Source: Micrococcus sp. EYE_212
Lineage (GTDB): Bacteria; Actinomycetota; Actinomycetes; Actinomycetales; Micrococcaceae
Length of the DNA: 64,000 bases
Assembly (NCBI RefSeq): GCF_023147585.1
Contig: NZ_JAHXOZ010000005.1
Coordinates: 1-64,000, forward strand
Direction of reading: 5' to 3'
Each line of letters starts with the position of its first letter. The stretch's first letter is position 1. Made by a program: the position numbers and the translations under genes. This document shows positions 1-64,000 of the stretch, one piece after another. The notes below the pieces were generated by a model that saw only the letters and a list, made by a program, of their open reading frames with translations, did no database searches and was not told the DNA's origin.

Positions 1-147
1 CGAGCCCAGGGCAAACGCCACAACCAGGCGCTGATTGCGCTGGCCCGGCGCCGCACCGACGTGCTTTACGCGATGCTCCGCGATGGCACCCTGTATCAAG
101 ATCCGACCGCCCCGCCAGCACCATCATTAGTCGCTCTCGCGGCTTGA
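1..147 (+). mobile_element. IS110-family transposase, C-terminal fragment
   Basis: The reading frame is open from the first base and ends at TGA 145-147, giving 48 residues. It contains GKRHNQALIALARRRTDVLY and then AMLRDG, which resembles the conserved C-terminal region of IS110/IS116/IS902 transposases (DEDD N-terminal domain, Transposase_20 C-terminal domain). The start of the gene and the catalytic region lie outside the window, so completeness cannot be judged. IS110 elements usually lack terminal inverted repeats, and none was seen after the stop. Assignment rests on recognition of the motif only. Confidence 0.8.
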
Positions 148-313
148 CGAAAACCATAGAGGCACCCCCCTGGCGCAGGACCTCATCACGCGGCGGTCCG
201 TCACGGCGCCGGGTCCGACGTCCCGGACCGCCATCGATCCCGTTGCGTCAAGGACGCGGCCGCGGAGCGCCCCGGTGCACCAACGGAAGCGGGCACAGGT
301 GCGGAGGCGCGAA

Positions 314-349
314 ACGGCCCGTCATCTGCGCGCGCAGATGACGGGCCGT
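314..349 (-). terminator. groESL terminator
   Basis: A perfect 36-base palindrome (18-base arms 314-331 and 332-349, ACGGCCCGTCATCTGCGC and its complement) sits 41 bases past the groEL stop. On the minus strand it is followed by TTTCG, so the U-tract is short, as is common in high-GC actinobacteria. Confidence 0.85.
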
Positions 350-389
350 CGTCGTGAGGGAGCCGGCCCTGCCGGCGACGTCACTCAGC

Positions 390-2084
<1,695 letters not shown>

Positions 2085-2107
2085 TCACCGGGCCCGACGC
2101 GCGGGGG

Positions 2108-2404
2108 TCACTTGGTGACGATGGCCAGCACGTCGCGGGCGGAGAGCACGAGGTACTCCTCGCCGCCGACCTTGACCTCGGTGCCGCCGTACTTGGAGTA
2201 CAGGACGACGTCGCCCTCGGCGACGTCCACCGGCACGCGGCTGCCGTTCTCGGCGACGCGGCCCGGGCCCACGGCCACGACCTGGCCCTCCTGGGGCTTC
2301 TCCTTGGCGGTGTCCGGGATGACGAGGCCGGAGGCGGTGGTCTGCTCGGCCTCCAGCGGGCGGACGACGATGCGGTCCTCGAGGGGCTTGATGGCAACGG
2401 ACAT
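2108..2404 (-). CDS. groES: 10 kDa co-chaperonin GroES
   Basis: Heptameric lid of the GroEL chamber, 98 residues. It begins [20 protein letters not shown], and the GroEL-binding mobile loop follows at about residues 20-35 ([17 protein letters not shown]). The start is placed at 2404, not at the codon nine bases upstream, because GGAG lies eight bases before it and MSVAIKPL is the family start. It is the first gene of the groES-groEL operon. Its promoter and two CIRCE operators lie 130-210 bases upstream. Confidence 0.97.
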
Positions 2405-2537
2405 GCTGCACACTCCTTCTTGTTCGACGTGCGGGCCGGCGACAGGGCCGCCGAGTCTGCGTTGACGTGGTCTCAGGGGGTGCCACGGGCGTGGAGACCC
2501 TCCGTCGTCGCGGTGCCGCAGGGTCCATCCTCGGGCG

Positions 2538-2564
2538 TTGGCACCCGGTACCCCCGAGTGCCAG
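2538..2564. promoter_or_regulatory. CIRCE operator, promoter-distal copy
   Basis: TTGGCACCC, nine bases, then GAGTGCCAG: a one-arm-degenerate match to the HrcA-binding CIRCE consensus (TTAGCACTC-N9-GAGTGCTAA). It lies just downstream of the groES -10 box, over or after the expected transcription start. Confidence 0.8.
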
Positions 2565-2569
2565 TGTCG

Positions 2570-2599
2570 ACTCTACTCCGGGCCTTGGCACTCCTTCAA
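2570..2599 (-). promoter_or_regulatory. groES-groEL promoter
   Basis: On the minus strand there is a -35 TTGAAG (2599-2594), an 18-base spacer and a -10 TAGAGT (2575-2570). The -35 lies inside the nine-base spacer of the upstream CIRCE element, so HrcA binding would block RNA polymerase. Confidence 0.8.
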
Positions 2600-2611
2600 C
2601 ACGAGTGCCAG
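2585..2611. promoter_or_regulatory. CIRCE operator overlapping -35
   Basis: TTGGCACTC, nine bases (CTTCAACAC), then GAGTGCCAG. The arms pair perfectly in their seven-base core GGCACTC, and the N9 spacing is exact for HrcA binding. The groES -35 lies in the spacer. Confidence 0.9.
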
Positions 2612-2709
2612 CCGCGTCCGGGGGCGGGGTCCGCTCGCCGGCTCGCCGCGCGGCTCGAGTCGTCAGCGCCCACTCCTGCCCCTTGCCGTATGGACCCGGT
2701 TCCAGGGCG

Positions 2710-2756
2710 GTCACAACACGCCGTCTGCAAGAAGTTCAGGCGGCGTGTTGCGACCA
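2710..2756 (+). repeat. Dispersed palindromic repeat, copy 1
   Basis: A 47-base imperfect palindrome with about 18-base arms (2710-2727 and 2739-2756) and an 11-base loop. It matches copy 2 (3987-4033) in the same orientation at 38 of 47 positions. Function is unknown; it lies upstream of the DUF559 gene. Confidence 0.75.
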
Positions 2757-2835
2757 CCCGGCGGGGGGCTGGGGCGGGGCGGCGGGGCCGGGCGGCGGGG
2801 GGCGAGGCGGGGGCGGGGCCGGGGACAGGGCGGGA
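2757..2835 (+). other. G-rich low-complexity tract
   Basis: Runs of three to six G separated by one or two bases, directly after palindromic repeat copy 1. It could form G-quadruplexes on the plus strand. No coding signal is convincing here. Confidence 0.6.
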
Positions 2836-2987
2836 GAGCCATAGGGGTCGTCGGGAGGGAGGCGGGACCACCCTCCCCCGGAGCGGACACGCAACGCCCC
2901 CTGCACAGCGGCCGACGGCGGGCTGCCCCATCCCCAGATGTGCTCACCGCGAGCGTCGCACGGTCCCGCTGCGCCGAGGCTTCGGCC

Positions 2988-4016
2988 ATGTCGCCGACGA
3001 CGCCCTCGGGCCTTCCTCCCCTGCCTCCTGCGTTCACCACAGCTGAAGCGCGGACAGCGGGGGTGCCCCCTCAACGGCTGCGACGCGCTGACCTCTCCAC
3101 TCCCCTGCACGGCGTGCGGGTCCGCGCGGAGTCTCCCGGCCCGTCATGGGCGGACGTCGGCCTGGCCGAACCGGGCCACGGATGGAGCGGGGCTGTCCTC
3201 GCCGCCCTGCTGCGCCGACGCGGTGCGGCGGTGCTCTCCCACGACACCGCGGCTCATCTGCACGGCATGCCGACCCCGCACGCCGCGGCCCCCTCCAGCC
3301 TCGTCCACGTCACGCTCCCGCCGGGGCAGCGGCTGCGGCGCGAGGGCGTCGCCCCGCACCGTCGGGATCTTCCAGCGCACCACGTGGGTGCCGTCCACGG
3401 GCTGCGGGCCACCACGCCGGAGCGGACGTGGGCGGACCTGTGCACGCGCGGCGCTCCGTGGACGCCGGAGGACCTCATCGCCGCCGGCGACCACCTGCTC
3501 GCCCGGCCCTGGTCGCGGCGAGGACGACGCGAGCCGGCGTCGACTCCGGAAGGGCTGGCCGCCGTCGTGGAGGCGCTGGGTGGTGTACCGGGCATCGATG
3601 CGGCGCGACGGGCGCTGGCGCAGGTGCGCGTGGGGTCGGACTCTCCCCTGGAGACGCGTGTGCGGCTCGATCTGATCGCTGCGGGGCTGGGCGAACCCAT
3701 CCTGCAGTTCCGCCTGGACGCCGCCGATCCCCAGTGTCCCGAGGTGGACCTGTACTACGCCGACGGCGCCGTCGCCCTCGAGTACGACGGCGCGCATCAC
3801 CTCGCGCGGGAGCAGCAGGCCCGGGACGCCCGGCGGGACCGCTGGCTCCTCGCGCGGGGGGTCGCTCCCCTGCGGGTGACGGCCGAGGATCACCGTGAGG
3901 CCTGCCGACGGCTGGTCGAGGTCATTCTCGAACGGCGGGCGGCGGGGCATCGCATCGACCCGCGCCCGGAGTCCACCTCGCAGAGTGGTCACGACGCGCC
4001 GCCTGCAGAGAGTTGA
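2988..4016 (+). CDS. DUF559 endonuclease-like protein
   Basis: The product is 342 residues of unknown role. The C-terminal part (about residues 230-315) carries a DUF559/Vsr-like nuclease-fold signature: ETRVRLDLIAAGLGEP, then EVDLYYADGAVALEYDGAHH and a later RDRWLL..RVTAEDHR segment. The acidic residues fit the D/E active site of this superfamily. The N-terminal half resembles the winged-helix AbiEi-like region often found before DUF559 in actinobacteria, but that match is only general. The start ATG 2988 is the first in a plausible context; no strong ribosome site is visible. The last codons are formed by the left arm of palindromic repeat copy 2, so the repeat overlaps the 3' end of the gene. 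It could be an orphan nuclease or part of a toxin or defence unit, but no partner gene is adjacent. Confidence 0.75.
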   Translation: MSPTTPSGLPPLPPAFTTAEARTAGVPPQRLRRADLSTPLHGVRVRAESPGPSWADVGLAEPGHGWSGAVLAALLRRRGAAVLSHDTAAHLHGMPTPHAAAPSSLVHVTLPPGQRLRREGVAPHRRDLPAHHVGAVHGLRATTPERTWADLCTRGAPWTPEDLIAAGDHLLARPWSRRGRREPASTPEGLAAVVEALGGVPGIDAARRALAQVRVGSDSPLETRVRLDLIAAGLGEPILQFRLDAADPQCPEVDLYYADGAVALEYDGAHHLAREQQARDARRDRWLLARGVAPLRVTAEDHREACRRLVEVILERRAAGHRIDPRPESTSQSGHDAPPAES

Positions 4017-4039
4017 GACGGCGTGTTGTGACCACTCTG
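3981..4039 (+). repeat. Dispersed palindromic repeat, copy 2
   Basis: Second copy of the palindrome, with arms extended to about 24 bases (3981-4004 and 4016-4039). Its core 3987-4033 aligns to copy 1. The left arm overlaps the last nine codons of the DUF559 gene, and the right arm runs into a 20-base tandem repeat. Confidence 0.75.
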
Positions 4040-4040
4040 G

Positions 4041-4115
4041 GAGGGTGTGGGCGTCTCTGGGAGGGTGTGGGCGTCTCTGGGAGGGTGTGGGCGTCTCTGG
4101 GAGGGTGTGGGCGTC
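4041..4115 (+). repeat. 20-bp tandem repeat, 3.75 copies
   Basis: Three exact copies of GAGGGTGTGGGCGTCTCTGG at 4041-4060, 4061-4080 and 4081-4100, then a 15-base partial copy. The unit begins where palindromic repeat copy 2 ends. The exact identity of the units suggests recent slippage expansion. Confidence 0.95.
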
Positions 4116-4148
4116 GGATGGAGGGACCGGAGACCACACGGGCGGCCG

Positions 4149-4217
4149 ACGGCAGCCCAGCCCAGCCCCGCTCAGCCCCGCCCCGCCCCGCCCAGCTCCA
4201 GCCCCGCCCAGCCCCGC
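4149..4217. other. C-rich low-complexity tract
   Basis: Alternating CCCAGCCC/CCCCGCCC runs ending right at the stop codon of the siderophore ATPase gene. It is G-rich on the minus strand, so it could fold as a G-quadruplex in the 3' end of that transcript. No gene is seen. Confidence 0.5.
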
Positions 4218-4973
4218 TCAGTAGTAGACGGCGAGCGGGCCGGCCGGCCCCTCCACCACGTGGCACGGCGTCTTGAAGATCCGCTCGAGGACCTCGGGGC
4301 GCATGATCTCGTGGGGCGAGCCCGTCTCCACCACCTGGCCGTCGCCCATGGCCACGATGTGGTCGGCGTAGTGCGCGGCGAAGTTGATGTCGTGCAGCAC
4401 GATCACCACGGTGCGGCCCAGCTCGTCGGCGGCGCGGCGCAGCTGCTGCATCATCTGCACCGAGTGCTGCATGTCCAGGTTGTTCAGCGGCTCGTCGAGC
4501 AGCACGTACTCGGTGTTCTGCGCGAGCACCATGGCCACGTAGGCACGCTGACGCTGGCCGCCGGAGAGCTGGTCGAGGTAGCGGTTCTCGAACGGCCCCA
4601 AGCCCAGGAAGTCCACGGCCTCGGAGATGTGGCGCTCGTCGTCGAGGGTCAGCCGCCCGCGGGAGTACGGGTACCGTCCGAAGCCCACGAGCTGCCGCAC
4701 CGTCAGGCGCGTGATGAAGTGGTTCTCCTGGCGCAGGATGGACAGGGTCTGCGCGATCCGCCGCGAGGGGGTCGCGGTGATGTCCTGGCCGCCCACGGCG
4801 ATCGTCCCGGCGTCCGCGTCCTGAAGCCGCCCGATCATCGTCAGCACGGTGGACTTGCCCGCGCCGTTGGGCCCCACGAGGGCGGTGATGCCCCCGGCGG
4901 GGATCTGCAGGTCCACCGGACCGATGCACACCTCGTCACTGTGGCGCTTGGTGACGCCCCGCAGTTCGATCAC
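4218..4973 (-). CDS. Iron-siderophore ABC transporter ATPase
   Basis: The 251-residue ATPase powers uptake by the two FecCD permeases. Walker A GPNGAGKST near residue 38, Q-loop LRQENHFIT, signature LSGGQRQRAYVAM, Walker B YVLLDEPLNNLD and the H-loop VLHDINFAA are all present, in the order of FepC/FecE-type subunits. The start is GTG 4973, which overlaps the permease stop by four bases (GTGA), indicating translational coupling. It is the last gene of a four-gene minus-strand operon and is expected to follow the iron-dependent control seen upstream of the binding-protein gene. Confidence 0.93.
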   Translation of the reverse strand: MIELRGVTKRHSDEVCIGPVDLQIPAGGITALVGPNGAGKSTVLTMIGRLQDADAGTIAVGGQDITATPSRRIAQTLSILRQENHFITRLTVRQLVGFGRYPYSRGRLTLDDERHISEAVDFLGLGPFENRYLDQLSGGQRQRAYVAMVLAQNTEYVLLDEPLNNLDMQHSVQMMQQLRRAADELGRTVVIVLHDINFAAHYADHIVAMGDGQVVETGSPHEIMRPEVLERIFKTPCHVVEGPAGPLAVYY

Positions 4974-6040
4974 AGCCGACCCTTTCTCATCACGACGATC
5001 AAGAAGGTGATGCCGCCCACGAGCTCGATGACCACGGTGACCGCACCCCCCGCGTAGAAGACGTGCCGCAGCACGAAGTAGGCGCTCGCGAGCACGGCGT
5101 AGCCGGCCAGTGCGGCCACGGGCAGCACGAGACGGTGGTCGTACGTGTCCGTGATGGAGTACGCCAGTGTGGCCACGAGGAAGCCGAGGAACGTCATCGG
5201 CCCCACCAGGGCGGTGGTCATGGCCATGAGTACGGAGACGAGCAGCAGCGTCCCCATGAGCTCCCGGCGGTGGCTCAGCCCCAGGTTGGTGGACACGTCG
5301 GCGCCGAGGGCCACCACGTTCATTCGCCGCGAGCGCAGCCACAGCAGGAGGCACACCACGACGACGATCGGCGCGGCCACCGCCACGTACTCGGTGCGCG
5401 CGTTGGAGATGTTGCCGAACAGGCGGGCCGAGAGCACGTCGAACGAGTTGGGGTCCAGCAGGCGCTGCATGAAGGTGCTCAGCGCCGCCAGTCCCCCGCC
5501 CAGGACCACGCCCACGAGCAGCATCAGGTGCATGCTCCCGTACGGCCGGGAGAGCAGCCACGAGTACAGGGCGGTGGCCAGCACCACCATGAGCGCAGCC
5601 TGGGCCAGGAAGGGCCCGGTCCCGCTCACCACGGCGACGCCGGCAGCCCCCAGCGCGTATACGGCGGCGGTCTGCACCGCCACGTAGAGGGCCTCGAAGC
5701 CCATGATCGAGGGAGTGATGATCCGGTTGCCGGTGGCGGTGTGGAAGCTGACCGTGGCGAACGCGTGGCACAGGGCCACGAGGGCGATCACCCCGATCGC
5801 GTCCACGCGCATCCCGGCGATGAGCCAGAACGCGCGGGAGCCCGGCGTCGCCTCATTGCCCCACAGCAGGATGCCGGCCGTCGCGGCCAGCCCGACGACG
5901 GCGAGCACCGCCACGGTCACGAGGTACCGGGTGCGCTCGGCGCGGGTGACGAACGGGCCGGACGCGCGAGCGCGGTCTGCGAGGGGACCGGCGGCGGTGG
6001 AGCCGCTGCGCAGCCCCGGGACGGTGCGGGCCTCAGCCAT
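4970..6040 (-). CDS. FecCD-family siderophore permease (second subunit)
   Basis: A 356-residue polytopic membrane protein with a 40-residue cytoplasmic N-terminal tail followed by eight or more hydrophobic segments. Conserved FecCD-type regions include LARLFGNISN-like (here SARLFGNISN) and ALVGPMTFLGFLVATLAYSI, the latter being the family GPIxFVGL-type coupling loop. It pairs with the upstream permease to form the membrane channel. It overlaps the preceding gene by eight bases and the ATPase gene by four. Confidence 0.92.
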   Translation of the reverse strand: MAEARTVPGLRSGSTAAGPLADRARASGPFVTRAERTRYLVTVAVLAVVGLAATAGILLWGNEATPGSRAFWLIAGMRVDAIGVIALVALCHAFATVSFHTATGNRIITPSIMGFEALYVAVQTAAVYALGAAGVAVVSGTGPFLAQAALMVVLATALYSWLLSRPYGSMHLMLLVGVVLGGGLAALSTFMQRLLDPNSFDVLSARLFGNISNARTEYVAVAAPIVVVVCLLLWLRSRRMNVVALGADVSTNLGLSHRRELMGTLLLVSVLMAMTTALVGPMTFLGFLVATLAYSITDTYDHRLVLPVAALAGYAVLASAYFVLRHVFYAGGAVTVVIELVGGITFLIVVMRKGRL

Positions 6041-7088
6041 GCTTGGCCTGCCTCAGGAGCAGGGCGAGGAACACCACGGCCCCCACGACGCCGAGGATCA
6101 GGGAGATCGGCACCTCGAAGGGCATGATCACGGTGCGCCCGATGACGTCGCACACGATGACCACCCAGATGCCCACCATGACCACCCACGGCAGGTTGGT
6201 GCGCAGGTTGTCCCCGCGCACCATGGAGACGATGTTCGGGACCACGAGCCCCAGGAAGGGCAGGGCCCCGATCACTACGGTGACCACGCCCGTGGCCACG
6301 GACACCATCGCGACGCCGGTGAAGACGACCGCCTCGTAGTTCAGCCCCACGTTCGTGGCGATGTCCTTGCCCAGCCCGGCCACGGTGAAGCGGTCAGCGA
6401 TCACGAAGACCGCCACGCACACGGCCAGCACGATGAACAGCAGCTCGTAGCGGCCGCGCACCACGGAGGTGAAGGAGCCGGCGAACCACGCGCCCATCTG
6501 CTGGAGCATGTCGGTCTGCAGCGCGAGGAACGTCGAGGCCGAGCCCACGACGGCGCCCATCATGATGCCCACGATCGGCACGATCAGGGAGGAGGAGAGC
6601 CGCACGCGGCGCAGGAACAGGAAGAAGACCATGGTGCCCACGAAGGCGAACAGCACGGCGCCGACCATGCGGGTCATGATCCCGGCGCCCGGGATGAGGA
6701 GCATGGTGACCAGCAGGCCCAGCCCCGCCCACTCGGTGGTGCCGGTCGTGCTGGGCTCGACGAACCGGTTCTGCGTCATGAGCTGCATGATCAGCCCGCA
6801 CATGGCCATGGCGGCGCCGGCCAGGATCAGCGCGATCGTGCGGGGCACGCGCGTGATGCCGAACATCTCCGCCCCGCCCTCCGCGCCGAGGTCGTAGACC
6901 CCCACGAAGAGGGAGAGGACGGTGAGCGCCACGGTGATCGCGGCGCCGGCGAGCAGGGGCCACGTGCGCTGCCAGCGCGAACGCTCGGGGCGCAGGACGG
7001 CGGGAGGGACCCAGCACACGCGTTCGCCCGGACCCGCCGCGAGGGGCTGGGTCCGGGCGTCGACGGTGCCGGTGGGCGACTGGGTCAC
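6033..7088 (-). CDS. FecCD-family siderophore permease (first subunit)
   Basis: A 351-residue FecCD-type permease. Its N-terminal cytoplasmic tail is followed by a long series of membrane segments. The region RVPRTIALILAGAAMAMCG is the typical FecCD N-terminal signature (RLPRxLxAxLxGAALAxSG). GALPFLGLVVPNIVSM corresponds to the conserved GxIxFVGLxxPHxxR loop that contacts the ATPase. The start is GTG 7088, overlapping the binding-protein stop by four bases (GTGA). Confidence 0.93.
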   Translation of the reverse strand: MTQSPTGTVDARTQPLAAGPGERVCWVPPAVLRPERSRWQRTWPLLAGAAITVALTVLSLFVGVYDLGAEGGAEMFGITRVPRTIALILAGAAMAMCGLIMQLMTQNRFVEPSTTGTTEWAGLGLLVTMLLIPGAGIMTRMVGAVLFAFVGTMVFFLFLRRVRLSSSLIVPIVGIMMGAVVGSASTFLALQTDMLQQMGAWFAGSFTSVVRGRYELLFIVLAVCVAVFVIADRFTVAGLGKDIATNVGLNYEAVVFTGVAMVSVATGVVTVVIGALPFLGLVVPNIVSMVRGDNLRTNLPWVVMVGIWVVIVCDVIGRTVIMPFEVPISLILGVVGAVVFLALLLRQAKHG

Positions 7089-8134
7089 CGGGCGCCCTCG
7101 AAGGCGTCCGCGAGATCCTCCATGATCGTCGTGTAGTTCTGGATGTCCTCGGCCACGTACAGGTCCGCGGGCAGGTGGACGATGTGGCCCTCCTTGACGG
7201 CCGGCACGTCCTTCAGCGCCTCGGACTGCTCGATGAGCTCCTTGGCGGTGGCGTTCTCCTCGCCGATCGCGGCGTCGCGGTCCATGACGATGATCCAGTC
7301 CGGGTTGGAGGAGGCGATGGCCTCCACGGAGATGTCGTCGCCCTGGTGGTTGTCGGAGCCGGACTGCTCGAGGGCGGGGGTCAAGCCCAGGATGTCGAAG
7401 AGGGGGCCGATCGAGCGGCCCGTCGACGGCGCGACGTAGGCGAGGTCGCCGCCGGTGGCGATCAGGCCCATGACCGTCTGCTCCGGGTCGTACGCCTCCT
7501 TGGCCCGCTCGACGGCGGCGTCGAAGTCGGCGTTGAGCTGCTTCGCCTCCTCCTGGTGGCCGGTGGTGTCGCCCAGGAGCGTGGTCAGCTCCTTGAGGCC
7601 CTCGTCCAGCGGGGTCTTCACGGGGTCGAAGTCGGTGTCCACGATCGCGGCGTCGCCGGTGAGCTCGTCGATCTCGGCCTTGCGGTCCCGGAAGCGCTGG
7701 CCGTTGAGGACCACGTCCGGCTCGGCGGTGACGAAGGCCTCCATGTCCGGCTCGCGGTGGTTGCCGATGTCCTTCACGTCCGCGTCGTCGAGGTACGACG
7801 GGCCGCCCTCGCCCTCGTACATGATCTGCTTCGGGGCGGCGCTCAGCTCCACTCCCCACTCGTCCAGCGTGCGGAAGGTCCGGTTGTCGGTCGCGATCAC
7901 GGAGTCCACCTCCTGCGGGAGGGTGATCTGCGCACCGGACATGTCGGTCACGGTGGCGCCCGCGGCGACGCCCTGCGCGGAGCCGGCCGACGAGGAGACG
8001 CCGGCGCCGTCGGCGGCCGAGCTCGTCCCCGCGGAGCCGTTGGAGCCTCCCGCGGAGCAGCCGACGAGGGCGAGGGCGGCGACCGAGGTCAGGGCGATCG
8101 CCGACAGGCGAGGGGAGTGGGGGGCGCGCTGCAT
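7085..8134 (-). CDS. Iron-siderophore-binding lipoprotein
   Basis: A 349-residue periplasmic-binding-fold protein (Fe-B12/TroA type) anchored by lipid. The N-terminus has a positive patch, a hydrophobic stretch ALTSVAALALVGC and a lipobox LVGC at about residue 26, followed by a Ser/Gly-rich linker. The segment EVDSVIATDNRTFRTLDEWG is the usual binding-fold start of FatB/CeuE/YclQ-like proteins. The start ATG 8134 follows GGAGGAGAACC. It is the first gene of the importer operon, about 90 bases downstream of a promoter with an IdeR-like box. Which siderophore is bound cannot be read from the sequence. Confidence 0.93.
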   Translation of the reverse strand: MQRAPHSPRLSAIALTSVAALALVGCSAGGSNGSAGTSSAADGAGVSSSAGSAQGVAAGATVTDMSGAQITLPQEVDSVIATDNRTFRTLDEWGVELSAAPKQIMYEGEGGPSYLDDADVKDIGNHREPDMEAFVTAEPDVVLNGQRFRDRKAEIDELTGDAAIVDTDFDPVKTPLDEGLKELTTLLGDTTGHQEEAKQLNADFDAAVERAKEAYDPEQTVMGLIATGGDLAYVAPSTGRSIGPLFDILGLTPALEQSGSDNHQGDDISVEAIASSNPDWIIVMDRDAAIGEENATAKELIEQSEALKDVPAVKEGHIVHLPADLYVAEDIQNYTTIMEDLADAFEGAR

Positions 8135-8207
8135 GGTTCTCCTCCCGGGCGCCGCTCGAGGCGGGCCGAGGTCTGGGGTGTCTCGTCAGGGTCGGCAGGG
8201 CCCACCC

Positions 8208-8226
8208 TCAGGTGAGGCTTGCCTCA
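8208..8226. promoter_or_regulatory. Putative IdeR/DtxR iron box
   Basis: On the minus strand TGAGGCAAGCCTCACCTGA matches the 19-base DtxR/IdeR consensus (TTAGGTTAGGCTAACCTAA) at 13 positions. It covers the expected transcription start of the siderophore importer, an arrangement that would repress the operon when iron is plentiful. Confidence 0.75.
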
Positions 8227-8230
8227 GTGG

Positions 8231-8259
8231 ATTAGAGTACATATGAGTACGCTAATCAA
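8231..8259 (-). promoter_or_regulatory. Siderophore importer promoter
   Basis: Minus strand -35 TTGATT (8259-8254), 17-base spacer, -10 TCTAAT (8236-8231). The same stretch forms an inverted repeat: GATTAGAGTAC (8230-8240) and GTACGCTAATC (8247-8257) around six bases, so a second regulator may bind here. Confidence 0.75.
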
Positions 8260-8314
8260 CAAACCGGGGCCCCGACTCCGCGGATCCGATGTCGGACGGC
8301 GACGTCGAGACGCC

Positions 8315-9673
8315 TCAGCCCACCCCGTCCAGGGGCGTCACCTCGAGGGCCACGCGGCGTCCGCCGACGCGGGCGAGGACGAGGGTCCCGTGCGCGCCCG
8401 CCGCTGCCACGCCGCCGGCCCGGCGGCCCTTCTTCCCCGCGCCCTTCCCCGCCCCCGCGAGCAGGCGGGCCCGCAGCTCCTCCGGGCGCACGTCCACGCC
8501 GCGCTTCTTCACGTCCAGGCGGGTGATGCCGCGCTCGCGCACCCAGCGGCGCAGCGCCTTCACGTCGAGGGGGTGGACGGCCTCCACCCGGTATCCGCGC
8601 GCCAGCGGGGAGGGCACGGGGGCCTCGGTCACGAGGTAGGCCAGGTGCGGGTCGAGCAGCCGGGCCACCGCGCCGCCCTCCTCCCATACGGCGCCGAGGT
8701 CCGTGACGAGGCCCGCGCGGATCACGGCGCCGTCGGGCTCGTGGAGGACGCAGCCCGGCAGGGCGTCCAGTCCCGCCTCCCCCACGGACTCGAGGGCGGG
8801 CGAGCCGCCGGGACGATCGCGCAGCACGGCGACGGACGGCCGGGGTCTCCGCGTGTCGATGACGGCGGCCGCGCGGACCCCCGGCGCCGTCGTCAGCGCG
8901 TTGAACCACAGCACCACCTCGACGACGTCGCCGTCCACGGAGACCCATTCCGCCTCGGCCTCCGCGGGGACGTGCTCGTGCGGCAGCCCCGGGCCGAGCT
9001 TGGCGCCCACCGCGCGCCCCTCGGCGGCCAGCCCCAGGACGAAGGACAGCGGCGGGGAGAACGCCTCCGGGTCGAACACGCGCGCCGAGCCCGAGCTGGA
9101 GATCCGGCGTCGGGCCGGATCGAACCACAGGGCGTCCACATCGTCGGCGTGGGCGCCCGCCCACGCGAGCGCGTCCCCCTCCTCCACCCGCGCCCCGGGC
9201 GCCAGCGCGGCCATGTTGGCGGCGGCCACGGCGGCCACCACGGGATCCCGCTCCACGGCGACGACGGACAGCCCGGCGCGCGCGAGGCCGAGGGCATCGG
9301 CCCCGATCCCGCAGCCCAGGTCCGCCACCGAGCGCAACCCGGCCGCCGTGAACCGCTCAGCGCGGCGTTCGGCCACGACCCGGCGGGTGGCCTGCTCGAG
9401 CCCGTCGCGAGTGAAGAGCATCCGATCGGCGAGGTCGCCCAGCTTGGTGCGGGCCGCCCGGCGCAGCGCGGCCTGGGTGAGCACCGCGGCCACGAGCTCG
9501 GGGGCGTGGCCGGCGGCCCGCAGCCGCGTGGTGGAGGCCAGCGGGTCGGCGACGTCCGCGTCGGTCAGCGAGTCCAACAGCTCCCGGCCGGCCCCGGTCA
9601 GTGCGGGGGCCAGGTGCGTGGCGTCCGGGGAGGAGTCCTCGGCGGAGGGGCGGGGGTCGCGGTCGTCGGCCAT
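8315..9673 (-). CDS. Class I SAM-dependent methyltransferase with THUMP-like C-terminal domain
   Basis: The 452-residue protein has a Rossmann methyltransferase core (about residues 110-260). The SAM-binding motif I is SVADLGCGIGADALGLARAG, followed by VVAVERDP (motif II acidic residue) and DALWFDPARRR as the motif IV-like site. The C-terminal 130 residues, including YRVEAVHPLDVKALRRWVRE and DVKKRGVDV, match the THUMP-like domain of actinobacterial methyltransferases of this type, so an RNA substrate is likely but not shown. The start ATG has no ribosome-binding site, but a -10 box TAGCCT lies six bases upstream, implying a leaderless mRNA. It is divergent from the carboxylate-amine ligase gene. 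Confidence 0.85.
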   Translation of the reverse strand: MADDRDPRPSAEDSSPDATHLAPALTGAGRELLDSLTDADVADPLASTTRLRAAGHAPELVAAVLTQAALRRAARTKLGDLADRMLFTRDGLEQATRRVVAERRAERFTAAGLRSVADLGCGIGADALGLARAGLSVVAVERDPVVAAVAAANMAALAPGARVEEGDALAWAGAHADDVDALWFDPARRRISSSGSARVFDPEAFSPPLSFVLGLAAEGRAVGAKLGPGLPHEHVPAEAEAEWVSVDGDVVEVVLWFNALTTAPGVRAAAVIDTRRPRPSVAVLRDRPGGSPALESVGEAGLDALPGCVLHEPDGAVIRAGLVTDLGAVWEEGGAVARLLDPHLAYLVTEAPVPSPLARGYRVEAVHPLDVKALRRWVRERGITRLDVKKRGVDVRPEELRARLLAGAGKGAGKKGRRAGGVAAAGAHGTLVLARVGGRRVALEVTPLDGVG

Positions 9674-9679
9674 GGATCC

Positions 9680-9685
9680 AGGCTA
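9680..9685 (-). promoter_or_regulatory. -10 box, leaderless methyltransferase gene
   Basis: TAGCCT on the minus strand ends six bases before the ATG at 9673, placing the transcription start at or next to the start codon. Confidence 0.65.
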
Positions 9686-9731
9686 GGGCCCGGGTCGGGC
9701 AGCGCCGCCCCGCCGGGCTCGCCCGCGCCTC

Positions 9732-9737
9732 TAAGAT
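9732..9737 (+). promoter_or_regulatory. -10 box, leaderless ligase gene
   Basis: TAAGAT ends six bases before ATG 9744. There is no ribosome-binding site in the gap, so the transcript probably begins at the start codon. Confidence 0.7.
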
Positions 9738-9743
9738 GTCTGC

Positions 9744-10937
9744 ATGAGCCTCCCGTTCCAGCAGTCGGCGCAGTCCACCCTCGGCATCGAGTGGGAGCTC
9801 GCACTCGTGGACGCCGTCACCGGCGACCTGCGTCCCGAGGCCCCGGAGGTCATCGCGGCCGCCCGCGACGTCGCCGGCCTCGGCCCGGAGGACGAACACC
9901 CGCACGTCACGGCGGAGATGCTGCAGAACACGGTGGAGCTGGTCACGGGCGTGCACCGGACCGCCGGTGCCGCGGCCGAGGAGCTGCGCGGGATCGCCGC
10001 CGGCATCCTCACGGCCGCCGAGGCGCGCAGCCTGCAGCTCTACTGCCAGGGCTCGCACCCCTTCGCGGAGCCCTGGCTGCAGCCGGTCACGGACAAGGAC
10101 CGGTACAACCGCGTCGTGGAGATCGCCCAGTACTGGGGGCGGCAGATGCTGATCTTCGGCGTTCACGTGCACGTGGGCCTCGACGACGTCTCGAAGGCGA
10201 TGCCCGTGGTCAACGGCCTCGTCAACCGCTTCCCCCACCTCCTCGCCCTCTCCACCTCCTCCCCCTACTGGGCCGGCCACGACACGGGCTACCAGTCGCA
10301 GCGCACCCAGGTTTTCCAGCAGCTGCCGACGGCGGGCCTGCCCCACCAGTTCGAGGACTACGCGGATTTCGAGCGCTGCGTGGAGCAGATGGTCCAGGCA
10401 GGCATGGTGGCCGACGCCACGGAGTGCCGCTGGGACGTGCGCGCCGTCCCGCGTCTCGGCACGGTCGAGATGCGGGTGTGCGACGGCATGGCCACCATCG
10501 AGGAGATCGCCGCCGTCACGGCCCTGACGCAGTGCCTCGTGCACGATCTCTCGTCCCGGCTCGAGTGCGGCGCGGACGCTCCCGCGATCCTGCCGCCGTG
10601 GTATGCGGCCGAGAACAAGTGGCGGGCCGCCCGCTACGGCCTCGAGGCGCGCGTGATCCTCGACGCCGAGGGCAACGACGCTCCCGTGGCCGAGCACCTC
10701 GGCGAGGAGCTGGAGCGTCTCGCCCCCGTGGCCCGCGAGCTCGGCTGCGAAGCGGAGCTGGACCACGTGCACGCCATGATGGCCGAGAGTGGCGCGGCGC
10801 GGCAGCGGCGGATCGAGCGGGAGGCCGCGAGCGTGCCCCCGGCAGAGGGGCAGGCGCCGGACGACGCCGTGGCCCCGCTGCGGGCCGTCGTGCTGGACGC
10901 GGCTGCGAGGACGAGGGAGTCGTTGCGGGGCGTCTGA
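9744..10937 (+). CDS. YbdK-type carboxylate-amine ligase (glutamate-cysteine ligase 2 family)
   Basis: ATP-dependent ligase of the GCS2 family, 397 residues, the usual family length. STLGIEWELALVDAVTGDL near residue 11 is the conserved opening with the metal-binding Glu residues, and FGVHVHVGLDD (near 142) and ECRWDVRAVPRLGTVEMRVCD (near 230) are further family blocks. Family members show weak gamma-glutamylcysteine synthetase activity, but actinobacteria use mycothiol, so the natural substrate is uncertain. It is divergently transcribed from the methyltransferase and is apparently leaderless. Confidence 0.9.
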   Translation: MSLPFQQSAQSTLGIEWELALVDAVTGDLRPEAPEVIAAARDVAGLGPEDEHPHVTAEMLQNTVELVTGVHRTAGAAAEELRGIAAGILTAAEARSLQLYCQGSHPFAEPWLQPVTDKDRYNRVVEIAQYWGRQMLIFGVHVHVGLDDVSKAMPVVNGLVNRFPHLLALSTSSPYWAGHDTGYQSQRTQVFQQLPTAGLPHQFEDYADFERCVEQMVQAGMVADATECRWDVRAVPRLGTVEMRVCDGMATIEEIAAVTALTQCLVHDLSSRLECGADAPAILPPWYAAENKWRAARYGLEARVILDAEGNDAPVAEHLGEELERLAPVARELGCEAELDHVHAMMAESGAARQRRIEREAASVPPAEGQAPDDAVAPLRAVVLDAAARTRESLRGV

Positions 10938-11064
10938 CTTCGGAAACAGGTTCCTGATCTCTCGGCAGGTCAGGCGCGCCTCGCGGCTGACAACGAGAGG
11001 GCGAACATCTACGGAAGCCGGCATGGGAGTCTTCATCCGTCTGGGGCATCGTCACGTCTCTTGG

Positions 11065-11163
11065 GTGCTCGACCTCACCACCCACAAGGCCTCCTTGGAG
11101 GCGGCCCCGGATATGTACGAGAAGTCCGAAAAGAAGCAGGCCGGCTGCATCGAGGTGGGGCTG
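11065..11163 (+). pseudogene. Remnant of zinc alcohol dehydrogenase C-terminus
   Basis: The plus-strand frame reads VLDLTTHKASLEAAPDMYEK, then SEKKQAGCIEVGL. It aligns without gaps to the last 33 residues before the end (VLDLTTHTAALEDAPRMYDM...) of the intact dehydrogenase at 28907-30094: 21 of 33 residues and 77 of 99 bases agree. Nothing upstream resembles the rest of the enzyme, and the frame runs past the normal stop. It is therefore a 3' fragment of a paralogue, not a copy of the intact gene. The rest of 10938-11354 holds no convincing gene. Confidence 0.8.
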
Positions 11164-11354
11164 AGCCTTTGCGGGCGGCGGCGCCAGTCCCCTCAGCAGG
11201 CGGGCGGCCAGACCCACGCCGGATTGCCGCTGCGGCCAGGCGGTAGCATGACGGGGAACTCAGTTCCTGCGGGCGCCGATTGGTCACAGGTCTTCGCGCC
11301 TCCCTCAGCTCTGCACCGCCTGCCTCCGCCCCCCACCTCTTGGAGAGACCCCAC

Positions 11355-12689
11355 ATGAACCCGCGGAAGTTCGTGATCCGTGCGTCGAAGCGTCGCCAGC
11401 TATCCGCACTTGACAACCGAAAGCGTCTGTACGCTGAGACCGAGACGGGCGAGCAGCAGCGGATCCGGCTCGAGAAGCTGAACCAGACTTGGGGGCGGGC
11501 ACGGGAGGCTTCCCCCTTCTACCGACACTGGGCGAAGAAGTACGGCCTACCCGCCCGACTGGAGGCCCTGGAACAGATGCAGGACTTCCCGCTGCTGACG
11601 AAGGAGGTGCTGCGAGAGCACCAAGACCTTGTCTTCGGTGACGGCGGCGGCGAGGCCGCCTACGTCACGGGAGGCAGCACGGGCTCACCGATGCGGTACC
11701 CCAAGAGCGACGACGAGGTCCCGGACCGCTGGGTTAACGGCTTCCTCGGACGGTCCTGGATCGGTATCGAGCCGGGGGACCCTTACCTCCATCCTTGGGG
11801 CCACAGCCATCTCTTTGGCGGGGGCCCACAGGCAGGCGTCCGCAAGGTGGTGCGCGCCGCCAAAGATCTGGCGAGCGGAGGGCATCGAGTCAATGGTTAT
11901 GACCGCTCACCCGAAGCCCTCGCCTCCGTCGCGGACGAGTTGGTCCGCCTCAAGCCCAAATACATCATCGGGTACGCCTCCTACATCACCCAGCTGGCCC
12001 ATCACCTGATCTCTCACGGCCTCCCCGCCCCCAGCTCACTCGAATGGGTCATCCCGACGTCGGACACCTCCACCGCAGAGGACCTTGAGGTGATGGCGCG
12101 GGCCTTCGGGGCCAGAGTCGCCGGCGAGTACGGATCCGTCGAGACCGGGCTGCTGGCCCACTACGATGCGACCGCCGGCGCCCTGCGCGTCCCCTGGGCG
12201 AGCATCTACGGCGCCCTGCCCGACCCCGAGACAGGCATCCAGGTGACGACGCTCGACCCACGCCGCTTCCCGTTATTCAACTACGCCATCGGCGACGCCG
12301 TTGAGGGAGTTGACGGAGTGGATGACATCCGGTTCCTGTCGACGGTTCGGGGTCGGGTGAACCAGCAGGTGGCGGTGCGTCGTCTGGATGGCACGTTCGC
12401 GAACGTCCTCCCCAATCAGTACGAACACATGCTGCGAGCCTTCCCCACCATCACCCAGGTTCAGTTCGCCCCGACGTCGGCCGGGGAGCTCACGATCTTG
12501 GCGACCGCCCCCGCGCCCACGTGGACGGACGCGGAGATCACCGCGCGAGTACACGAGGATGTCCGGAAGACGGATCAGGGGATCGACCTCACCGCGATCA
12601 CGGTGAAAATGGTGCGCGAGCCCACCCTCAGTGTCGCGGGCAAGGTCCCCAAAACCCTGCCGGTGGACGCCTGGGACGGCGACCGCTGA
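11355..12689 (+). CDS. CapK/phenylacetate-CoA ligase-like adenylating enzyme
   Basis: The 444-residue member of the ANL superfamily is of the CapK type found in capsule loci. The nucleotide loop AYVTGGSTGSPMRYPKSDDE lies near residue 100, GYASYITQLAHHL near 200 and GEYGSVETGLLAHYD (the aromatic/acidic adenylate motif) near 255. VRGRVNQQVAVR fits the hinge region. The start ATG 11355 has GGAGAG seven bases upstream. It heads the plus-strand arm of the polysaccharide island. CapK relatives are thought to activate a carboxylic acid for attachment to a glycan, but the substrate here is unknown. Confidence 0.82.
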   Translation: MNPRKFVIRASKRRQLSALDNRKRLYAETETGEQQRIRLEKLNQTWGRAREASPFYRHWAKKYGLPARLEALEQMQDFPLLTKEVLREHQDLVFGDGGGEAAYVTGGSTGSPMRYPKSDDEVPDRWVNGFLGRSWIGIEPGDPYLHPWGHSHLFGGGPQAGVRKVVRAAKDLASGGHRVNGYDRSPEALASVADELVRLKPKYIIGYASYITQLAHHLISHGLPAPSSLEWVIPTSDTSTAEDLEVMARAFGARVAGEYGSVETGLLAHYDATAGALRVPWASIYGALPDPETGIQVTTLDPRRFPLFNYAIGDAVEGVDGVDDIRFLSTVRGRVNQQVAVRRLDGTFANVLPNQYEHMLRAFPTITQVQFAPTSAGELTILATAPAPTWTDAEITARVHEDVRKTDQGIDLTAITVKMVREPTLSVAGKVPKTLPVDAWDGDR

Positions 12690-12735
12690 CGCGCGTCCCC
12701 ATTCGGTCGCGACTTCGCAGACACCTCCAAGCGGA

Positions 12736-12741
12736 TACCAT
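12736..12741 (+). promoter_or_regulatory. -10 box, leaderless acyltransferase gene
   Basis: TACCAT lies seven bases before ATG 12749, suggesting a separate leaderless transcript inside the plus-strand arm of the polysaccharide island. Confidence 0.55.
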
Positions 12742-12748
12742 CGATCCC

Positions 12749-13240
12749 ATGTCCATGTGGCTCCCCAACCTCCTCTCTGCCATCACGCCCCACACCCGGG
12801 GATTCGCTTTGCGTCAGCGCGTGTACTCGGTCGCCGGGGCCCGCGTGGACCGCACCGCGAAGATCAACGGGACGGCGGTGCTGTCGAACAAGTGGGTCGA
12901 GGTCGGGTCCCAGGCCTGGATCGGCGCGGGATGTCAGCTCATCGGTGGCCCCGGTGCCATGGTGCGGATCGAGGACCGCTGCGACCTCGGCCCCGGTGTC
13001 ATGTTGGTCGTCGGCAGTCACCACCTCGGCGACACCACGCGGCGCGCGGGCCAGGGCTACAGCGCCGGCATCACGGTGGGCGCCGGGACCTGGGTGGGGG
13101 CTCGGGCCACGTTCCTCGCGGGCTCGTCCGTGGGCCGCGGGTGCATGGTAGCGGCCGGTGCCGTCGTGCGCGGCGAGTTCCCAGACAACGTGATGATCGG
13201 CGGGGTCCCGGCGCGCGTTCTTAAACACTTCGACGCGTGA
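12749..13240 (+). CDS. Hexapeptide-repeat acyltransferase
   Basis: A 163-residue left-handed beta-helix acyltransferase (LbetaH). Imperfect hexapeptides run from about residue 30 to 155, for example VEVGSQAWIGAGCQLIG, ITVGAGTWVGARATFLAG and SSVGRGCMVAAGAVV, ending in the family closing segment DNVMIGGVPARVLKHF. GSHHLGDT supplies the probable catalytic His region. It probably O- or N-acetylates a sugar of the island's polysaccharide. It could act as the PglD-like step of bacillosamine synthesis, though it lacks the N-terminal Rossmann-like part of PglD. A TACCAT box seven bases upstream suggests leaderless transcription. Confidence 0.88.
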   Translation: MSMWLPNLLSAITPHTRGFALRQRVYSVAGARVDRTAKINGTAVLSNKWVEVGSQAWIGAGCQLIGGPGAMVRIEDRCDLGPGVMLVVGSHHLGDTTRRAGQGYSAGITVGAGTWVGARATFLAGSSVGRGCMVAAGAVVRGEFPDNVMIGGVPARVLKHFDA

Positions 13241-13277
13241 TCCACCGGCAGAGGCTCGCTCAGGATCAGCCAGCGGC

Positions 13278-14567
13278 ATGAACCGCGTAAATCTCTTATC
13301 CATCGCCATCCGCATCGGCGGATTCCTCTGCTCCGCGGGCCAGACCGTCCTGCTCGCCCGCATGCTCGGCGCGCACGACCTCGGTGTCTACTCCGCCATC
13401 CTGGCCTTCGCCACCGTCGTCTACCTCGCGGCCCCGACCGGCATGGGAGTCTTCCTCTTCCGCGAGTCCTCACGCGCCATTGCCCGCGGAAACATGGACA
13501 GGGTGAGGGGCCTCCGCTCCGCCACGTTCCGTCTCGGCCTGGCGGCGTCCTCGCTGGCCTCTCTTCTCTTGGGGGTCTTGATGCTCACGGGGGTGACGCC
13601 GAGCATTGACGGCTGGACCATCGTCCTCGTGATGCTCCTCGCCTTCACCCTCGGGCTTGACCCGCTGCGGTCGGGAATCATGCGTGGAATGGGATCCGCT
13701 CTGCAGGCCCAGCTCCCCGAGATTCTGATCCGGCCGGGTATCTTTACCGTGGTCTTGCTGGGGGTGTATCTCCTAACGCCGGGGTCCCTGGATGTGAATG
13801 TTGCGCTTCTTGCGTACAACGTGGCCGGGCTGATCGCCCTCGCCTACGGCAACCTCGTCATCAACCGCTGGGTCCCCCGGGGCATGAGAGAGCGCATCAC
13901 CCCGCGGGAGGTCATCGGCGCCTCAGTGGATCAGACGATCTTCAGCAGCTCACAGACCCTGATGACGAACCTCGAGGTTCTCGTCCTCTCCGCCCTCAGC
14001 CTGACCGTCGCGGCCGGACAGCTGAGGGTTGCGCTGCTGGGCGTCGTGGCGCTGCTGTTCATCTACAACGCCATCGCCTTCGTCTCGGTCCGCGACATCG
14101 GCGTCAGCCTCGCCAAGAATGACGATCTCCCAGGGGTGCTCCGCGCCTCGGATCGGCTTGTCGGACTGGGCCTCGTCTCCACGGCGGCCATCACCGCCAC
14201 CATCCTCCTCATCGGTGAACCGGTGATCGCGGTGATCTTCGGCGAGGAGTACCGCCCCGCGTCGGGCGCCCTCAGCATTCTGGCCATCGGGCATGTGCTG
14301 GCCATCGCCTGCGGTCCCTCCTTCGAGATCGTCCGGCTGCTCGACAGCAGATGGTTCTCCATCGGCGTGAACCTCGCCACCTGCGTGGTCCTCCCCGTAC
14401 TCACCGTCGCGTTGCTGCCCGTAATGGACCCGCTCTTCGCGGTGGCGATCGCCTCCGCCATGGCCAACGTCTTACGCAGGCTGACGATCGCCTGGCACGT
14501 CGGACGCCAGCTAGGCGCGGATACCACCGCGCTGGGCGCCGTCCGGCGGCGTCTTCGCGCGGTGTGA
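13278..14567 (+). CDS. Wzx-like polysaccharide flippase
   Basis: A 429-residue polytopic membrane protein of the MOP superfamily, with about 12 hydrophobic segments. It opens with RIGGFLCSAGQTVLLARMLG, the characteristic first helix of oligosaccharide flippases, and continues with GVYSAILAFATVVYLAAPTG. It should move the undecaprenyl-linked repeat unit across the membrane for the Wzy polymerase encoded nearby. The last gene on the plus-strand arm, it converges on the minus-strand GT4 gene with 57 bases between. No strong ribosome site is seen at ATG 13278. Confidence 0.88.
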   Translation: MNRVNLLSIAIRIGGFLCSAGQTVLLARMLGAHDLGVYSAILAFATVVYLAAPTGMGVFLFRESSRAIARGNMDRVRGLRSATFRLGLAASSLASLLLGVLMLTGVTPSIDGWTIVLVMLLAFTLGLDPLRSGIMRGMGSALQAQLPEILIRPGIFTVVLLGVYLLTPGSLDVNVALLAYNVAGLIALAYGNLVINRWVPRGMRERITPREVIGASVDQTIFSSSQTLMTNLEVLVLSALSLTVAAGQLRVALLGVVALLFIYNAIAFVSVRDIGVSLAKNDDLPGVLRASDRLVGLGLVSTAAITATILLIGEPVIAVIFGEEYRPASGALSILAIGHVLAIACGPSFEIVRLLDSRWFSIGVNLATCVVLPVLTVALLPVMDPLFAVAIASAMANVLRRLTIAWHVGRQLGADTTALGAVRRRLRAV

Positions 14568-14624
14568 GACGGGGCGTCCGTCCCTGGCCACTGGGCACAC
14601 CCGGGGCGTCCCCCTCGGCTCACC

Positions 14625-15731
14625 TCACCACCATGGCAGGGGCGGCGGCTCCACTCCAGGCAGCCCCTCACGCCAGTGCTCGATGACGCGCTCGAGGTAC
14701 GCGGCGCCCGCATCAGCGGAGATCGAGGACTCCGCCCAACCCCGCAGCCGATCCCGACCGTCGGCGCTGGGACACTCCTGCGCCCCCGCCCACGCGACCG
14801 CCGCCCGTATGCCATTCTCGGTCGGTTCAAACCGGTATCCCTGCAGGTCTGACCGAACTACCTGGGCCGCGCCGGCAGCGCTGGAGACCAACACCCTCGT
14901 CCCGGACAAGAGGGCCTCGGAGACGACCGCTCCCCATCCGTCATACCGCGAAGGCAGGACCAGGAAGTCCGCGGTCGCCATGAGCTGACGCACCACGGGA
15001 TTCGGCAGCGCTCCGCTGACGGTGAGGTGCTGCGGGTGTTGCGCCGCGAGCTCGTGTATCTCCTCCCCGGCCGGCCCCGAGCCGACGATCCGCATCCGCA
15101 GGCCGGCACGGACGGCGGCCCGCGCGAACGGGACGATGTTCTTGTTGCCGTCGAGGCGGCCCACGTAGAGGATCTGCCCTGCGGCTGTCTCCTCGGATGT
15201 CCCCCCGGAAGCCTCTGCGTGGGGCGAGAGCCAGTACGCGAAGGGGGCGACCTTCGCGGCAGGCACCCCCGCTCGCCGGAGCTGGCCCACGCCGCCCTGG
15301 CCCGTCGTCAGGAAGTGCCCCCCTCCCCGGGAGAACCGGCGAACCCACCGGCGGGTCCGCATCCACCAGTTCGCTCGGCGGGGCAGGGTGTTCAACTGCC
15401 ACGGCTCCACGTATCCAATGTGGAATGCGCCCGATTGGACCGCTGTCTCACGGGCCCGCACCTCGAATGGTGTGCGGCCGATGCCGGAGATCACGTGGAT
15501 GGTCTCCTGCGTCCAGGACTCGGCGACTTTTGGAGGCACCGGGACGTCTTCCGGCGCGATGACGACACGGGCGTCGCCGTGATCCAGGGCCTGCTCCCAG
15601 CCCTGCGCGAGCCGGCGTGTCGCCACTGGCTTTCGCGCGACCACATCGACAGTGTGGCCCCGCCCGGCCAGAGCCGAGAGGAACGCCGCCTGATGGAGTG
15701 AGGGGACGGGTTGCCAGAAGACGAACTTCAT
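14625..15731 (-). CDS. GT4-family glycosyltransferase
   Basis: A 368-residue GT-B enzyme. The donor-binding half carries ILYVGRLDGNKNIVPFARA near residue 205 and LVLPSRYDGWGAVVSEALL near 285, the E-x7-E block of GT4 enzymes. The start ATG 15731 overlaps the stop of the Wzy gene (ATGA), so the two are translationally coupled. The start MKFVFWQPVPSLHQ is typical; upstream in-frame starts would lie inside the polymerase gene. It likely adds one sugar to the repeat unit; donor and linkage are not predictable from sequence. Confidence 0.87.
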   Translation of the reverse strand: MKFVFWQPVPSLHQAAFLSALAGRGHTVDVVARKPVATRRLAQGWEQALDHGDARVVIAPEDVPVPPKVAESWTQETIHVISGIGRTPFEVRARETAVQSGAFHIGYVEPWQLNTLPRRANWWMRTRRWVRRFSRGGGHFLTTGQGGVGQLRRAGVPAAKVAPFAYWLSPHAEASGGTSEETAAGQILYVGRLDGNKNIVPFARAAVRAGLRMRIVGSGPAGEEIHELAAQHPQHLTVSGALPNPVVRQLMATADFLVLPSRYDGWGAVVSEALLSGTRVLVSSAAGAAQVVRSDLQGYRFEPTENGIRAAVAWAGAQECPSADGRDRLRGWAESSISADAGAAYLERVIEHWREGLPGVEPPPLPWW

Positions 15732-16963
15732 GAGCTCCTCGCTTCGATTCTCAATCCCCAGGCGATGTCCTGCTCCGACCAGGCCCTGGAGTTTCTTCCT
15801 GCACGCCGCATGTGCGGCGCCGGGGGTTTCTCCGTCAACAGAGCGGAGAACACGAGGAAGGTCATCACGGTGAACGAGTTGCCGAAGGTGAAGAGCCAGC
15901 CCTCGAATTGCACGTTCGCCAGGATCGCCACGAACGCCGCCGCTCCGAAGCGGGTCCCCCGCGTTCTGGCGAGGATCGCCAGCAGGATCCCCGCCATGAG
16001 CGCGAGCCCCCACCAGCCGAATTCGTACGCGGCCTTGAGGAAGACGTTGACTCCTGCCTCACTCTGGACCGAGGCGGATCCGCCGCCGAACCCGAACGGC
16101 ATGCCGCGGCGGATGTCCGCCAGCGCCAGCGTCCAGTAGTGGGACCGGGAGTCGTTGGTCCTGGTCAGGCCGGTGTCGCCGTCCGAGGTCGTGAACTCCT
16201 CGGGCGAGGTCGCCAACTGCACGACACTGAACACCAGCACACCGAGCATGAGGGCGCGGATCCGCCAGTCGGAGAAGATCCTCCAGGCCGCGAGCACAAG
16301 AAACAGCGCCGTCGCGAGGGCGCCGGCCCGGGACGCTGTCCACACGAGGGTGAGCATGACCAGCACCCAGTAGACGACCATGACCCAGCGCCGACGGATC
16401 ACCACGCTCGCGAGCGCCGTCACGAGGGCCATGATCGCGAGGGCGTTGGCGTTCAGGAACAGGCCGCGCAACCGGCCGGCCTCGATCGAGCTGCCAATCC
16501 CCGCGATCCCCATCAGCAGCGAGGAGATGACGAGCAGACCGGAGGCGACGAACACGCACCAGAGCAGATCGCGTGGGGTGAAGATCGTCCTGGCCGCCCA
16601 CAGGAGGGCGAAGGCGATCGCCGTGCTGGTGAAGGTGGCCGCCGTCTGAGGGACGTTCACCGTCCATCCGAGGGAGACGACCGTAGTGATCAGCAGCGCG
16701 GCGAGGGACACCAGCAGGACACCGTTTCTCTGGTGAAGCATCCGTCGGCGCGTGCCCACCCAACGGACGAGCAGCCCTAGCATGATCACGACCATGCCGG
16801 GACGGGTATCCACACCCGGTCCAACCTGGAGCATGGGAACGGTGTACAGCAGCAGGCCGATGACGAGGGAGACGCGCGGGGCCCACGCCGAGAACAACAC
16901 CGTGAAGCTGACCGCCAGCAAGCCGCCCACCACCAGGACCAGCGTGTCGATCAGCATGGGCAT
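15728..16963 (-). CDS. Wzy-like polysaccharide polymerase / O-antigen ligase family protein
   Basis: A 411-residue membrane protein with about ten hydrophobic segments and a long extracytoplasmic loop near residues 255-310 (SPEEFTTSDGDTGLTRTNDS and following). The loop plus the segment TASRAGALATALFLVLAAW matches the Wzy_C/WaaL family layout. In this context it most likely polymerises flipped repeat units. It is coupled to the downstream GT4 gene by an ATGA overlap and lies 60 bases after the CapG-like gene. Confidence 0.82.
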   Translation of the reverse strand: MPMLIDTLVLVVGGLLAVSFTVLFSAWAPRVSLVIGLLLYTVPMLQVGPGVDTRPGMVVIMLGLLVRWVGTRRRMLHQRNGVLLVSLAALLITTVVSLGWTVNVPQTAATFTSTAIAFALLWAARTIFTPRDLLWCVFVASGLLVISSLLMGIAGIGSSIEAGRLRGLFLNANALAIMALVTALASVVIRRRWVMVVYWVLVMLTLVWTASRAGALATALFLVLAAWRIFSDWRIRALMLGVLVFSVVQLATSPEEFTTSDGDTGLTRTNDSRSHYWTLALADIRRGMPFGFGGGSASVQSEAGVNVFLKAAYEFGWWGLALMAGILLAILARTRGTRFGAAAFVAILANVQFEGWLFTFGNSFTVMTFLVFSALLTEKPPAPHMRRAGRNSRAWSEQDIAWGLRIEARSS

Positions 16964-17023
16964 GCTCTCATCACCTCGCGTTCGGCGATGCCCTCGTCGG
17001 CCAAGGGTGGAACGCTCATCCGG

Positions 17024-18154
17024 TCACCGCCGGATCCCGTGACGCTGGTGGTGCGTCGCCGCCTGGGAGCGGATGTAGTTCAGCACACGCCGCGAGGAGT
17101 CCTCGATGGTGTAGTCCGTCGGCAGGGAGGCGGGGCCATCCGCCTGGAAGTCTGCGATGACCATGCGGACCGCGTCCACCACGTCCGCAGGCTCCAGCCC
17201 TGTCGCGATGATCGCCCCGGTGTCGATCGCCTCGGGGCGTTCGATCGCGTCGCGGAGCGTCACCGCCGGGAACCCCAGCATGGAGGACTCCTCGGAGATG
17301 GTCCCCGAATCGGAGATCACGCAACGCGCATGGAGCTGCAGCTTGTTGTAGTCGTGGAACCCCAGGGGTTCGTGCAGTCGAATCGCACTGGAAGCGGAGA
17401 GGTCGAACTGCTCGAGACGCTTGCGCGTGCGCGGGTGCGTGGAGACCAGAAGCGGCACCCCCTGGTCCTCTGCCACCGCCTGCAGGGACTCCAGCACCTT
17501 CTCCAGCCGGTCCTGGCGGTCCACGTTCTCCTCACGATGCACGCTGGCCAGCAGGTACTCCCCCGCGTCCAGCTCGAGCCGCGCGAGCACGTCCGAGGCG
17601 TCGATCTGATCTCGGTACGCGGTGAGCACCTCGTTCATTGGAGAACCCATCACCATGACGTCTCGCGGGTGCAGGCCCTCGGCCAAGAGGTTCCGGCGGG
17701 AGTGCTCGGTGTACACGAGGTTGTAGTCGCTGACATGGTCCACAAGGTGACGGTTGATCTCCTCGGGGACGTTCGGATCGAAGGAGCGGTTGCCCGCCTC
17801 CAGATGGAACACGGGCACCTTCATCCGCCTGCCCATGAGGGCGGACACACAGCTGTTGGTGTCACCGAGCACGACCATGGCATCCGGCTTCTCCTCCAGC
17901 AGCACCCGCTCGGTGCCCTTGAGCACGTCGCCGAGGACGGCTCCCAGGGAGCTGGTGTCCGCTTCGAGGAAGTGGTCCGGCCGGCGAAGGCCGAGGTCTT
18001 CGAAGAACACCTCATTGAGGTTGTAGTCGTAGTTCTGCCCGGTGTGGACCAGCACATGGTCCACATGCTTCTCCAACCGGCGGATCACGCACGCCAGGCG
18101 GATGATCTCGGGGCGGGTGCCCACGACGGTCATGACTTTCAGGCGACCGCTCAT
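17024..18154 (-). CDS. capG: UDP-N-acetylglucosamine 2-epimerase family, CapG-like
   Basis: A non-hydrolysing UDP-sugar 2-epimerase of 376 residues with a GT-B-like fold. LKVMTVVGTRPEIIRLACVI is the family N-terminus, HTGQNYDYNLNEVFFEDLG follows, and VFHLEAGNRSFDPNVPEEINR and SDSGTISEESSMLGFPAVT carry conserved active-site residues. Directly downstream of CapF and CapE homologues, it should perform the last step to UDP-N-acetyl-L-fucosamine (UDP-L-PneNAc to UDP-L-FucNAc), as in Staphylococcus aureus. ATG 18154 is used; a GTG two codons upstream (18160) would overlap the CapF stop as GTGA and is an equal alternative. Confidence 0.9.
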   Translation of the reverse strand: MSGRLKVMTVVGTRPEIIRLACVIRRLEKHVDHVLVHTGQNYDYNLNEVFFEDLGLRRPDHFLEADTSSLGAVLGDVLKGTERVLLEEKPDAMVVLGDTNSCVSALMGRRMKVPVFHLEAGNRSFDPNVPEEINRHLVDHVSDYNLVYTEHSRRNLLAEGLHPRDVMVMGSPMNEVLTAYRDQIDASDVLARLELDAGEYLLASVHREENVDRQDRLEKVLESLQAVAEDQGVPLLVSTHPRTRKRLEQFDLSASSAIRLHEPLGFHDYNKLQLHARCVISDSGTISEESSMLGFPAVTLRDAIERPEAIDTGAIIATGLEPADVVDAVRMVIADFQADGPASLPTDYTIEDSSRRVLNYIRSQAATHHQRHGIRR

Positions 18155-18156
18155 GG

Positions 18157-19251
18157 TCACACCACCTCAGGGATCGTGTCGGGGTTCGTGGGATCGAAGA
18201 TGTCGTTGGTCCAGAACGCGGTGTACAGAGTGGACGCACCCACGTTGGTGATCTTGTGTGACACGAGCGTGGGCATGTCCACCGAGACAGGCTGCTCGCC
18301 GTTCACCCGGAACACGTGGACCTCGTCGGTGCCCATCTTCCGCAGAGAGATCTCCGCCTCCCCCGCCAGCACCGTGAAGCGCTCCACCTTGCGACGGTGG
18401 TAGTGGTCGCCTCGAGTGACGCCCGGAGCGGTCGTGGAGAACGACGTCTGCCCGGTGCCGCCCCGGGAACGCACGATCTCGAAGAAGGAACCTCGTACAT
18501 CCCCATGACGCGTGATGGGCAGGGGCAGCCCATGGGGATAGAGGTAGGACCGGTACGTGTTGAACAGGTCCCGGTCGAAGTCAGTGGCCAGATCCGGGAA
18601 CTCGGTGCGCTTATACGTGCGGGCCATGTCTCCCAGGCGGGCGGCGAGCCCGCTCACCGTCTTGTGAACCGCGAGGGTGTCCATGGCTGCGACGGGCACG
18701 GCGCCGACGAGCACGTCCGCCGCATGCTGGGCATGCAACAGGGTCAGCTCCTTGTCCTGCTGCACCTCCGGTGTCTCCCCGGCGGCGATCAGGTGGCAGA
18801 ACGTGGCTGTCACCGCGTTGTAGAACGGACGCCCGAACTCCCCGAACAGATTCGGCAGGCGGATGTCCTCGTACTCAGCGCCCCGGTTCCGCGCCTGAGT
18901 GCCCAGCACGTCCGCTGCTCCCGTCTTCGCCTCGCCATAGACCGATCCGTTGGCGGCCTGGGTGCTGTTGGCGAAGACCACGCGAGAGGGAACGGAGTCG
19001 ACCTGCCCGAGAACCTCGGCCACCTGCCGCGCGAACCGGTTGTTGCCCTCGGCGACCTCCTGGTCCGTGCCTCGGTTCACGCCGGCAAGGTGCAGCAGCT
19101 GGTCCGCGCCGTCCAGGGCCGCACGTGCCGCCTCCGGGTCGAAGGAGTCCCCCACGGGCAGGAGGGCGACCTCGTGGCCGTGCTCCTGGAGCGCGGCCCG
19201 CGTGTGGAGCCCGAGGAAACCACGACCTCCCGTCAACACATAGCGCGCCAT
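18157..19251 (-). CDS. capF: CapF-like bifunctional reductase/epimerase (SDR plus cupin)
   Basis: A 364-residue protein. The N-terminal SDR domain opens RYVLTGGRGFLGLHTRAALQ (NADPH loop). The C-terminal cupin (about residues 250-364) shows GDHYHRRKVERFTVLAGEAE, the zinc-binding His/Glu pattern. This two-domain layout is distinctive of CapF, in which the cupin epimerises and the SDR part reduces the 4-keto sugar made by CapE. The gene lies two bases after CapE and just before CapG. Confidence 0.92.
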   Translation of the reverse strand: MARYVLTGGRGFLGLHTRAALQEHGHEVALLPVGDSFDPEAARAALDGADQLLHLAGVNRGTDQEVAEGNNRFARQVAEVLGQVDSVPSRVVFANSTQAANGSVYGEAKTGAADVLGTQARNRGAEYEDIRLPNLFGEFGRPFYNAVTATFCHLIAAGETPEVQQDKELTLLHAQHAADVLVGAVPVAAMDTLAVHKTVSGLAARLGDMARTYKRTEFPDLATDFDRDLFNTYRSYLYPHGLPLPITRHGDVRGSFFEIVRSRGGTGQTSFSTTAPGVTRGDHYHRRKVERFTVLAGEAEISLRKMGTDEVHVFRVNGEQPVSVDMPTLVSHKITNVGASTLYTAFWTNDIFDPTNPDTIPEVV

Positions 19252-19253
19252 GG

Positions 19254-20294
19254 TCAGCCTTCCTTGGTCGGAATGCCCGCGAGTGCCAGCTCGCGGCGGA
19301 CGTCCGGAAGAGTCAGCAGCAGTCGCTCGACGTCCTCCACGGACATGAGCGGAACGGTGTGGGAGTCGTAGTCATCGTACTGCGTGTGTGCCTTGTCTCC
19401 TTCTTCCACATAGACCTTGTAGTTCAGGTCGCGGGCATCGGCCTGGATGCGGAAGTAGTCCCCCATGTCCTCAGCGCGGGAGAGCTCCTCGCGGCTGGCC
19501 AGCGCCTCGGAGACCTTCTCCGCATGGCGGGTGCCGATGATGTCCACGCGGGCATCGGAGTGGAAGAGGTTGATCACTGCCTGTGCCAGGGCGCCGATCG
19601 TGCAGGAAGGAGCCTTGCGGATGAACAGGTCACCCTGCTCGGCGTGCTCCCAGGCGAACTCCACGAGGGACACGGACTCGGAGAGGGACATCATGAAGCG
19701 GGTCATCTCCGGGTTGGTCACCGTGAGGTTCTTCCCAGCCTTGAGCTGGCGGATGAAGAGGGGGATCACGGAGCCCCGGGAATACATGACGTTGCCGTAG
19801 CGCACGCAGGAGACGGTGGTGGCGGCCGTGGGGTTGTTCAGGCCGTGGGACAGAGCCACCTTCTCCATGAGCGCCTTGGACATGCCCATCGCGTTGACGG
19901 GGTACACCGCTTTGTCCGTGGAGAGGCACACGAGCGACCGCACCCCGGCCTCATCCGAGGCGCGCACCACGTTGGCGGAGCCGTTCACATTGGTGCGCAC
20001 CGCCTCCATGGGGAAGAACTCACACGAGGGGACCTGCTTGAGGGCAGCCGCGTGGAACACGTAGTCCACGTCGCGGACCGCCCGCTCCATGCTCGTGTAG
20101 TCGCGGATGTCGCCCAGGTAGAACCGCAGGCGCTCGTCGCCGATGTCGTGGCGCATCTGGTCCTGCTTCGCCTCGTCCCGGCTGAGGACGCGGATCTCCG
20201 CGATGTCGCCCCTGTCGAGGAGCTTCTTGGTGACGGTGTGGCCGAAGGAACCGGTGCCACCGGTGATCAGGATCTTGAGGTCGGTCTCAGTCAT
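19254..20294 (-). CDS. capE: CapE-like UDP-GlcNAc 4,6-dehydratase/5-epimerase
   Basis: A 346-residue extended SDR enzyme, soluble with no membrane segment. KILITGGTGSFGHTVTKKLL is the nucleotide loop; STDKAVYPVNAMGMSKALME gives the catalytic Lys in an MxxxK setting instead of YxxxK, as described for CapE/FlaA1-type dehydratases. It makes the 4-keto-6-deoxy sugar that starts the L-FucNAc branch. The start ATG 20294 is preferred over an ATG 30 bases upstream because GGGAG lies six bases before it and MTETDLKILITGG is a compact family start. Confidence 0.92.
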   Translation of the reverse strand: MTETDLKILITGGTGSFGHTVTKKLLDRGDIAEIRVLSRDEAKQDQMRHDIGDERLRFYLGDIRDYTSMERAVRDVDYVFHAAALKQVPSCEFFPMEAVRTNVNGSANVVRASDEAGVRSLVCLSTDKAVYPVNAMGMSKALMEKVALSHGLNNPTAATTVSCVRYGNVMYSRGSVIPLFIRQLKAGKNLTVTNPEMTRFMMSLSESVSLVEFAWEHAEQGDLFIRKAPSCTIGALAQAVINLFHSDARVDIIGTRHAEKVSEALASREELSRAEDMGDYFRIQADARDLNYKVYVEEGDKAHTQYDDYDSHTVPLMSVEDVERLLLTLPDVRRELALAGIPTKEG

Positions 20295-20342
20295 CGAGGA
20301 CTCCCGGGTTGGTGAGGACGTCATGAAAGGAAGCTGGGCGGG

Positions 20343-20933
20343 TCAGTCGCGGACCACAGTGCGCAGAGTGTCGGCGAGGATGCGCAGGTCGCCCGTGAAG
20401 GAACGCGTCCGGACGTAGCCGACATACGCGGCTGCCTTCCGAGGCAGAATGCTGCTGACGTAGTGGGCCTCCGGGTCCTCCACCGCAGCCAACTCGTCGG
20501 CCTCGTTGCGGAACTCGATGGAGGCGGGGTCCGTGATCCCCGGGCGGACTGAGAGGATGGTGGGCCGCAGGTCCGCCGGCCACTGTGCCACGTACTGGGG
20601 AACCTCCGGCCTCGGCCCCACGCAGGACATCGCCCCGCGCAGCACGTCGTAGAGCTGGGGCAGCTCGTCGAGCTTGGTCCGGCGCAGCACGCGTCCCACC
20701 GGGGTGACCCGCGGGTCGCCAGCGTGGGACACGGCGGTGCCGTCGTGGTCCACCCGCATCGTGCGGAACTTGTGGATGGTGAACGGGCGTCCGCCCAGGC
20801 CGACTCGCTCCTGACGGAACAACGCCGGCCCGGGCGAGGTGGTCTTCACGGCCACCGCGACACCGGCGAGCACTGGGGCGCTCAGCGCCAGGGCCGCGCC
20901 GCTGGCGACGATGTCGAAGGCACGCTTCAGCAT
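20343..20933 (-). CDS. PglC-like phosphoglycosyl transferase (initiating sugar transferase)
   Basis: A monotopic membrane enzyme of 196 residues, the size of the minimal catalytic domain (PglC) rather than the 450-residue WbaP type. LKRAFDIVASGAALALSAPV is the single re-entrant membrane helix. SPGPALFRQERVGLGGRPFT and FRTM follow; RTKLDELPQLYDVLRGAMSC with GPRPEVPQYV carries the Asp-Glu catalytic dyad and the uridine-site Pro-Arg-Pro. It transfers a phospho-sugar from UDP to undecaprenyl phosphate to start the repeat unit. TGATG couples it to the aminotransferase gene. Confidence 0.9.
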   Translation of the reverse strand: MLKRAFDIVASGAALALSAPVLAGVAVAVKTTSPGPALFRQERVGLGGRPFTIHKFRTMRVDHDGTAVSHAGDPRVTPVGRVLRRTKLDELPQLYDVLRGAMSCVGPRPEVPQYVAQWPADLRPTILSVRPGITDPASIEFRNEADELAAVEDPEAHYVSSILPRKAAAYVGYVRTRSFTGDLRILADTLRTVVRD

Positions 20934-22108
20934 CAGCCGACCACGCGCCGCACGGCATCGATCACGGTGTCCACCTGGTCCTGGGTCATCGACGAGAAGA
21001 TGGGCAGGCTCACCGTGCGCTCGAACTCTGCACTGGCCACCGGGAGGTCGGCCTCGGTGACTGCACAGTTATCGCGCCAGTACGGGTGCAGGTGGAGCGG
21101 GATGAAGTGGACGGAGGTGCCCACCCCTTCCTCGCTCATACGCTCGATGAAGCGATTGCGGTGGAGCCCCGCACGGTCCTCGTCCACGCGGACGATGTAC
21201 AGATGCCACGCATGCGCATCAGGGTCGGTCTCGACCACCGGGCAGGTGATGGGCAAGTCCGCGAAGGCCTTCGTGTACTGCTCCGCAATGGCTCGGCGGG
21301 CATCGCGCATCTGGTGGGCTCGCCGCAGCTGGACCCGGCCCATCGCGGCAGCGGTGTCCGGCAGGTTGTACTTGTACCCCGGTGCCACCACCTCGTACTG
21401 CCACGACGGCGTGGTGGACTGGTAGCGGTTGAAGACGTCACGGCTGATTCCGTGCAGCCGCATCGTGCGCATGCGGGTGGCCAGCTCGGGGTCTTTGACC
21501 ACCACCATGCCGCCCTCGCCGGTGGTCATGGTCTTCGTGGCATAGAAGCTGTAGACCACGGCGTCGGAGTCGGAATCGCCCACCCATCGGCCCGCGGACC
21601 GCACCGGAAAGGCATGCGCCGCATCCTCGATGACCTTGAGGCCGAACTCGTCGGCGAGGGCCCGCAGGGGGCCGGCCTCCACCGGCATGCCCGCCATGTG
21701 CACGGGCATGATCGCCACCGTCTGTGCGGTGATCTTCCGACGGGCGTCGGCGAGGTCGATGTTCAGTGTCACCGGATCGGCATCCACCAGGACGGGGTTA
21801 GCCCCCATGTAGCGGACCACCTCCGCGGTCGACGTGAAGGTCCAGGTGGGCACGAGGACGTCATCGCCGGGACCCACTCCGAGGGCCTCCACCGCGAGGT
21901 GAAGACCGGCAGTCGCGGAGTTCACCGCGATGCATTGGGCGTCCTCTGCGCCCAGGAACTGGCCCATCTCCTTCTCGAAGGCGGCCGCGTTGGGCCCGGT
22001 GGTCAGCCAGCCGGAACGGACGGTGTCCGCCACGGCCTGCACTTCCTCCTCCGTGATGTCCGGAAGGGCGAAGGGAAGGAACGATCGCGTCGTGGGGGTG
22101 TGCGTCAC
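20933..22108 (-). CDS. DegT/DnrJ/EryC1-family sugar aminotransferase, PglE-like
   Basis: A PLP-dependent nucleotide-sugar aminotransferase of 391 residues. SGWLTTGPNAAAFEKEMGQF, VNSATAGLHLAVEALGVGPG and VIEDAAHAFPVR are family blocks, and VVYSFYATKTMTTGEGGMV holds the PLP-binding Lys (about residue 190). With the membrane-bound dehydratase gene nearby it would produce UDP-4-amino-4,6-dideoxy-GlcNAc. The start is GTG 22108, overlapping the stop of the GT4-GNAT gene by four bases. The acetylation step could be done by the GNAT domain of that neighbour. Confidence 0.9.
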   Translation of the reverse strand: MTHTPTTRSFLPFALPDITEEEVQAVADTVRSGWLTTGPNAAAFEKEMGQFLGAEDAQCIAVNSATAGLHLAVEALGVGPGDDVLVPTWTFTSTAEVVRYMGANPVLVDADPVTLNIDLADARRKITAQTVAIMPVHMAGMPVEAGPLRALADEFGLKVIEDAAHAFPVRSAGRWVGDSDSDAVVYSFYATKTMTTGEGGMVVVKDPELATRMRTMRLHGISRDVFNRYQSTTPSWQYEVVAPGYKYNLPDTAAAMGRVQLRRAHQMRDARRAIAEQYTKAFADLPITCPVVETDPDAHAWHLYIVRVDEDRAGLHRNRFIERMSEEGVGTSVHFIPLHLHPYWRDNCAVTEADLPVASAEFERTVSLPIFSSMTQDQVDTVIDAVRRVVG

Positions 22109-23994
22109 GATGTGACTCCTGCCTCGGTCGGGCGGGAGACCGCCAGATCTGTGATGTATCGGTTCATGGGGCGCCCCTCGGGCGTGGTGTAGGTGGTGTC
22201 GAGGCTCCAGCCGGCGCGTTGGTAGAACGCGTTCACGGCGTCGTTGCCCGAGGCGTCAGTCGTCAGGAAGGCACGATCGGCGCCGAGCCCACTCGCTCGG
22301 CGAGTCCAGCCCTCCAGAACCAGACGTCCTACTCCGGCGCCCTGACGGCCCGGTGCGACGAAGACAGAACTGAGCAGCGCACCATCCGGATCATCGACCC
22401 CCGGCGCCCCGCCACGGTAGCCGACGGCGCGGAGAAGCCGCGGCGCGCGGCGCGGAGCCCGTAGCGCCGCCTTCGCGCTCTGGTAGGCGAACCCCGCCCA
22501 ACGGCGCCGCAGAAGTCGCCGGAAGAATCCCGCCGGAGACGTGCTCCCCACGGCCGCTGCGACCACATGACCTGCGCCATCCTCGACGACGGCTGTGACG
22601 GCATCGGGGTCCTCGAGGAATCCGGCGTAGAACTCCCTCAAGAACCCCTCTCCCAGTTGGGAGAGGAAGAAGTCAGGGAATGCGGCCCGATGGAGGGCCG
22701 CGACCTGGGGGATATGGCGCCGGCGCAACCGGTGCGCCGTGAATTCCTCATTCTCACCGCGACGGGCTGGGCGGCCCGCGACCTCCTCAAGCAGCTGCTC
22801 CACGGCATCCGTGGTGGTGCGCACGCTGAACTGGTCCTCGTACGCCCGCCCGGCGTTGGTTCCCCACTGCGCCAGGCTGACCCGCCCCATTGCGGCCAGA
22901 CGATCGATGGCCTCGCGGATTGCGCGAGGGCTCGATTGGTCTACCCCGAGCCCCGCCTCGGACCCCTCCACGACCGCAACGACATCACCCGTGGCCGCGA
23001 CGAGGGCGGGAAGTCCGCTGGCCATGGTTGCCTGTGTCTTGCTTGGCAGCGTGAGTGGTGTCAGGGGGTCCGCGACCAGGCTGATGTACGCCACATCCGC
23101 CGTCGCCATGAGATCCGGCATCCGCTCAGGAGCCACGCGCCCGATGAACCGGGCAGCCGGCACCTGACGGGCACGCCGCCGCAGGTCCGCCTCCATGGTC
23201 CCACCACCAGCGAGCAGGCAGACCAGCTGCGAGGGGTCCACCCCTTCCAGTGCCTCGATGAGCGTCTCCAGGCCTTGGGCTGCACCCATGGACCCTGCGT
23301 ACAGCAGGACGACGGTGTCCGCGCTGATCTCGAGGCCGGCCCGCAGATCGGAACCGGGTTGCCGGAAGACCTGTTCGTTGCCGGGCTTGGGAATGTAGAC
23401 GAGCTTGTCCGCAGCCACACCCCGGCTGCGGAGGACGTCTGCCACGGACGGCGCGATGTGCACCACCGCGTCGGATGCGCGGTACATGGCATCAACCCAG
23501 CGGTGCAGGAGGGCGCTCGCCAGCTGACTCCGCATGCCCGCGGCACCGAATCCGGAGACGAGAAGAGTGTCCGGCCACAGGTCCGCGACCTCCGTGACGA
23601 GCGGGACGCGGTGCAGGAGGCGACTGGCCAGCATGGGCAGGGCTACGGTGATGGGCGAGTAGTTCACCCAGACGACATCCGAGCCACGGAGGTGCCGCAC
23701 CCCCCAGAGTGTGGAGGAGACCGCGAAGGAGCCGTAGTTCAGGATGCGTCCGACGAGGCCGGTTCCATGGTTGGGATACAACGGCGTTCTCACCACGCGG
23801 ACGCCGTCCCGATGCTCCACTGCACACCTCTGCTGGTGATAGCCGGGGGCGATCGTACCCGTCGGGTAGTTGGGGAAGCCCGTCACCACCGTGACGTCAT
23901 GCCCTCGACGTGCCAGCTCGCGTGCCAGCACACCGGGAAGGGCGGCGGGGCCCGGCTCGGGGTCATACCACTGGGTGATCATGCCGACCCTCAT
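22105..23994 (-). CDS. GT4 glycosyltransferase fused to GNAT acetyltransferase
   Basis: A 629-residue two-domain protein. Residues 1 to about 395 form a WbuB-like GT4 enzyme: MRVGMITQWYDPEPGPAALP start, VVLLYAGSMGAAQGLETLIE near 245, PLTLPSKTQATMASGLPALV near 330. After a linker, residues about 412-629 form a GNAT domain beginning EFTAHRLRRRHIPQVAALHR, with acetyl-CoA loop VFVAPGRQGAGVGRLVLEGW and AFYQRAGWSLDTTY near the end. The coding frame is continuous across the join, so it is a genuine fusion. Both ends overlap neighbours by four bases (ATGA upstream, GTGA downstream). Role inferred: sugar transfer plus N-acetylation of the 4-amino sugar. Confidence 0.88.
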   Translation of the reverse strand: MRVGMITQWYDPEPGPAALPGVLARELARRGHDVTVVTGFPNYPTGTIAPGYHQQRCAVEHRDGVRVVRTPLYPNHGTGLVGRILNYGSFAVSSTLWGVRHLRGSDVVWVNYSPITVALPMLASRLLHRVPLVTEVADLWPDTLLVSGFGAAGMRSQLASALLHRWVDAMYRASDAVVHIAPSVADVLRSRGVAADKLVYIPKPGNEQVFRQPGSDLRAGLEISADTVVLLYAGSMGAAQGLETLIEALEGVDPSQLVCLLAGGGTMEADLRRRARQVPAARFIGRVAPERMPDLMATADVAYISLVADPLTPLTLPSKTQATMASGLPALVAATGDVVAVVEGSEAGLGVDQSSPRAIREAIDRLAAMGRVSLAQWGTNAGRAYEDQFSVRTTTDAVEQLLEEVAGRPARRGENEEFTAHRLRRRHIPQVAALHRAAFPDFFLSQLGEGFLREFYAGFLEDPDAVTAVVEDGAGHVVAAAVGSTSPAGFFRRLLRRRWAGFAYQSAKAALRAPRRAPRLLRAVGYRGGAPGVDDPDGALLSSVFVAPGRQGAGVGRLVLEGWTRRASGLGADRAFLTTDASGNDAVNAFYQRAGWSLDTTYTTPEGRPMNRYITDLAVSRPTEAGVTS

Positions 23995-25793
23995 GCCGCG
24001 TTCCCCGTCGATGCGCCGTCGTGCACGGGCTGTGTGCCCTGGGCACGCTGCAACCATTCCGCGTAATCGAGTGCGTCGGGGCCGAGGGTACTCACGTCGG
24101 CGTGGGAGATCTTGGGGTGGAAGGGTCGGTTGTCTGTCTCCCCCTCTCCGATCAGCTCCTCGTGGAGCTTCTCGCCGTGGCGGAGTCCCGTGAACACGAG
24201 GGGGACGTCCTTGCCGGACATCTCGATCATCCGCTGGGCGATGCCCAGGATGTTCACCGGTTCTCCCATGTCCAGGATCATCACCTCACCCGGCCGGCCG
24301 ATGGCTCCGGCCTGGATCACGAGGTGGCTGGCCTCGGGAATGGTCATGAAGTACCGGGTAACGTCCGGGTGCGTGACCGTGACCGGGCCCCCCTGCTCGA
24401 TGAGCCTGCGGAACGTGGGGAGCATGGAGCCCCGACTGCCGATCACATTGCCGAACCGCACCGAGAGATAGGGCTTCTGAGTCTGCCCGGCCATCCAGGC
24501 GGTCAGCTTCTCCGCCACGCGCTTGGAATGACCCAGCATGGACGTGGGGTTGGCTGCCTTGTCCGTGGAGATGTTGATGAAGACGTCCACGTCCGCGGCG
24601 CGGGCGGCCTCCAGGACGTTGAGCGTGCCGAGGACGTTGGACTTCCACGCCTCCTCCGGATACTGCTCCAGCATCGGCAAGTGCTTGAGTGCCGCCGCAT
24701 GATAGACCACGTGGGGCCGGCGTTCCGCAAAGACTTGCTTGAGTGCTTCGGCGTCCCGAATGTCCGCCAGGACGACGTCCTTGGTGTCCAGCAAGCCGTG
24801 GCCCACGGTGCCCAGCTGGGCGTCCTGCAGGGCGGTCTCGTCGCGGTCCAGCATGATCAGCTCGGCTGGCGAGTATTTGATGATCTGCTGGCAGAGCTCA
24901 GAACCGATGGAGCCTCCCGCGCCGGTGACCAGCACCCGCTTGCCGGAGAGATACTCGGCCGCCGTGTCCACCGCCGTGTCCACGGGCTCCCGCCCGATCA
25001 GGTCCTCGATGGAGAGGCTGCGCAGATCTTGGAGGCCGACAGCATCCGTGAGCTGGCGATCCAGCACGGGAAGCACCCGGACGTTGACGCCGGTGGGGGC
25101 CGCCACGTCTGCCACATCTCGGATGAGATGGTTGTCTGCGTCGGAGATGGCCACGATCAGCTCGGTGGCACCCGTCCGCTCCACCGCCTTCGGGAGATCC
25201 CGCAGGGTGCCGGCCACCGGTACGCCGCGGACGAGACGGCGCTGCAGGCTGCGGTCGTCATCGAGGAAGCCCACGGGTCGATACGACGAGTGCGAGTCGA
25301 TCTGCATACGTCGCGCCAGGCTCTCTCCCAGCATGCCGGCCCCGTAGATCAGCGTGGGCGCGGCATTGTCTCCCGGCCCGAAGCGCGACTCGCGGCGGAG
25401 ACGGTGCACGTAGCGCAGGCCGAGCATCGTCACCAGGGCGACGGGCCCGGCGACCACCATGGTGCTGCGGGGGACCTGCCACGCCGGACCCACGATGAGG
25501 AGAACGGCCGTCACCACTGCAGAGACGCCGAGCACCAGAATGGTGAGGCCCCGGACCTCATCGAAAGTGCCGTAGCCGTACCTGCCCCGATAGAGCCCCA
25601 GGAGGTACCCGCTCACGAGCTGGACCGTCACCACCAGGATGAAGATCGCAGTCAAGCCCGTCCAATGGGCGGCGTCCATGACGAACTCGAAGCGGAACAG
25701 GGTTGCCAGCAGAAGAGCGAGGGCCCAGGCTCCCACGTCCAGTGCGAGGAAACGGACCCAGTCTCGTCGGCGTCGTTTGACGCTGATGGTCAC
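23991..25793 (-). CDS. Membrane-bound NDP-sugar 4,6-dehydratase, PglF/CapD-like
   Basis: A 600-residue protein of the FlaA1-like family. Four membrane helices occupy about residues 10-125, followed by a CoA-binding-like Rossmann domain (APTLIYGAGMLGESLARRMQ) and a large SDR domain from about residue 290 (GKRVLVTGAGGSIGSELCQQ). STDKAANPTSMLGHSKRVAE holds the catalytic Lys. It converts UDP-GlcNAc to the 4-keto-6-deoxy sugar, the first step to diacetylbacillosamine or D-FucNAc/D-QuiNAc. The start is GTG 25793, with GGAGG seven bases upstream; earlier in-frame starts have no such site. It overlaps the GT4-GNAT gene by four bases. Confidence 0.93.
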   Translation of the reverse strand: MTISVKRRRRDWVRFLALDVGAWALALLLATLFRFEFVMDAAHWTGLTAIFILVVTVQLVSGYLLGLYRGRYGYGTFDEVRGLTILVLGVSAVVTAVLLIVGPAWQVPRSTMVVAGPVALVTMLGLRYVHRLRRESRFGPGDNAAPTLIYGAGMLGESLARRMQIDSHSSYRPVGFLDDDRSLQRRLVRGVPVAGTLRDLPKAVERTGATELIVAISDADNHLIRDVADVAAPTGVNVRVLPVLDRQLTDAVGLQDLRSLSIEDLIGREPVDTAVDTAAEYLSGKRVLVTGAGGSIGSELCQQIIKYSPAELIMLDRDETALQDAQLGTVGHGLLDTKDVVLADIRDAEALKQVFAERRPHVVYHAAALKHLPMLEQYPEEAWKSNVLGTLNVLEAARAADVDVFINISTDKAANPTSMLGHSKRVAEKLTAWMAGQTQKPYLSVRFGNVIGSRGSMLPTFRRLIEQGGPVTVTHPDVTRYFMTIPEASHLVIQAGAIGRPGEVMILDMGEPVNILGIAQRMIEMSGKDVPLVFTGLRHGEKLHEELIGEGETDNRPFHPKISHADVSTLGPDALDYAEWLQRAQGTQPVHDGASTGNAA

Positions 25794-25827
25794 CTGACGA
25801 CCTCCACGAAGTATGTACCGCACTCCA

Positions 25828-27081
25828 TCACAGCACCGACACGTTCTCTGCGGACGGCACGACATGCCGGGTATCGAATACCCGGACCCCGAGGTCCGCC
25901 AGCGCCTGGTAGTCCACGTCGGTGTGGTCAGTCAGCACCACCACGATGTCCTGGCCGCGCAGGTCCTCCACGCCCTGAGCGCGCGCCACGCGCTCCGGCC
26001 AGGCACGATCCAGGATCCAGGTGTCCAGGGCGGTGACCTCGGCCCCGTACTCGTGGAGGAGACGGATCACCACCTCGGAGGGGGATTCCCGGAGATCGGA
26101 CGAGTCCCTCTTGTAGGCCAGGCCCGCGAGGGCCACCCTCGCCCCGTTCAGGGCCTTCTTGTCCTGGTTCAGCAGCCTCATCACGCGCTCGACCACGTGG
26201 ACGGGCTGGTTCTCGTTGATGTCGTTGGCGAGTTCGACGAACCGGAAGGTCTGCCCCAGGTCCTTCTTCACCGCCCACGAGAGGTAGCTGGGGTCCACCG
26301 GCAGGCAGTGCCCGCCCACGCCTGGACCGGGCGTGAACTTCATGAATCCGAAGGGCTTGGTGTCTGCCGCCCGGATCGAGTCCCATACGTCCACGCCCAG
26401 CTGGTGGGCGAAGACGGCGAGCTCGTTGACGAGGGCGATGTTCACGTGCCGGAAGGTGTTCTCCATGAGCTTGGTCAGCTCCGCCTCCCGCATCCCCTTC
26501 ACGGGGACGGGAGTGTCGATGATCGTCGCGTAGAACTCGAGCACCTTCTCCAGGGATTCGGGGGTGAGACCGGAGACGACCTTGGGCGTGGTCTGGAACG
26601 TCCAGTCGGTGCGTCCCGGGTCGATCCGTTCCGGGGAGTACCCCACGTGGAAGTCCGTCCCCGCGGTGAGACCGGAGCCGCGCTCCAGGATGGGCACCAG
26701 CAGCTCGTCCGTGGTGCCGGGGTAGGTGGTGGATTCGAGGATCACGGTGCAGCCGGGGCGGATGTGCTCGGCCAGCGAGGCCCCGGAGGCCTCGATGAAG
26801 GTCAAGTCCGGGAGGGAGTCGCGCAGCGGGGTGGGCACGGTGATCACCGCGACGTCGAAACCGGCGGCGTCCGCGTAGTCCCGGGAAGGCTGGAAGCGGC
26901 CCGAATCGAGGGCGGCCTGGATCTCCGCGTTCGGGATGTCCTCCACATAGGAGCGGCCGGCGAGCAGATCAGTCACCCGCACCTCGCTGAGGTCGAGCCC
27001 GATGACATGGTGACCCACCTCGATCGCGCGCATCGACACCGGCAACCCCACATACCCCTGACCCACAACCACCAATTTCAT
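25828..27081 (-). CDS. UDP-N-acetylhexosamine 6-dehydrogenase (WbpA/WecC family)
   Basis: A 417-residue NAD-dependent nucleotide-sugar dehydrogenase. KLVVVGQGYVGLPVSMRAIE is the NAD loop; ILESTTYPGTTDELLVPILE and YSPERIDPGRTDWTFQTTPK are family blocks; TPGPGVGGHCLPVDPSYLSW carries the catalytic Cys. The ESTTYPGTT and GFMKFTPGPGVGGHC blocks resemble WbpA (UDP-GlcNAc) more than UDP-glucose dehydrogenases. It supplies a HexNAc-uronic acid. Start ATG 27081 follows GGAAGGA. It is the first gene of the long minus-strand arm of the island. Confidence 0.9.
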   Translation of the reverse strand: MKLVVVGQGYVGLPVSMRAIEVGHHVIGLDLSEVRVTDLLAGRSYVEDIPNAEIQAALDSGRFQPSRDYADAAGFDVAVITVPTPLRDSLPDLTFIEASGASLAEHIRPGCTVILESTTYPGTTDELLVPILERGSGLTAGTDFHVGYSPERIDPGRTDWTFQTTPKVVSGLTPESLEKVLEFYATIIDTPVPVKGMREAELTKLMENTFRHVNIALVNELAVFAHQLGVDVWDSIRAADTKPFGFMKFTPGPGVGGHCLPVDPSYLSWAVKKDLGQTFRFVELANDINENQPVHVVERVMRLLNQDKKALNGARVALAGLAYKRDSSDLRESPSEVVIRLLHEYGAEVTALDTWILDRAWPERVARAQGVEDLRGQDIVVVLTDHTDVDYQALADLGVRVFDTRHVVPSAENVSVL

Positions 27082-27396
27082 CGGTCGTCCTTCCGCTTCT
27101 CCGCGCTCACCGCACGAGGCTCTTCTCGCTGTCCTTGCAGCGGGCCTCTGGATTAACCCCCATGACAGAGGAGCATAGCGCCTCAGAAACAGACAGAAGC
27201 CAGTCATTTCATGGACACATCTCTGATCATGCATCAATAGATCCAGGGTGAATTGCAGATGAACGCCTAGGAATGGCCCCGCCATGACTAGGCTGTTCGG
27301 AACGACGAGGGCAGCCACGCGGCTCGGCTCCGAGCGGTGCGCCCGGAATCGGACGCCTGGGCCCTTCACCCGACGACAAGATGAGGCAGGGCACCG
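27082..27396. promoter_or_regulatory. Divergent intergenic region of the polysaccharide island
   Basis: A 315-base gap between the divergent dehydrogenase and Wzz-kinase genes, clearly more AT-rich than the surroundings. It must hold promoters for both arms. The best -10 candidates are TATGCT on the minus strand (27177-27172) and TAGGCT on the plus strand (27289-27294), both without a good -35. GCCTAG (27265-27270) and CTAGGC (27288-27293) form an inverted repeat that could be an operator. Confidence 0.45.
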
Positions 27397-28836
27397 ATGC
27401 ACGAGCACGCGATGTCGGAAGAAGCCGGCATGCCCGGCGAGGAGCAGGGCGGCTTCACGCTCCGCGACGTGATGGCGGTCTTCCGGCGCCGCTGGCTGCC
27501 CGTCCTCCTCGCGACCCTCCTGGGACTCGGCCTGGCCGCCCTCCTCACCGCGCTCCAACCTCGCCTCTACACGTCCTCGAGCACCGCGGTGGTGAACCCC
27601 GTGGTGACGGACAACCCGGCGGCCGCCCTGAGCCAGGACACCGTGGCGAAGTCGCGGGCCGTGCAGTACAACGAGCTGGCCAAGTCCATGCTCGTGGCCA
27701 CGCGTGCCGTGGATCTGGTGGACTTCCCGCTCACCCCCGGCCAGGCGCGCGGCGCCGTCACCACCACTGTGCCCACGGGCACGTCGCTGATCCAGGTGCG
27801 GGCGGAGTGGGCGGATGCCCAGCAGGCCGCGCAGCTCGCGGACGCGTGGGTGGAGGCCCTCACCCAGGAGGCGGACACGCTCGCCCGGGCGGACGGGGCC
27901 ACGCCCCAGGTGCAGATCAACCGCATGCTCCCGGCCACCGTGCCCGGGAGCCACTCCTCCCCGCGCGAGGCGCTGAACCTGCTGGTGGGCGGCGCGCTCG
28001 GCCTTGCCGCGGGCGTGGGCCTCGCCCTGCTCCTGGAGGCGCTGGACCGGCGGATTCGCGGCACGGAGGACCTCCAGCGGGCCGGGCTCACGCCCATCGG
28101 CATGATCCCCGCGTCCATCGAGCTCTCCGGTGACCGCCGGGTGCTCCTCGAGGGAGGCTCGAATCCGGACGCCACGCACTTCCGCGCCCGCGAGGCCTTC
28201 AACGAGCTGCGCATCAACCTGCAGTTCATGAATCCGGACGATCCGCCGCGCATCATCACCGTGACCTCCACGAACCAGGCAGACGGCAAGTCCACAGTGG
28301 CGGCAAACCTCGCGGCCACCCTGGCCCACGCCGGGGTGCCCTCGGTGCTCGTGGACGCGGACCTGCGCCGGCCCACCGTGGCCACCACCTTCGGTCTGCT
28401 CGCCGGGGCCGGTCTCAGCGATGTCGTGGTGGGGCGTGCGGACCTCGCCGACGTGATCCAGGCCCCGGCCGAGTTCGGGGGCCTGCTGGTGCTGCCTGCC
28501 GGCCAGATCCCCCCCAACCCGACGGAACTGCTCATGTCCGACCGCTTCAAGCAGGCTCTGGAGGCGCTGGCCGAGACCCACATGGTGATCGTGGACGCGC
28601 CCCCGCTGCTCGCCGTCTCCGACGCCGCCGTCATGGCCACGCGCCTGGACGGCGCCCTGCTGGTGCTGGACGCGAAGTCCACCACGCGCGATGACGTGCG
28701 CCAGGCCGTGACTGCGCTGGAGCGTGTGCACGCCCCCATCCTCGGCGCGGTGCTGAACCGGGTGGAGAGCAAGGGCAAGGACGGCCGGTACGGGTACTAC
28801 CGCTCGGACTACACCACGGCCGCCCCGTCGGCCTGA
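27397..28836 (+). CDS. Wzz-type chain-length regulator fused to BY-kinase
   Basis: A 479-residue polysaccharide co-polymerase. Two membrane helices (about residues 33-52 and 190-212) flank an extracytoplasmic Wzz domain. A cytoplasmic kinase domain follows, with Walker A VTSTNQADGKSTVAANLA, Walker A' VLVDADLRRPT and Walker B MVIVDAPPLLAVSD. The C-terminal GRYGYYRSDY is a tyrosine cluster, the autophosphorylation site of such kinases. It controls chain length and export with Wzy/Wzx. No tyrosine phosphatase gene is in the window. The start may be a later ATG (27430), preceded by GGAAG; the first ATG has a poor ribosome site. Confidence 0.9.
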   Translation: MHEHAMSEEAGMPGEEQGGFTLRDVMAVFRRRWLPVLLATLLGLGLAALLTALQPRLYTSSSTAVVNPVVTDNPAAALSQDTVAKSRAVQYNELAKSMLVATRAVDLVDFPLTPGQARGAVTTTVPTGTSLIQVRAEWADAQQAAQLADAWVEALTQEADTLARADGATPQVQINRMLPATVPGSHSSPREALNLLVGGALGLAAGVGLALLLEALDRRIRGTEDLQRAGLTPIGMIPASIELSGDRRVLLEGGSNPDATHFRAREAFNELRINLQFMNPDDPPRIITVTSTNQADGKSTVAANLAATLAHAGVPSVLVDADLRRPTVATTFGLLAGAGLSDVVVGRADLADVIQAPAEFGGLLVLPAGQIPPNPTELLMSDRFKQALEALAETHMVIVDAPPLLAVSDAAVMATRLDGALLVLDAKSTTRDDVRQAVTALERVHAPILGAVLNRVESKGKDGRYGYYRSDYTTAAPSA

Positions 28837-28849
28837 GGCCATGTGATCC

Positions 28850-28893
28850 GGGCCCCGCTCCCCAGCGCTTCCGCGCGATGGGGGGCGGGGCCC
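28850..28893 (+). terminator. Terminator hairpin after Wzz-kinase gene
   Basis: Arms GGGCCCCGCTCCCC (28850-28863) and GGGGGGCGGGGCCC (28880-28893) with a 16-base loop. The -10 box of the next gene starts at the very next base (28894). Confidence 0.7.
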
Positions 28894-28899
28894 TATCCT
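28894..28899 (+). promoter_or_regulatory. -10 box, leaderless alcohol dehydrogenase gene
   Basis: TATCCT, seven bases before ATG 28907, with no ribosome site between. It abuts the preceding terminator hairpin. Confidence 0.65.
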
Positions 28900-28906
28900 T
28901 CTGTCC

Positions 28907-30094
28907 ATGCGAGCACTCACCTGGCAGGGAAAGCGAACCGTCTCCGTCGAGGACGTCCCGGATCCGCGGATCCAGGAGCCCACGGACGCCATCATCAAGG
29001 TCACCTCCACGGGCATCTGCGGATCGGACCTGCACCTCTACGAGGTGCTGGGCCCGTTCATGGACGCGGGCGACGTGATCGGGCACGAGCCCATGGGCAT
29101 CGTGGAGGAGGTCGGCTCGGCCGTCACCCACATCAAGCCCGGCGACCGCGTGGTCATCCCCTTCATCATCGCCTGCGGGCACTGCTGGATGTGCGAGCGC
29201 GGGCTGCAGTCCCAGTGCGAGACCACTCAGGTCCGCTCCCAGGGCTCCGGCGCGGCCCTGCTGGGCTACTCCCGCCTCTACGGCTCCGTGCCCGGCGGCC
29301 AGGCCCAGTACTTGCGGGTCCCCCACGCCGACTACGGGCCCATCAAGGTCCCCCACACCGGCCCCGACGAGCAGTGGCTGTTCCTTTCCGACGTGGTCCC
29401 CACCGCGTGGCAGGGCGTGCAGTACGCGAACGTCCCCGCCGGCGGCACGCTCGCCGTGCTGGGCCTCGGCCCCATCGGCCAGCTGGCCTCCCGCATCGGC
29501 GTGCACCTGGGGTACCGGGTGATCGGCGTGGACCCGGTGGCCGAGCGGCGCCACATGGCCGCCCGGCACGGCGTCGAGGTCATGGACATGCAGGGCTGGG
29601 GCGGCCGCGAGGTCCCCGAGCTGCTGCGCGAGGCCACCGGCGGGCGCGGTCCGGACGGCGTGGTGGACGCCGTCGGCATGGAGGCCCACGGCTCCCCCGT
29701 GGCCAAGGCCGCGCACCAGGCCGTGGGGATCCTGCCCGGCCCTGTGGGCCGGGCGGCCATGAAGACCTCCGGTGTGGACCGCCTCAACGCCCTCCACACG
29801 GCCATCGAGGCCGTCCGCCGCGGCGGCACGGTGTCCCTCTCCGGCGTGTACGGGGGCATGCAGGACCCGATGCCCATGTTGACCATGTTCGACAAGCAGA
29901 TCACCCTCACCGAGGGCCAGTGCAACGTGAAGCGCTGGATCGACGACCTGCTGCCGCTCGTGGACGACCCGTCCGACCCGCTCGGCGTGCTGGACCTCAC
30001 CACCCACACGGCCGCGCTCGAGGACGCCCCCCGCATGTACGACATGTTCCAGAAGAAGGAGGACGGCTGCATCAAGGTGGTCCTGCAGCCGTGA
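28907..30094 (+). CDS. Zinc-dependent alcohol/formaldehyde dehydrogenase family protein
   Basis: A 395-residue medium-chain dehydrogenase. TGICGSDLHLYEV gives the catalytic-zinc Cys, GHEPMGIVEEVG the zinc His-Glu, and ACGHCWMCERGLQSQCE the four structural-zinc cysteines. LAVLGLGPIGQLASRIGVHL is the NAD loop. The long insert near residues 265-290 and the overall length resemble glutathione-independent formaldehyde dehydrogenase relatives; the true substrate is unknown. It overlaps the next gene by four bases (GTGA). A remnant of a related gene's 3' end lies at 11065-11163. Confidence 0.9.
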   Translation: MRALTWQGKRTVSVEDVPDPRIQEPTDAIIKVTSTGICGSDLHLYEVLGPFMDAGDVIGHEPMGIVEEVGSAVTHIKPGDRVVIPFIIACGHCWMCERGLQSQCETTQVRSQGSGAALLGYSRLYGSVPGGQAQYLRVPHADYGPIKVPHTGPDEQWLFLSDVVPTAWQGVQYANVPAGGTLAVLGLGPIGQLASRIGVHLGYRVIGVDPVAERRHMAARHGVEVMDMQGWGGREVPELLREATGGRGPDGVVDAVGMEAHGSPVAKAAHQAVGILPGPVGRAAMKTSGVDRLNALHTAIEAVRRGGTVSLSGVYGGMQDPMPMLTMFDKQITLTEGQCNVKRWIDDLLPLVDDPSDPLGVLDLTTHTAALEDAPRMYDMFQKKEDGCIKVVLQP

Positions 30095-31122
30095 GGATCG
30101 TCGTCCTCGGCGCGACGGGCAATGTGGGCACCGCCCTGCTCGAGCGCCTCCACCGGGCCCCGGAGGTCACCCGCGTCGTCGGTGTGAGCCGCCGGGGCCC
30201 GGACAGGGCGGGGCCCCCCTACGACGGCGTGGAGTGGCACCGTCTCGACATCGCCGACCCCGCCTCCGCCCCTGAGCTGGAGGAGGTTCTGCGGGGCGCC
30301 GACGCCGTCGTCGACCTCGTGTGGGTGATCCGCCCCAACCGGGACCGGGCGCACCTGCGGGCCGTGAACGTGGTGGGGAACGAGCGGGTCTTCCGGGCCG
30401 CGGCCGCCGCGGGCGTGCCGCACCTCGTCTACGCCTCCTCCGTGGGCGCGTACGGCCCCGGCCCCAAGGACGCCGCCGTGGACGAGTCCCACCCGACGAC
30501 GGGCGTCCCGACCTCCCACTACGCGGCCCAGAAGGCCGAGGTGGAGTCCATCCTCGACCGCGTCGAGGAGGGGAGCCCGGAGATGCTGGTGACGCGCCTG
30601 CGCCCCGGGCTGATCTTCCAGGCCGCCGCCGGTCCGGAGATCAAGGACTACTTCCTCGGGGACCTCGTCCCCGGCCGGCTGGTCGCCCGGCTGCGGACGC
30701 CGCTGCTTCCCTTCCCGGCGGGCCTGCGCTTCCAGGCGCTCACCGCGCAGGACGTGGCCGAGGCCTACTGGCAGGTGATCGCCCACCGCGCGGGCGGTCC
30801 GTTCAACGTGGCGGCCGATCCCGTGCTCGACGCGCACACGATGGGCACGGCGCTCGAGGCGAAGCGGATCCTGGAGCTGCCGATGGGCCTGTTCCGGACC
30901 CTCGCCTCGCTCACCTACCGCGCCCGGCTGCAGCCCACGGACCCAGGATGGCTGGACATGGCCGCCGCGGTGCCCGTGATGGACACCTCCGCGCTGCGCC
31001 GGGCCACCGACTGGCGGCCCACCACCGACGCACGGGAGGCCGTCCGCCTCGTCCTGGACCACCTCGACGGGCGGGAGGGTCTCGGCAACGCCGGGCACCG
31101 CTCCCACTCCCCCGCGGAGTGA
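30091..31122 (+). CDS. NAD-dependent epimerase/dehydratase (SDR) family protein
   Basis: A 343-residue extended SDR protein. RIVVLGATGNVGTALLERL is the cofactor loop, LVYASSVGAYGPGP the catalytic Ser region, and SHYAAQKAEVE the YxxxK motif. It starts at GTG 30091, overlapping the dehydrogenase stop as GTGA, so the two are coupled. The substrate cannot be named: similar actinobacterial proteins act on sugars or small carbonyl compounds. The frame upstream of 30091 is only a shadow of the dehydrogenase gene. Confidence 0.87.
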   Translation: MRIVVLGATGNVGTALLERLHRAPEVTRVVGVSRRGPDRAGPPYDGVEWHRLDIADPASAPELEEVLRGADAVVDLVWVIRPNRDRAHLRAVNVVGNERVFRAAAAAGVPHLVYASSVGAYGPGPKDAAVDESHPTTGVPTSHYAAQKAEVESILDRVEEGSPEMLVTRLRPGLIFQAAAGPEIKDYFLGDLVPGRLVARLRTPLLPFPAGLRFQALTAQDVAEAYWQVIAHRAGGPFNVAADPVLDAHTMGTALEAKRILELPMGLFRTLASLTYRARLQPTDPGWLDMAAAVPVMDTSALRRATDWRPTTDAREAVRLVLDHLDGREGLGNAGHRSHSPAE

Positions 31123-31127
31123 GCGCG

Positions 31128-31622
31128 ATGGAGACCACGCGACGCCTCGTGGTCTCCTGCCTGCTCGCCACCGCGGGCCTCGGCCTCACCGGCTGCACCT
31201 CCTCCGGCTACCCGGCCGACCCGGAGGGCACCCTCGACCGCATCACCGGCGGCGTCCTGCGCGCCGGCGCGGCCCACCACCCGCCCTACGTGGACGTCAC
31301 CGGAGCGGAGCCCACGGGCTCCGAGGCGGACCTCGTGCGCCGCTTCGCGCAGTCGCGCGGGGCGAGCGTCGAATGGACGGCCTCCGGCGAGGAGGCGCTC
31401 ATGACGGCCCTCGAGAAGGGCGATCTTGACATCGCCGTCGGCGGCTTCACGGAGAGGTCCCCGTGGACCACCCACGCGAACCTCACCCGACCCTACGCCG
31501 AGGTCACCGGGCCAGACGGAGAGGACGCGAAGCTCGTGATGGCGGTCCCGCTCGGGGAGAACCAGATGCTCGGGGCCCTGGAGAGGTTCCTCGACGAGCA
31601 GCCGCAGGAGGACCGAGGATGA
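31128..31622 (+). CDS. Short solute-binding-like lipoprotein
   Basis: A 164-residue predicted lipoprotein with lipobox LTGC near residue 23. GGVLRAGAAHHPPYVD and GDLDIAVGGFTERSPW match lobe 1 of family-3 solute-binding proteins, and VMAVPLGENQMLGALERFLD matches their C-terminal end. The roughly 80-100 residues that would form lobe 2 are missing, so it is about two thirds of the usual 250 residues. The frame is intact and overlaps the next gene by ATGA. It may be a reduced sensor or accessory protein for the adjacent cation transporter rather than a full binding protein. Confidence 0.78.
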   Translation: METTRRLVVSCLLATAGLGLTGCTSSGYPADPEGTLDRITGGVLRAGAAHHPPYVDVTGAEPTGSEADLVRRFAQSRGASVEWTASGEEALMTALEKGDLDIAVGGFTERSPWTTHANLTRPYAEVTGPDGEDAKLVMAVPLGENQMLGALERFLDEQPQEDRG

Positions 31623-32641
31623 GCCGCACCGACTCCCCCGCCGGGCGCCGCTTCGGACGCGCGGAGCTGCCCCCGGAGATCCAGCGCGCGGCCCATCAGG
31701 CCGTGGTCCTCGAATGGCTGACCCTCGCCTCGCTCTCGGTCACCATCGGCCTCGTGGTGCTCGTCATGGGATCCTCGCAGGCGATGAAGGCGGCCTGGAT
31801 CGAGGACCTGCTCTCCCTCGTCCCGCCGATCGCCTTCCTCATCGCGCTGCGCGTCTCGCGTCGGCGTCCGCGGCGGGAGCGGCCTTACGGCGACCACCGC
31901 TCCGTGGGCGTGGGCCATCTCGTGGCCGCCGTCGCCCTGACCGCCATGGGCCTGATTCTCATCGTGGACTCCGCGATGACCCTGATCACCGGCGAGCACC
32001 CGGCGATCGGCACCCTGCAGCTCTTCGGCCACACCGTGTGGCAGGGGTGGCTCATGATGGTCGTGATGGCCCTGTCCATCCCGGCGCCCGTGATCCTCGG
32101 CCACAAGAAGCTCAAGCTCGCCGAGCAGCTCCACGACCGCGTGCTCTACGCCGACGCGGACATGAACAAGGCCGACTGGCAGACGGGCGTGGCCACCATC
32201 GTCGGCGTGGCCGGCGTGGGGCTCGGCCTGTGGTGGTTCGACTCGGCGGCCGCGATCTTCGTGGCGGTCAGCATCCTCAAGGACGGCTGGTCCAACCTCA
32301 GCCAGGCGATCGGCGTCCTCGCCGACCGGCGCGCCACCGAGATCGAGGGAAAGAAGCCGCACCCGCTCATCGACCACGCCGAGCGGGTGGCCTGGGCGCA
32401 GCCCTGGGTCCGCCACGCCGGCGCCCGCGTCCGGGACCAGGGCCACGTGTTCCACGTCGAGATGTTCCTGGTGCCCCAGCACGGGGCCGACGTCACCGTT
32501 GGCCGCTGCGCGGACTTGCGCGAGCAGATCGAGGAGCTGGACTGGAAGCTCGAGGACGTCGTGGTGATCCCGGTGGCCGAGCTGCCGGAGGAGGTCCACG
32601 GCGGCCGCTCCGGGGACGAGCAGTCCAAGGGCAGCGAGTAG
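31619..32641 (+). CDS. Cation diffusion facilitator (CDF) family transporter
   Basis: A 340-residue membrane protein with about six hydrophobic segments and a cytoplasmic C-terminal domain (from about residue 230: HVFHVEMFLVP is a CDF beta-strand with His). The layout fits CDF metal/proton antiporters. The usual membrane metal ligands are altered: the TM5 region is DADMNKADWQTG, with Met where most CDF proteins have His, and TM2 shows EDLLSLVPP instead of HxxxD. The cargo is therefore uncertain. It is coupled to the upstream lipoprotein gene (ATGA). Confidence 0.83.
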   Translation: MSRTDSPAGRRFGRAELPPEIQRAAHQAVVLEWLTLASLSVTIGLVVLVMGSSQAMKAAWIEDLLSLVPPIAFLIALRVSRRRPRRERPYGDHRSVGVGHLVAAVALTAMGLILIVDSAMTLITGEHPAIGTLQLFGHTVWQGWLMMVVMALSIPAPVILGHKKLKLAEQLHDRVLYADADMNKADWQTGVATIVGVAGVGLGLWWFDSAAAIFVAVSILKDGWSNLSQAIGVLADRRATEIEGKKPHPLIDHAERVAWAQPWVRHAGARVRDQGHVFHVEMFLVPQHGADVTVGRCADLREQIEELDWKLEDVVVIPVAELPEEVHGGRSGDEQSKGSE

Positions 32642-32650
32642 GGGCGGGCC

Positions 32651-33181
32651 TCAGCCCAGGAAGCGGCGGAGCAGGGTCTCGTCGGTGACGCGCTGGACCT
32701 CGGCCAGGTACTCCCGGGTCTGCTCCAGCAGGCCCCGCGCCTCCTCGGCGTCGAGCCCCGGCACGTGGGGTGCCAGGCGCTCCAGGATGCGCCACATCTC
32801 GGACTGGCCCTGCAGGGCGCCGGTCAGCACGTCCAGCTCCACCTGCGTCCACCCCGAGCCCTTCGCGCGCACGGCGTTGACGGGGTTCAGCCGCCCGCCC
32901 GCGGCCGCCACGGCCCCGGCGGCCCGGTCCCGCACGGGCGTGCGGAAGCCGAGGCGGGCGATGATCTCCTCGAGCCGCTCCTGGCTGGCCTCGACGCCGT
33001 CTGCCAGGCGGGCGAGCACCGCGTGCTGGGGCGTGCCCTCCCAGGTGTCGGCGGCCGCGCGGAACGCGGGCACGCCCGGGCGGGACCCGAGCAGGTGCTG
33101 GTTGAGGTAGTCCTCCAGCATCTCCCGGTCGAGGGCGGAGGGCTGGGACTCGGATGCGGGGGCCGCGGGGGTCTCTGACAT
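32651..33181 (-). CDS. Hypothetical helical protein
   Basis: A 176-residue protein that I do not recognise. It is rich in Ala, Leu and Glu and predicted to be mostly helical, with no signal peptide or membrane segment; after a disordered N-terminal 17 residues come several amphipathic helices (e.g. EASQERLEEIIARLG, EEARGLLEQTREYLAEVQRV). Third-position GC and the conserved start context support a real gene. TAGACA lies six bases before the ATG, so the mRNA is probably leaderless. It follows the tsaD operon but has its own promoter, and converges on the CDF gene with nine bases between. Confidence 0.75.
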   Translation of the reverse strand: MSETPAAPASESQPSALDREMLEDYLNQHLLGSRPGVPAFRAAADTWEGTPQHAVLARLADGVEASQERLEEIIARLGFRTPVRDRAAGAVAAAGGRLNPVNAVRAKGSGWTQVELDVLTGALQGQSEMWRILERLAPHVPGLDAEEARGLLEQTREYLAEVQRVTDETLLRRFLG

Positions 33182-33187
33182 GAGCCT

Positions 33188-33193
33188 TGTCTA
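33188..33193 (-). promoter_or_regulatory. -10 box, leaderless hypothetical gene
   Basis: TAGACA on the minus strand, six bases before ATG 33181. Immediately upstream (33195-33211) is a GGGAGGGG/CCCCTCCC inverted repeat that may terminate the tsaD operon. Confidence 0.6.
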
Positions 33194-33221
33194 CGGGAGG
33201 GGTCCCCTCCCCATCAAGGGG

Positions 33222-34313
33222 TCAGACGCTGACGAGGGACACGGGCTGACCCGGATCAGCGCCGAACGCCAGGCCCGAGGGGACGACCCCGTCGGCCACG
33301 AGCCGCGCGCCGAGGGCGGCGACCATCGCGCCGTTGTCCGTGCAGAGGTTCACCGGCGGCACGATGAGCTCGATCCCGGCGGAGCGGCAGCGGTCGGCCA
33401 GGAGCGCGCGCAGGCGCGAGTTGGCGGCCACGCCGCCGCCCAGCAGGAGGTGGGTGAGCCCGTGCTCGCGGCACGCGCGGACGGCCTTGGCCGTGATCAC
33501 GTCGGCCACGGCCTCCTGGAAGGACGCGGCGATGTCCGCCCGGGGCACCTCGAGGCCGCGGGCCTCGAACTGCTCCACGGCGCGGGAGACGGCGGTCTTC
33601 AGGCCGGAGAAGGACCAGTCGTGGCGGTGCGCGCCGGGCTCCTCCGCCGAGCCGACGAACTTGCCCGCCGTGAGCCCGCGCGGGAAGCGGAAGGCCTGGG
33701 GATCGCCCTGCTGCGCCATGCGGTCGATGACGGGGCCGCCCGGGTAGCCGGCGCCGATGAGGCGGGCGACCTTGTCGTAGGCCTCACCGGCGGCGTCGTC
33801 GATCGTGGAGCCGAGCAGGGTGACGTCCGCGCTGATGCGGTCCACGCGGAGGATCTCCGTGTGCCCGCCGGAGACGAGCAGGGCGCCGAGATCGGCGGGG
33901 AGGTCGTCCCACGCGGTCGGGCGCACGCCGTCCAGCATGCCGACGCCCACGTGGGCCACGAGGTGGTTGATCCCGTAGAGGGGCTTGCCCAGGGCGGCCG
34001 CGAGGGCCTTGGCTCCCGACACGCCCACCATGAGCGCGCCGGCCAGGCCCGGCCCGGACGTCACGGCGATCGCGTCGAGGTCCTCGAGGGCGACGTCCGC
34101 GGCCTCGAGGGCCCGGCGCACCGTCGGGACGAGGGCCTCGAGGTGGGCGCGCGCCGCGATCTCGGGGATGACACCGCCGAAGCGCACGTGCTCCTCGACG
34201 GAGGAGGCGACCTCGTGGGCGAGCAGGGTCGTGCCGCGCACGATCCCGACGCCGGTCTCGTCGCACGAGGACTCGATGCCGAGGACGAGGGGGGCGGCGG
34301 TGGCGGTGGGCAT
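33222..34313 (-). CDS. tsaD: tRNA N6-adenosine threonylcarbamoyltransferase TsaD
   Basis: A 363-residue member of the Kae1/Gcp family that transfers threonylcarbamoyl to A37 of ANN-decoding tRNAs. [17 protein letters not shown] opens the ASKHA fold; [10 protein letters not shown] and [13 protein letters not shown] supply the metal-binding histidines; [10 protein letters not shown] and [14 protein letters not shown] are family blocks. Start 34313 is chosen because a -10 box TAGAAT (34326-34321) lies seven bases before it; the ATG at 34322 overlaps that box and could not be on this transcript. TsaB and TsaE genes lie upstream in the same operon. Confidence 0.95.
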
Positions 34314-34320
34314 GGGCTCC

Positions 34321-34326
34321 ATTCTA
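34321..34326 (-). promoter_or_regulatory. -10 box, internal leaderless tsaD promoter
   Basis: TAGAAT on the minus strand, seven bases before ATG 34313, in the 27-base gap after rimI. Confidence 0.6.
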
Positions 34327-34340
34327 GGGACGCGCCCGGC

Positions 34341-34919
34341 TCACAGCTCCTTCAGCATCACGACGGCGTCCTCGCCGCCCGGGTAGTAGCGGCGCCGCAC
34401 GCGGACGTCGGCGAAGCCATGACGCGTGTAGAGGCGGCGGGCGGGGTCGTTGGACGCGCGCACCTCGAGCATGAGGCCGCGGGCGCCGCGCGCCGCGGCC
34501 TCGGCGACCATCCACCGCAGCTGCGCGCCGCCGATCCCACGGCCCTGGGCCGAGGCCACGGTGCCGATCGTCTGCACGTCGGCGACGTCTCCGGCCACCA
34601 TGATCCCGCCGTAGCCGACGATGTCCCCCGGGTACTCGCCGGCGTCGACGTCCGCGGTCTCGTCGCGCACGACCACGCGGTAGTCGCGGGTCGCGGGGCG
34701 CCCGTGCGCGTCCGCGCCGCCGGCCGGTCCCACCTGGGCGAGCTCCTCCTCATAGAAGCGGGCCGGCCACGCGTCGAGCGGGAAGAGCGTGTGCTCGTGC
34801 ATCAGCACCTCGGGGATGTCCCACACGGTCATGGGGCGCAGCATGAACCCGGCGGGGAGCCCGACGTCGGCGCCCGGCCGCTCGCCGCCGTCGCGCGCCT
34901 CGGCGTCCCGCGCCGCCAT
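34341..34919 (-). CDS. rimI: Ribosomal-protein-alanine N-acetyltransferase RimI-like
   Basis: A 192-residue GNAT enzyme. MLRPMTVWDIPEVLMHEHTL is the family opening, and VQTIGTVASAQGRGIGGAQL is the acetyl-CoA loop. The C-terminal ASNDPARRLYTRHGFADVRV and RRRYYPGGEDAVVML match RimI, which acetylates the N-terminal Ala of S18. Its placement between tsaB and tsaD is the usual actinobacterial order. It shares one base with the tsaB stop (TGATG). An N-terminal tail of about 25 residues precedes the domain. Confidence 0.92.
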   Translation of the reverse strand: MAARDAEARDGGERPGADVGLPAGFMLRPMTVWDIPEVLMHEHTLFPLDAWPARFYEEELAQVGPAGGADAHGRPATRDYRVVVRDETADVDAGEYPGDIVGYGGIMVAGDVADVQTIGTVASAQGRGIGGAQLRWMVAEAAARGARGLMLEVRASNDPARRLYTRHGFADVRVRRRYYPGGEDAVVMLKEL

Positions 34920-35590
34920 CAGGCCCCCGCGCGCTTGCGAGGACCGGGCACCTTGGCGTCCGACTCGCGCAGGTAGAGCGGGACGGGCGGCAGCAGGCCG
35001 CGCCCGCGCCGCAGGGCCAGCTCCGCGACGGCGCCGAGGCCCTCCGCGTCCGGCACGGCGGCGGTCCACCCGTCCACGCCCGCGAGCGCCTCCGGGTAGA
35101 GGCCGGCGCCGGCGCCGTAGGCGGGCAGCGGGGTGACCTCGGCGGGCGGCGTGACGAACGGGCCGTGCAGGAGGGTCGGCTGGCCGCCCACCTGCACGTA
35201 GTGCGCCCAGTAGACCTCGCGCCGGCGCGCGTCGGTGGCGACGACGAACTCCTCGGCGCCCCGGCGGAAGGCGTCGACGCCGGCGCGGTGGGCGAGCGCG
35301 TCGAGGCTGCGCACGCCGTGCACGGGCACGTCCCACGCGAAGCCGAGCATGGCCGCCGTCGCGAGGCCGGCGCGCAGGCCCGTGAAGGGCCCCGGGCCCA
35401 CGCCGACGGCGATCCCGTCCAGGTCCGTTCCGCGCACGCCGGCCTCGGCGAGGACGCGGGTGACGGCGGGGGCGAGCACCTCGGCGTGCGTCGTGGTGCG
35501 CTCCGTGGCCCAGGCCGCGCGGACCTCCCCGTCGGTGAGCACGGCCACGGAGGCGGCGGCGGACGAGTCCAGGGCGAGGAGCAGCGGCAT
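34919..35590 (-). CDS. tsaB: tRNA threonylcarbamoyladenosine biosynthesis protein TsaB
   Basis: A 223-residue ASKHA-fold partner of TsaD and TsaE. LLLALDSSAAASVAVL, TTTHAEVLAPAVTRVL and GVGPGPFTGLRAGLATAAML are the diagnostic blocks. It has no metal-binding histidine pair, as expected for the non-catalytic subunit. It lies ten bases after tsaE and overlaps rimI by one base. A -10 box TAGACT precedes the ATG by seven bases, so it may also be made from its own leaderless transcript. Confidence 0.94.
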   Translation of the reverse strand: MPLLLALDSSAAASVAVLTDGEVRAAWATERTTTHAEVLAPAVTRVLAEAGVRGTDLDGIAVGVGPGPFTGLRAGLATAAMLGFAWDVPVHGVRSLDALAHRAGVDAFRRGAEEFVVATDARRREVYWAHYVQVGGQPTLLHGPFVTPPAEVTPLPAYGAGAGLYPEALAGVDGWTAAVPDAEGLGAVAELALRRGRGLLPPVPLYLRESDAKVPGPRKRAGA

Positions 35591-35597
35591 GCCCGCC

Positions 35598-35603
35598 AGT
35601 CTA
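35598..35603 (-). promoter_or_regulatory. -10 box, internal leaderless tsaB promoter
   Basis: TAGACT on the minus strand. Its TAG is also the stop codon of tsaE, and it ends seven bases before the tsaB ATG. Confidence 0.6.
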
Positions 35604-36185
35604 CGGAAGGCGCACCCCGCGCCACCGCGGCCCGTAGCCGGTCACGACGGCGGTGCGCACCTCTTCGGCCGACTCGCCCTCCTCGTCGGAGAAGTCGGTG
35701 ACGATCACGGCAGGCCGGCCGTCCGACGTCGGGCCGGCCGACTCCCCGCCGCGGGCGCGGACGATCTCCACGTCGAGCCACGAGGCGTCCGGGTCCTCGG
35801 GGAACCCCGCGAGCGACTCCGCGAGCCCGCGGCCCCACTCCACCACCGTGACGGAGCGGTCGAGGCTCTCCTCGAGGTCGAGGTCGGTCAGCTCCGCCCC
35901 GGAGCGCAGGCGGTAGGCGTCCACGTGCACGAGGTCCGGCCCGTCGGCGGGTCCCGGGTGGATGCGGGCGAGCACGAACGTGGGCGAGATGACGCCCTCG
36001 CGCACGCCGAGGCCCTCCCCGAGCCCCTGCGTCAGCGTCGTCTTCCCGGCGCCGAGGTCGCCCGTGAGGATGACGACGTCGCCGGGGCCGAGCACCCGCG
36101 CCAGGGCGCGCCCGACGGCGCGGGTGCCGACGGCCCCGTCGAGCTCGACGGCGGTGGTGAGCGTGGGCGCAGGCAGGGTGGTCAT
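35601..36185 (-). CDS. tsaE: tRNA threonylcarbamoyladenosine biosynthesis ATPase TsaE
   Basis: A 194-residue P-loop ATPase. VVILTGDLGAGKTTLTQGLG is Walker A, VISPTFVLARIH the threonine-bearing switch, HVDAYRLRSGAELTDLDLEE the Walker B-like region and VTVVEWGRGLAESL the closing block. It works with TsaB and TsaD in the t6A pathway. The C-terminus is about 40 residues longer than the E. coli protein. Its start overlaps the alr stop by four bases (ATGA). Confidence 0.94.
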   Translation of the reverse strand: MTTLPAPTLTTAVELDGAVGTRAVGRALARVLGPGDVVILTGDLGAGKTTLTQGLGEGLGVREGVISPTFVLARIHPGPADGPDLVHVDAYRLRSGAELTDLDLEESLDRSVTVVEWGRGLAESLAGFPEDPDASWLDVEIVRARGGESAGPTSDGRPAVIVTDFSDEEGESAEEVRTAVVTGYGPRWRGVRLP

Positions 36186-37393
36186 GCGCGGGCCTCCCCC
36201 GTCGTCGCCGCGGCGTCCCCGGCGCTCGCCTCGAGACCGTGGTCCGAGTCCACGTGCTCGCGCGGCACGCGGCTCCCGATGCGGGTGACGAGCTCGTAGT
36301 TGATGGTTCCCGCGGCCTCGGCCCAGGCGTCCGCGGGGATGCCCGACGTCGGGCCGAACAGCTCGACGGGGTCGCCCACGCGCTCCGCGGCGTCCGGGCC
36401 GAGGTCCACCACGAACTGGTCCATCGCGATGCGTCCGGCCACGGTGAGCCGGCGTCCGGCGACGTCAAGGGGGGCGTCCTCCGCCACGCGCGGGACGCCG
36501 TCGGCGTAGCCCAGCGGCACGAGGCCGAGCACGGTGGGCGCGGCGGTGCGGTGCCGGTAGCCGTAGGACACGCCCTGGCCGGCGGGTGCCGCCTTGACGC
36601 TCGCGAGCGACGTCCGCAGCGACATCGCGGGGCGCAGCCCGAACTCCGGCGCGGGGCGATCCGGGAACGGGCTGAGGCCGTAGAGGCCGAGGCCCACGCG
36701 GACCATGTCCAGGTGCACGTCCGGGCGGGTGAGCGTGGCGGGCGTGTTGGCGATGTGGCGGACGGAGGGCGTCAGGCCCGCTTCCCGCAGGACCCGCACA
36801 CCCGCCTCGAACGCCGCGAGCTGCGCGTCGGTCTCCGCGGCGCGCTCGGGCTCGTCTGCGACCGCGAGGTGGGAGAAGACGCCCTCGACCCGCAGCACGC
36901 CCTCGGCCTCGAGCGCCGCGGCGCGCGCGGCGAGGTCCGGCAGCGCGGCGGGCGGGCAGCCGTTGCGCCCCAGGCCGGTGTCCAGCTTGAGGTGGACCGT
37001 GGCGGGACGTCCGGCGGCGCGGGCCGCGTCGGCGACGGGCTCGATCTCCCACCCCGAGACGCCGAGGGCGACGTCGGCCGCGAGCGCCTGAGCGAACGGG
37101 GTGTCCCGCGTGTGCAGCCACGCCAGGACCGGGGCGTCGACGCCGGCGGCCCGCAGGCCGAGCGCCTCGGTCACGTGCGCGACGCCCAGGCGGTCGGCAC
37201 CGGCCGCGAGCGCGGCGCGGGCCACGGGGACGGCGCCGTGGCCGTAGGCGTCCGCCTTGACGACGGCCATGAGCGCGGGGGCCGTGCCGTCGGGACGGCG
37301 AGTGCGCTCCTTCAGCGTCCGCACGTTGTGGCGGACGGCGGCGAGGTCGATGCGGGCGCGGCGTTCGAGGGGGTGGTCGGTCACGGATCCCAT
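36182..37393 (-). CDS. alr: Alanine racemase
   Basis: PLP enzyme (fold III) making D-alanine for peptidoglycan, 403 residues. ALMAVVKADAYGHGAVPVAR holds the PLP Lys near residue 47, GVSYGYRHRT the catalytic Tyr, and the C-terminus shows INYELVTRIGSRVPR. The ATG at 37393 directly follows the nnrD stop (TGAATG); a GTG three codons later (VTDHPLERRARIDL) is an equally good start. It overlaps tsaE by four bases. Confidence 0.95.
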   Translation of the reverse strand: MGSVTDHPLERRARIDLAAVRHNVRTLKERTRRPDGTAPALMAVVKADAYGHGAVPVARAALAAGADRLGVAHVTEALGLRAAGVDAPVLAWLHTRDTPFAQALAADVALGVSGWEIEPVADAARAAGRPATVHLKLDTGLGRNGCPPAALPDLAARAAALEAEGVLRVEGVFSHLAVADEPERAAETDAQLAAFEAGVRVLREAGLTPSVRHIANTPATLTRPDVHLDMVRVGLGLYGLSPFPDRPAPEFGLRPAMSLRTSLASVKAAPAGQGVSYGYRHRTAAPTVLGLVPLGYADGVPRVAEDAPLDVAGRRLTVAGRIAMDQFVVDLGPDAAERVGDPVELFGPTSGIPADAWAEAAGTINYELVTRIGSRVPREHVDSDHGLEASAGDAAATTGEARA

Positions 37394-39025
37394 TCAATCA
37401 GCCCGGGTTCCGCGCGCCTCGCCCCACCACATCCGCGCCACCGTCCCCCCGACCGCGGCCGGCAGGGTCCCGGCGGTCATGCGGCCCGCACGGGCCTGGT
37501 CGGCGCCGGCGCGGGCGTGCAGCCACGCGGCCGCGGCGGCGAGGGACGCGAGGGTCGGGACGTGCCCGACCTCCCCGGCCCCGCACGCCGCGCCCTCCTC
37601 CCCGGCCCCGCACATCGCGCCCTCCTCCTCGGCCGCGCGGGCCCGGCGGGCCACATCGGCGGCCAGCACCGCGCCGAGCACGCCGGAGAGGACGTCGCCC
37701 GTCCCGCCGACCCCGAGCTCGGGGCCGCCCTCGCCCATGAGCCACGCCTCGCCGTCGGGCGCCACGACGAGCGTGCGCGGCCCCTTCAACAGCACGGCGG
37801 CGCCGTGGGCGGCGGACCACGCCCGCAGGCGGGCGAGCTCGTCCGGGGCGTGGCCGGCGCCGTCGGCCCCCGGCACGGGGATCCGCTCGGTGAGGCGCGC
37901 CCACTCCCCCGCGTGCGGCGTGAGGACCACGCGGGCCCCGGCGTCGCGCAGGGCGGCGAGGTCCTCCGCTGTCACGAGGGTGAGGGCGGAGGCGTCCACC
38001 ACGAGCGCCGCCCGCGGGTTCGCCAGGACGGCGTCGCGCACCCGGATGAAGCGCTCCCGCGCGTCGTCCTCGGTGTCCAGACCGGGCCCGACGACCCAGG
38101 CGTCCGTGCGCTCCGGCGCGGGCCCCTCCGCCGAGACGAGCGCCTCCGGGTGCGCCGCGATGACCGCGGCCCGCGTCGTCGCGGGGCCGGCGTGGTGCGC
38201 CATCCCGGCGCCCGCCTCGAGCGCCCCGGAGGTGCTGAGCACGGCCGCGCCCGGGTACCGCGCGGAGCCCGCCACCACCCCGACGACGCCGCGCGTGTAC
38301 TTGTGGCCGTCCGCCGCGGGGGCGGGGTGCAGCCGGGCCGCCGTCGGGCCGTCCATGACGCGCAGCCGCTCCGCCGGCGCGCTCGGCAGGTGGGGCCCGA
38401 GGCCGATGTCCACGAGGCGGACGTCCCCGGCGATGTCCGCTCCGTCGCCGAGCAGCAGGCCCGTCTTGAGCGCGCCGAAGGTGACGGTGACCTCCGCGCG
38501 CACGCCCCCGCCGCGCACCTCGCCCGTGTCCGCGTTCACGCCGGAGGGGACGTCGCACGCCACCACGGCGGCGCCCGCGGGCAGGCCGCGCGCCGCGTCC
38601 GGCACGGCGAACTCCCCCCGGAATCCGGTCCCGAGCATCCCGTCCACCACGACGTCGGCCCGGGCCGGCACCACGTCCGCGGCCGTGCCGCCGGCCGCGC
38701 GCAGGGCAGCCCAGCCCTCGGCGTGCCAGCGGGGCGCGCCGTGCTCGTCCCGCGCGATCGGCACGGCGACGGCCGCCACCCCGCGGCGGCGCAGGAGGGC
38801 CAGGGCCCACAGCGCGTCGCCGCCGTTGTTGCCCGCGCCCACGAGCGCGGCGACGGTCGCGCCGGCCACCGGGCCGCGCCCGCGCAGGACCCGGAGCACG
38901 TGCTGGGCGAGCCCCCAGGCGGCGCAGCGCATGAGCGCGGCGCCCTGGCCGGCGGCCAGGAGGGGCTCCTCGGCGGCGCGCACGGCGGAGCCGGTGACGG
39001 CGAACGGGGTCGGGGATGCGGTCAC
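37394..39025 (-). CDS. nnrD: Bifunctional NAD(P)H-hydrate repair enzyme (epimerase/dehydratase)
   Basis: A 543-residue fusion. The N-terminal YjeF_N epimerase (about residues 1-210) shows [20 protein letters not shown] and [17 protein letters not shown]. The C-terminal ribokinase-like dehydratase shows [33 protein letters not shown] and [20 protein letters not shown]. Together they repair hydrated NADH/NADPH. An unusual acidic insert with repeated CGAGE units ([18 protein letters not shown]) lies near residue 480, from a short DNA duplication. The start is GTG 39025, overlapping the acpS stop by four bases. Confidence 0.94.
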
Positions 39026-39399
39026 GGGGTGTCCTCCTCCGCTCGCCGCTCGGCCACGACGTAGGCGGCGGCGACGTCGCCGTCGTGACTGAGCGAGAGG
39101 TGCCAGTGGGTGATGCCGAGGGCTCGGGCCTGCGCCTCGACCGTGCCGGTCAGCCGCACCTCGGGACGGCCGTCGCCGTGCTCGGGGCGAGGGATCCAGC
39201 AGTGGTGCCACATCATGCCGGGCGGGGCGCCCATCGCCTTGGCGATGGCCTCCTTCGCGGCGAACCGCGCGGCGAGCGAGCGCAGCGGGAGGTCCCGCTC
39301 GTCCACGGTGAAGAGCCGCTCCCGCAGGGCGGGCGCCCGCTCCAGCTGTGCGCGGAACCGCGGCACGTCCACCACGTCCACGCCGACGCCGACGATCAC
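39022..39399 (-). CDS. acpS: Holo-[acyl-carrier-protein] synthase
   Basis: A 125-residue phosphopantetheinyl transferase of the trimeric AcpS type. [20 protein letters not shown] carries the magnesium-binding Asp, and [18 protein letters not shown] the Glu/Lys motif; [18 protein letters not shown] is the C-terminal block. It activates acyl carrier protein for fatty-acid synthesis. The start is GTG 39399 and both ends overlap neighbours by four bases (GTGA), so it is tightly coupled inside the operon. Confidence 0.94.
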
Positions 39400-40144
39400 G
39401 CCGACGTCTCCGCGAGCGCGACGGCGACCGGCCGGACGCCAGCCGTGCGCACGGCGGCCTCGATGGGCATGCCCAGGGCTCGCTTGGCGAGGTCGAGCGG
39501 CCAGCGCACCACGCCGGGCAGCTCGTCGCCGCAGCCGGGCGTGAGGCCCGCCTTCCCGTACGCGAGGACCGCGTAGGCCGCCTGTCGTGCGCGGACGCCG
39601 TCGTCGTATCCGGCGTCGAACTCGTACATGGACACCGTGCCCTCCTCCTCCGGCCAGCACCGCTGCGCGAGCAGGCGGGCGCGTTCGAGGTGTTCGCCGA
39701 AGGTGAGCACCCCCAGGTCCTGCAGGCCGAGGGCCCGCATGCGCTCGCCCGCGTACATGACCTCCCCCTGGGTGGTCACCGGATCCGGGGAGAAGCACTC
39801 CACGGTGACGCCGTGCAGGCGGGGGTCGGCCTTCGCCGGCTCTCCGCACAGCTTCTCATGGCCGTCCGGCCCGAGGTGCGCGGAGACGAACACGCGGTCG
39901 GCCACGCCCGCGCCGAGCAGGTCGAGCGCCGCGTCGTAGACCGCCGGCTGGCTGTAGAGCACGAGCAGCGCGTCCACGTGCTCAGGGTTCTCCGCGTGGG
40001 GCTCGAGCGTCTGGCGGGCGGCCCATGACGCGCCGTACGCGAGGGCCGCGATCGCCAGGACCGCGAGCGCCGCGAGCATCCACCGCGGGGCCCGGGGCCC
40101 CGCACGCCGCGGGCGCGCCGGGACGCGCCCCTCGGCCGGGGGGA

Positions 40145-40148
<4 letters not shown>
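39396..40148 (-). CDS. SanA/YdcF-like DUF218 membrane protein
   Basis: A 250-residue protein with one N-terminal membrane helix (about residues 23-45, [20 protein letters not shown]) and an extracytoplasmic DUF218-like domain. [20 protein letters not shown] and [10 protein letters not shown], and a later [15 protein letters not shown], correspond weakly to the family blocks; the usual GGG motif is not seen, so it is a divergent member. SanA and ElyC affect the cell envelope, but no reaction is known here. It starts at GTG 40148, overlapping glgX by four bases. Confidence 0.65.
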
Positions 40149-42277
<2,129 letters not shown>

Positions 42278-42327
42278 GTCTCTCCGAGGTCAGGCAGGGC
42301 GCGCCGGAGCCGACGCGCATCGCCCCC

Positions 42328-42333
42328 GAGTCT
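42328..42333 (-). promoter_or_regulatory. glgX promoter -10 box
   Basis: TAGACT on the minus strand, about 50 bases before ATG 42277. This transcript would have a short leader with a GGAGAG ribosome site, unlike many neighbouring genes. No clear -35. Confidence 0.5.
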
Positions 42334-42388
42334 ACTGGGGTTGGGCACTCACAAAGCGGAGGGAACACTCCCTGGGCGGCGCCCGTCG

Positions 42389-43558
42389 TCATGCGTCTGG
42401 AAAGAGCCCCCGGCCCCTCAAGAGGTCGAACAGGTGCGGCGTCGCCAGCGACGCCCGGCGCCAGTCGTCATAGGCACTTGCCGCCGCACGGCGCGTGCCT
42501 ATGACCTCGGCTTCGGACATGTCCGCCAGTTCTTGGAGGGCTGATCGGATCGCTGCCGCGGAGCGTTCCACGACACGGCCGGCGCCGCCGGTCTCGAGCA
42601 CCGATGTCCACGGCGTGACATCGGGGACGACAACCGGCACCCCCACCGAGAGTGCTTCTGCGATCACGTGCCCGAAGTTCTCACTTCGGGTGGGCAGGAC
42701 TAGGACCTCGTATCCGCTCAAGGTCGCTCGAACGTCGTCGTGGGACAAAGTTCCCCGGATTCGGATGCGCCCATCGGTGCTCTCCGCCAGACAGCGCAAC
42801 GACGCGGTGAATGCCTCATCTTCTGCGGGACCGTAGATGTCCAGTGTCACCTCACCGTCCAGTGCCGCCACGGCTTCCGCCGCCAGATCCGGGCCCTTGT
42901 GCTCGACGAGACGCCCGAGGAACACCGCCCGAAGCGCGCCTCGCCCCGAAGCCGGCGTCGAGTCCGTCACCGGCTCCGCTCGAGCCGGCAGAAGACTGTC
43001 GTTTTCACGGATGACCACAGGTGCAACTGGACCGATGTACCGGCGGATGTCGTCCGCTTCCCCCACGGAGCTCGCGTGCCAGATCACGCTCCGGTGGGAT
43101 CCGCAAAGCTGGTTTCCCCAGCGCATCAGCGCCTTGCGCGTGGAGTGCCGGTTGAGGGCCGCCGGTGCGAACTCGCCCCGTGGCGCGATCACGACGACGG
43201 CCCGTCCGAAGAGACCGCATCGGTGGATCGCCATGACCCCCTGCGAAAAGAAGAGGCTCCAGTAGGAATTGAGGTAGATGACATCGGGCCGCCACCGTAC
43301 GAGACCTGCATAGAGGGCACCCAGCCCTCGTACGGTGTGCGCGCGGGCATATGTGACCTTGGTCCCCTCCCACATCGTGGGCCTGTCAGTGATGTCGACC
43401 ATGTCCTGCCGCTCCCCGTGGTCGCGACTCTGCGTGAACACGTGGAGGTCCAGCCAGGTGGGGGCCCCCTGGACGAGCGCGGTGAGGGTCCGGATGGGAC
43501 CGCCGCCACGGACGCCGGGGGCGAAGAGCGGAGTGATGACCGCGAGACGGGGGCGCAT
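42389..43558 (-). CDS. GT4-family glycosyltransferase (orphan)
   Basis: A 389-residue GT-B enzyme. [20 protein letters not shown] is the N-terminal acceptor-site loop with the Gly-rich motif, AVFLGRLVEHKGPDLAAEAV the donor-domain opening (near residue 215) and LVLPTRSENFGHVIAEALSV the E-x7-E block. It stands alone between housekeeping genes, some 15 kb from the polysaccharide island, and its codon use is less GC-biased than glgX and glmS on either side, suggesting acquisition. A TAGGGT box six bases before the ATG implies a leaderless mRNA. Confidence 0.88.
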   Translation of the reverse strand: MRPRLAVITPLFAPGVRGGGPIRTLTALVQGAPTWLDLHVFTQSRDHGERQDMVDITDRPTMWEGTKVTYARAHTVRGLGALYAGLVRWRPDVIYLNSYWSLFFSQGVMAIHRCGLFGRAVVVIAPRGEFAPAALNRHSTRKALMRWGNQLCGSHRSVIWHASSVGEADDIRRYIGPVAPVVIRENDSLLPARAEPVTDSTPASGRGALRAVFLGRLVEHKGPDLAAEAVAALDGEVTLDIYGPAEDEAFTASLRCLAESTDGRIRIRGTLSHDDVRATLSGYEVLVLPTRSENFGHVIAEALSVGVPVVVPDVTPWTSVLETGGAGRVVERSAAAIRSALQELADMSEAEVIGTRRAAASAYDDWRRASLATPHLFDLLRGRGLFPDA

Positions 43559-43564
43559 GGGTCA

Positions 43565-43570
43565 ACCCTA
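43565..43570 (-). promoter_or_regulatory. -10 box, leaderless orphan GT4 gene
   Basis: TAGGGT on the minus strand, six bases before ATG 43558. Confidence 0.55.
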
Positions 43571-43638
43571 TGACGCGAGAAGCGGCACACGCCGCCCCGC
43601 GTCGGGACGGCGTGTGTGGCGCGACGGACCGGGCTGGC

Positions 43639-45510
43639 TCACTCCACCGTGACGGACTTCGCCAGGTTGCGCGGCTGGTCCACGTCGTAGCCCTTCGCCG
43701 AGGCGAGCTCGAGCGCGAAGATCTGCAGGGGCACGGTGGTGAGGAGCGGCATCAGCATCGGCTGGGTCTCCGGAACCTCGATGACGACCTCGGCCTGCGA
43801 GCGCACCGCGGCGTCGCCCCGCTCGGCCACCGCGAAGGTGCGGGCCCCGCGGGCGCGGACCTCCTGGATGTTGGAGACCACCTTGGCGTGCAGGGAGTGG
43901 CGGTCCATCGGGGAGGGCATGACCACGAACACCGGCTGGCCCTCGTCGATCAGCGCGATCGGACCGTGCTTGAGCTCGCCGGCGGCGAAGCCCTCCGCGT
44001 GGATGTACGCGAGCTCCTTGAGCTTCAACGCGCCCTCCATGGCCACGGGGTAGCCGACGTTGCGTCCGAGGAACAGCACGGAGGTGGCGTCCGCCATCGA
44101 GCGGGCGAGCTCCTTGACCTGGTCCGCGTTCTCGAGGATCTCGCCGATCTTCGCGGGGATGTCGGCGAGGTCCGCCATGATGTCGCTGATCTGGCCGCTG
44201 AAGAGCTTCTTGTTCAGCTGCGCGAGGTAGAGGCCGAGGAGGTAGGCCGCCGTGATCTGGGCGAGGAACGCCTTCGTGGAGGCCACGGCGATCTCGGGGC
44301 CGGCGTGCGTGTACAGCACGGCGTCGGACTCGCGCGGGATGGTGGAGCCGTTGGTGTTGCAGATGGACACCGTGCGGGCGCCCTGCTCCTTCGCGTACCG
44401 GACGGCCATGAGCGTGTCCATGGTCTCGCCGGACTGGGAGATGGAGACCACGAGCGTGCCGTCGTCGATGATGGGGTCCCGGTAGCGGAACTCGTGGGAG
44501 AGCTCCACCTCCACCGGGATGCGGCACCAGTGCTCGATCGCGTACTTGGCCACCATCCCGGCGTAGGCCGAGGTGCCGCACGCGAGCACGATGATCTTGG
44601 TGATGCTGCGCAGCTCCTCGGGCTCGATCCGCAGCTCGTCCAGCACGAGCGCGCCCGAGGCGTCCGTGCGGCCCAGCAGGGTGTCCTGCACGGCCTGCGG
44701 CTGGTCGTGGATCTCCTTCTCCATGAAGGTGGCGAAGCCGCCCTTCTCCGCGGCGGAGGCGTCCCAGTCCACGGAGAACGCCTTGCCCTGCGCGGGCGCG
44801 CCCGCGAAGTCGGTGATCTCGACGGCGTCGGCGGTGATGGTCACCACCTGGTCCTGCTCGAGCTCGATGGCGTTCCGCGTGAAGTCGATGAAGCCCGAGA
44901 CGTCCGAGCCGAGGAAGTTCTCCCCCTCGCCCACGCCCACCACGAGCGGGGAGTTGCGGCGGGAGGCGACCACGCGGTCCGGGTGGTCCACGTGGACGGC
45001 CAGCAGGGTGAAGGCGCCCTCGAGGCGCTGGGAGGCCATCTGCATCGCGCGGGTCAGGTCCCCGGCGGCCCCGTTGCGGTAGATGTCGCCCAGCAGGTGG
45101 GCGGCCACCTCGGTGTCGGTCTCCGAGAGGAAGCTCACCCCCTTGGCCAGCAGCTCCTCGCGGAGCTCGGCGTAGTTCTCGATGATGCCGTTGTGGATCA
45201 TGGCCAGACGGCCCTCGTCCGCGACCTGCGGGTGCGCGTTGACGTCCGTGGGGCCGCCGTGGGTGGCCCAGCGCGTATGGCCGATGCCCACCTGCGCCGC
45301 GGGCACCGGGTGCGCCTCGAGCTCGGCGGCCAGGTTGGCCAGCTTGCCCGCCTTCTTGCGGTGGTACAGCTCGCCGTCCGCCACGACGGCGACGCCGGCG
45401 GAGTCGTATCCGCGGTATTCGAGACGGCGCAGGCCCTCCATGAGGACCTCGAGGGCGCCGTGGTCCCGAGTGGTGGAGGGGTGGCCGATGTATCCGACGA
45501 TTCCGCACAT
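43639..45510 (-). CDS. glmS: Glutamine-fructose-6-phosphate aminotransferase
   Basis: Makes glucosamine 6-phosphate from fructose 6-phosphate and glutamine, 623 residues. The N-terminal glutaminase domain starts MCGIVGYIGHPS, with Cys2 as nucleophile, then GHTRWATHGGPTDVNAHP. Two SIS sugar-isomerase domains follow (ACGTSAYAGMVAKYAIEH; VSISQSGETMDTLMAVRYAK). The C-terminus DQPRNLAKSVTVE is the family end. Any N-terminal extension would inactivate the enzyme, so the ATG is certain. A TATCCT box lies seven bases upstream: leaderless transcript, and no glmS ribozyme is possible or seen. Confidence 0.98.
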   Translation of the reverse strand: MCGIVGYIGHPSTTRDHGALEVLMEGLRRLEYRGYDSAGVAVVADGELYHRKKAGKLANLAAELEAHPVPAAQVGIGHTRWATHGGPTDVNAHPQVADEGRLAMIHNGIIENYAELREELLAKGVSFLSETDTEVAAHLLGDIYRNGAAGDLTRAMQMASQRLEGAFTLLAVHVDHPDRVVASRRNSPLVVGVGEGENFLGSDVSGFIDFTRNAIELEQDQVVTITADAVEITDFAGAPAQGKAFSVDWDASAAEKGGFATFMEKEIHDQPQAVQDTLLGRTDASGALVLDELRIEPEELRSITKIIVLACGTSAYAGMVAKYAIEHWCRIPVEVELSHEFRYRDPIIDDGTLVVSISQSGETMDTLMAVRYAKEQGARTVSICNTNGSTIPRESDAVLYTHAGPEIAVASTKAFLAQITAAYLLGLYLAQLNKKLFSGQISDIMADLADIPAKIGEILENADQVKELARSMADATSVLFLGRNVGYPVAMEGALKLKELAYIHAEGFAAGELKHGPIALIDEGQPVFVVMPSPMDRHSLHAKVVSNIQEVRARGARTFAVAERGDAAVRSQAEVVIEVPETQPMLMPLLTTVPLQIFALELASAKGYDVDQPRNLAKSVTVE

Positions 45511-45517
45511 GCGGATG

Positions 45518-45523
45518 AGGATA
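45518..45523 (-). promoter_or_regulatory. -10 box, leaderless glmS
   Basis: TATCCT on the minus strand, seven bases before ATG 45510. Confidence 0.7.
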
Positions 45524-45555
45524 CCGGCCGCGGCCCCGGGCGCGCGCCACCGCGC

Positions 45556-46599
45556 TCAGGACTCGCGGTAGCCGTGGGGGTTGGCCTCCTGCCAGGCCCA
45601 CATGTCCCGGACCATCGCCTCGACACTGCGCCGGGCGCGCCAGCCGACCTCCCCGCCGATCGCGTCGACGGCCGCGCGGGACTCCCCGATGTCCCCCGCG
45701 CGGCGGCCCACGACCCGGTACGGGACGGCGCGGCCGGTGACGGCCTCGACGGCGCGGACCATCTCGAACACCGTGACGCCCTCCCCGCGCCCGATGTTCC
45801 AGACCTTCACGGCCGGCGCGTCCCGCGTGTGCTCCGTCATCCACTCGAGGGCGGCCACGTGGGCCTCGGCGAGGTCCATCACGTGGATGAAGTCGCGGAT
45901 GGCGCTGCCGTCCCGCGTGGCGAAGTCCGCCCCGAACACCTGCAGCTCGGGACACTGCCCGGTGGCCACGCGCGCCACGAACGGCATGAGGTTGGCGGGC
46001 GTGCCCTGCGGATCCTCCCCCAGGCGGCCGGAGGGGTGGGCGCCCACGGGGTTGAAGTAGCGCAGCACCGCCACGGAGAGCGCGGGCACGGACCCGTGGA
46101 CGTCGCGCAGGACCTGCTCGGCCATCAGCTTGGAGTGGCCGTACGGGTTCACGGGCGCGGTGGGCGCGTCCTCGGCGACGGGCACGGGGGCGTCGTCGCC
46201 GTAGACCGTGGCGGAGGAGGAGAAGAGCAGGACACGCGCGCCGGCCTCGGCGGCCACGCGCGCGACCTGTGCGGTCCCGGCCACGTTGACGCTGTAGTAG
46301 GCGGCAGGCTCCCGCATCGACTCCGTCGGCGACTTCAGGCCCGCGAAGTGCACGACGCCGTCCGGCGCGTAGCGCACCACCGCGGCGGCGTAGTGCTCGG
46401 GACGGCAGACGTCCGCCTGGAGCAGGTCGAGGCGGGGGCCGCCGAGCTCGACGCCGCACACCTCGGCGGCCCGCTCGAGGGCTGCCCGGGACGAGCTGAC
46501 GAGGCTGTCCAGCACCAGGACGTCATGGCCGGCGTCGAGCAGGGTGGTCACCGTGTGTGACCCGAGGTAGCCGGCGCCACCGGTCACGAGAACGCGCAT
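45556..46599 (-). CDS. galE: UDP-glucose 4-epimerase
   Basis: A 347-residue extended SDR enzyme interconverting UDP-glucose and UDP-galactose. MRVLVTGGAGYLGSHTVTTL is the NAD loop, LLFSSSATVYGDDAPVPVAE the Ser region, VNPYGHSKLMAEQVLRDV the YxxxK motif, and KVWNIGRGEGVTVFEMVRAV a GalE block. Between glmS and the divergent coaA gene. A TAGGAT box seven bases before the ATG indicates a leaderless mRNA. It may supply precursors for cell-surface glycans. Confidence 0.95.
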   Translation of the reverse strand: MRVLVTGGAGYLGSHTVTTLLDAGHDVLVLDSLVSSSRAALERAAEVCGVELGGPRLDLLQADVCRPEHYAAAVVRYAPDGVVHFAGLKSPTESMREPAAYYSVNVAGTAQVARVAAEAGARVLLFSSSATVYGDDAPVPVAEDAPTAPVNPYGHSKLMAEQVLRDVHGSVPALSVAVLRYFNPVGAHPSGRLGEDPQGTPANLMPFVARVATGQCPELQVFGADFATRDGSAIRDFIHVMDLAEAHVAALEWMTEHTRDAPAVKVWNIGRGEGVTVFEMVRAVEAVTGRAVPYRVVGRRAGDIGESRAAVDAIGGEVGWRARRSVEAMVRDMWAWQEANPHGYRES

Positions 46600-46606
46600 G
46601 GGTCCG

Positions 46607-46612
46607 ATCCTA
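46607..46612 (-). promoter_or_regulatory. -10 box, leaderless galE
   Basis: TAGGAT on the minus strand, seven bases before ATG 46599. Confidence 0.7.
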
Positions 46613-46702
46613 GCGGCGGCGGTTCGGGGCCCGGGGGCGCGCCGCAGGGGGCCCGGGACGCGCCACGGAACGGCGGGCTCCGACCCGCCGCAGGGCGACC
46701 GT

Positions 46703-46708
46703 CATAAT
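46703..46708 (+). promoter_or_regulatory. -10 box, leaderless coaA
   Basis: CATAAT, six bases before GTG 46715. It decides the coaA start, because the upstream in-frame ATG at 46598 would lie outside this transcript. Confidence 0.65.
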
Positions 46709-46714
46709 GGTGCG

Positions 46715-47725
46715 GTGACGGACACCGACGCGCTCCCCGCGAGCCCTGCCCTCCCGGCCCGGCCCCGCGAGCCCGCCCGGGCGGCCGACCACCACCGCTC
46801 TCCCTTCGTGGAGCTCGAGCGGCAGACCTGGTCCCGCCTCGCCGCGGAGATGGCCCAGCCCTTCGACCAGGCGGACGTGGAGCGGCTGCGCGGCATCGGC
46901 GACACCCTCTCCCTCACCGAGGTGGCCGAGGTGTACCTCCCCCTCTCCCGGCTCCTGGGCATCAACGTCGAGGCGTCCGGTGCACTGCGCAGCGCGACCA
47001 ATGCCTTCCTGGGCGAGCACACCGGCCGGACCCCCTACGTGATCGGCGTGGCGGGCTCGGTGGCCGTGGGCAAGTCGACCACCGCGCGCGTGCTCCAGGA
47101 GATGCTGCGCCGCTGGCCCACCACCCCCCGCGTGGAGCTCATCACCACGGACGGCTTCCTCCATCCGAACGCCGTCCTCGCCGAACGCGGGCTCATGAAG
47201 CGCAAGGGCTTCCCGGAGTCCTACGACCGGCGCGCCCTGCTCCGCTTCATGGCCGACGTGAAGTCCGGGGCGGAGGAGGTGCGTGCGCCCGTGTACTCGC
47301 ACATGACCTATGACATCGTCCCCGGCGAGGAGCAGGCGGTGCACCGCCCGGACGTGCTGATCGTGGAGGGCCTGAACGTGCTCGCCCCGCCACGCACCCG
47401 CACCGACGGCACGGCCGGCCTCAGCGTCTCCGACTTCTTCGACTTCTCCGTGTACGTGGACGCCCGTGCCGACTGGATCCGCCGCTGGTACATCGAGCGC
47501 TTCATGGACCTGCGCTCGGGCGCCTTCCGCGATCCGCGCAGCTACTTCCACCGCTACGCCCACCTCTCCGACGCCGAGGCGCAGGCCACCGCGGAGCACA
47601 TCTGGGACACCATCAACGGGCCCAACCTCCAGCAGAACGTGCATCCCACCCGGGGGCGGGCGCGACTCGTGCTCACCAAGAACGAGCGGCACGAGGTCAC
47701 GCGGGTCCTGCTGCGCAAGGTCTGA
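46715..47725 (+). CDS. coaA: Pantothenate kinase, type I
   Basis: First step of coenzyme A synthesis, 336 residues. YVIGVAGSVAVGKSTTARVL is the P-loop near residue 110; ELITTDGFLHPNAVLAERGL, RKGFPESYDRRALLRFMADV and VLIVEGLNVLAPPRTR are type I CoaA blocks; it ends near GPNLQQNVHPTRGRARLVLT. The start GTG (VTDTDALP) is selected from the leaderless promoter context and normal family length; an ATG 117 bases upstream would add a low-complexity Arg/Gly tail. Confidence 0.95.
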   Translation: MTDTDALPASPALPARPREPARAADHHRSPFVELERQTWSRLAAEMAQPFDQADVERLRGIGDTLSLTEVAEVYLPLSRLLGINVEASGALRSATNAFLGEHTGRTPYVIGVAGSVAVGKSTTARVLQEMLRRWPTTPRVELITTDGFLHPNAVLAERGLMKRKGFPESYDRRALLRFMADVKSGAEEVRAPVYSHMTYDIVPGEEQAVHRPDVLIVEGLNVLAPPRTRTDGTAGLSVSDFFDFSVYVDARADWIRRWYIERFMDLRSGAFRDPRSYFHRYAHLSDAEAQATAEHIWDTINGPNLQQNVHPTRGRARLVLTKNERHEVTRVLLRKV

Positions 47726-47804
47726 CGCCCGCCTCGTGGCCGGACCCTCGTCGCCCCGGCCCGGCCGAGCCTCGGACACGGTCGGCGCCGGCCTCGAATG
47801 GCCA

Positions 47805-47810
47805 TAGACT
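47805..47810 (+). promoter_or_regulatory. -10 box, leaderless mscL
   Basis: TAGACT, six bases before ATG 47817. Confidence 0.65.
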
Positions 47811-47816
47811 TGCCCC

Positions 47817-48251
47817 ATGCTTCAAGGATTCAAGGAATTCATCCTCAAGGGGAACGTCATCGACCTCGCCGTGGCCGTCGTCATCGGCGCCGCCTTCAGC
47901 AAGGTGATCAACGCGGTCGTGGAGAACGTGCTCATGCCGTTCATCTCCGGGCTCGTGAAGGCGCCGGACTTCGACCAGTTCGGCGTCGTGATGCTCAACG
48001 GCAACGCCATCCAGTTCGGCGTCCTCCTCACCGCGATCGTCAACTTCCTGCTCATCGCCGCGGCGGTCTACTTCGTGATCGTCCTGCCGATGAACGCCAT
48101 GATCGAGCGCCGTAACCGGCGCCTCGGCATCACCCCGAAGGACGAGGAGGTGCCGGAGGACGTCGCGCTGCTCTCCGAGATCCGCGACCTGCTGGCCGCC
48201 CAGCGCGGCGGCGCCGCGGGCACCGTCACCGGGACCGACCCCCGCCTCTGA
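47817..48251 (+). CDS. mscL: Large-conductance mechanosensitive channel
   Basis: A 144-residue pentameric channel that opens under hypo-osmotic stress. MLQGFKEFILKGNVIDLAVA is the N-terminal amphipathic helix and start of TM1, followed by VVIGAAFSKVINAVVENVLM; TM2 is around residues 62-90 (AIVNFLLIAAAVYFVIVLPM). The C-terminal bundle holds EVPEDVALLSEIRDLLAA. It appears leaderless and is closed by a strong hairpin. Confidence 0.96.
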   Translation: MLQGFKEFILKGNVIDLAVAVVIGAAFSKVINAVVENVLMPFISGLVKAPDFDQFGVVMLNGNAIQFGVLLTAIVNFLLIAAAVYFVIVLPMNAMIERRNRRLGITPKDEEVPEDVALLSEIRDLLAAQRGGAAGTVTGTDPRL

Positions 48252-48272
48252 GCCTCCCTGCTCCCCGACCCC

Positions 48273-48317
48273 GACGGGCCCCGGACACCTCCCCAACGGA
48301 GGCGTCCGGGGCCCGTC
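48273..48317 (+). terminator. mscL terminator
   Basis: 20-base arms (48273-48292 and 48298-48317) with a five-base loop and a single mismatched pair. It lies between convergent mscL and the small membrane ORF, so it may work for both. Confidence 0.85.
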
Positions 48318-48357
48318 CTGTCACGGGGCTCACCCGCCGGGGGCACGGGGCCGCCCC

Positions 48358-48537
48358 CTACGGTGCGGTGGCCGCGCCGCCGGTCCCCGCGTCCAGGCAC
48401 GGCAGCCATTCGAGCGCCACGCCGCGGCCGCACACCGGGGCGTCCACGGCCACGTAGGCCACGCCCCACAGCAGCGCCAGCCCGGCCGTCAGTGCGCCGA
48501 GCAGCACCGCCCTGCGAGGCGGCTGGTCCGGGCGCAC
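48358..48537 (-). CDS. Small membrane protein downstream of glmM
   Basis: A 59-residue ORF starting at GTG three bases after the glmM stop and ending at TAG 48358. It reads VRPDQPPRRAVLLGALTAGL, then ALLWGVAYVAVDAPVCGRG, and ends with a CLDAGTGGAATAP-type tail. One predicted helix (about residues 10-31) follows a positively charged N-terminus, and two Cys (36 and 47) would face outside. Nearly every codon ends in G or C (four exceptions), as in real genes here. It lacks an obvious ribosome site and probably depends on coupling to glmM. I do not recognise the family. Confidence 0.6.
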   Translation of the reverse strand: MRPDQPPRRAVLLGALTAGLALLWGVAYVAVDAPVCGRGVALEWLPCLDAGTGGAATAP

Positions 48538-48540
48538 GGG

Positions 48541-49896
48541 TCAGGCGTGGAGCGCGAGCTCGCGCTGCACGACGGCGGCCAGGGACTCGGCCTCGCCGCG
48601 GGCGGTGTCCTCGTCCGGGGCCTCCACCATCACGCGCACCACCGGCTCCGTGCCGGACGGGCGCAGCAGCACCCGCCCCGTCTCCCCGAGGCGCGCCTCG
48701 GCCTCGGCCACGGCGGCCTGCACGGCCTCGTCCGTCCCGGCGCGGGCCTTGTCCACACCGCGCACGTTCACGAGCACCTGCGGGAGGCGCTGCATCACGC
48801 CGGCGAGCTCGGAGAGCGGGGTGCCGGTCTGGGCCACGCGGGAGGCGAGCTGCAGGCCGGTCAGCACGCCGTCGCCCGTGGTGGCGTGGTCCGCGAAGAT
48901 CACGTGGCCGGACTGCTCGCCGCCCAGCGAGTAGTCCCCCAGCTTCATGCCGGCCAGGACGTAGCGGTCGCCGACCTGGGTCTCCACCAGCTGGACCCCC
49001 TCGCGGCCCATGGCCAGCTTGAGGCCGAGGTTGGACATGACGGTGACCACGAGGGTGTCGTCGCGCAGGGCGCCGCGGTCCTTCAGGGCCAGCGCCATGA
49101 CGCCCATGATCTGGTCGCCGTCCACGACCTCGCCGTGCTCGTCCACCGCGAGGCAGCGGTCGGCGTCGCCGTCGTGGGCGATGCCCAGGTCCGCGCCGTG
49201 CTCCTTGACCGCCGCCTGGAGCATCTCCAGGTGCGTCGAGCCGCAGCCCTCGTTGATGTTCAGCCCGTCCGGGGAGGCGCCGATGACGACCACCTGCGCG
49301 CCGGCGGCGCGGAACGCCTCCGGTGAGCAGCCGGCGGCCGCGCCGTGGGCGCAGTCCAGCACCACGGTGAGGCCGTCCAGGCGGTGGGGCAGGGACTGGA
49401 GGAGGTGGAGGACATAGCGGTCCTCGGCGTCGGAGAAGACGCGCACGCGGCCCACGTCCGCACCCGTGGGGCGCAGCGGGTCGGCGCCCTCCAGGTGCTG
49501 GATGATCTCGTCCTCCTGCCCGTCGGTGAGCTTCTGGCCACCGCGGGCGAGGAACTTGATGCCGTTGTCCGGCGCAGGGTTGTGGGAGGCGGAGATCATC
49601 ACGCCGAAGTCCGCGCCCAGGTCCGCCACGAGGAACGCGGCCGCCGGCGTGGGCAGCACGCCCGCGTCCCAGACGTCCACGCCGGACGAGGCGAGGCCGG
49701 CCACCACGGCCGCGCCGATGAACTGGCCGCTGATCCGCGGGTCCCGCGCGACGACGGCCACGGGCCGCCTGCCCGCCTCGAGGGCCTCGGCCCCGAGCAC
49801 GGGGGCGGCCGCCTGGGCCAGCTGGAGGGACAACTCCACAGTGAGGGTCTCGTTGGCCAGGCCACGGACGCCATCGGTTCCGAACAATCTCGACAT
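48541..49896 (-). CDS. glmM: Phosphoglucosamine mutase
   Basis: Converts glucosamine 6-phosphate to the 1-phosphate for UDP-GlcNAc and peptidoglycan, 451 residues. [20 protein letters not shown] is the family start; [20 protein letters not shown] holds the phosphoserine; [20 protein letters not shown] is the metal loop; [19 protein letters not shown] binds sugar; [18 protein letters not shown] binds phosphate. The first Met of this motif, 49896, has a TAGACT box eight bases upstream. GlmS, the preceding enzyme of the pathway, is encoded about 3 kb away on the same strand. Confidence 0.97.
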
Positions 49897-49904
49897 GATC
49901 AGTG

Positions 49905-49910
49905 AGTCTA
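49905..49910 (-). promoter_or_regulatory. -10 box, probably leaderless glmM
   Basis: TAGACT on the minus strand, eight bases before ATG 49896. Confidence 0.6.
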
Positions 49911-50063
49911 CGAGCCTGAGTGGCCCGGAGCACCACCCCCCGGGTCTCGAGCGCGCCGCGCGGCCGGTACCATCGAGCCGGTGGGCCCGCGCCCGTGCAC
50001 CCGTCCGGCTCCCGGACGTGCGGCCCCGCGGCCCCCCGCCGCCCCGACACGAAGGACCCCTCC

Positions 50064-50861
50064 ATGGCCGATCTCCCCGAGACCACCCCACGACGACGCT
50101 GGCCGCGCCGCGCCGTCCTGGGCGGCACCGGCATCGCGCTCGCCTCCGCCGCCGTCGCCTGCGGATCCGGCGACGAGGCCCCCGAGGCGTCCGCCTCCGC
50201 CGGCGGCGACGACCGCCCCCGCCTGCCCGCGCCGGAGATCCTCACGACGGACGACTGGGGCGCGGTCACGCCCGCCAACTACCTCCAGACCCTCTACGAG
50301 CGCCCCTCGTACCTCGTCATCCACCACACGACGACGCCGAACACCTCCGACGGGTCCCGCCAGGCCGCCATGGACCTCGCCCGCATGGTGCAGAAGGGCC
50401 ACATCGCCCAGGGCTGGGGCGACTCCGGCCAGCAGTTCACGATGTCCCGCGGCGGCTTCCCCATGGAGGCCCGGCACGGCTCCCGCCACGCCCTCGAGGG
50501 CGGGGAGACCTTCATGCTGGGCATCCACGCCCTCGGCTTCAACGCCTACGCCCTGGGCATCGAGTGCGAGGGCTTCTACATGGTGAATCCGCCGCCGCAG
50601 AGCCTCTACGCGGGGCTCGTGCGGCTCTCCGCCTACATCTGCCAGCAGTACGAGATGCCGCCCTCGCGCATCATCGGCCACCGCGACGTGGTGGCCACCA
50701 GCTGCTGCGGCGACGCGTTCTACGCGAAGCTCCCGATCCTGCGCGAGGACGTGCGCGCCTCCCTGGAGGCCGGCGAGTACCGCATCAGCGAGGGGTTCGG
50801 GGCGGAGAACCTCCTCGACGACGCCCACGTCAACGCGGAGTGGGTCAAGCGCAACCCCTGA
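50064..50861 (+). CDS. N-acetylmuramoyl-L-alanine amidase, exported
   Basis: A 265-residue amidase_2/PGRP-type enzyme that cleaves between MurNAc and the stem peptide. The N-terminus has a twin-arginine-like motif [13 protein letters not shown] and hydrophobic run ending AVACGSG, so export is probably by Tat with possible lipidation at Cys34. Zinc ligands fit [15 protein letters not shown] (His), and [17 protein letters not shown] (His and Cys). ATG 50064 has GAAGGA upstream. Divergent from glmM, it ends at a shared terminator with ppk2. Confidence 0.88.
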
Positions 50862-50879
50862 GCATCCGCACCGCCGACG

Positions 50880-50911
50880 ACGGCGCCCCACCCGAGCGGG
50901 CGGGGCGCCGT
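50880..50911. terminator. Bidirectional terminator amidase/ppk2
   Basis: ACGGCGCCCC (50880-50889) pairs with GGGGCGCCGT (50902-50911), extended inward by CCCG/CGGG. It lies between convergent genes. Confidence 0.8.
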
Positions 50912-50954
50912 CCTCATGCGGGGGCCTCGGCGGGCCGCCGCGCCCCGGACGTGC

Positions 50955-51998
50955 TCAGCGCACGCGCGGGAAGGAGCCGCTGTCGTGATCCTCGCCCATC
51001 TCGAACAGGTCCGTCGCGGGTGCGCAGATGAGCGGGTCCGGGGCGTGCACGATCCGCGCGTCCTTGTCCGGGTACGGGAGCGTGTGCAGCACGTGCCGGA
51101 TGGCCTCGAGGCGCGCGCGCTTCTTGTCGTTGGACTTCACCACGGTCCACGGCGCGTCGGCCGTGTGCGTGTAGAAGAACATGGCCTCCTTGGCGTTCGT
51201 GTAGTCGTCCCACTTGTCGAGGGAGGCCATGTCGGTGGGCGAGAGCTTCCAGCGGCGGACGGGATCGGTCTCGCGGGAGGCGAAGCGGTTGAGCTGCTCT
51301 CGCTGGGAGACGGAGAACCAGAACTTCACGAGGTGGATGCCGGAGTTGACCAGCATGCGCTCGAGCTCCGGGGTCTCCCGCATGAACTCGAGGTACTGCG
51401 GCGGCGTGCAATAGCCCATGACGCGCTCGACGCCGGCCCGGTTGTACCAGGACCGGTCGAACATCACGATCTCCCCGCCGGAGGGCAGGTGCTGGATGTA
51501 GCGCTGGAAGTACCACTGCGAGGCCTCGGCCTCGGTGGGCTTCTCGAGGGCCACGGTGCGGGCGCCGCGCGGGTTGAGGTGCTCGTTGAAGCGCTTGATC
51601 GCGCCGCCCTTGCCGGCCGCGTCGCGCCCCTCGAAGATGATCAGGACCTTCTGGCCCGTCTCCTTGACCCACAGCTGCATCTTCAGCAGCTCGATCTGGA
51701 GCTCGCGCTTGCGGCGCTCGTAGAGGCGTCGGCTGATCTTCGTCTCGTAGGGGTAGCCCTCGCGCCACGCGAGCGGGTCCGGGGTCGGCAGGGCCTTGTC
51801 CCCGCGCAGCTTGCGGCCGAGCTCGTGGATCTCGTCGACCTCCGCGGCGTAGTCGTGGGTCACGGCGAACGGGAGATCGGAATCCCCCGCCTCCAGCACG
51901 TGGACGGGGGTGCTCTCCGGCGACGCCGGCGCGTCGGTCTGCGCCTGGCCCTGGGCCTCCTGGGGGGCGTCCTCCGGGCGGCGGGATGAATCTGCCAT
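50955..51998 (-). CDS. ppk2: Polyphosphate kinase 2 family protein
   Basis: A 347-residue PPK2 enzyme that makes nucleotides from polyphosphate or the reverse. Walker A VLIIFEGRDAAGKGGAIKRF near residue 120 and Walker B IVMFDRSWYNRAGVERVMGY near 190 are diagnostic; WFSVSQREQLNRFASRETDP is the lid region. Length and the long N-terminal region fit class I. Start ATG 51998 has GAGGAGATCC upstream. A TAGACT -10 box at 52097-52092 suggests a leader of about 85 bases. Confidence 0.93.
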   Translation of the reverse strand: MADSSRRPEDAPQEAQGQAQTDAPASPESTPVHVLEAGDSDLPFAVTHDYAAEVDEIHELGRKLRGDKALPTPDPLAWREGYPYETKISRRLYERRKRELQIELLKMQLWVKETGQKVLIIFEGRDAAGKGGAIKRFNEHLNPRGARTVALEKPTEAEASQWYFQRYIQHLPSGGEIVMFDRSWYNRAGVERVMGYCTPPQYLEFMRETPELERMLVNSGIHLVKFWFSVSQREQLNRFASRETDPVRRWKLSPTDMASLDKWDDYTNAKEAMFFYTHTADAPWTVVKSNDKKRARLEAIRHVLHTLPYPDKDARIVHAPDPLICAPATDLFEMGEDHDSGSFPRVR

Positions 51999-52091
51999 GG
52001 CGGATCTCCTCGTGGCTCTCACACGTCTCGCGCCACCGGCGGGAGCCCTCACGCCCCGGGCGAGCCCCCGCCGCACTGCGGGGACCCTCAC

Positions 52092-52097
52092 AGTCTA
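52092..52097 (-). promoter_or_regulatory. ppk2 promoter -10 box
   Basis: TAGACT on the minus strand, 93 bases before ATG 51998, just downstream of the rpsI terminator. A GTG at 52091 directly abuts it and is not a plausible start. Confidence 0.5.
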
Positions 52098-52110
52098 GGC
52101 GCCGGACGCG

Positions 52111-52151
52111 GCAGACCCCGCGCCACCGGGGAACGGTGACACGGGGTCTGC
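52111..52151 (-). terminator. rplM-rpsI terminator
   Basis: GCAGACCCCG (52111-52120) pairs with CGGGGTCTGC (52142-52151), with further pairing inward, 36 bases after the rpsI stop. Confidence 0.8.
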
Positions 52152-52186
52152 GGGGCGGATCCGCTCGGCCGGAGCCGAGGCGCAGA

Positions 52187-52681
52187 TCAGCGCTTCGAGA
52201 ACTGCGAGGCCTTGCGGGCCTTCTTGAGGCCGGCCTTCTTGCGCTCGATGACGCGGGCGTCACGGGTGAGGAAGCCGGCCTTCTTGAGGGCGGCGCGGTT
52301 GTGCTCGCGGTCGATCTCGTTCAGGGCGCGGGAGATGCCCAGGCGCAGCGCACCGGCCTGGCCGGAGGGGCCGCCGCCGTGGATGCGGGCGATCACGTCG
52401 TACGCGCCGGCGAGCTCCAGCAGCGTGAAGGGGTCGTTGACCTCCTGCTGGTGCAGCTTGTTGGGGAAGTAGTTCTCCAGGGTGCGGCCGTTCACGGTCC
52501 ACTGGCCGGAGCCGGGGATGAGGCGGACGCGCGCCACGGCCTCCTTGCGGCGGCCGACGGCGGCACCAGGGACGGTCAGGGCGGGACGCTCGGACACGGC
52601 GGCCTCGTCGGTGGAGGCGGTGGCGGACGACTCGGAGGTGTAGCTGGTCAGCTCCACGTCCTCATGCTCATTGATGCTCAT
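52187..52681 (-). CDS. rpsI: 30S ribosomal protein S9
   Basis: A 164-residue uS9. The core starts [18 protein letters not shown], and the invariant C-terminus [15 protein letters not shown] reaches the P-site tRNA. A 42-residue acidic N-terminal tail ([20 protein letters not shown] onward) precedes the core, which is longer than in E. coli but usual in actinobacteria. AGGAG lies just before ATG 52681. It forms an operon with rplM, 37 bases upstream. Confidence 0.97.
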
Positions 52682-52718
52682 GGTTCTCCTCAGGAAAAGT
52701 CTCAGGCGGTCGCCAGGG

Positions 52719-53162
52719 TCACTGGGCGACCTGGCCGATCTCGAAGGTGGCGGGCTGCTGGGCGGCGTGCGGGTGCTCGGCACCGCGGTACACCTTGAGC
52801 TTGCCCATCTGCTGGTCGGCCAGCGAGTTCTTGGGGAGCATGCCGCGGACGGCCTTCTCCACGGCGCGGACCGGGTTGGTCTCGAGGAGCTCGGCGTAGC
52901 TCTGCGACTTCAGGCCGCCCGGGTAGCCCGAGTGGCGGTAGGCGCGCTTCTTCTCGAGCTTGGCGCCGGTGAGGGCCACCTTCTCGGCGTTCACGATGAT
53001 GACGAAGTCGCCCATGTCCATGTGGGGGGCGAACGTCGGCTTGTGCTTTCCGCGCAGCAGGGTGGCGGTGTGGGTGGCCAGGCGGCCGAGGACGACGTCG
53101 GTGGCATCGATGATGTGCCACTGGCGGTCGGCATCGCCAGGCTTGGGAGAGTACGTACGCAC
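52719..53162 (-). CDS. rplM: 50S ribosomal protein L13
   Basis: A 147-residue uL13. [40 protein letters not shown] and [15 protein letters not shown] are family blocks. The start is GTG 53162. The promoter lies about 218 bases upstream, leaving a long untranslated leader. It is cotranscribed with rpsI. Confidence 0.97.
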
Positions 53163-53386
53163 GTTGTCTGCCTTCAGGGTCGGTGATCGGTCACAGTGGC
53201 CGCGCGCTGGGGCGTGATTCCGGCGTGGGGCGCACTGTCAGTTCTCCGTGCGCGCCGGGGCTCCAGGTGAGGACTGGAAGGCGACCGGGCCCGAGGATCC
53301 CGGGGGTGCGGCGCGAGCTGAAGGCCATGCAACTGAGCCACTCGCGGCACGACGCATCCGGGTGCGGACATGCGCAACGTCTCCCC

Positions 53387-53415
53387 ATGCTACCGGGTCC
53401 GCGTCCCCGCGGCAA
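53387..53415 (-). promoter_or_regulatory. rplM-rpsI promoter
   Basis: Minus strand -35 TTGCCG (53415-53410), 17-base spacer, -10 TAGCAT (53392-53387). The mRNA would start near 53380, giving a leader of about 218 bases. The rest of the 313-base gap (53163-53475) holds this leader and the truA hairpin; no gene is seen. Confidence 0.75.
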
Positions 53416-53436
53416 AAGCGCGGGCCCACGTCCCGC

Positions 53437-53455
53437 GGCGCCCTTCGGGGGCGCC
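53437..53455 (-). terminator. truA terminator hairpin
   Basis: GGCGCCC (53437-53443) and GGGCGCC (53449-53455) around TTCGG, a stable UUCG-type loop on the plus strand (CCGAA on the transcript). It sits 21 bases past the truA stop and just upstream of the rplM -35. Confidence 0.55.
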
Positions 53456-53475
53456 CCCGACGTCGACGCCCGGAC

Positions 53476-54456
53476 TCACAGGGAGCGTCGGGCCCGTGTC
53501 CCCGCGGCGCGGGCCCGCAGCACGTCCGGGTTCGCCGGGTAGGCGACGCGGGCCAGGGTCAGCCCACCCGGCGGCGCGAGGCGCACATGGGAGTCCCGCA
53601 CGCGGGCCGCCAGCCGCTCGCCCGCCCAGCCGGGAGCGCGACGCCCCTCCCCCACCTCCAGGAGCGCCCCCACGATGGAGCGCACCATGTGGTGGCAGAA
53701 CGCGTCCGCGCGGATCTGGACACGGACGATCCCCTCCGGGTCCCGCTCGACCCGCAGATCCTGGACCTCGCGGATGGTGGTGGCACCCTCGCGCGGCCTG
53801 CAGAAGGAGAGGAAGTCGTGCAGGCCGAGGAGGGCGTGGGCCTCCGTCTGCATGCGCCCCACATCCAGGGCGGCGCCGTGCCAGTGCGTGCCCCGGCGGG
53901 TGAGCGGGTCCTGCGTCGCTCGGCGGTCGCTGATGCGGTACTCGTACTCGCGCCACAGGGCGCCGAACCGCGCGTCGAAGCCCTCCGGTGCACGGGCCGC
54001 GCCGTGCACCACGACGGCGCCGCCCCAGCCGGAGAGCACGCCCGCGAGGCGGCGCAGCAGGGCCTGCCCCGGGTCATCGCCCGGCCGGCCCCGGGAGAGG
54101 CCCTCCCACTCGGCGGCGGAGAGGTCCAGATGGACCACCTGGCCGCGCGCGTGGACGCCGGCGTCGGTGCGCCCGGCCACCACCGTGGCCACGGGGCGGC
54201 GCAGGATCCGCTCCAGCGCCTCCTCGAGCGCGCCCTGGACGGTGGGCAGCCCCGGCTGGGAGGCCCAGCCGGAGAACGCCGAGCCGTCATAGGCGAGGTC
54301 GAGCCGCACCCGGAGGCGCGCGTCGGGGACGGCGAGGTCCGCGGCGGCGTCTGCGGCGGGCGCGGCGAGGTCCGCGGCGGCGGACGGGGTGGAGTCGGCC
54401 TCGGCGGACGCGTTCCCGCGCGGGCGGGTGTGCTCGGCAGAGCGGTGCTCGGTCAT
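53476..54456 (-). CDS. truA: tRNA pseudouridine38-40 synthase
   Basis: A 326-residue pseudouridine synthase. RVRLDLAYDGSAFSGWASQP and VAGRTDAGVHARGQVVHLDL (catalytic Asp in GRTDAGVHA) are diagnostic, with AFCHHMVRSIVGALLEVGEG near residue 255. An Ala-rich, probably disordered tail of about 45 residues precedes the domain. ATG 54456 has AGGAG upstream. It follows rplQ after a hairpin, as in many actinobacteria, so readthrough or a weak local promoter must express it. Confidence 0.94.
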   Translation of the reverse strand: MTEHRSAEHTRPRGNASAEADSTPSAAADLAAPAADAAADLAVPDARLRVRLDLAYDGSAFSGWASQPGLPTVQGALEEALERILRRPVATVVAGRTDAGVHARGQVVHLDLSAAEWEGLSRGRPGDDPGQALLRRLAGVLSGWGGAVVVHGAARAPEGFDARFGALWREYEYRISDRRATQDPLTRRGTHWHGAALDVGRMQTEAHALLGLHDFLSFCRPREGATTIREVQDLRVERDPEGIVRVQIRADAFCHHMVRSIVGALLEVGEGRRAPGWAGERLAARVRDSHVRLAPPGGLTLARVAYPANPDVLRARAAGTRARRSL

Positions 54457-54479
54457 GGTGCTCCTGGGGGTCGACGCGA

Positions 54480-54513
54480 CGAAGGGCCGCCCACCGAGGT
54501 GGACGGCCCTTCG
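54480..54513 (-). terminator. rplQ terminator
   Basis: CGAAGGGCCGCCCAC (54480-54494) and GTGGACGGCCCTTCG (54499-54513) with a four-base loop, 41 bases after the rplQ stop. There is no U-tract. It may end the S13-L17 transcript or only reduce flow into truA. Confidence 0.8.
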
Positions 54514-54553
54514 CTCAGGGGTTGCGCTCCCCGCCGAGGGGGTGCGCACGGCC

Positions 54554-55297
54554 TCACTCGGAGGCGGGCATCTTCTGCGCCGCAGCGCCGCCGGCGGGCT
54601 CGAAGCCGGCGGCCACGGCCTCCTCGACGGTGGTGAACCAGACCTCGGCGGTGGTCTGGTCGTACCAGCGGGAGCCGGGGACGTGGTACTTCTTCGAGCT
54701 GGCGTTGCCCTTGATGGTCGCGCCCTCGGGAGCGGAGCCGTCCTCGGTCGTGGCGACGGCGCCGTCGATCTCGGCGGCGGTCTCCTCGGACTCGGCCACG
54801 GTGACGTCCTCGGTGGCGGCCGGGTCCACGGCCTCCACGGGGACGGCCTCGGCCTCGACCGGGGCGGCCGGAGCCGTCTCGACGGCGCGCTCGGCCTCAC
54901 GGACGACGGCCTGCTTCGGGGAGACCGGATCCATGATGAGCTCGATCACGGCCATGGGCGCGTTGTCGCCGTGGCGGTTGCCGATCTTGGTGATGCGGGT
55001 GTAGCCGCCGTTGCGCTCGGCCATGGCCGGGGCGATCACCGTGAACAGCTCGTGCACGATGGACTTGTTGGTGCGGTTCTTGGCCGCGATGATGCCCTGC
55101 ACCTTGCGACGGGAGGGCAGGTCGCCCTTCTTCGCGAAGGTGATGAGGCGCTCCGCGTGGGGGCGGAGGCGCTTGGCGCGGGTGAGCGTCGTGGTGATCG
55201 ACTTGTGCTCGAAGAGCTGGGCCGACATGTTGGCCAGCATGATGCGCTCGTGGGCCGGGCTGCCGCCCAGGCGCGGACCCTTGGTGGGGGTAGGCAT
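54554..55297 (-). CDS. rplQ: 50S ribosomal protein L17 with C-terminal extension
   Basis: A 247-residue bL17, about twice the E. coli length. The ribosomal core occupies residues 1-125 ([40 protein letters not shown]). An acidic, Ala-rich linker follows (about 130-190). The end, from residue 195, reads [20 protein letters not shown] and then [20 protein letters not shown], a compact motif like the sunset domain found at the ends of nucleases and secreted proteins. The extension's role on or off the ribosome is unknown. The frame is continuous with the core. Confidence 0.95.
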
Positions 55298-55369
55298 GGT
55301 GTTTCTCCTCAGGTGGTCCCCGGTGCCGGCGTCGGCCTCGGGGTCAAAGATTCAGGGGTGCGGTGCGGC

Positions 55370-56368
55370 TCAGAAGTCCGAGAACGGATCGTCGTCCATC
55401 TGGCGCGCGTGGAGCTGCGGGTCGTAGCCGGCCGGCGAGTCCTTGAGGGACAGGCCCAGCTCCTCCAGCTTCTCCTTGACCTCGTCGATGGACTTCGCGC
55501 CGAAGTTGCGGATGTCCATCAGGTCGGCCTCGGACCGGGCCACGAGCTCACCCACGGAGTGGATGCCCTCGCGCTTGAGGCAGTTGTAGGAGCGCACGGT
55601 CAGCTCGAGCTCCTCGATCGGCTGGGCCAGGTCGGCGGACACGTCGCCCTCCGCCGGCGTCTCGCCCAGGTCGATGCCCTCGGCCTCGACGTTGAGCGCC
55701 CGGGCCAAGCCGAACAGCTCGACGAGCGTGGAGCCCGCAGAGGCCACGGCGTCGCGCGGCAGCATGGACTCCTTGGTCTCCACGTCCAGGATCAGGCGGT
55801 CGAAGTCCGTCCGCTGCTCCACACGGGTGGCCTCGACCTTGAAGGTCACCTTGAGCACGGGTGAGTAGATGGAGTCGACCGGGATGCGGCCGATCTCCGC
55901 GTCCGCGGACTTGTTCTGGGCCGCCGTCACGTAGCCGCGGCCGCGCTCGACCGTCAGCTCCATGTCGAACTTGCCCTTCGCGTTGAGCGTCGCGATGTGG
56001 AGGTCCTTGTTGTAGATCTCCACACCGGCGGGGGCGGTGATGTCCGCGGCGGTCACGACGCCGGCCCCCTGCTTGCGCAGGTAGGCGACGACGGGCTCGT
56101 CGTTCTCGGAGGAGACGGACAGCTGCTTGATGTTGAGGATGATCTCGGTGAGATCCTCCTTGACGCCGTTGACGGTGCTGAACTCGTGCAGGACGCCGTC
56201 CACGCGGATGCTGGTCACGGCAGCACCGGGGATGGAGGAGAGCAGAGTGCGGCGCAGGGAGTTGCCGAGGGTGTAGCCGAAGCCGGGCTCCAGCGGCTCG
56301 ATCACGAACCGGGACCGACGGTCGGACACGACCTCTTCGGTCAGCGTGGGGCGCTGTGCAATGAGCAC
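55370..56368 (-). CDS. rpoA: DNA-directed RNA polymerase alpha subunit
   Basis: A 332-residue alpha subunit. The N-terminal domain shows [20 protein letters not shown] and [20 protein letters not shown] for dimer assembly; the C-terminal domain (about 250-320) shows [20 protein letters not shown] and [20 protein letters not shown] for promoter UP-element and activator contact. The start GTG 56368 (VLIAQRPTL) is preferred: AAAGGAA lies six bases upstream and the start matches actinobacterial orthologues; an ATG two codons earlier overlaps that site. Confidence 0.97.
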
Positions 56369-56501
56369 GAACATTTCCTTTCGGCGAGCGTCCGCCATAT
56401 GACGCACGCGGGGGGTGGAAACGAGGACGGGATGGGATCAGGTCGCAGACCTGTCCGCACCCGCCCCGGGGGACGGGGCGGGTGCGGAGAAGACGCTCAG
56501 G

Positions 56502-56906
56502 TCAGACGCGGCGGCGCTTCGCGGGGCGAGCACCGTTGTGGGCCATGGGGGTGACGTCCTGGATGGACCCCACCTCGAGGCCGGCGGCCTGCAGGGAGCG
56601 GATGGCGGTCTCGCGACCCGAGCCCGGGCCCTTCACGAAGACGTCCACCTTCTTCATGCCGTGCTCCTGGGCGCGCTTGGCGGCCTGCTCGGCGGCCAGC
56701 TGCGCGGCGTAGGGGGTCGACTTGCGCGAGCCCTTGAAGCCCACCTCGCCGGACGAGGCCCACGAGATGACGGCACCCGTGGTGTCCGTGATGGACACGA
56801 TGGTGTTGTTGAACGTGCTCTTGATGTGGGCCTGGCCCACGGTGATGTTCTTCTTGTCCTTGCGGCGCGGCTTGCGGGCCGCTGCGGCGCGGGTCTTGGG
56901 GGGCAT
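56502..56906 (-). CDS. rpsK: 30S ribosomal protein S11
   Basis: A 134-residue uS11. [20 protein letters not shown] and [20 protein letters not shown] are family blocks; the end [14 protein letters not shown] is the conserved C-terminus. AGGAG lies before ATG 56906. It lies between rpsM and rpoA in the alpha operon. Confidence 0.98.
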
Positions 56907-56990
56907 GTGGTTCTCCTGACGAAAAGGCTGACGGTGCAGGTGCTGCGGCGGGGCGGCCGGACGGGTCCGGGCTCAGCCTCGCCGGCAGGA

Positions 56991-57359
56991 TCACTTCTTG
57001 CGGCCGGCGACCGTCTTCTTGGGGCCCTTGCGGGTGCGGGCGTTGGTCTTCGTGCGCTGACCGCGCACCGGAAGGCCGCGACGGTGGCGCAGGCCCTCGT
57101 AGGAGCCGATCTCCACCTTGCGACGGATGTCGGCGGCGACCTCGCGGCGGAGGTCGCCCTCCACCTTGTAGGTGCCCTCGATGTGGTCGCGCAGCTGCAC
57201 CAGCTGTTCGTCGGAGAGGTCCTTCACGCGGATGTTCGGGTCGATCCCGGTGGCGGCGAGGGTCTCCTCGGCGCGGGTCTTGCCCACGCCGTAGATGTAG
57301 GTGAGTGCGATGATCACGCGCTTCTCGCGCGGAATGTCAACGCCTGCAAGACGAGCCAT
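56991..57359 (-). CDS. rpsM: 30S ribosomal protein S13
   Basis: A 122-residue uS13. [20 protein letters not shown] opens the protein, [20 protein letters not shown] is the conserved helix-turn region, and the basic tail [12 protein letters not shown] reaches the decoding region. GGAGG lies just before the ATG. A 234-base gap with hairpins separates it from the end of rpmJ. Confidence 0.98.
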
Positions 57360-57617
57360 GCGGCCGTCCTCCTGTTCCTTGAAGCAGCAGAGGTCTGCAC
57401 CAGGGACGCCCGGACGACGCGGCTCACGGCCAAGCGGACCCTCGAGCCGCGGCGCCCAGCGAGTGCTCGGCGTGCTCCGCGGCGGTCGTCCGCCGTCGTC
57501 GGTCTCCGGCCCCTGCGACCGGAGGTGTCGGCCGCGTCCCGCGTGACGGGGGCGACCGTTGTCCCTGCTGTTCGGCCATCATGGCCGGTTGGGTGTTCTC
57601 GTCAGCGCACGGCGTCG

Positions 57618-57638
57618 CTCCCCCGCGAGACGGGGGAG
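57618..57638 (-). terminator. Hairpin after rpmJ
   Basis: CTCCCCCG (57618-57625) pairs with CGGGGGAG (57631-57638) around five bases, directly after the rpmJ stop. It may terminate or attenuate transcription between infA-rpmJ and rpsM. The gap to rpsM (57360-57617) also holds a GGCCATCATGGCC-type palindrome near 57574; no clear promoter is seen. Confidence 0.55.
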
Positions 57639-57642
57639 GCGA

Positions 57643-57756
57643 TCAGCCCTGGCGCTGCTTGTGGCGCGGGTTCGAGCAGATCACCAGAACGCGGCCCTTA
57701 CGGCGCACGACCTGGCACTTGTCACAAATCCGCTTCACGCTCGGCTGAACCTTCAC
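57643..57756 (-). CDS. rpmJ: 50S ribosomal protein L36
   Basis: A 37-residue bL36. [20 protein letters not shown] with later [11 protein letters not shown] gives the zinc-ribbon type (Cys11, Cys14, Cys27, His32). The GTG start at 57756 has AGGAGG upstream. It follows infA in the usual order. Confidence 0.97.
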
Positions 57757-57793
57757 GGCTCTTCCTCCTGCGCTCGCTTGGACGGGTTGGGTC

Positions 57794-58015
57794 TTACTTG
57801 TAGCGGTAGACGATGCGACCTCGATTGAGGTCGTACGGGCTAAGCTCCACCACGACGCGATCCTCGGGGAGGATGCGGATGTAGTGCTGACGCATCTTTC
57901 CGGAGATCGTGGCGAGCACGACGTGCTCGTTCTGCAGACGGACGCGGAACATCGCGTTGGGCAACGCCTCCGACACCGTGCCCTCGATCTCGATGACACC
58001 TTCCTTCTTAGCCAT
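57794..58015 (-). CDS. infA: Translation initiation factor IF-1
   Basis: A 73-residue OB-fold protein. [40 protein letters not shown] and the end [14 protein letters not shown] are nearly invariant. The GGAGG motif sits too close (two bases) to the ATG for a normal ribosome site, and GATAGT lies seven bases before the ATG, so a leaderless start is possible. A second -10 candidate TATCAT is about 110 bases upstream (58132-58127). Confidence 0.98.
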
Positions 58016-58175
58016 GTCCTCCACTATCGTCATGCTCCGACAGCGGCGCGGTGGCGCCGCCCACGGGGCGGGAACGGGGTGGATCGCGGCGGCACGCCGA
58101 CGGCGAGCGGACACGATCAACATTCGATGATACCGCATCCGGAGCCGGATGACCACCACGCCCGGGCGTGCGGGG

Positions 58176-59018
58176 TCACTCCCCCAGCGGGACCGGGGTG
58201 ACGCCGAAGCGGGCCAGCTCGGACGCGCCGCCGTCGGGGGCGGTGAGGACCCACAGGCCGCCGGCGTGGCGGCACACCGAGTGCTCCCACTGGCTCGCCC
58301 GGGCCCCGTCCTCCGTCACCACGGTCCAGTCGTCCTCGAGGGTGCGGGTCTCGATGCCGCCGCGCACGAGCATGGGCTCGATCGCGAGCGCCAGGCCGGG
58401 GCGCACGCGCGGGCCCTGGTGCCCGGTGCGGTAGTTGAACACATCCGGGGGCAGGTGCATGGCCGAGCCGATGCCGTGGCCCACGTAATCCTCGAGGATG
58501 CCGAGCTCGGGGCCGTCCTGGGCCGAGACGTGGTCGTCGATGGCGTCGCCGATCTCCCCCACGTGCGTGGCGGACGCGAAGGCGGCGATCCCCGCCCACA
58601 TGGCCTCGCGGGTGACGGCGGAGAGGCGCTCGTCCGCGGGGTCCGCCGTGCCGGCCGCGGAGGACCCCAGGATCACGGTGCGCGCGGAGTCGGCATGCCA
58701 GCCGTCCACGATCGCGCCGCCGTCGATCTTCAGGACGTCGCCGGCCTGCAGGACGCGCTCCCCGGGGATGCCGTGGACCACCTCCTCGTTCACCGACGCG
58801 CAGATCGTGGCGGGGAAGCCGTGGTAGCCCAGGAAGTTCGAGGTTGCGCCGTGCTCGGCGAGGACGCCGCGGAACACGGCGTCCAGCTCCGCGGTGGTCA
58901 CACCGGGGGCGGCGGCGTCCACGGCGGCATCGAGGGCCGCGGACAGGACCACCCCCGCACGCTGCATGGCCTGCAGCTGGGGGGTGGTCTTGAGCTCGAG
59001 GGAGCGACGTCCGATCAC
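58176..59018 (-). CDS. map: Methionine aminopeptidase, type I
   Basis: Removes N-terminal Met; 280 residues. [20 protein letters not shown] opens the protein, [20 protein letters not shown] has the first metal Asp pair, [17 protein letters not shown] the His, and [13 protein letters not shown] the Glu. The GTG at 59018 lies four bases after the adk stop. It belongs with secY and adk in the usual actinobacterial order. Confidence 0.96.
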
Positions 59019-59022
59019 GCGG

Positions 59023-59640
59023 TCAGGCCTCGGTCCGCGGGGTGATGACGGGCAGGGTGCCGGTCGCCGCGCGCACCGAGTAGACGGCCTGGAGCAGGCG
59101 TTCCGTGACGTCGTCGATCTGGCCCGTGCCGTCCACGCGCGCCACGATGCCGCGGTCCACGTAGTTCTCGATCACGACCTCCGTCTCGCGGTGGTAGAGG
59201 TCGAGGCGGTGCTGGATGACGTCCTGGGTGTCGTCGGCGCGGCCCTCGATCTCGGCGCGCTTGAGCAGACGCTCCACGAGCTCGGCGTCCGGCACCTCGA
59301 GCTCGACGACGGCGGACAGGGCCTGGCCGGCCTCGCGCAGCATGGCGTCGAGCGCCTCGACCTGGCCCGCGGTGCGGGGGTAGCCGTCCAGGAGGAAGCC
59401 GTGCTCGGCATCGGGCTGGGCGATGCGGTCGGCCACCATGCGGTTGGTGACGTCGTCGGGCACGAAGTCGCCGTTGTCGATGTAGCGCTTGGCCTCGACG
59501 CCGAGCGGGGTCATGGCCTTGACGTTGTGGCGGAAGATGTCGCCGGTGGAGATGGGGACGATCCCCAGCTTGTCGGCGATCCGGGAGGCCTGGGTGCCCT
59601 TACCGGATCCGGGAGGGCCCATGATCAGCATGCGGGTCAT
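59023..59640 (-). CDS. adk: Adenylate kinase
   Basis: A 205-residue short-form enzyme. MTRMLIMGPPGSGKGTQASR is the P-loop, PISTGDIFRHNVKAMTPLG the AMP site and FLLDGYPRTAGQVEALDAM the second AMP block. The lid is short and has no zinc cysteines, as is usual in actinobacteria. GAGGAAC lies before the ATG. It follows secY by 45 bases. Confidence 0.97.
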   Translation of the reverse strand: MTRMLIMGPPGSGKGTQASRIADKLGIVPISTGDIFRHNVKAMTPLGVEAKRYIDNGDFVPDDVTNRMVADRIAQPDAEHGFLLDGYPRTAGQVEALDAMLREAGQALSAVVELEVPDAELVERLLKRAEIEGRADDTQDVIQHRLDLYHRETEVVIENYVDRGIVARVDGTGQIDDVTERLLQAVYSVRAATGTLPVITPRTEA

Positions 59641-59685
59641 CGTGTGTTCCTCACTCTCGAGATGGTGGACGTCCGTGGCGGCCGC

Positions 59686-60993
59686 TCAGCGCAGCAGGCC
59701 CTCATAGTGGCGCTGCTCCATCTGCGCGTTGATCTGCTTCACCGTCTGGAGGCCCACGCCCACCATGATGAGGATGGACGTGCCGCCGAACGGGAAGTTC
59801 TGGTTGGCGCCGATCAGCACGAAGGCGATCAGCGGGATCATGGCCACGATACCCAGATACAGGGCACCGGGGAGCGTGATCCGGCTGATGACGTACTGGA
59901 GGTAGCGCTCCGTGGGGCGCCCCGCCCGCACACCCGGGATGAAGCCGCCGTACCGCTTCATGTTGTCCGAGATCTCCTGCGGGTTGAACGTGATGGAGAC
60001 GTAGAAGTAGGTGAAGCCGATGATCAGCAGCAGGTACAGCGCCATGTAGACGGGGTGGTCCCCCCCGGAGAAGTACGTGCTGAGGAAGCCCACCCATGCG
60101 GGCGGCGCGGAGCCGTCCTGCGGGGTGTTGAACTGGATCAGGATGCCCGGGAGCATCAGCACGGAGGACGCGAAGATCACCGGGATCACGTTGGCCATGT
60201 TGACCTTGATCGGGATGAACGTGCTCGAGCCGCCCACGGTGCGCGAACCGATCTGCCGCTTCGCGTACTGCACCGGGATCCGGCGCTGGGACTCCTCCAC
60301 GAACACGATGGCCAGCATCGTCAGGAGGCCGACCACCATCACGACGGCGAACGTGCGCCACCCCTGGGTCTGCAGCACCTGCGCGATGCCGGACGGGAAG
60401 CTCGCCGCGATCGAGGCGAAGATCAGCAGGGAGATGCCGTTGCCGACCCCGTTCTCCGTGATCCGCTCGCCCAGCCACATCACGACGACGCAGCCGGTGG
60501 CCAGGACGATCACCACGAGGAGGACGGTGAGCAGCGAGTCGTCCCGCAGGAGGGGGATGCTGCAGTTGAGCAGCGCGCCGGAACGGGCCAGCGACGTCAT
60601 GGTGGTGGCCTGGAGGAGAGCGAGCGCGATGGTGAGGTACCGGGTGTACTGCGTCAGGGTGGCCTGGCCCTGCGGCCCCTCCTGGTGGAGCTGCTCGAAG
60701 CGCGGGATCACCACGCGCAGCAGCTGGACGATGATGGAGGCCGTGATGTACGGCATGATCCCCAGCGCGAAGACCGAGACCTGGAGCAGCGCCCCGCCCG
60801 AGAACATGTTCACGAACGAGTAGAGGCCCCCGGTGGTGCTGCCGGAGGCCAGGCAGGTCTGCACCGCCGCGTAGTCCACACCCGGGGAGGGCACGAAGGC
60901 CCCGAGCCGGTAGACCGCGATGAGACCGAGCGTGAAGAAGATCTTCCGCCTCAGGTCCGGCGTCCGGGCGATCCGCGCGATGGCCTTGAACAC
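59686..60993 (-). CDS. secY: Preprotein translocase subunit SecY
   Basis: The central channel of the Sec translocon, 435 residues with ten membrane helices. FKAIARIARTPDLRRKIFFT is the N-terminus, LGAFVPSPGVD follows helix 1, and GGFIPGVRAGRPTERYLQYV is the cytosolic loop that contacts SecA and the ribosome. The GTG start at 60993 has GGAGG upstream; an out-of-frame ATG overlaps it. A -10 box about 90 bases upstream suggests secY has a promoter besides the spc operon. Confidence 0.97.
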   Translation of the reverse strand: MFKAIARIARTPDLRRKIFFTLGLIAVYRLGAFVPSPGVDYAAVQTCLASGSTTGGLYSFVNMFSGGALLQVSVFALGIMPYITASIIVQLLRVVIPRFEQLHQEGPQGQATLTQYTRYLTIALALLQATTMTSLARSGALLNCSIPLLRDDSLLTVLLVVIVLATGCVVVMWLGERITENGVGNGISLLIFASIAASFPSGIAQVLQTQGWRTFAVVMVVGLLTMLAIVFVEESQRRIPVQYAKRQIGSRTVGGSSTFIPIKVNMANVIPVIFASSVLMLPGILIQFNTPQDGSAPPAWVGFLSTYFSGGDHPVYMALYLLLIIGFTYFYVSITFNPQEISDNMKRYGGFIPGVRAGRPTERYLQYVISRITLPGALYLGIVAMIPLIAFVLIGANQNFPFGGTSILIMVGVGLQTVKQINAQMEQRHYEGLLR

Positions 60994-61049
60994 ATGTCCT
61001 CCTGCGGGGGGTGGGGGTTCGGCGCTCCCCCACGCGGGGGACGCACGAG

Positions 61050-61085
61050 GGCCCGCCGCACCGGGCGGGCCACCGTGCGAGTCTA
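61050..61085 (-). promoter_or_regulatory. secY promoter -10 and leader hairpin
   Basis: TAGACT on the minus strand (61085-61080) would start a transcript near 61073, about 80 bases before secY. The leader begins with a hairpin (61050-61057 with 61064-61071). An 18-base palindrome GGCCCCGGGCCCGGGGCC (61119-61136) lies upstream and may end the rplO transcript. No good -35. Confidence 0.5.
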
Positions 61086-61155
61086 CACGGAGCACGAAGG
61101 CCCCGGGCCGGGGCGGATGGCCCCGGGCCCGGGGCCCGTGTGGTCGATCAACGGA

Positions 61156-61608
61156 TCAGACGGTCTGCGTCGAGCCGCCGGCCGCCGCGATCTTCTCGAC
61201 CGCGGAGGCGGAGAAGGCGTTCGCGGTGACCTGCACCGGAACGGTGATCTCGCCGGTCCCCAGCACCTTCACGGGCTGGTTCTTGCGGACGAGGCCCGCG
61301 GCGACGAGGGCGTCCACGGACACCTCACCGCCCTGCGGGAAGTGCACCGAGAGCTTGTCCAGGTTGACCACCTGGTACTCGGTGCGGAACGGGTTCTTGA
61401 AGCCGCGAAGCTTCGGCAGGCGCATGTGCAGGGGCAGCTGGCCGCCCTCGAAGCCCACGCGGACCTGGTAGCGGGACTTCGTGCCCTTGGTGCCACGGCC
61501 GGCGGTCTTGCCCTTGGAGCCCTCGCCTCGACCCACGCGGGTCTTGGCGGTCTTGGCTCCGGGGGCAGGACGCAGGTCGTGGATCTTGATGGCGTCGTTC
61601 TCAGCCAT
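61156..61608 (-). CDS. rplO: 50S ribosomal protein L15
   Basis: A 150-residue uL15. [40 protein letters not shown] and [20 protein letters not shown] are the family blocks. It overlaps the rpmD stop by eight bases and is followed by a 162-base gap before secY. Confidence 0.98.
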
Positions 61609-61825
61609 GGTTGACCTCCTCCACGGACACCAGGTGCGGCACGGTGTTGACCATGCCCACGGTCGCCGCGTCAGCCTTGCGGGTGACCTGGTGGCCGATC
61701 CGCTTGAGGCCGAGCGAGCGGAGGGTGTCCCGCTGGTTCTGCTTGGTCCCCGTCACGCCACGGGTCTGGGTGATCACCAGAGTGGCGTCCGAGGGCTGGA
61801 CGTTCTTGCGAGTGGGCTCAGACAC
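61601..61825 (-). CDS. rpmD: 50S ribosomal protein L30
   Basis: A 74-residue uL30. [20 protein letters not shown] and [20 protein letters not shown] then [15 protein letters not shown] are the family blocks. It lies three bases after the rpsE stop and overlaps rplO. Confidence 0.97.
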
Positions 61826-61828
61826 AGC

Positions 61829-62575
61829 TCACACACCTGCCTTCTGCGCGCTCTTCTTGGCGCGGTCGTTCTCCATGGTGCGCAGCATCGCGTGGGGCGC
61901 GATCTCGTCCAGGGACTTGCCGCGGCGGGCCGCGACGGCCTGGGGCTCCTCGAGGCGCTTCAGCGCGTCCACGGTGCCGCGGACGATGTTGATGGCGTTC
62001 ACGGAGCCCATGGACTTGGAGAGCACGTCATGGATGCCGGCGCACTCCAGCACGGCGCGCACCGGACCGCCGGCGATCACGCCGGTACCCGGGGACGCCG
62101 GACGCAGCAGCACGACGCCGGCGGCGTCCTCACCCTGCACGAGGTGCGGGATGGTGGAGCCCACGCGGGGCACGCGGAAGAAGGACTTCTTGGCCTCCTC
62201 CACGGCCTTCTGGATCGCGGCGGGGACCTCCTTCGCCTTGCCGTAGCCCACACCGACGGTGCCGTCGCCGTCACCCACCACCACGAGGGCGGTGAAGGAG
62301 AAGCGGCGGCCGCCCTTGACGACCTTGGACACGCGGTTGATGGCGACGACGCGCTCGAGGAACGCGTCCTTCTCCTCGTCGTTGCCGCGACCGTTGCGGT
62401 CGTCACGACGACCGCGACGGTCTCCGTCACGCCCGCCGCGACCGCCGTCGCGACCGCCACGGCCGCCGGCGGAACGCTCGGTGGTGTGGCTGGCCGAGCC
62501 CGAGGCGGTCTCGGACACGGGGGTCTCGGTGGTCTCGGTCACCTGGGTGCCCTTCTCGTTGTTGTTCTCGCTCAC
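61829..62575 (-). CDS. rpsE: 30S ribosomal protein S5
   Basis: A 248-residue uS5, about 80 residues longer than E. coli S5. The core begins near residue 67 ([20 protein letters not shown]), with [20 protein letters not shown] and [20 protein letters not shown] as double-stranded-RNA-fold and S5 blocks. The N-terminal extension is Thr/Ser-rich, then an RG/RD-rich segment ([20 protein letters not shown]). The start is GTG 62575, overlapping the rplR stop as GTGA. Confidence 0.96.
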
Positions 62576-62946
62576 AGCTTCAGCCCACCCTCTCGCGCAC
62601 CGTCGGCCACGGCCGCAACGCGCCCGTGGTACTTGTTGCCGCCGCGGTCGAAGACCACGGCGTCGATGCCGGCGGCCTGGGCACGCTGGGCGACGAGCTC
62701 GCCGACGCGCTTGGCCTTGGCCGTCTTGTCGCCCTCGAGCGCGCGCACGTCGGCCTCCATGGTGGAGGCAGAGGCGAGCGTGCGGCTCTGCGTGTCGTCC
62801 ACGATCTGCACGAACATGTGGCGCGCGGAGCGATTGACGACGAGGCGGGGACGGACGGTGGTGCCGGAGATCCGCTTGCGCACCCGGAGGTGGCGGCGGG
62901 TGCGGGCGTTGAACTTGCCCTTGCCCTTCACCTTCAGAGTAGACAT
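62572..62946 (-). CDS. rplR: 50S ribosomal protein L18
   Basis: A 124-residue uL18. [40 protein letters not shown] and [20 protein letters not shown] then AREGGLKL are family blocks. It binds 5S rRNA. ATG 62946 shares one base with the rplF stop (TGATG); the preceding GTG codon (62949) is an alternative start. Confidence 0.97.
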
Positions 62947-63479
62947 CACTTACCTGCCTTTCCGGCCTTGCGGCGGATCTGCTCGCCCGCATAGCGGACG
63001 CCCTTGCCCTTGTACGGGTCAGGGCGACGCAGCTTGCGGATGTTGGCGGCGGTCTCGCCGACCTTCTGCTTGTCGATGCCGGCGACGGTCACCGTGTTGC
63101 CCGCGACGGTGAACGCGATGCCCTCGGGGCACTTCACCGGGACGGGGTGGGAGTAGCCCAGGGCGAACTCGAGGTCCTGACCCTTGGCCTGCACGCGGTA
63201 GCCGGTGCCGACGACCTCGAGCTGCTTGGAGAAGCCGTTGGTCACGCCCTCGACCATGTTGCTGATCAGGGTGCGGGACAGGCCGTGGAGGGAGCGGGAC
63301 TCGCGCTCGTCGTCGGGACGGGCCACGATGACCTGCCCCTCCTCGAGGGTGGCCGTGATGGGCGTGGGCAGCGTGTGCTCCAGCTGGCCCTTGGGGCCCT
63401 TCACGGAGACGCGGGCGCCGTCGATGGTGACATCGACGCCGCTCGGGATGGTGATCGGCAGACGTCCGATTCGCGACAT
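62946..63479 (-). CDS. rplF: 50S ribosomal protein L6
   Basis: A 177-residue uL6. [20 protein letters not shown] opens the protein, [20 protein letters not shown] marks the end of the first repeat, and the C-terminal [20 protein letters not shown] is the family end that contacts 23S rRNA. Confidence 0.98.
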
Positions 63480-63509
63480 ATCAGTTCAGCCTTTCTTCCG
63501 TCTCGCCCG

Positions 63510-63908
63510 TCACCAGACGTAGGCGAGGACTTCCCCACCCACGCCCTTCTTGGCGGCCTGGCGGTCCGTGAGCAGACCCGAGGAGGTGGACAGGATGGCG
63601 ATGCCGAGGCCGCCCAGCACGTGGGGCAGGGTGGTGGACTTCGCGTACACGCGAAGGCCCGGCTTGGAGATACGACGCAGGCCGGCGATCGCGCGCTCAC
63701 GCTGCGGGCCGAACTTCAGGTCGATGGTCAGCTTCTTGCCGACCTCGGCTTCCTCTTCACGCCAGTCCTGGATGTAGCCCTCTGCCTTGAGGATCTCCGC
63801 GAGGCGGGTCTTCAGCTTGGAGGACGGCATGGACACGGTGTCGTGGTAGGCCGAATTGGCGTTGCGCAGACGGGTGAGCATGTCTGCGACGGGATCGGTC
63901 ATGGTCAT
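63510..63908 (-). CDS. rpsH: 30S ribosomal protein S8
   Basis: A 132-residue uS8. [20 protein letters not shown] is the family start; the C-terminal [20 protein letters not shown] is the conserved 16S rRNA-binding region, ending EVLAYVW. ATG 63908 has GGAAG upstream. It follows the L5 gene directly, with no S14 gene between. Confidence 0.98.
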
Positions 63909-63980
63909 GTGGGCTTCCGCCCTTTCTCGCCGTGGTTTCCCGCACCGGTTCACCGGTGGGGGACCTGTGGCGCGGAGGTC

Positions 63981-64000
63981 TTACTGGTCGGTCTTGAACG
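63981..64000 (-). CDS. rplE: 50S ribosomal protein L5, C-terminal end (partial)
   Basis: Only the last 20 bases are in the window: FKTDQ and a TAA stop. The C-terminus FPFKT-type ending and position before S8 in the spc operon indicate L5. The assignment relies mainly on gene order. Confidence 0.65.

What the first reader, a model, noticed from the sequence alone, without database searches (positions are those of the whole stretch)
22105..23994. GT4 glycosyltransferase fused to a GNAT acetyltransferase within a bacillosamine-like gene set
One continuous 629-codon frame joins a GT4 enzyme to a GNAT domain with a clear acetyl-CoA loop. On either side, coupled by four-base overlaps, lie a PglF-like dehydratase and a PglE-like aminotransferase, with a PglC-like initiating transferase next. 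The only missing step for UDP-diacetylbacillosamine is N-acetylation, normally done by the hexapeptide enzyme PglD. The GNAT half could do this, making a protein that both finishes the first sugar and adds the next one. The fusion is seen; the role is inferred.
Basis: partly seen in the sequence, partly recalled or inferred. Interest (0 to 1): 0.62.

Follow-up and report, generated by a model that had tools for sequence, protein, structure and literature searches.

The report
Fused sugar-acetylating and sugar-adding capsule enzyme
One gene in a bacterial capsule cluster joins an acetyl-adding enzyme to a sugar-adding enzyme; relatives show that the acetyl-adding half takes the place of the usual enzyme that finishes the first sugar of the chain, which here is probably a galactose-type relative of bacillosamine and not bacillosamine itself.

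Summary
The fusion is real. Window 22105-23994 is on the minus strand: one ORF of 629 codons, GT4 (about aa 1-405), a short flexible linker (aa 410-416), then GNAT (about aa 416-620). It keeps its full length at 52-61% identity in four other Micrococcaceae genomes and recurs in a Nocardioides, so it is no sequencing error. The 'bacillosamine' label is not supported. The aminotransferase falls with ArnB and Spr1654 (split 100/100 from PglE), and the real PglF/PglE/PglC/PglD set occupies the corresponding place in another species of the same genus. Best reading: the GNAT half 4-N-acetylates UDP-2-acetamido-4-amino-2,4,6-trideoxyhexose, probably the galacto (axial) isomer, in place of PglD. The GT4 half is a WbuB/CapL-like L-FucNAc transferase that adds the second sugar. 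The fusion thus links the steps before and after the phosphoglycosyl transferase. Sugar identity and both activities are inferred, not assayed. New variant of a known kind.

The parts
22105..23994 (-). GT4-GNAT fusion, 629 aa; GT4 about aa 1-405 (23994-22780), linker about aa 406-416, GNAT about aa 416-620 (22749-22135)
23991..25865 (-). CapD/PglF-type membrane UDP-GlcNAc 4,6-dehydratase (Polysacc_synt_2 plus CoA_binding_3); true start perhaps the GTG near 25793; overlaps the fusion by 4 bases
20933..22108 (-). DegT-family sugar 4-aminotransferase, ArnB/Spr1654(AATGal)-type, not PglE-type; Phe91 where ArnB has Trp89, which blocks N-acetylated sugars; overlaps the fusion by 4 bases
20343..20933 (-). 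monotopic phosphoglycosyl transferase (Bac_transf), initiating enzyme; shares 1 base with the aminotransferase stop
19254..20324 (-). CapE/FnlA-type UDP-GlcNAc 4,6-dehydratase/5-epimerase (UDP-L-FucNAc branch)
18157..19251 (-). CapF/WbjC-type reductase (UDP-L-FucNAc branch)
17024..18160 (-). CapG/WecB-type UDP-HexNAc 2-epimerase (UDP-L-FucNAc branch)
25828..27120 (-). UDP-ManNAc-dehydrogenase-like NDP-sugar dehydrogenase (possible third sugar)
15728..16963 (-). Wzy-like polymerase (membrane protein; called by context and by a homologue in L048)
   Evidence: assignment inferred
14625..16013 (-). second GT4 glycosyltransferase (possible third-sugar transferase)
13278..14567 (+). Wzx-like flippase (Polysacc_synt)
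12626..13240 (+). hexapeptide acetyltransferase without a PglD_N domain, maltose/WcaF O-acetyltransferase-like; not a PglD
27397..28836 (+). Wzz-like chain-length protein with tyrosine kinase domain (call by reading; not domain-scanned)
   Evidence: assignment inferred

Best explanation
A bifunctional enzyme of a Wzx/Wzy-type capsule cluster. Inferred order: CapD-type dehydratase makes UDP-2-acetamido-2,6-dideoxy-4-keto-hexose; the ArnB/Spr1654-type aminotransferase adds the 4-amine, most likely in galacto configuration (UDP-AATGal); the GNAT half acetylates that amine with acetyl-CoA, taking the place of the left-handed-helix enzyme PglD (product UDP-FucNAc4NAc, or UDP-diNAcBac if the amine is equatorial); the monotopic PGT puts the sugar phosphate on undecaprenyl phosphate; the GT4 half adds L-FucNAc from UDP-L-FucNAc (CapE/CapF/CapG); further genes add a third sugar, flip and polymerise. 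The fusion joins the steps just before and just after the PGT step. Shown: the fusion, its conservation, the co-occurrence, the aminotransferase clade, the cassette exchange with PglE/PglD. Inferred: both activities, the stereochemistry, the order. My estimates: GNAT as the 4-N-acetyltransferase of this sugar 0.85; galacto configuration 0.65; GT4 as L-FucNAc transferase 0.75.
For: Fusion conserved in other species. Gene order CapD-fusion-AT-PGT-CapE-CapF-CapG the same in window, G124, G119, G034, G022. 19 of 22 closest GNAT relatives within 10 kb of an aminotransferase always nearer to the window's than to PglE, usually with window-type PGT and CapD; distant GNATs 1 of 13 (Fisher p 6e-6, rows not independent). 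Stand-alone GT4 and GNAT genes adjacent with an overlap in two Nocardioides (L053, L055). In sister clusters the same place is filled by PglE plus PglD (L047 and same-genus L172) or PglE-type plus an ATP-grasp enzyme (L046, L044). Aminotransferase: ArnB 306 bits, Spr1654 215, PglE 71; 100/100 split. PGT and GT4 also differ between the two cluster types. GNAT model pLDDT 90, GNAT fold. GT4: WcaI-family match (160 bits) beside CapEFG. Literature: the WbuB homologue of F. psychrophilum is assigned to add L-FucNAc to Qui2NAc4NR (PMC6519341); CapL adds L-FucNAc to C55PP-D-FucNAc (PMC6441080); PseH and WecD are GNATs that acetylate 4-amines of nucleotide sugars (PMC4363471); PglF plus WcfR gives UDP-AATGal (PMC13063421).
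Against: No enzyme of this GNAT subfamily is known to me to be assayed; its sequence shows no relation to PseH or WecD in a PDB sequence search, and fold matches do not name a substrate. Many window-type aminotransferases have no GNAT nearby, so the pair is not obligatory. C4 configuration is read from the clade alone; an aminotransferase 27% identical to PglE still makes the gluco product (PMC8040287). GT4 is below the WcaI-family cut-off (160 vs 276 bits), so its donor rests on context and analogy.
Confidence: 0.68

Rival explanations
1. One reading: the sugar is UDP-diNAc-bacillosamine (4-amine equatorial) and the GNAT half is simply a non-homologous PglD.
For: CapD-type dehydratase and monotopic PGT are present; sister clusters make this sugar with PglE/PglD; aminotransferases distant from PglE can still make the gluco product (PMC8040287).
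Against: The aminotransferase is on the ArnB/Spr1654 side of a 100/100 branch, PglE and PerA on the other; AT, PGT and acetyltransferase all change together between the two cluster types, as expected for a different first sugar.
Confidence: 0.25
2. The GNAT half acetylates something else (a later sugar, a lipid-linked sugar or a protein), and the 4-amine stays free, as in AATGal polymers.
For: Most window-type aminotransferases in the phylum have no GNAT close by; AATGal is used unacetylated by B. fragilis (PMC13063421); top fold matches include protein and drug acetyltransferases.
Against: Close relatives of the GNAT follow the aminotransferase across phyla, even with different GT4 genes and without CapEFG (L059, L062, L067-L069); in related loci the gene before this aminotransferase is a formyltransferase or methyltransferase instead, which suggests a 4-amine modification slot.
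Confidence: 0.1
3. The hexapeptide enzyme at 12626-13240 is the N-acetyltransferase of the pathway and the GNAT half is redundant.
For: It lies in the same cluster and has a hexapeptide fold.
Against: It lacks the PglD_N domain and matches maltose/WcaF O-acetyltransferases best (63.5 and 57.5 bits; NeuD/PglD family only 44.7, cut-off 160.8), whereas true PglDs of sister clusters score 182-186; it is outside the dehydratase-AT-PGT block.
Confidence: 0.04
4. The fusion has no mechanistic meaning: two adjacent overlapping genes lost a stop codon, and the halves act independently.
For: Adjacent, overlapping stand-alone genes exist (L053, L055); a flexible linker and modest pTM 0.65 suggest loosely tethered domains; other species keep them far apart, with GNAT between CapF and CapG (L052, L054, L058).
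Against: The fusion is kept over 52-61% identity in Micrococcaceae and may have arisen twice (2 changes on the tree; one origin not rejected, p 0.107). This rival is compatible with the chemistry of the best explanation.
Confidence: 0.5

Closest known systems
PglD / NeuD-family (TIGR03570) sugar N-acetyltransferase
   Same: same inferred step: acetyl-CoA-dependent acetylation of the 4-amine of UDP-2-acetamido-4-amino-2,4,6-trideoxyhexose; same place in the gene set
   Different: left-handed beta-helix with PglD_N domain versus GNAT fold; pairs with PglE-type, not ArnB-type, aminotransferase
PseH and WecD (GNAT nucleotide-sugar 4-N-acetyltransferases)
   Same: GNAT superfamily; acetylate a 4-amine made by an aminotransferase on a nucleotide sugar (PMC4363471)
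   Different: no detectable sequence relation here; different sugars; stand-alone proteins
Neisseria PglB (PGT fused to PglD-type acetyltransferase; from general knowledge)
   Same: an acetyltransferase fused to an enzyme of early lipid-linked assembly
   Different: fused partner is the PGT and the acetyltransferase is left-handed-helix type; here the partner is the second-sugar GT4 and the acetyltransferase is a GNAT
S. aureus Cap5 pathway (CapD, CapM, CapEFG, CapL)
   Same: CapD-type dehydratase, monotopic PGT, CapEFG and a GT-B transferase for L-FucNAc as second sugar (PMC6441080)
   Different: CapN reductase is replaced by aminotransferase plus acetyltransferase, so the first sugar is a 4-amino sugar; GT4 carries a GNAT
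Flavobacterium psychrophilum O-polysaccharide (WfpA, a WbuB homologue)
   Same: L-FucNAc transferred onto a lipid-linked 4-N-acylated 2,4-diamino-trideoxyhexose (PMC6519341)
   Different: PglE/PglD-type enzymes, gluco sugar, separate genes
Spr1654 / WcfR-WcfS (AATGal formation and transfer)
   Same: aminotransferase of the ArnB/Spr1654 side and a PGT acting on UDP-AATGal (PMC5936713, PMC13063421)
   Different: no 4-N-acetylation in those pathways; WcfR and WcfS sequences were not compared here

Membership tests
Bacillosamine (Pgl) gene set | PglF/CapD-type UDP-GlcNAc 4,6-dehydratase | tested here: met
Bacillosamine (Pgl) gene set | PglE/LegC-type aminotransferase | tested here: not met
   PglE 71 bits vs ArnB 306; 100/100 split; LegC family 196 vs ArnB family 384 bits
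Bacillosamine (Pgl) gene set | PglD-type left-handed-helix N-acetyltransferase | tested here: not met
   no TIGR03570 match over cut-off anywhere in the genome; cluster hexapeptide enzyme lacks PglD_N
Bacillosamine (Pgl) gene set | monotopic PGT related to PglC | tested here: met
   Bac_transf 183 bits; PglC structure 80 bits; specificity not tested
GNAT superfamily | GNAT profile and fold with acetyl-CoA loop | tested here: met
   QGAGVG motif
Nucleotide-sugar 4-N-acetyltransferase (function) | acetylates the 4-amine of a nucleotide sugar | not testable with these tools
   context only
PseH/WecD subfamilies | sequence or structural grouping with PseH or WecD | tested here: inconclusive
   neither listed
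GT4 (GT-B) glycosyltransferase | Glyco_transf_4 plus Glycos_transf_1 domains | tested here: met
WbuB/CapL/WcaI-type GT4 | WcaI-family profile over cut-off | tested here: inconclusive
   best family but 160 vs 276 bits; WbuB and CapL themselves not compared
ArnB/Spr1654 aminotransferase side | groups with ArnB/Spr1654 apart from PglE/PerA | tested here: met
ArnB proper (UDP-Ara4O substrate) | Trp at the position that excludes 2-N-acetyl sugars | tested here: not met
   window has Phe91, as PseC has Phe (residue role from PMC5936713)

The most novel reading that the evidence does not exclude
The fusion acts as a coupling or gatekeeping enzyme around the PGT step: the GNAT half and GT4 half hold the same sugar before and after it is put on the lipid, so that only acetylated primer is extended (channelling or proof-reading), and the GNAT/ArnB-type pair defines an until now uncharacterised route to UDP-FucNAc4NAc that is exchangeable with the bacillosamine cassette within one genus.
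Probability: 0.2. Interest if true: 0.65.

Novelty: new variant of a known kind. Interest (0 to 1): 0.5.

Why it matters
If true, a GNAT family takes over the PglD step with a different aminotransferase, giving a marker (GNAT plus ArnB-type AT versus PglD plus PglE) to predict which 2,4-diamino-trideoxyhexose starts a capsule repeat from sequence alone. The open-access literature searched here holds hardly anything on FucNAc4NAc (one paper) and no enzyme for it was found. The fusion offers a single protein in which to test coupling across the lipid-priming step.

Tried and rejected
Frameshift or chimera: rejected. Substrate from fold comparison: fold matches are generic GNATs (SsHAT Z 18.4 over 192 residues at 3.6 A, puromycin N-acetyltransferase, RimI-like); PseH and WecD did not appear in the lists, which proves nothing. 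PDB sequence search of the GNAT half: only weak hits, best E 0.0026. PDB search of the GT4 half: one weak hit, no WbuB/CapL structure. Hexapeptide enzyme at 12626 as the PglD: rejected. Broad GNAT relatives in the phylum (E 1e-27 to 1e-11) are not in sugar-aminotransferase clusters, so the functional group is the closer set only. A single origin of the fusion could be neither shown nor rejected. Papers on bacillosamine plus GNAT gave PseH and reviews but no GT4-GNAT fusion.
Full report
OBSERVATION. Window 22105-23994 on the minus strand holds one ORF of 629 codons. Pfam gives GT4 domains at aa 23-380 and a GNAT domain at aa 523-596, above the curated scores for the main families. GC at third positions is even across the junction. 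It also occurs in Nocardioides sp. CGMCC 1.13656 (L057). So the fusion is conserved and is not an error. AlphaFold gives two confident domains with a low-confidence linker at aa 410-416 (mean pLDDT 86.9, pTM 0.65); the GNAT half alone has pLDDT 90.1. The four-base overlaps are ATGA with the dehydratase stop and GTGA with the aminotransferase start.

GENE SET. Read from 25865 downwards: CapD/PglF-type dehydratase, fusion, DegT-type aminotransferase, monotopic PGT, CapE, CapF and CapG (UDP-L-FucNAc branch). This order is the same in the Micrococcaceae loci with the fusion. A UDP-ManNAc-dehydrogenase-like gene, a second GT4, Wzx-, Wzy- and Wzz/kinase-like genes complete a Wzx/Wzy capsule cluster (the last assignments partly inferred).

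WHAT THE GNAT HALF BELONGS TO. A scan of 84,980 species' genomes with the GNAT half gave 22 close relatives. In 19 an aminotransferase of the window's type lies within 10 kb, in each case closer to the window's enzyme than to the PglE-type one; the PGT and a CapD-type dehydratase are usually there too (L049/L050 as L041/L043). Two of the three exceptions are contigs of 3.2 and 5 kb; the third, L051, has the CapEFG and GT4 genes but no AT in the stretch. Hosts include Actinomycetota, Pseudomonadota, Armatimonadota, Acidobacteriota and Thermodesulfobacteriota. In Pseudomonas, Armatimonadota and Syntrophobacterales loci the GNAT keeps the aminotransferase although CapEFG is absent and the GT4 is only 25-30% like the window's. 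Distant GNATs from the same phylum (13 loci) are next to an aminotransferase once; Fisher p 6e-6, with the caution that related rows are not independent. This ties the GNAT to the amino-sugar step and not to L-FucNAc. The reverse does not hold: most of the 27 other window-type aminotransferase loci in the phylum sample lack this GNAT; directly before several of these aminotransferases lies a formyltransferase (L130) or a methyltransferase (L129, L131, L132, L139, L141) (families confirmed for L129 and L130). I read this place as a slot for modifying the new 4-amine.

NOT THE BACILLOSAMINE ENZYMES. The window aminotransferase matches ArnB (306 bits) and Spr1654 (215) far better than PglE (71); NCBIfam agrees (ArnB 384, PseC 345, LegC family 196). 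A tree with reference enzymes puts window and all GNAT-associated aminotransferases on the ArnB/Spr1654 side of a branch with 100/100 support, and PglE, PerA and the PglD-associated ones on the other. ArnB has Trp89, said to exclude N-acetylated sugars, where Spr1654 has Tyr and PseC Phe (PMC5936713); the window has Phe91. From established knowledge, ArnB and AATGal enzymes make the axial (arabino/galacto) amine and PglE and PerA the equatorial one. Bacteroides WcfR makes UDP-AATGal from the very 4-keto sugar that PglF makes (PMC13063421). So galacto is the likelier configuration. The caution is that an enzyme 27% identical to PglE makes the gluco product (PMC8040287).

CASSETTE EXCHANGE. G060 (L047) has CapD, PglE-type AT, PGT, true PglD (TIGR03570, 182 bits over the 160.8 cut-off) and an unfused GT4 (31% identical) followed by the same CapEFG. 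G001 and G110 have a PglE-type AT with an ATP-grasp enzyme. Most telling, another species of the window's own genus (G179, L172) has a 70% identical CapD followed by PglE-type AT, PglC-like PGT and PglD (186 bits), next to tsaD; the window's region also has tsaD nearby, at 33222-34322 (tsaD called by reading). In this comparison the aminotransferase, PGT, acetyltransferase and second-sugar GT change together, as expected if the first sugar changes.

THE GT4 HALF. It best matches the WcaI-family profile (160 bits, below the 276 cut-off) and goes with CapEFG. A WbuB homologue in F. psychrophilum is assigned to add L-FucNAc to Qui2NAc4NR on the lipid (PMC6519341), and CapL was shown to add L-FucNAc to C55PP-D-FucNAc (PMC6441080). 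L-FucNAc as second sugar is therefore the best guess.

HOW IT WORKS. CapD, aminotransferase, GNAT half, PGT, GT4 half, in that order. The fusion spans the steps on either side of the PGT. Whether that gives channelling, or selects acetylated primer, or means nothing beyond joint expression is open. Two Nocardioides have the genes adjacent with an overlap (L053, L055), while Dermatophilaceae have the GNAT between CapF and CapG, so fusion by read-through of neighbours is easy to picture. A concatenated tree needs two changes, but one origin is not rejected (p 0.107).

KNOWN VERSUS NEW. GNATs acting on nucleotide-sugar 4-amines are known (PseH, WecD; PMC4363471), and so are acetyltransferase fusions in such pathways (Neisseria PglB, general knowledge). 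FucNAc4NAc is a known sugar (F. nucleatum ATCC 51191 O-antigen, PMC8048906). What I did not find described is this GNAT subfamily as partner of the ArnB/Spr1654-type enzyme, and its fusion with the second-sugar transferase. That makes it a new variant of a known kind.

Noticed in passing
L172 (G179 contig 207, 5000-23522): A different species of the same genus carries an authentic PglF/PglE/PglC/PglD set beside tsaD, at the corresponding capsule locus: a serotype-like cassette exchange within a genus.
   Followed up: partly
L046:6575-8916, L044:12519-13622, L045:12279-13346: PglE-type clusters in Micrococcaceae with no PglD but an ATP-grasp (PylC-like N domain) protein, in L046 next to an Orn/DAP-decarboxylase-like gene: possible aminoacyl modification of the 4-amine.
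   Followed up: no
L129, L130, L131, L132, L139, L141: The gene directly before ArnB-type aminotransferases in other actinobacterial clusters is a methyltransferase or a formyltransferase, suggesting a variable 4-amine modification slot.
   Followed up: partly
window 11353-12689 and 12626-13240: A PaaK/CapK-like adenylate-forming protein (by reading, not scanned) overlaps a hexapeptide O-acetyltransferase-like gene, just before the flippase gene.
   Followed up: partly
GNAT model aa 75-114 (window about 22527-22408): Three helices inserted between two core strands of the GNAT half, with a PRLLRA-YRG motif shared by most close relatives; possibly the sugar-binding part.
   Followed up: no
L065: In Mobilicoccus caccae the CapD, PGT and GNAT genes of this cluster are split over several frames in the record.
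   Followed up: no
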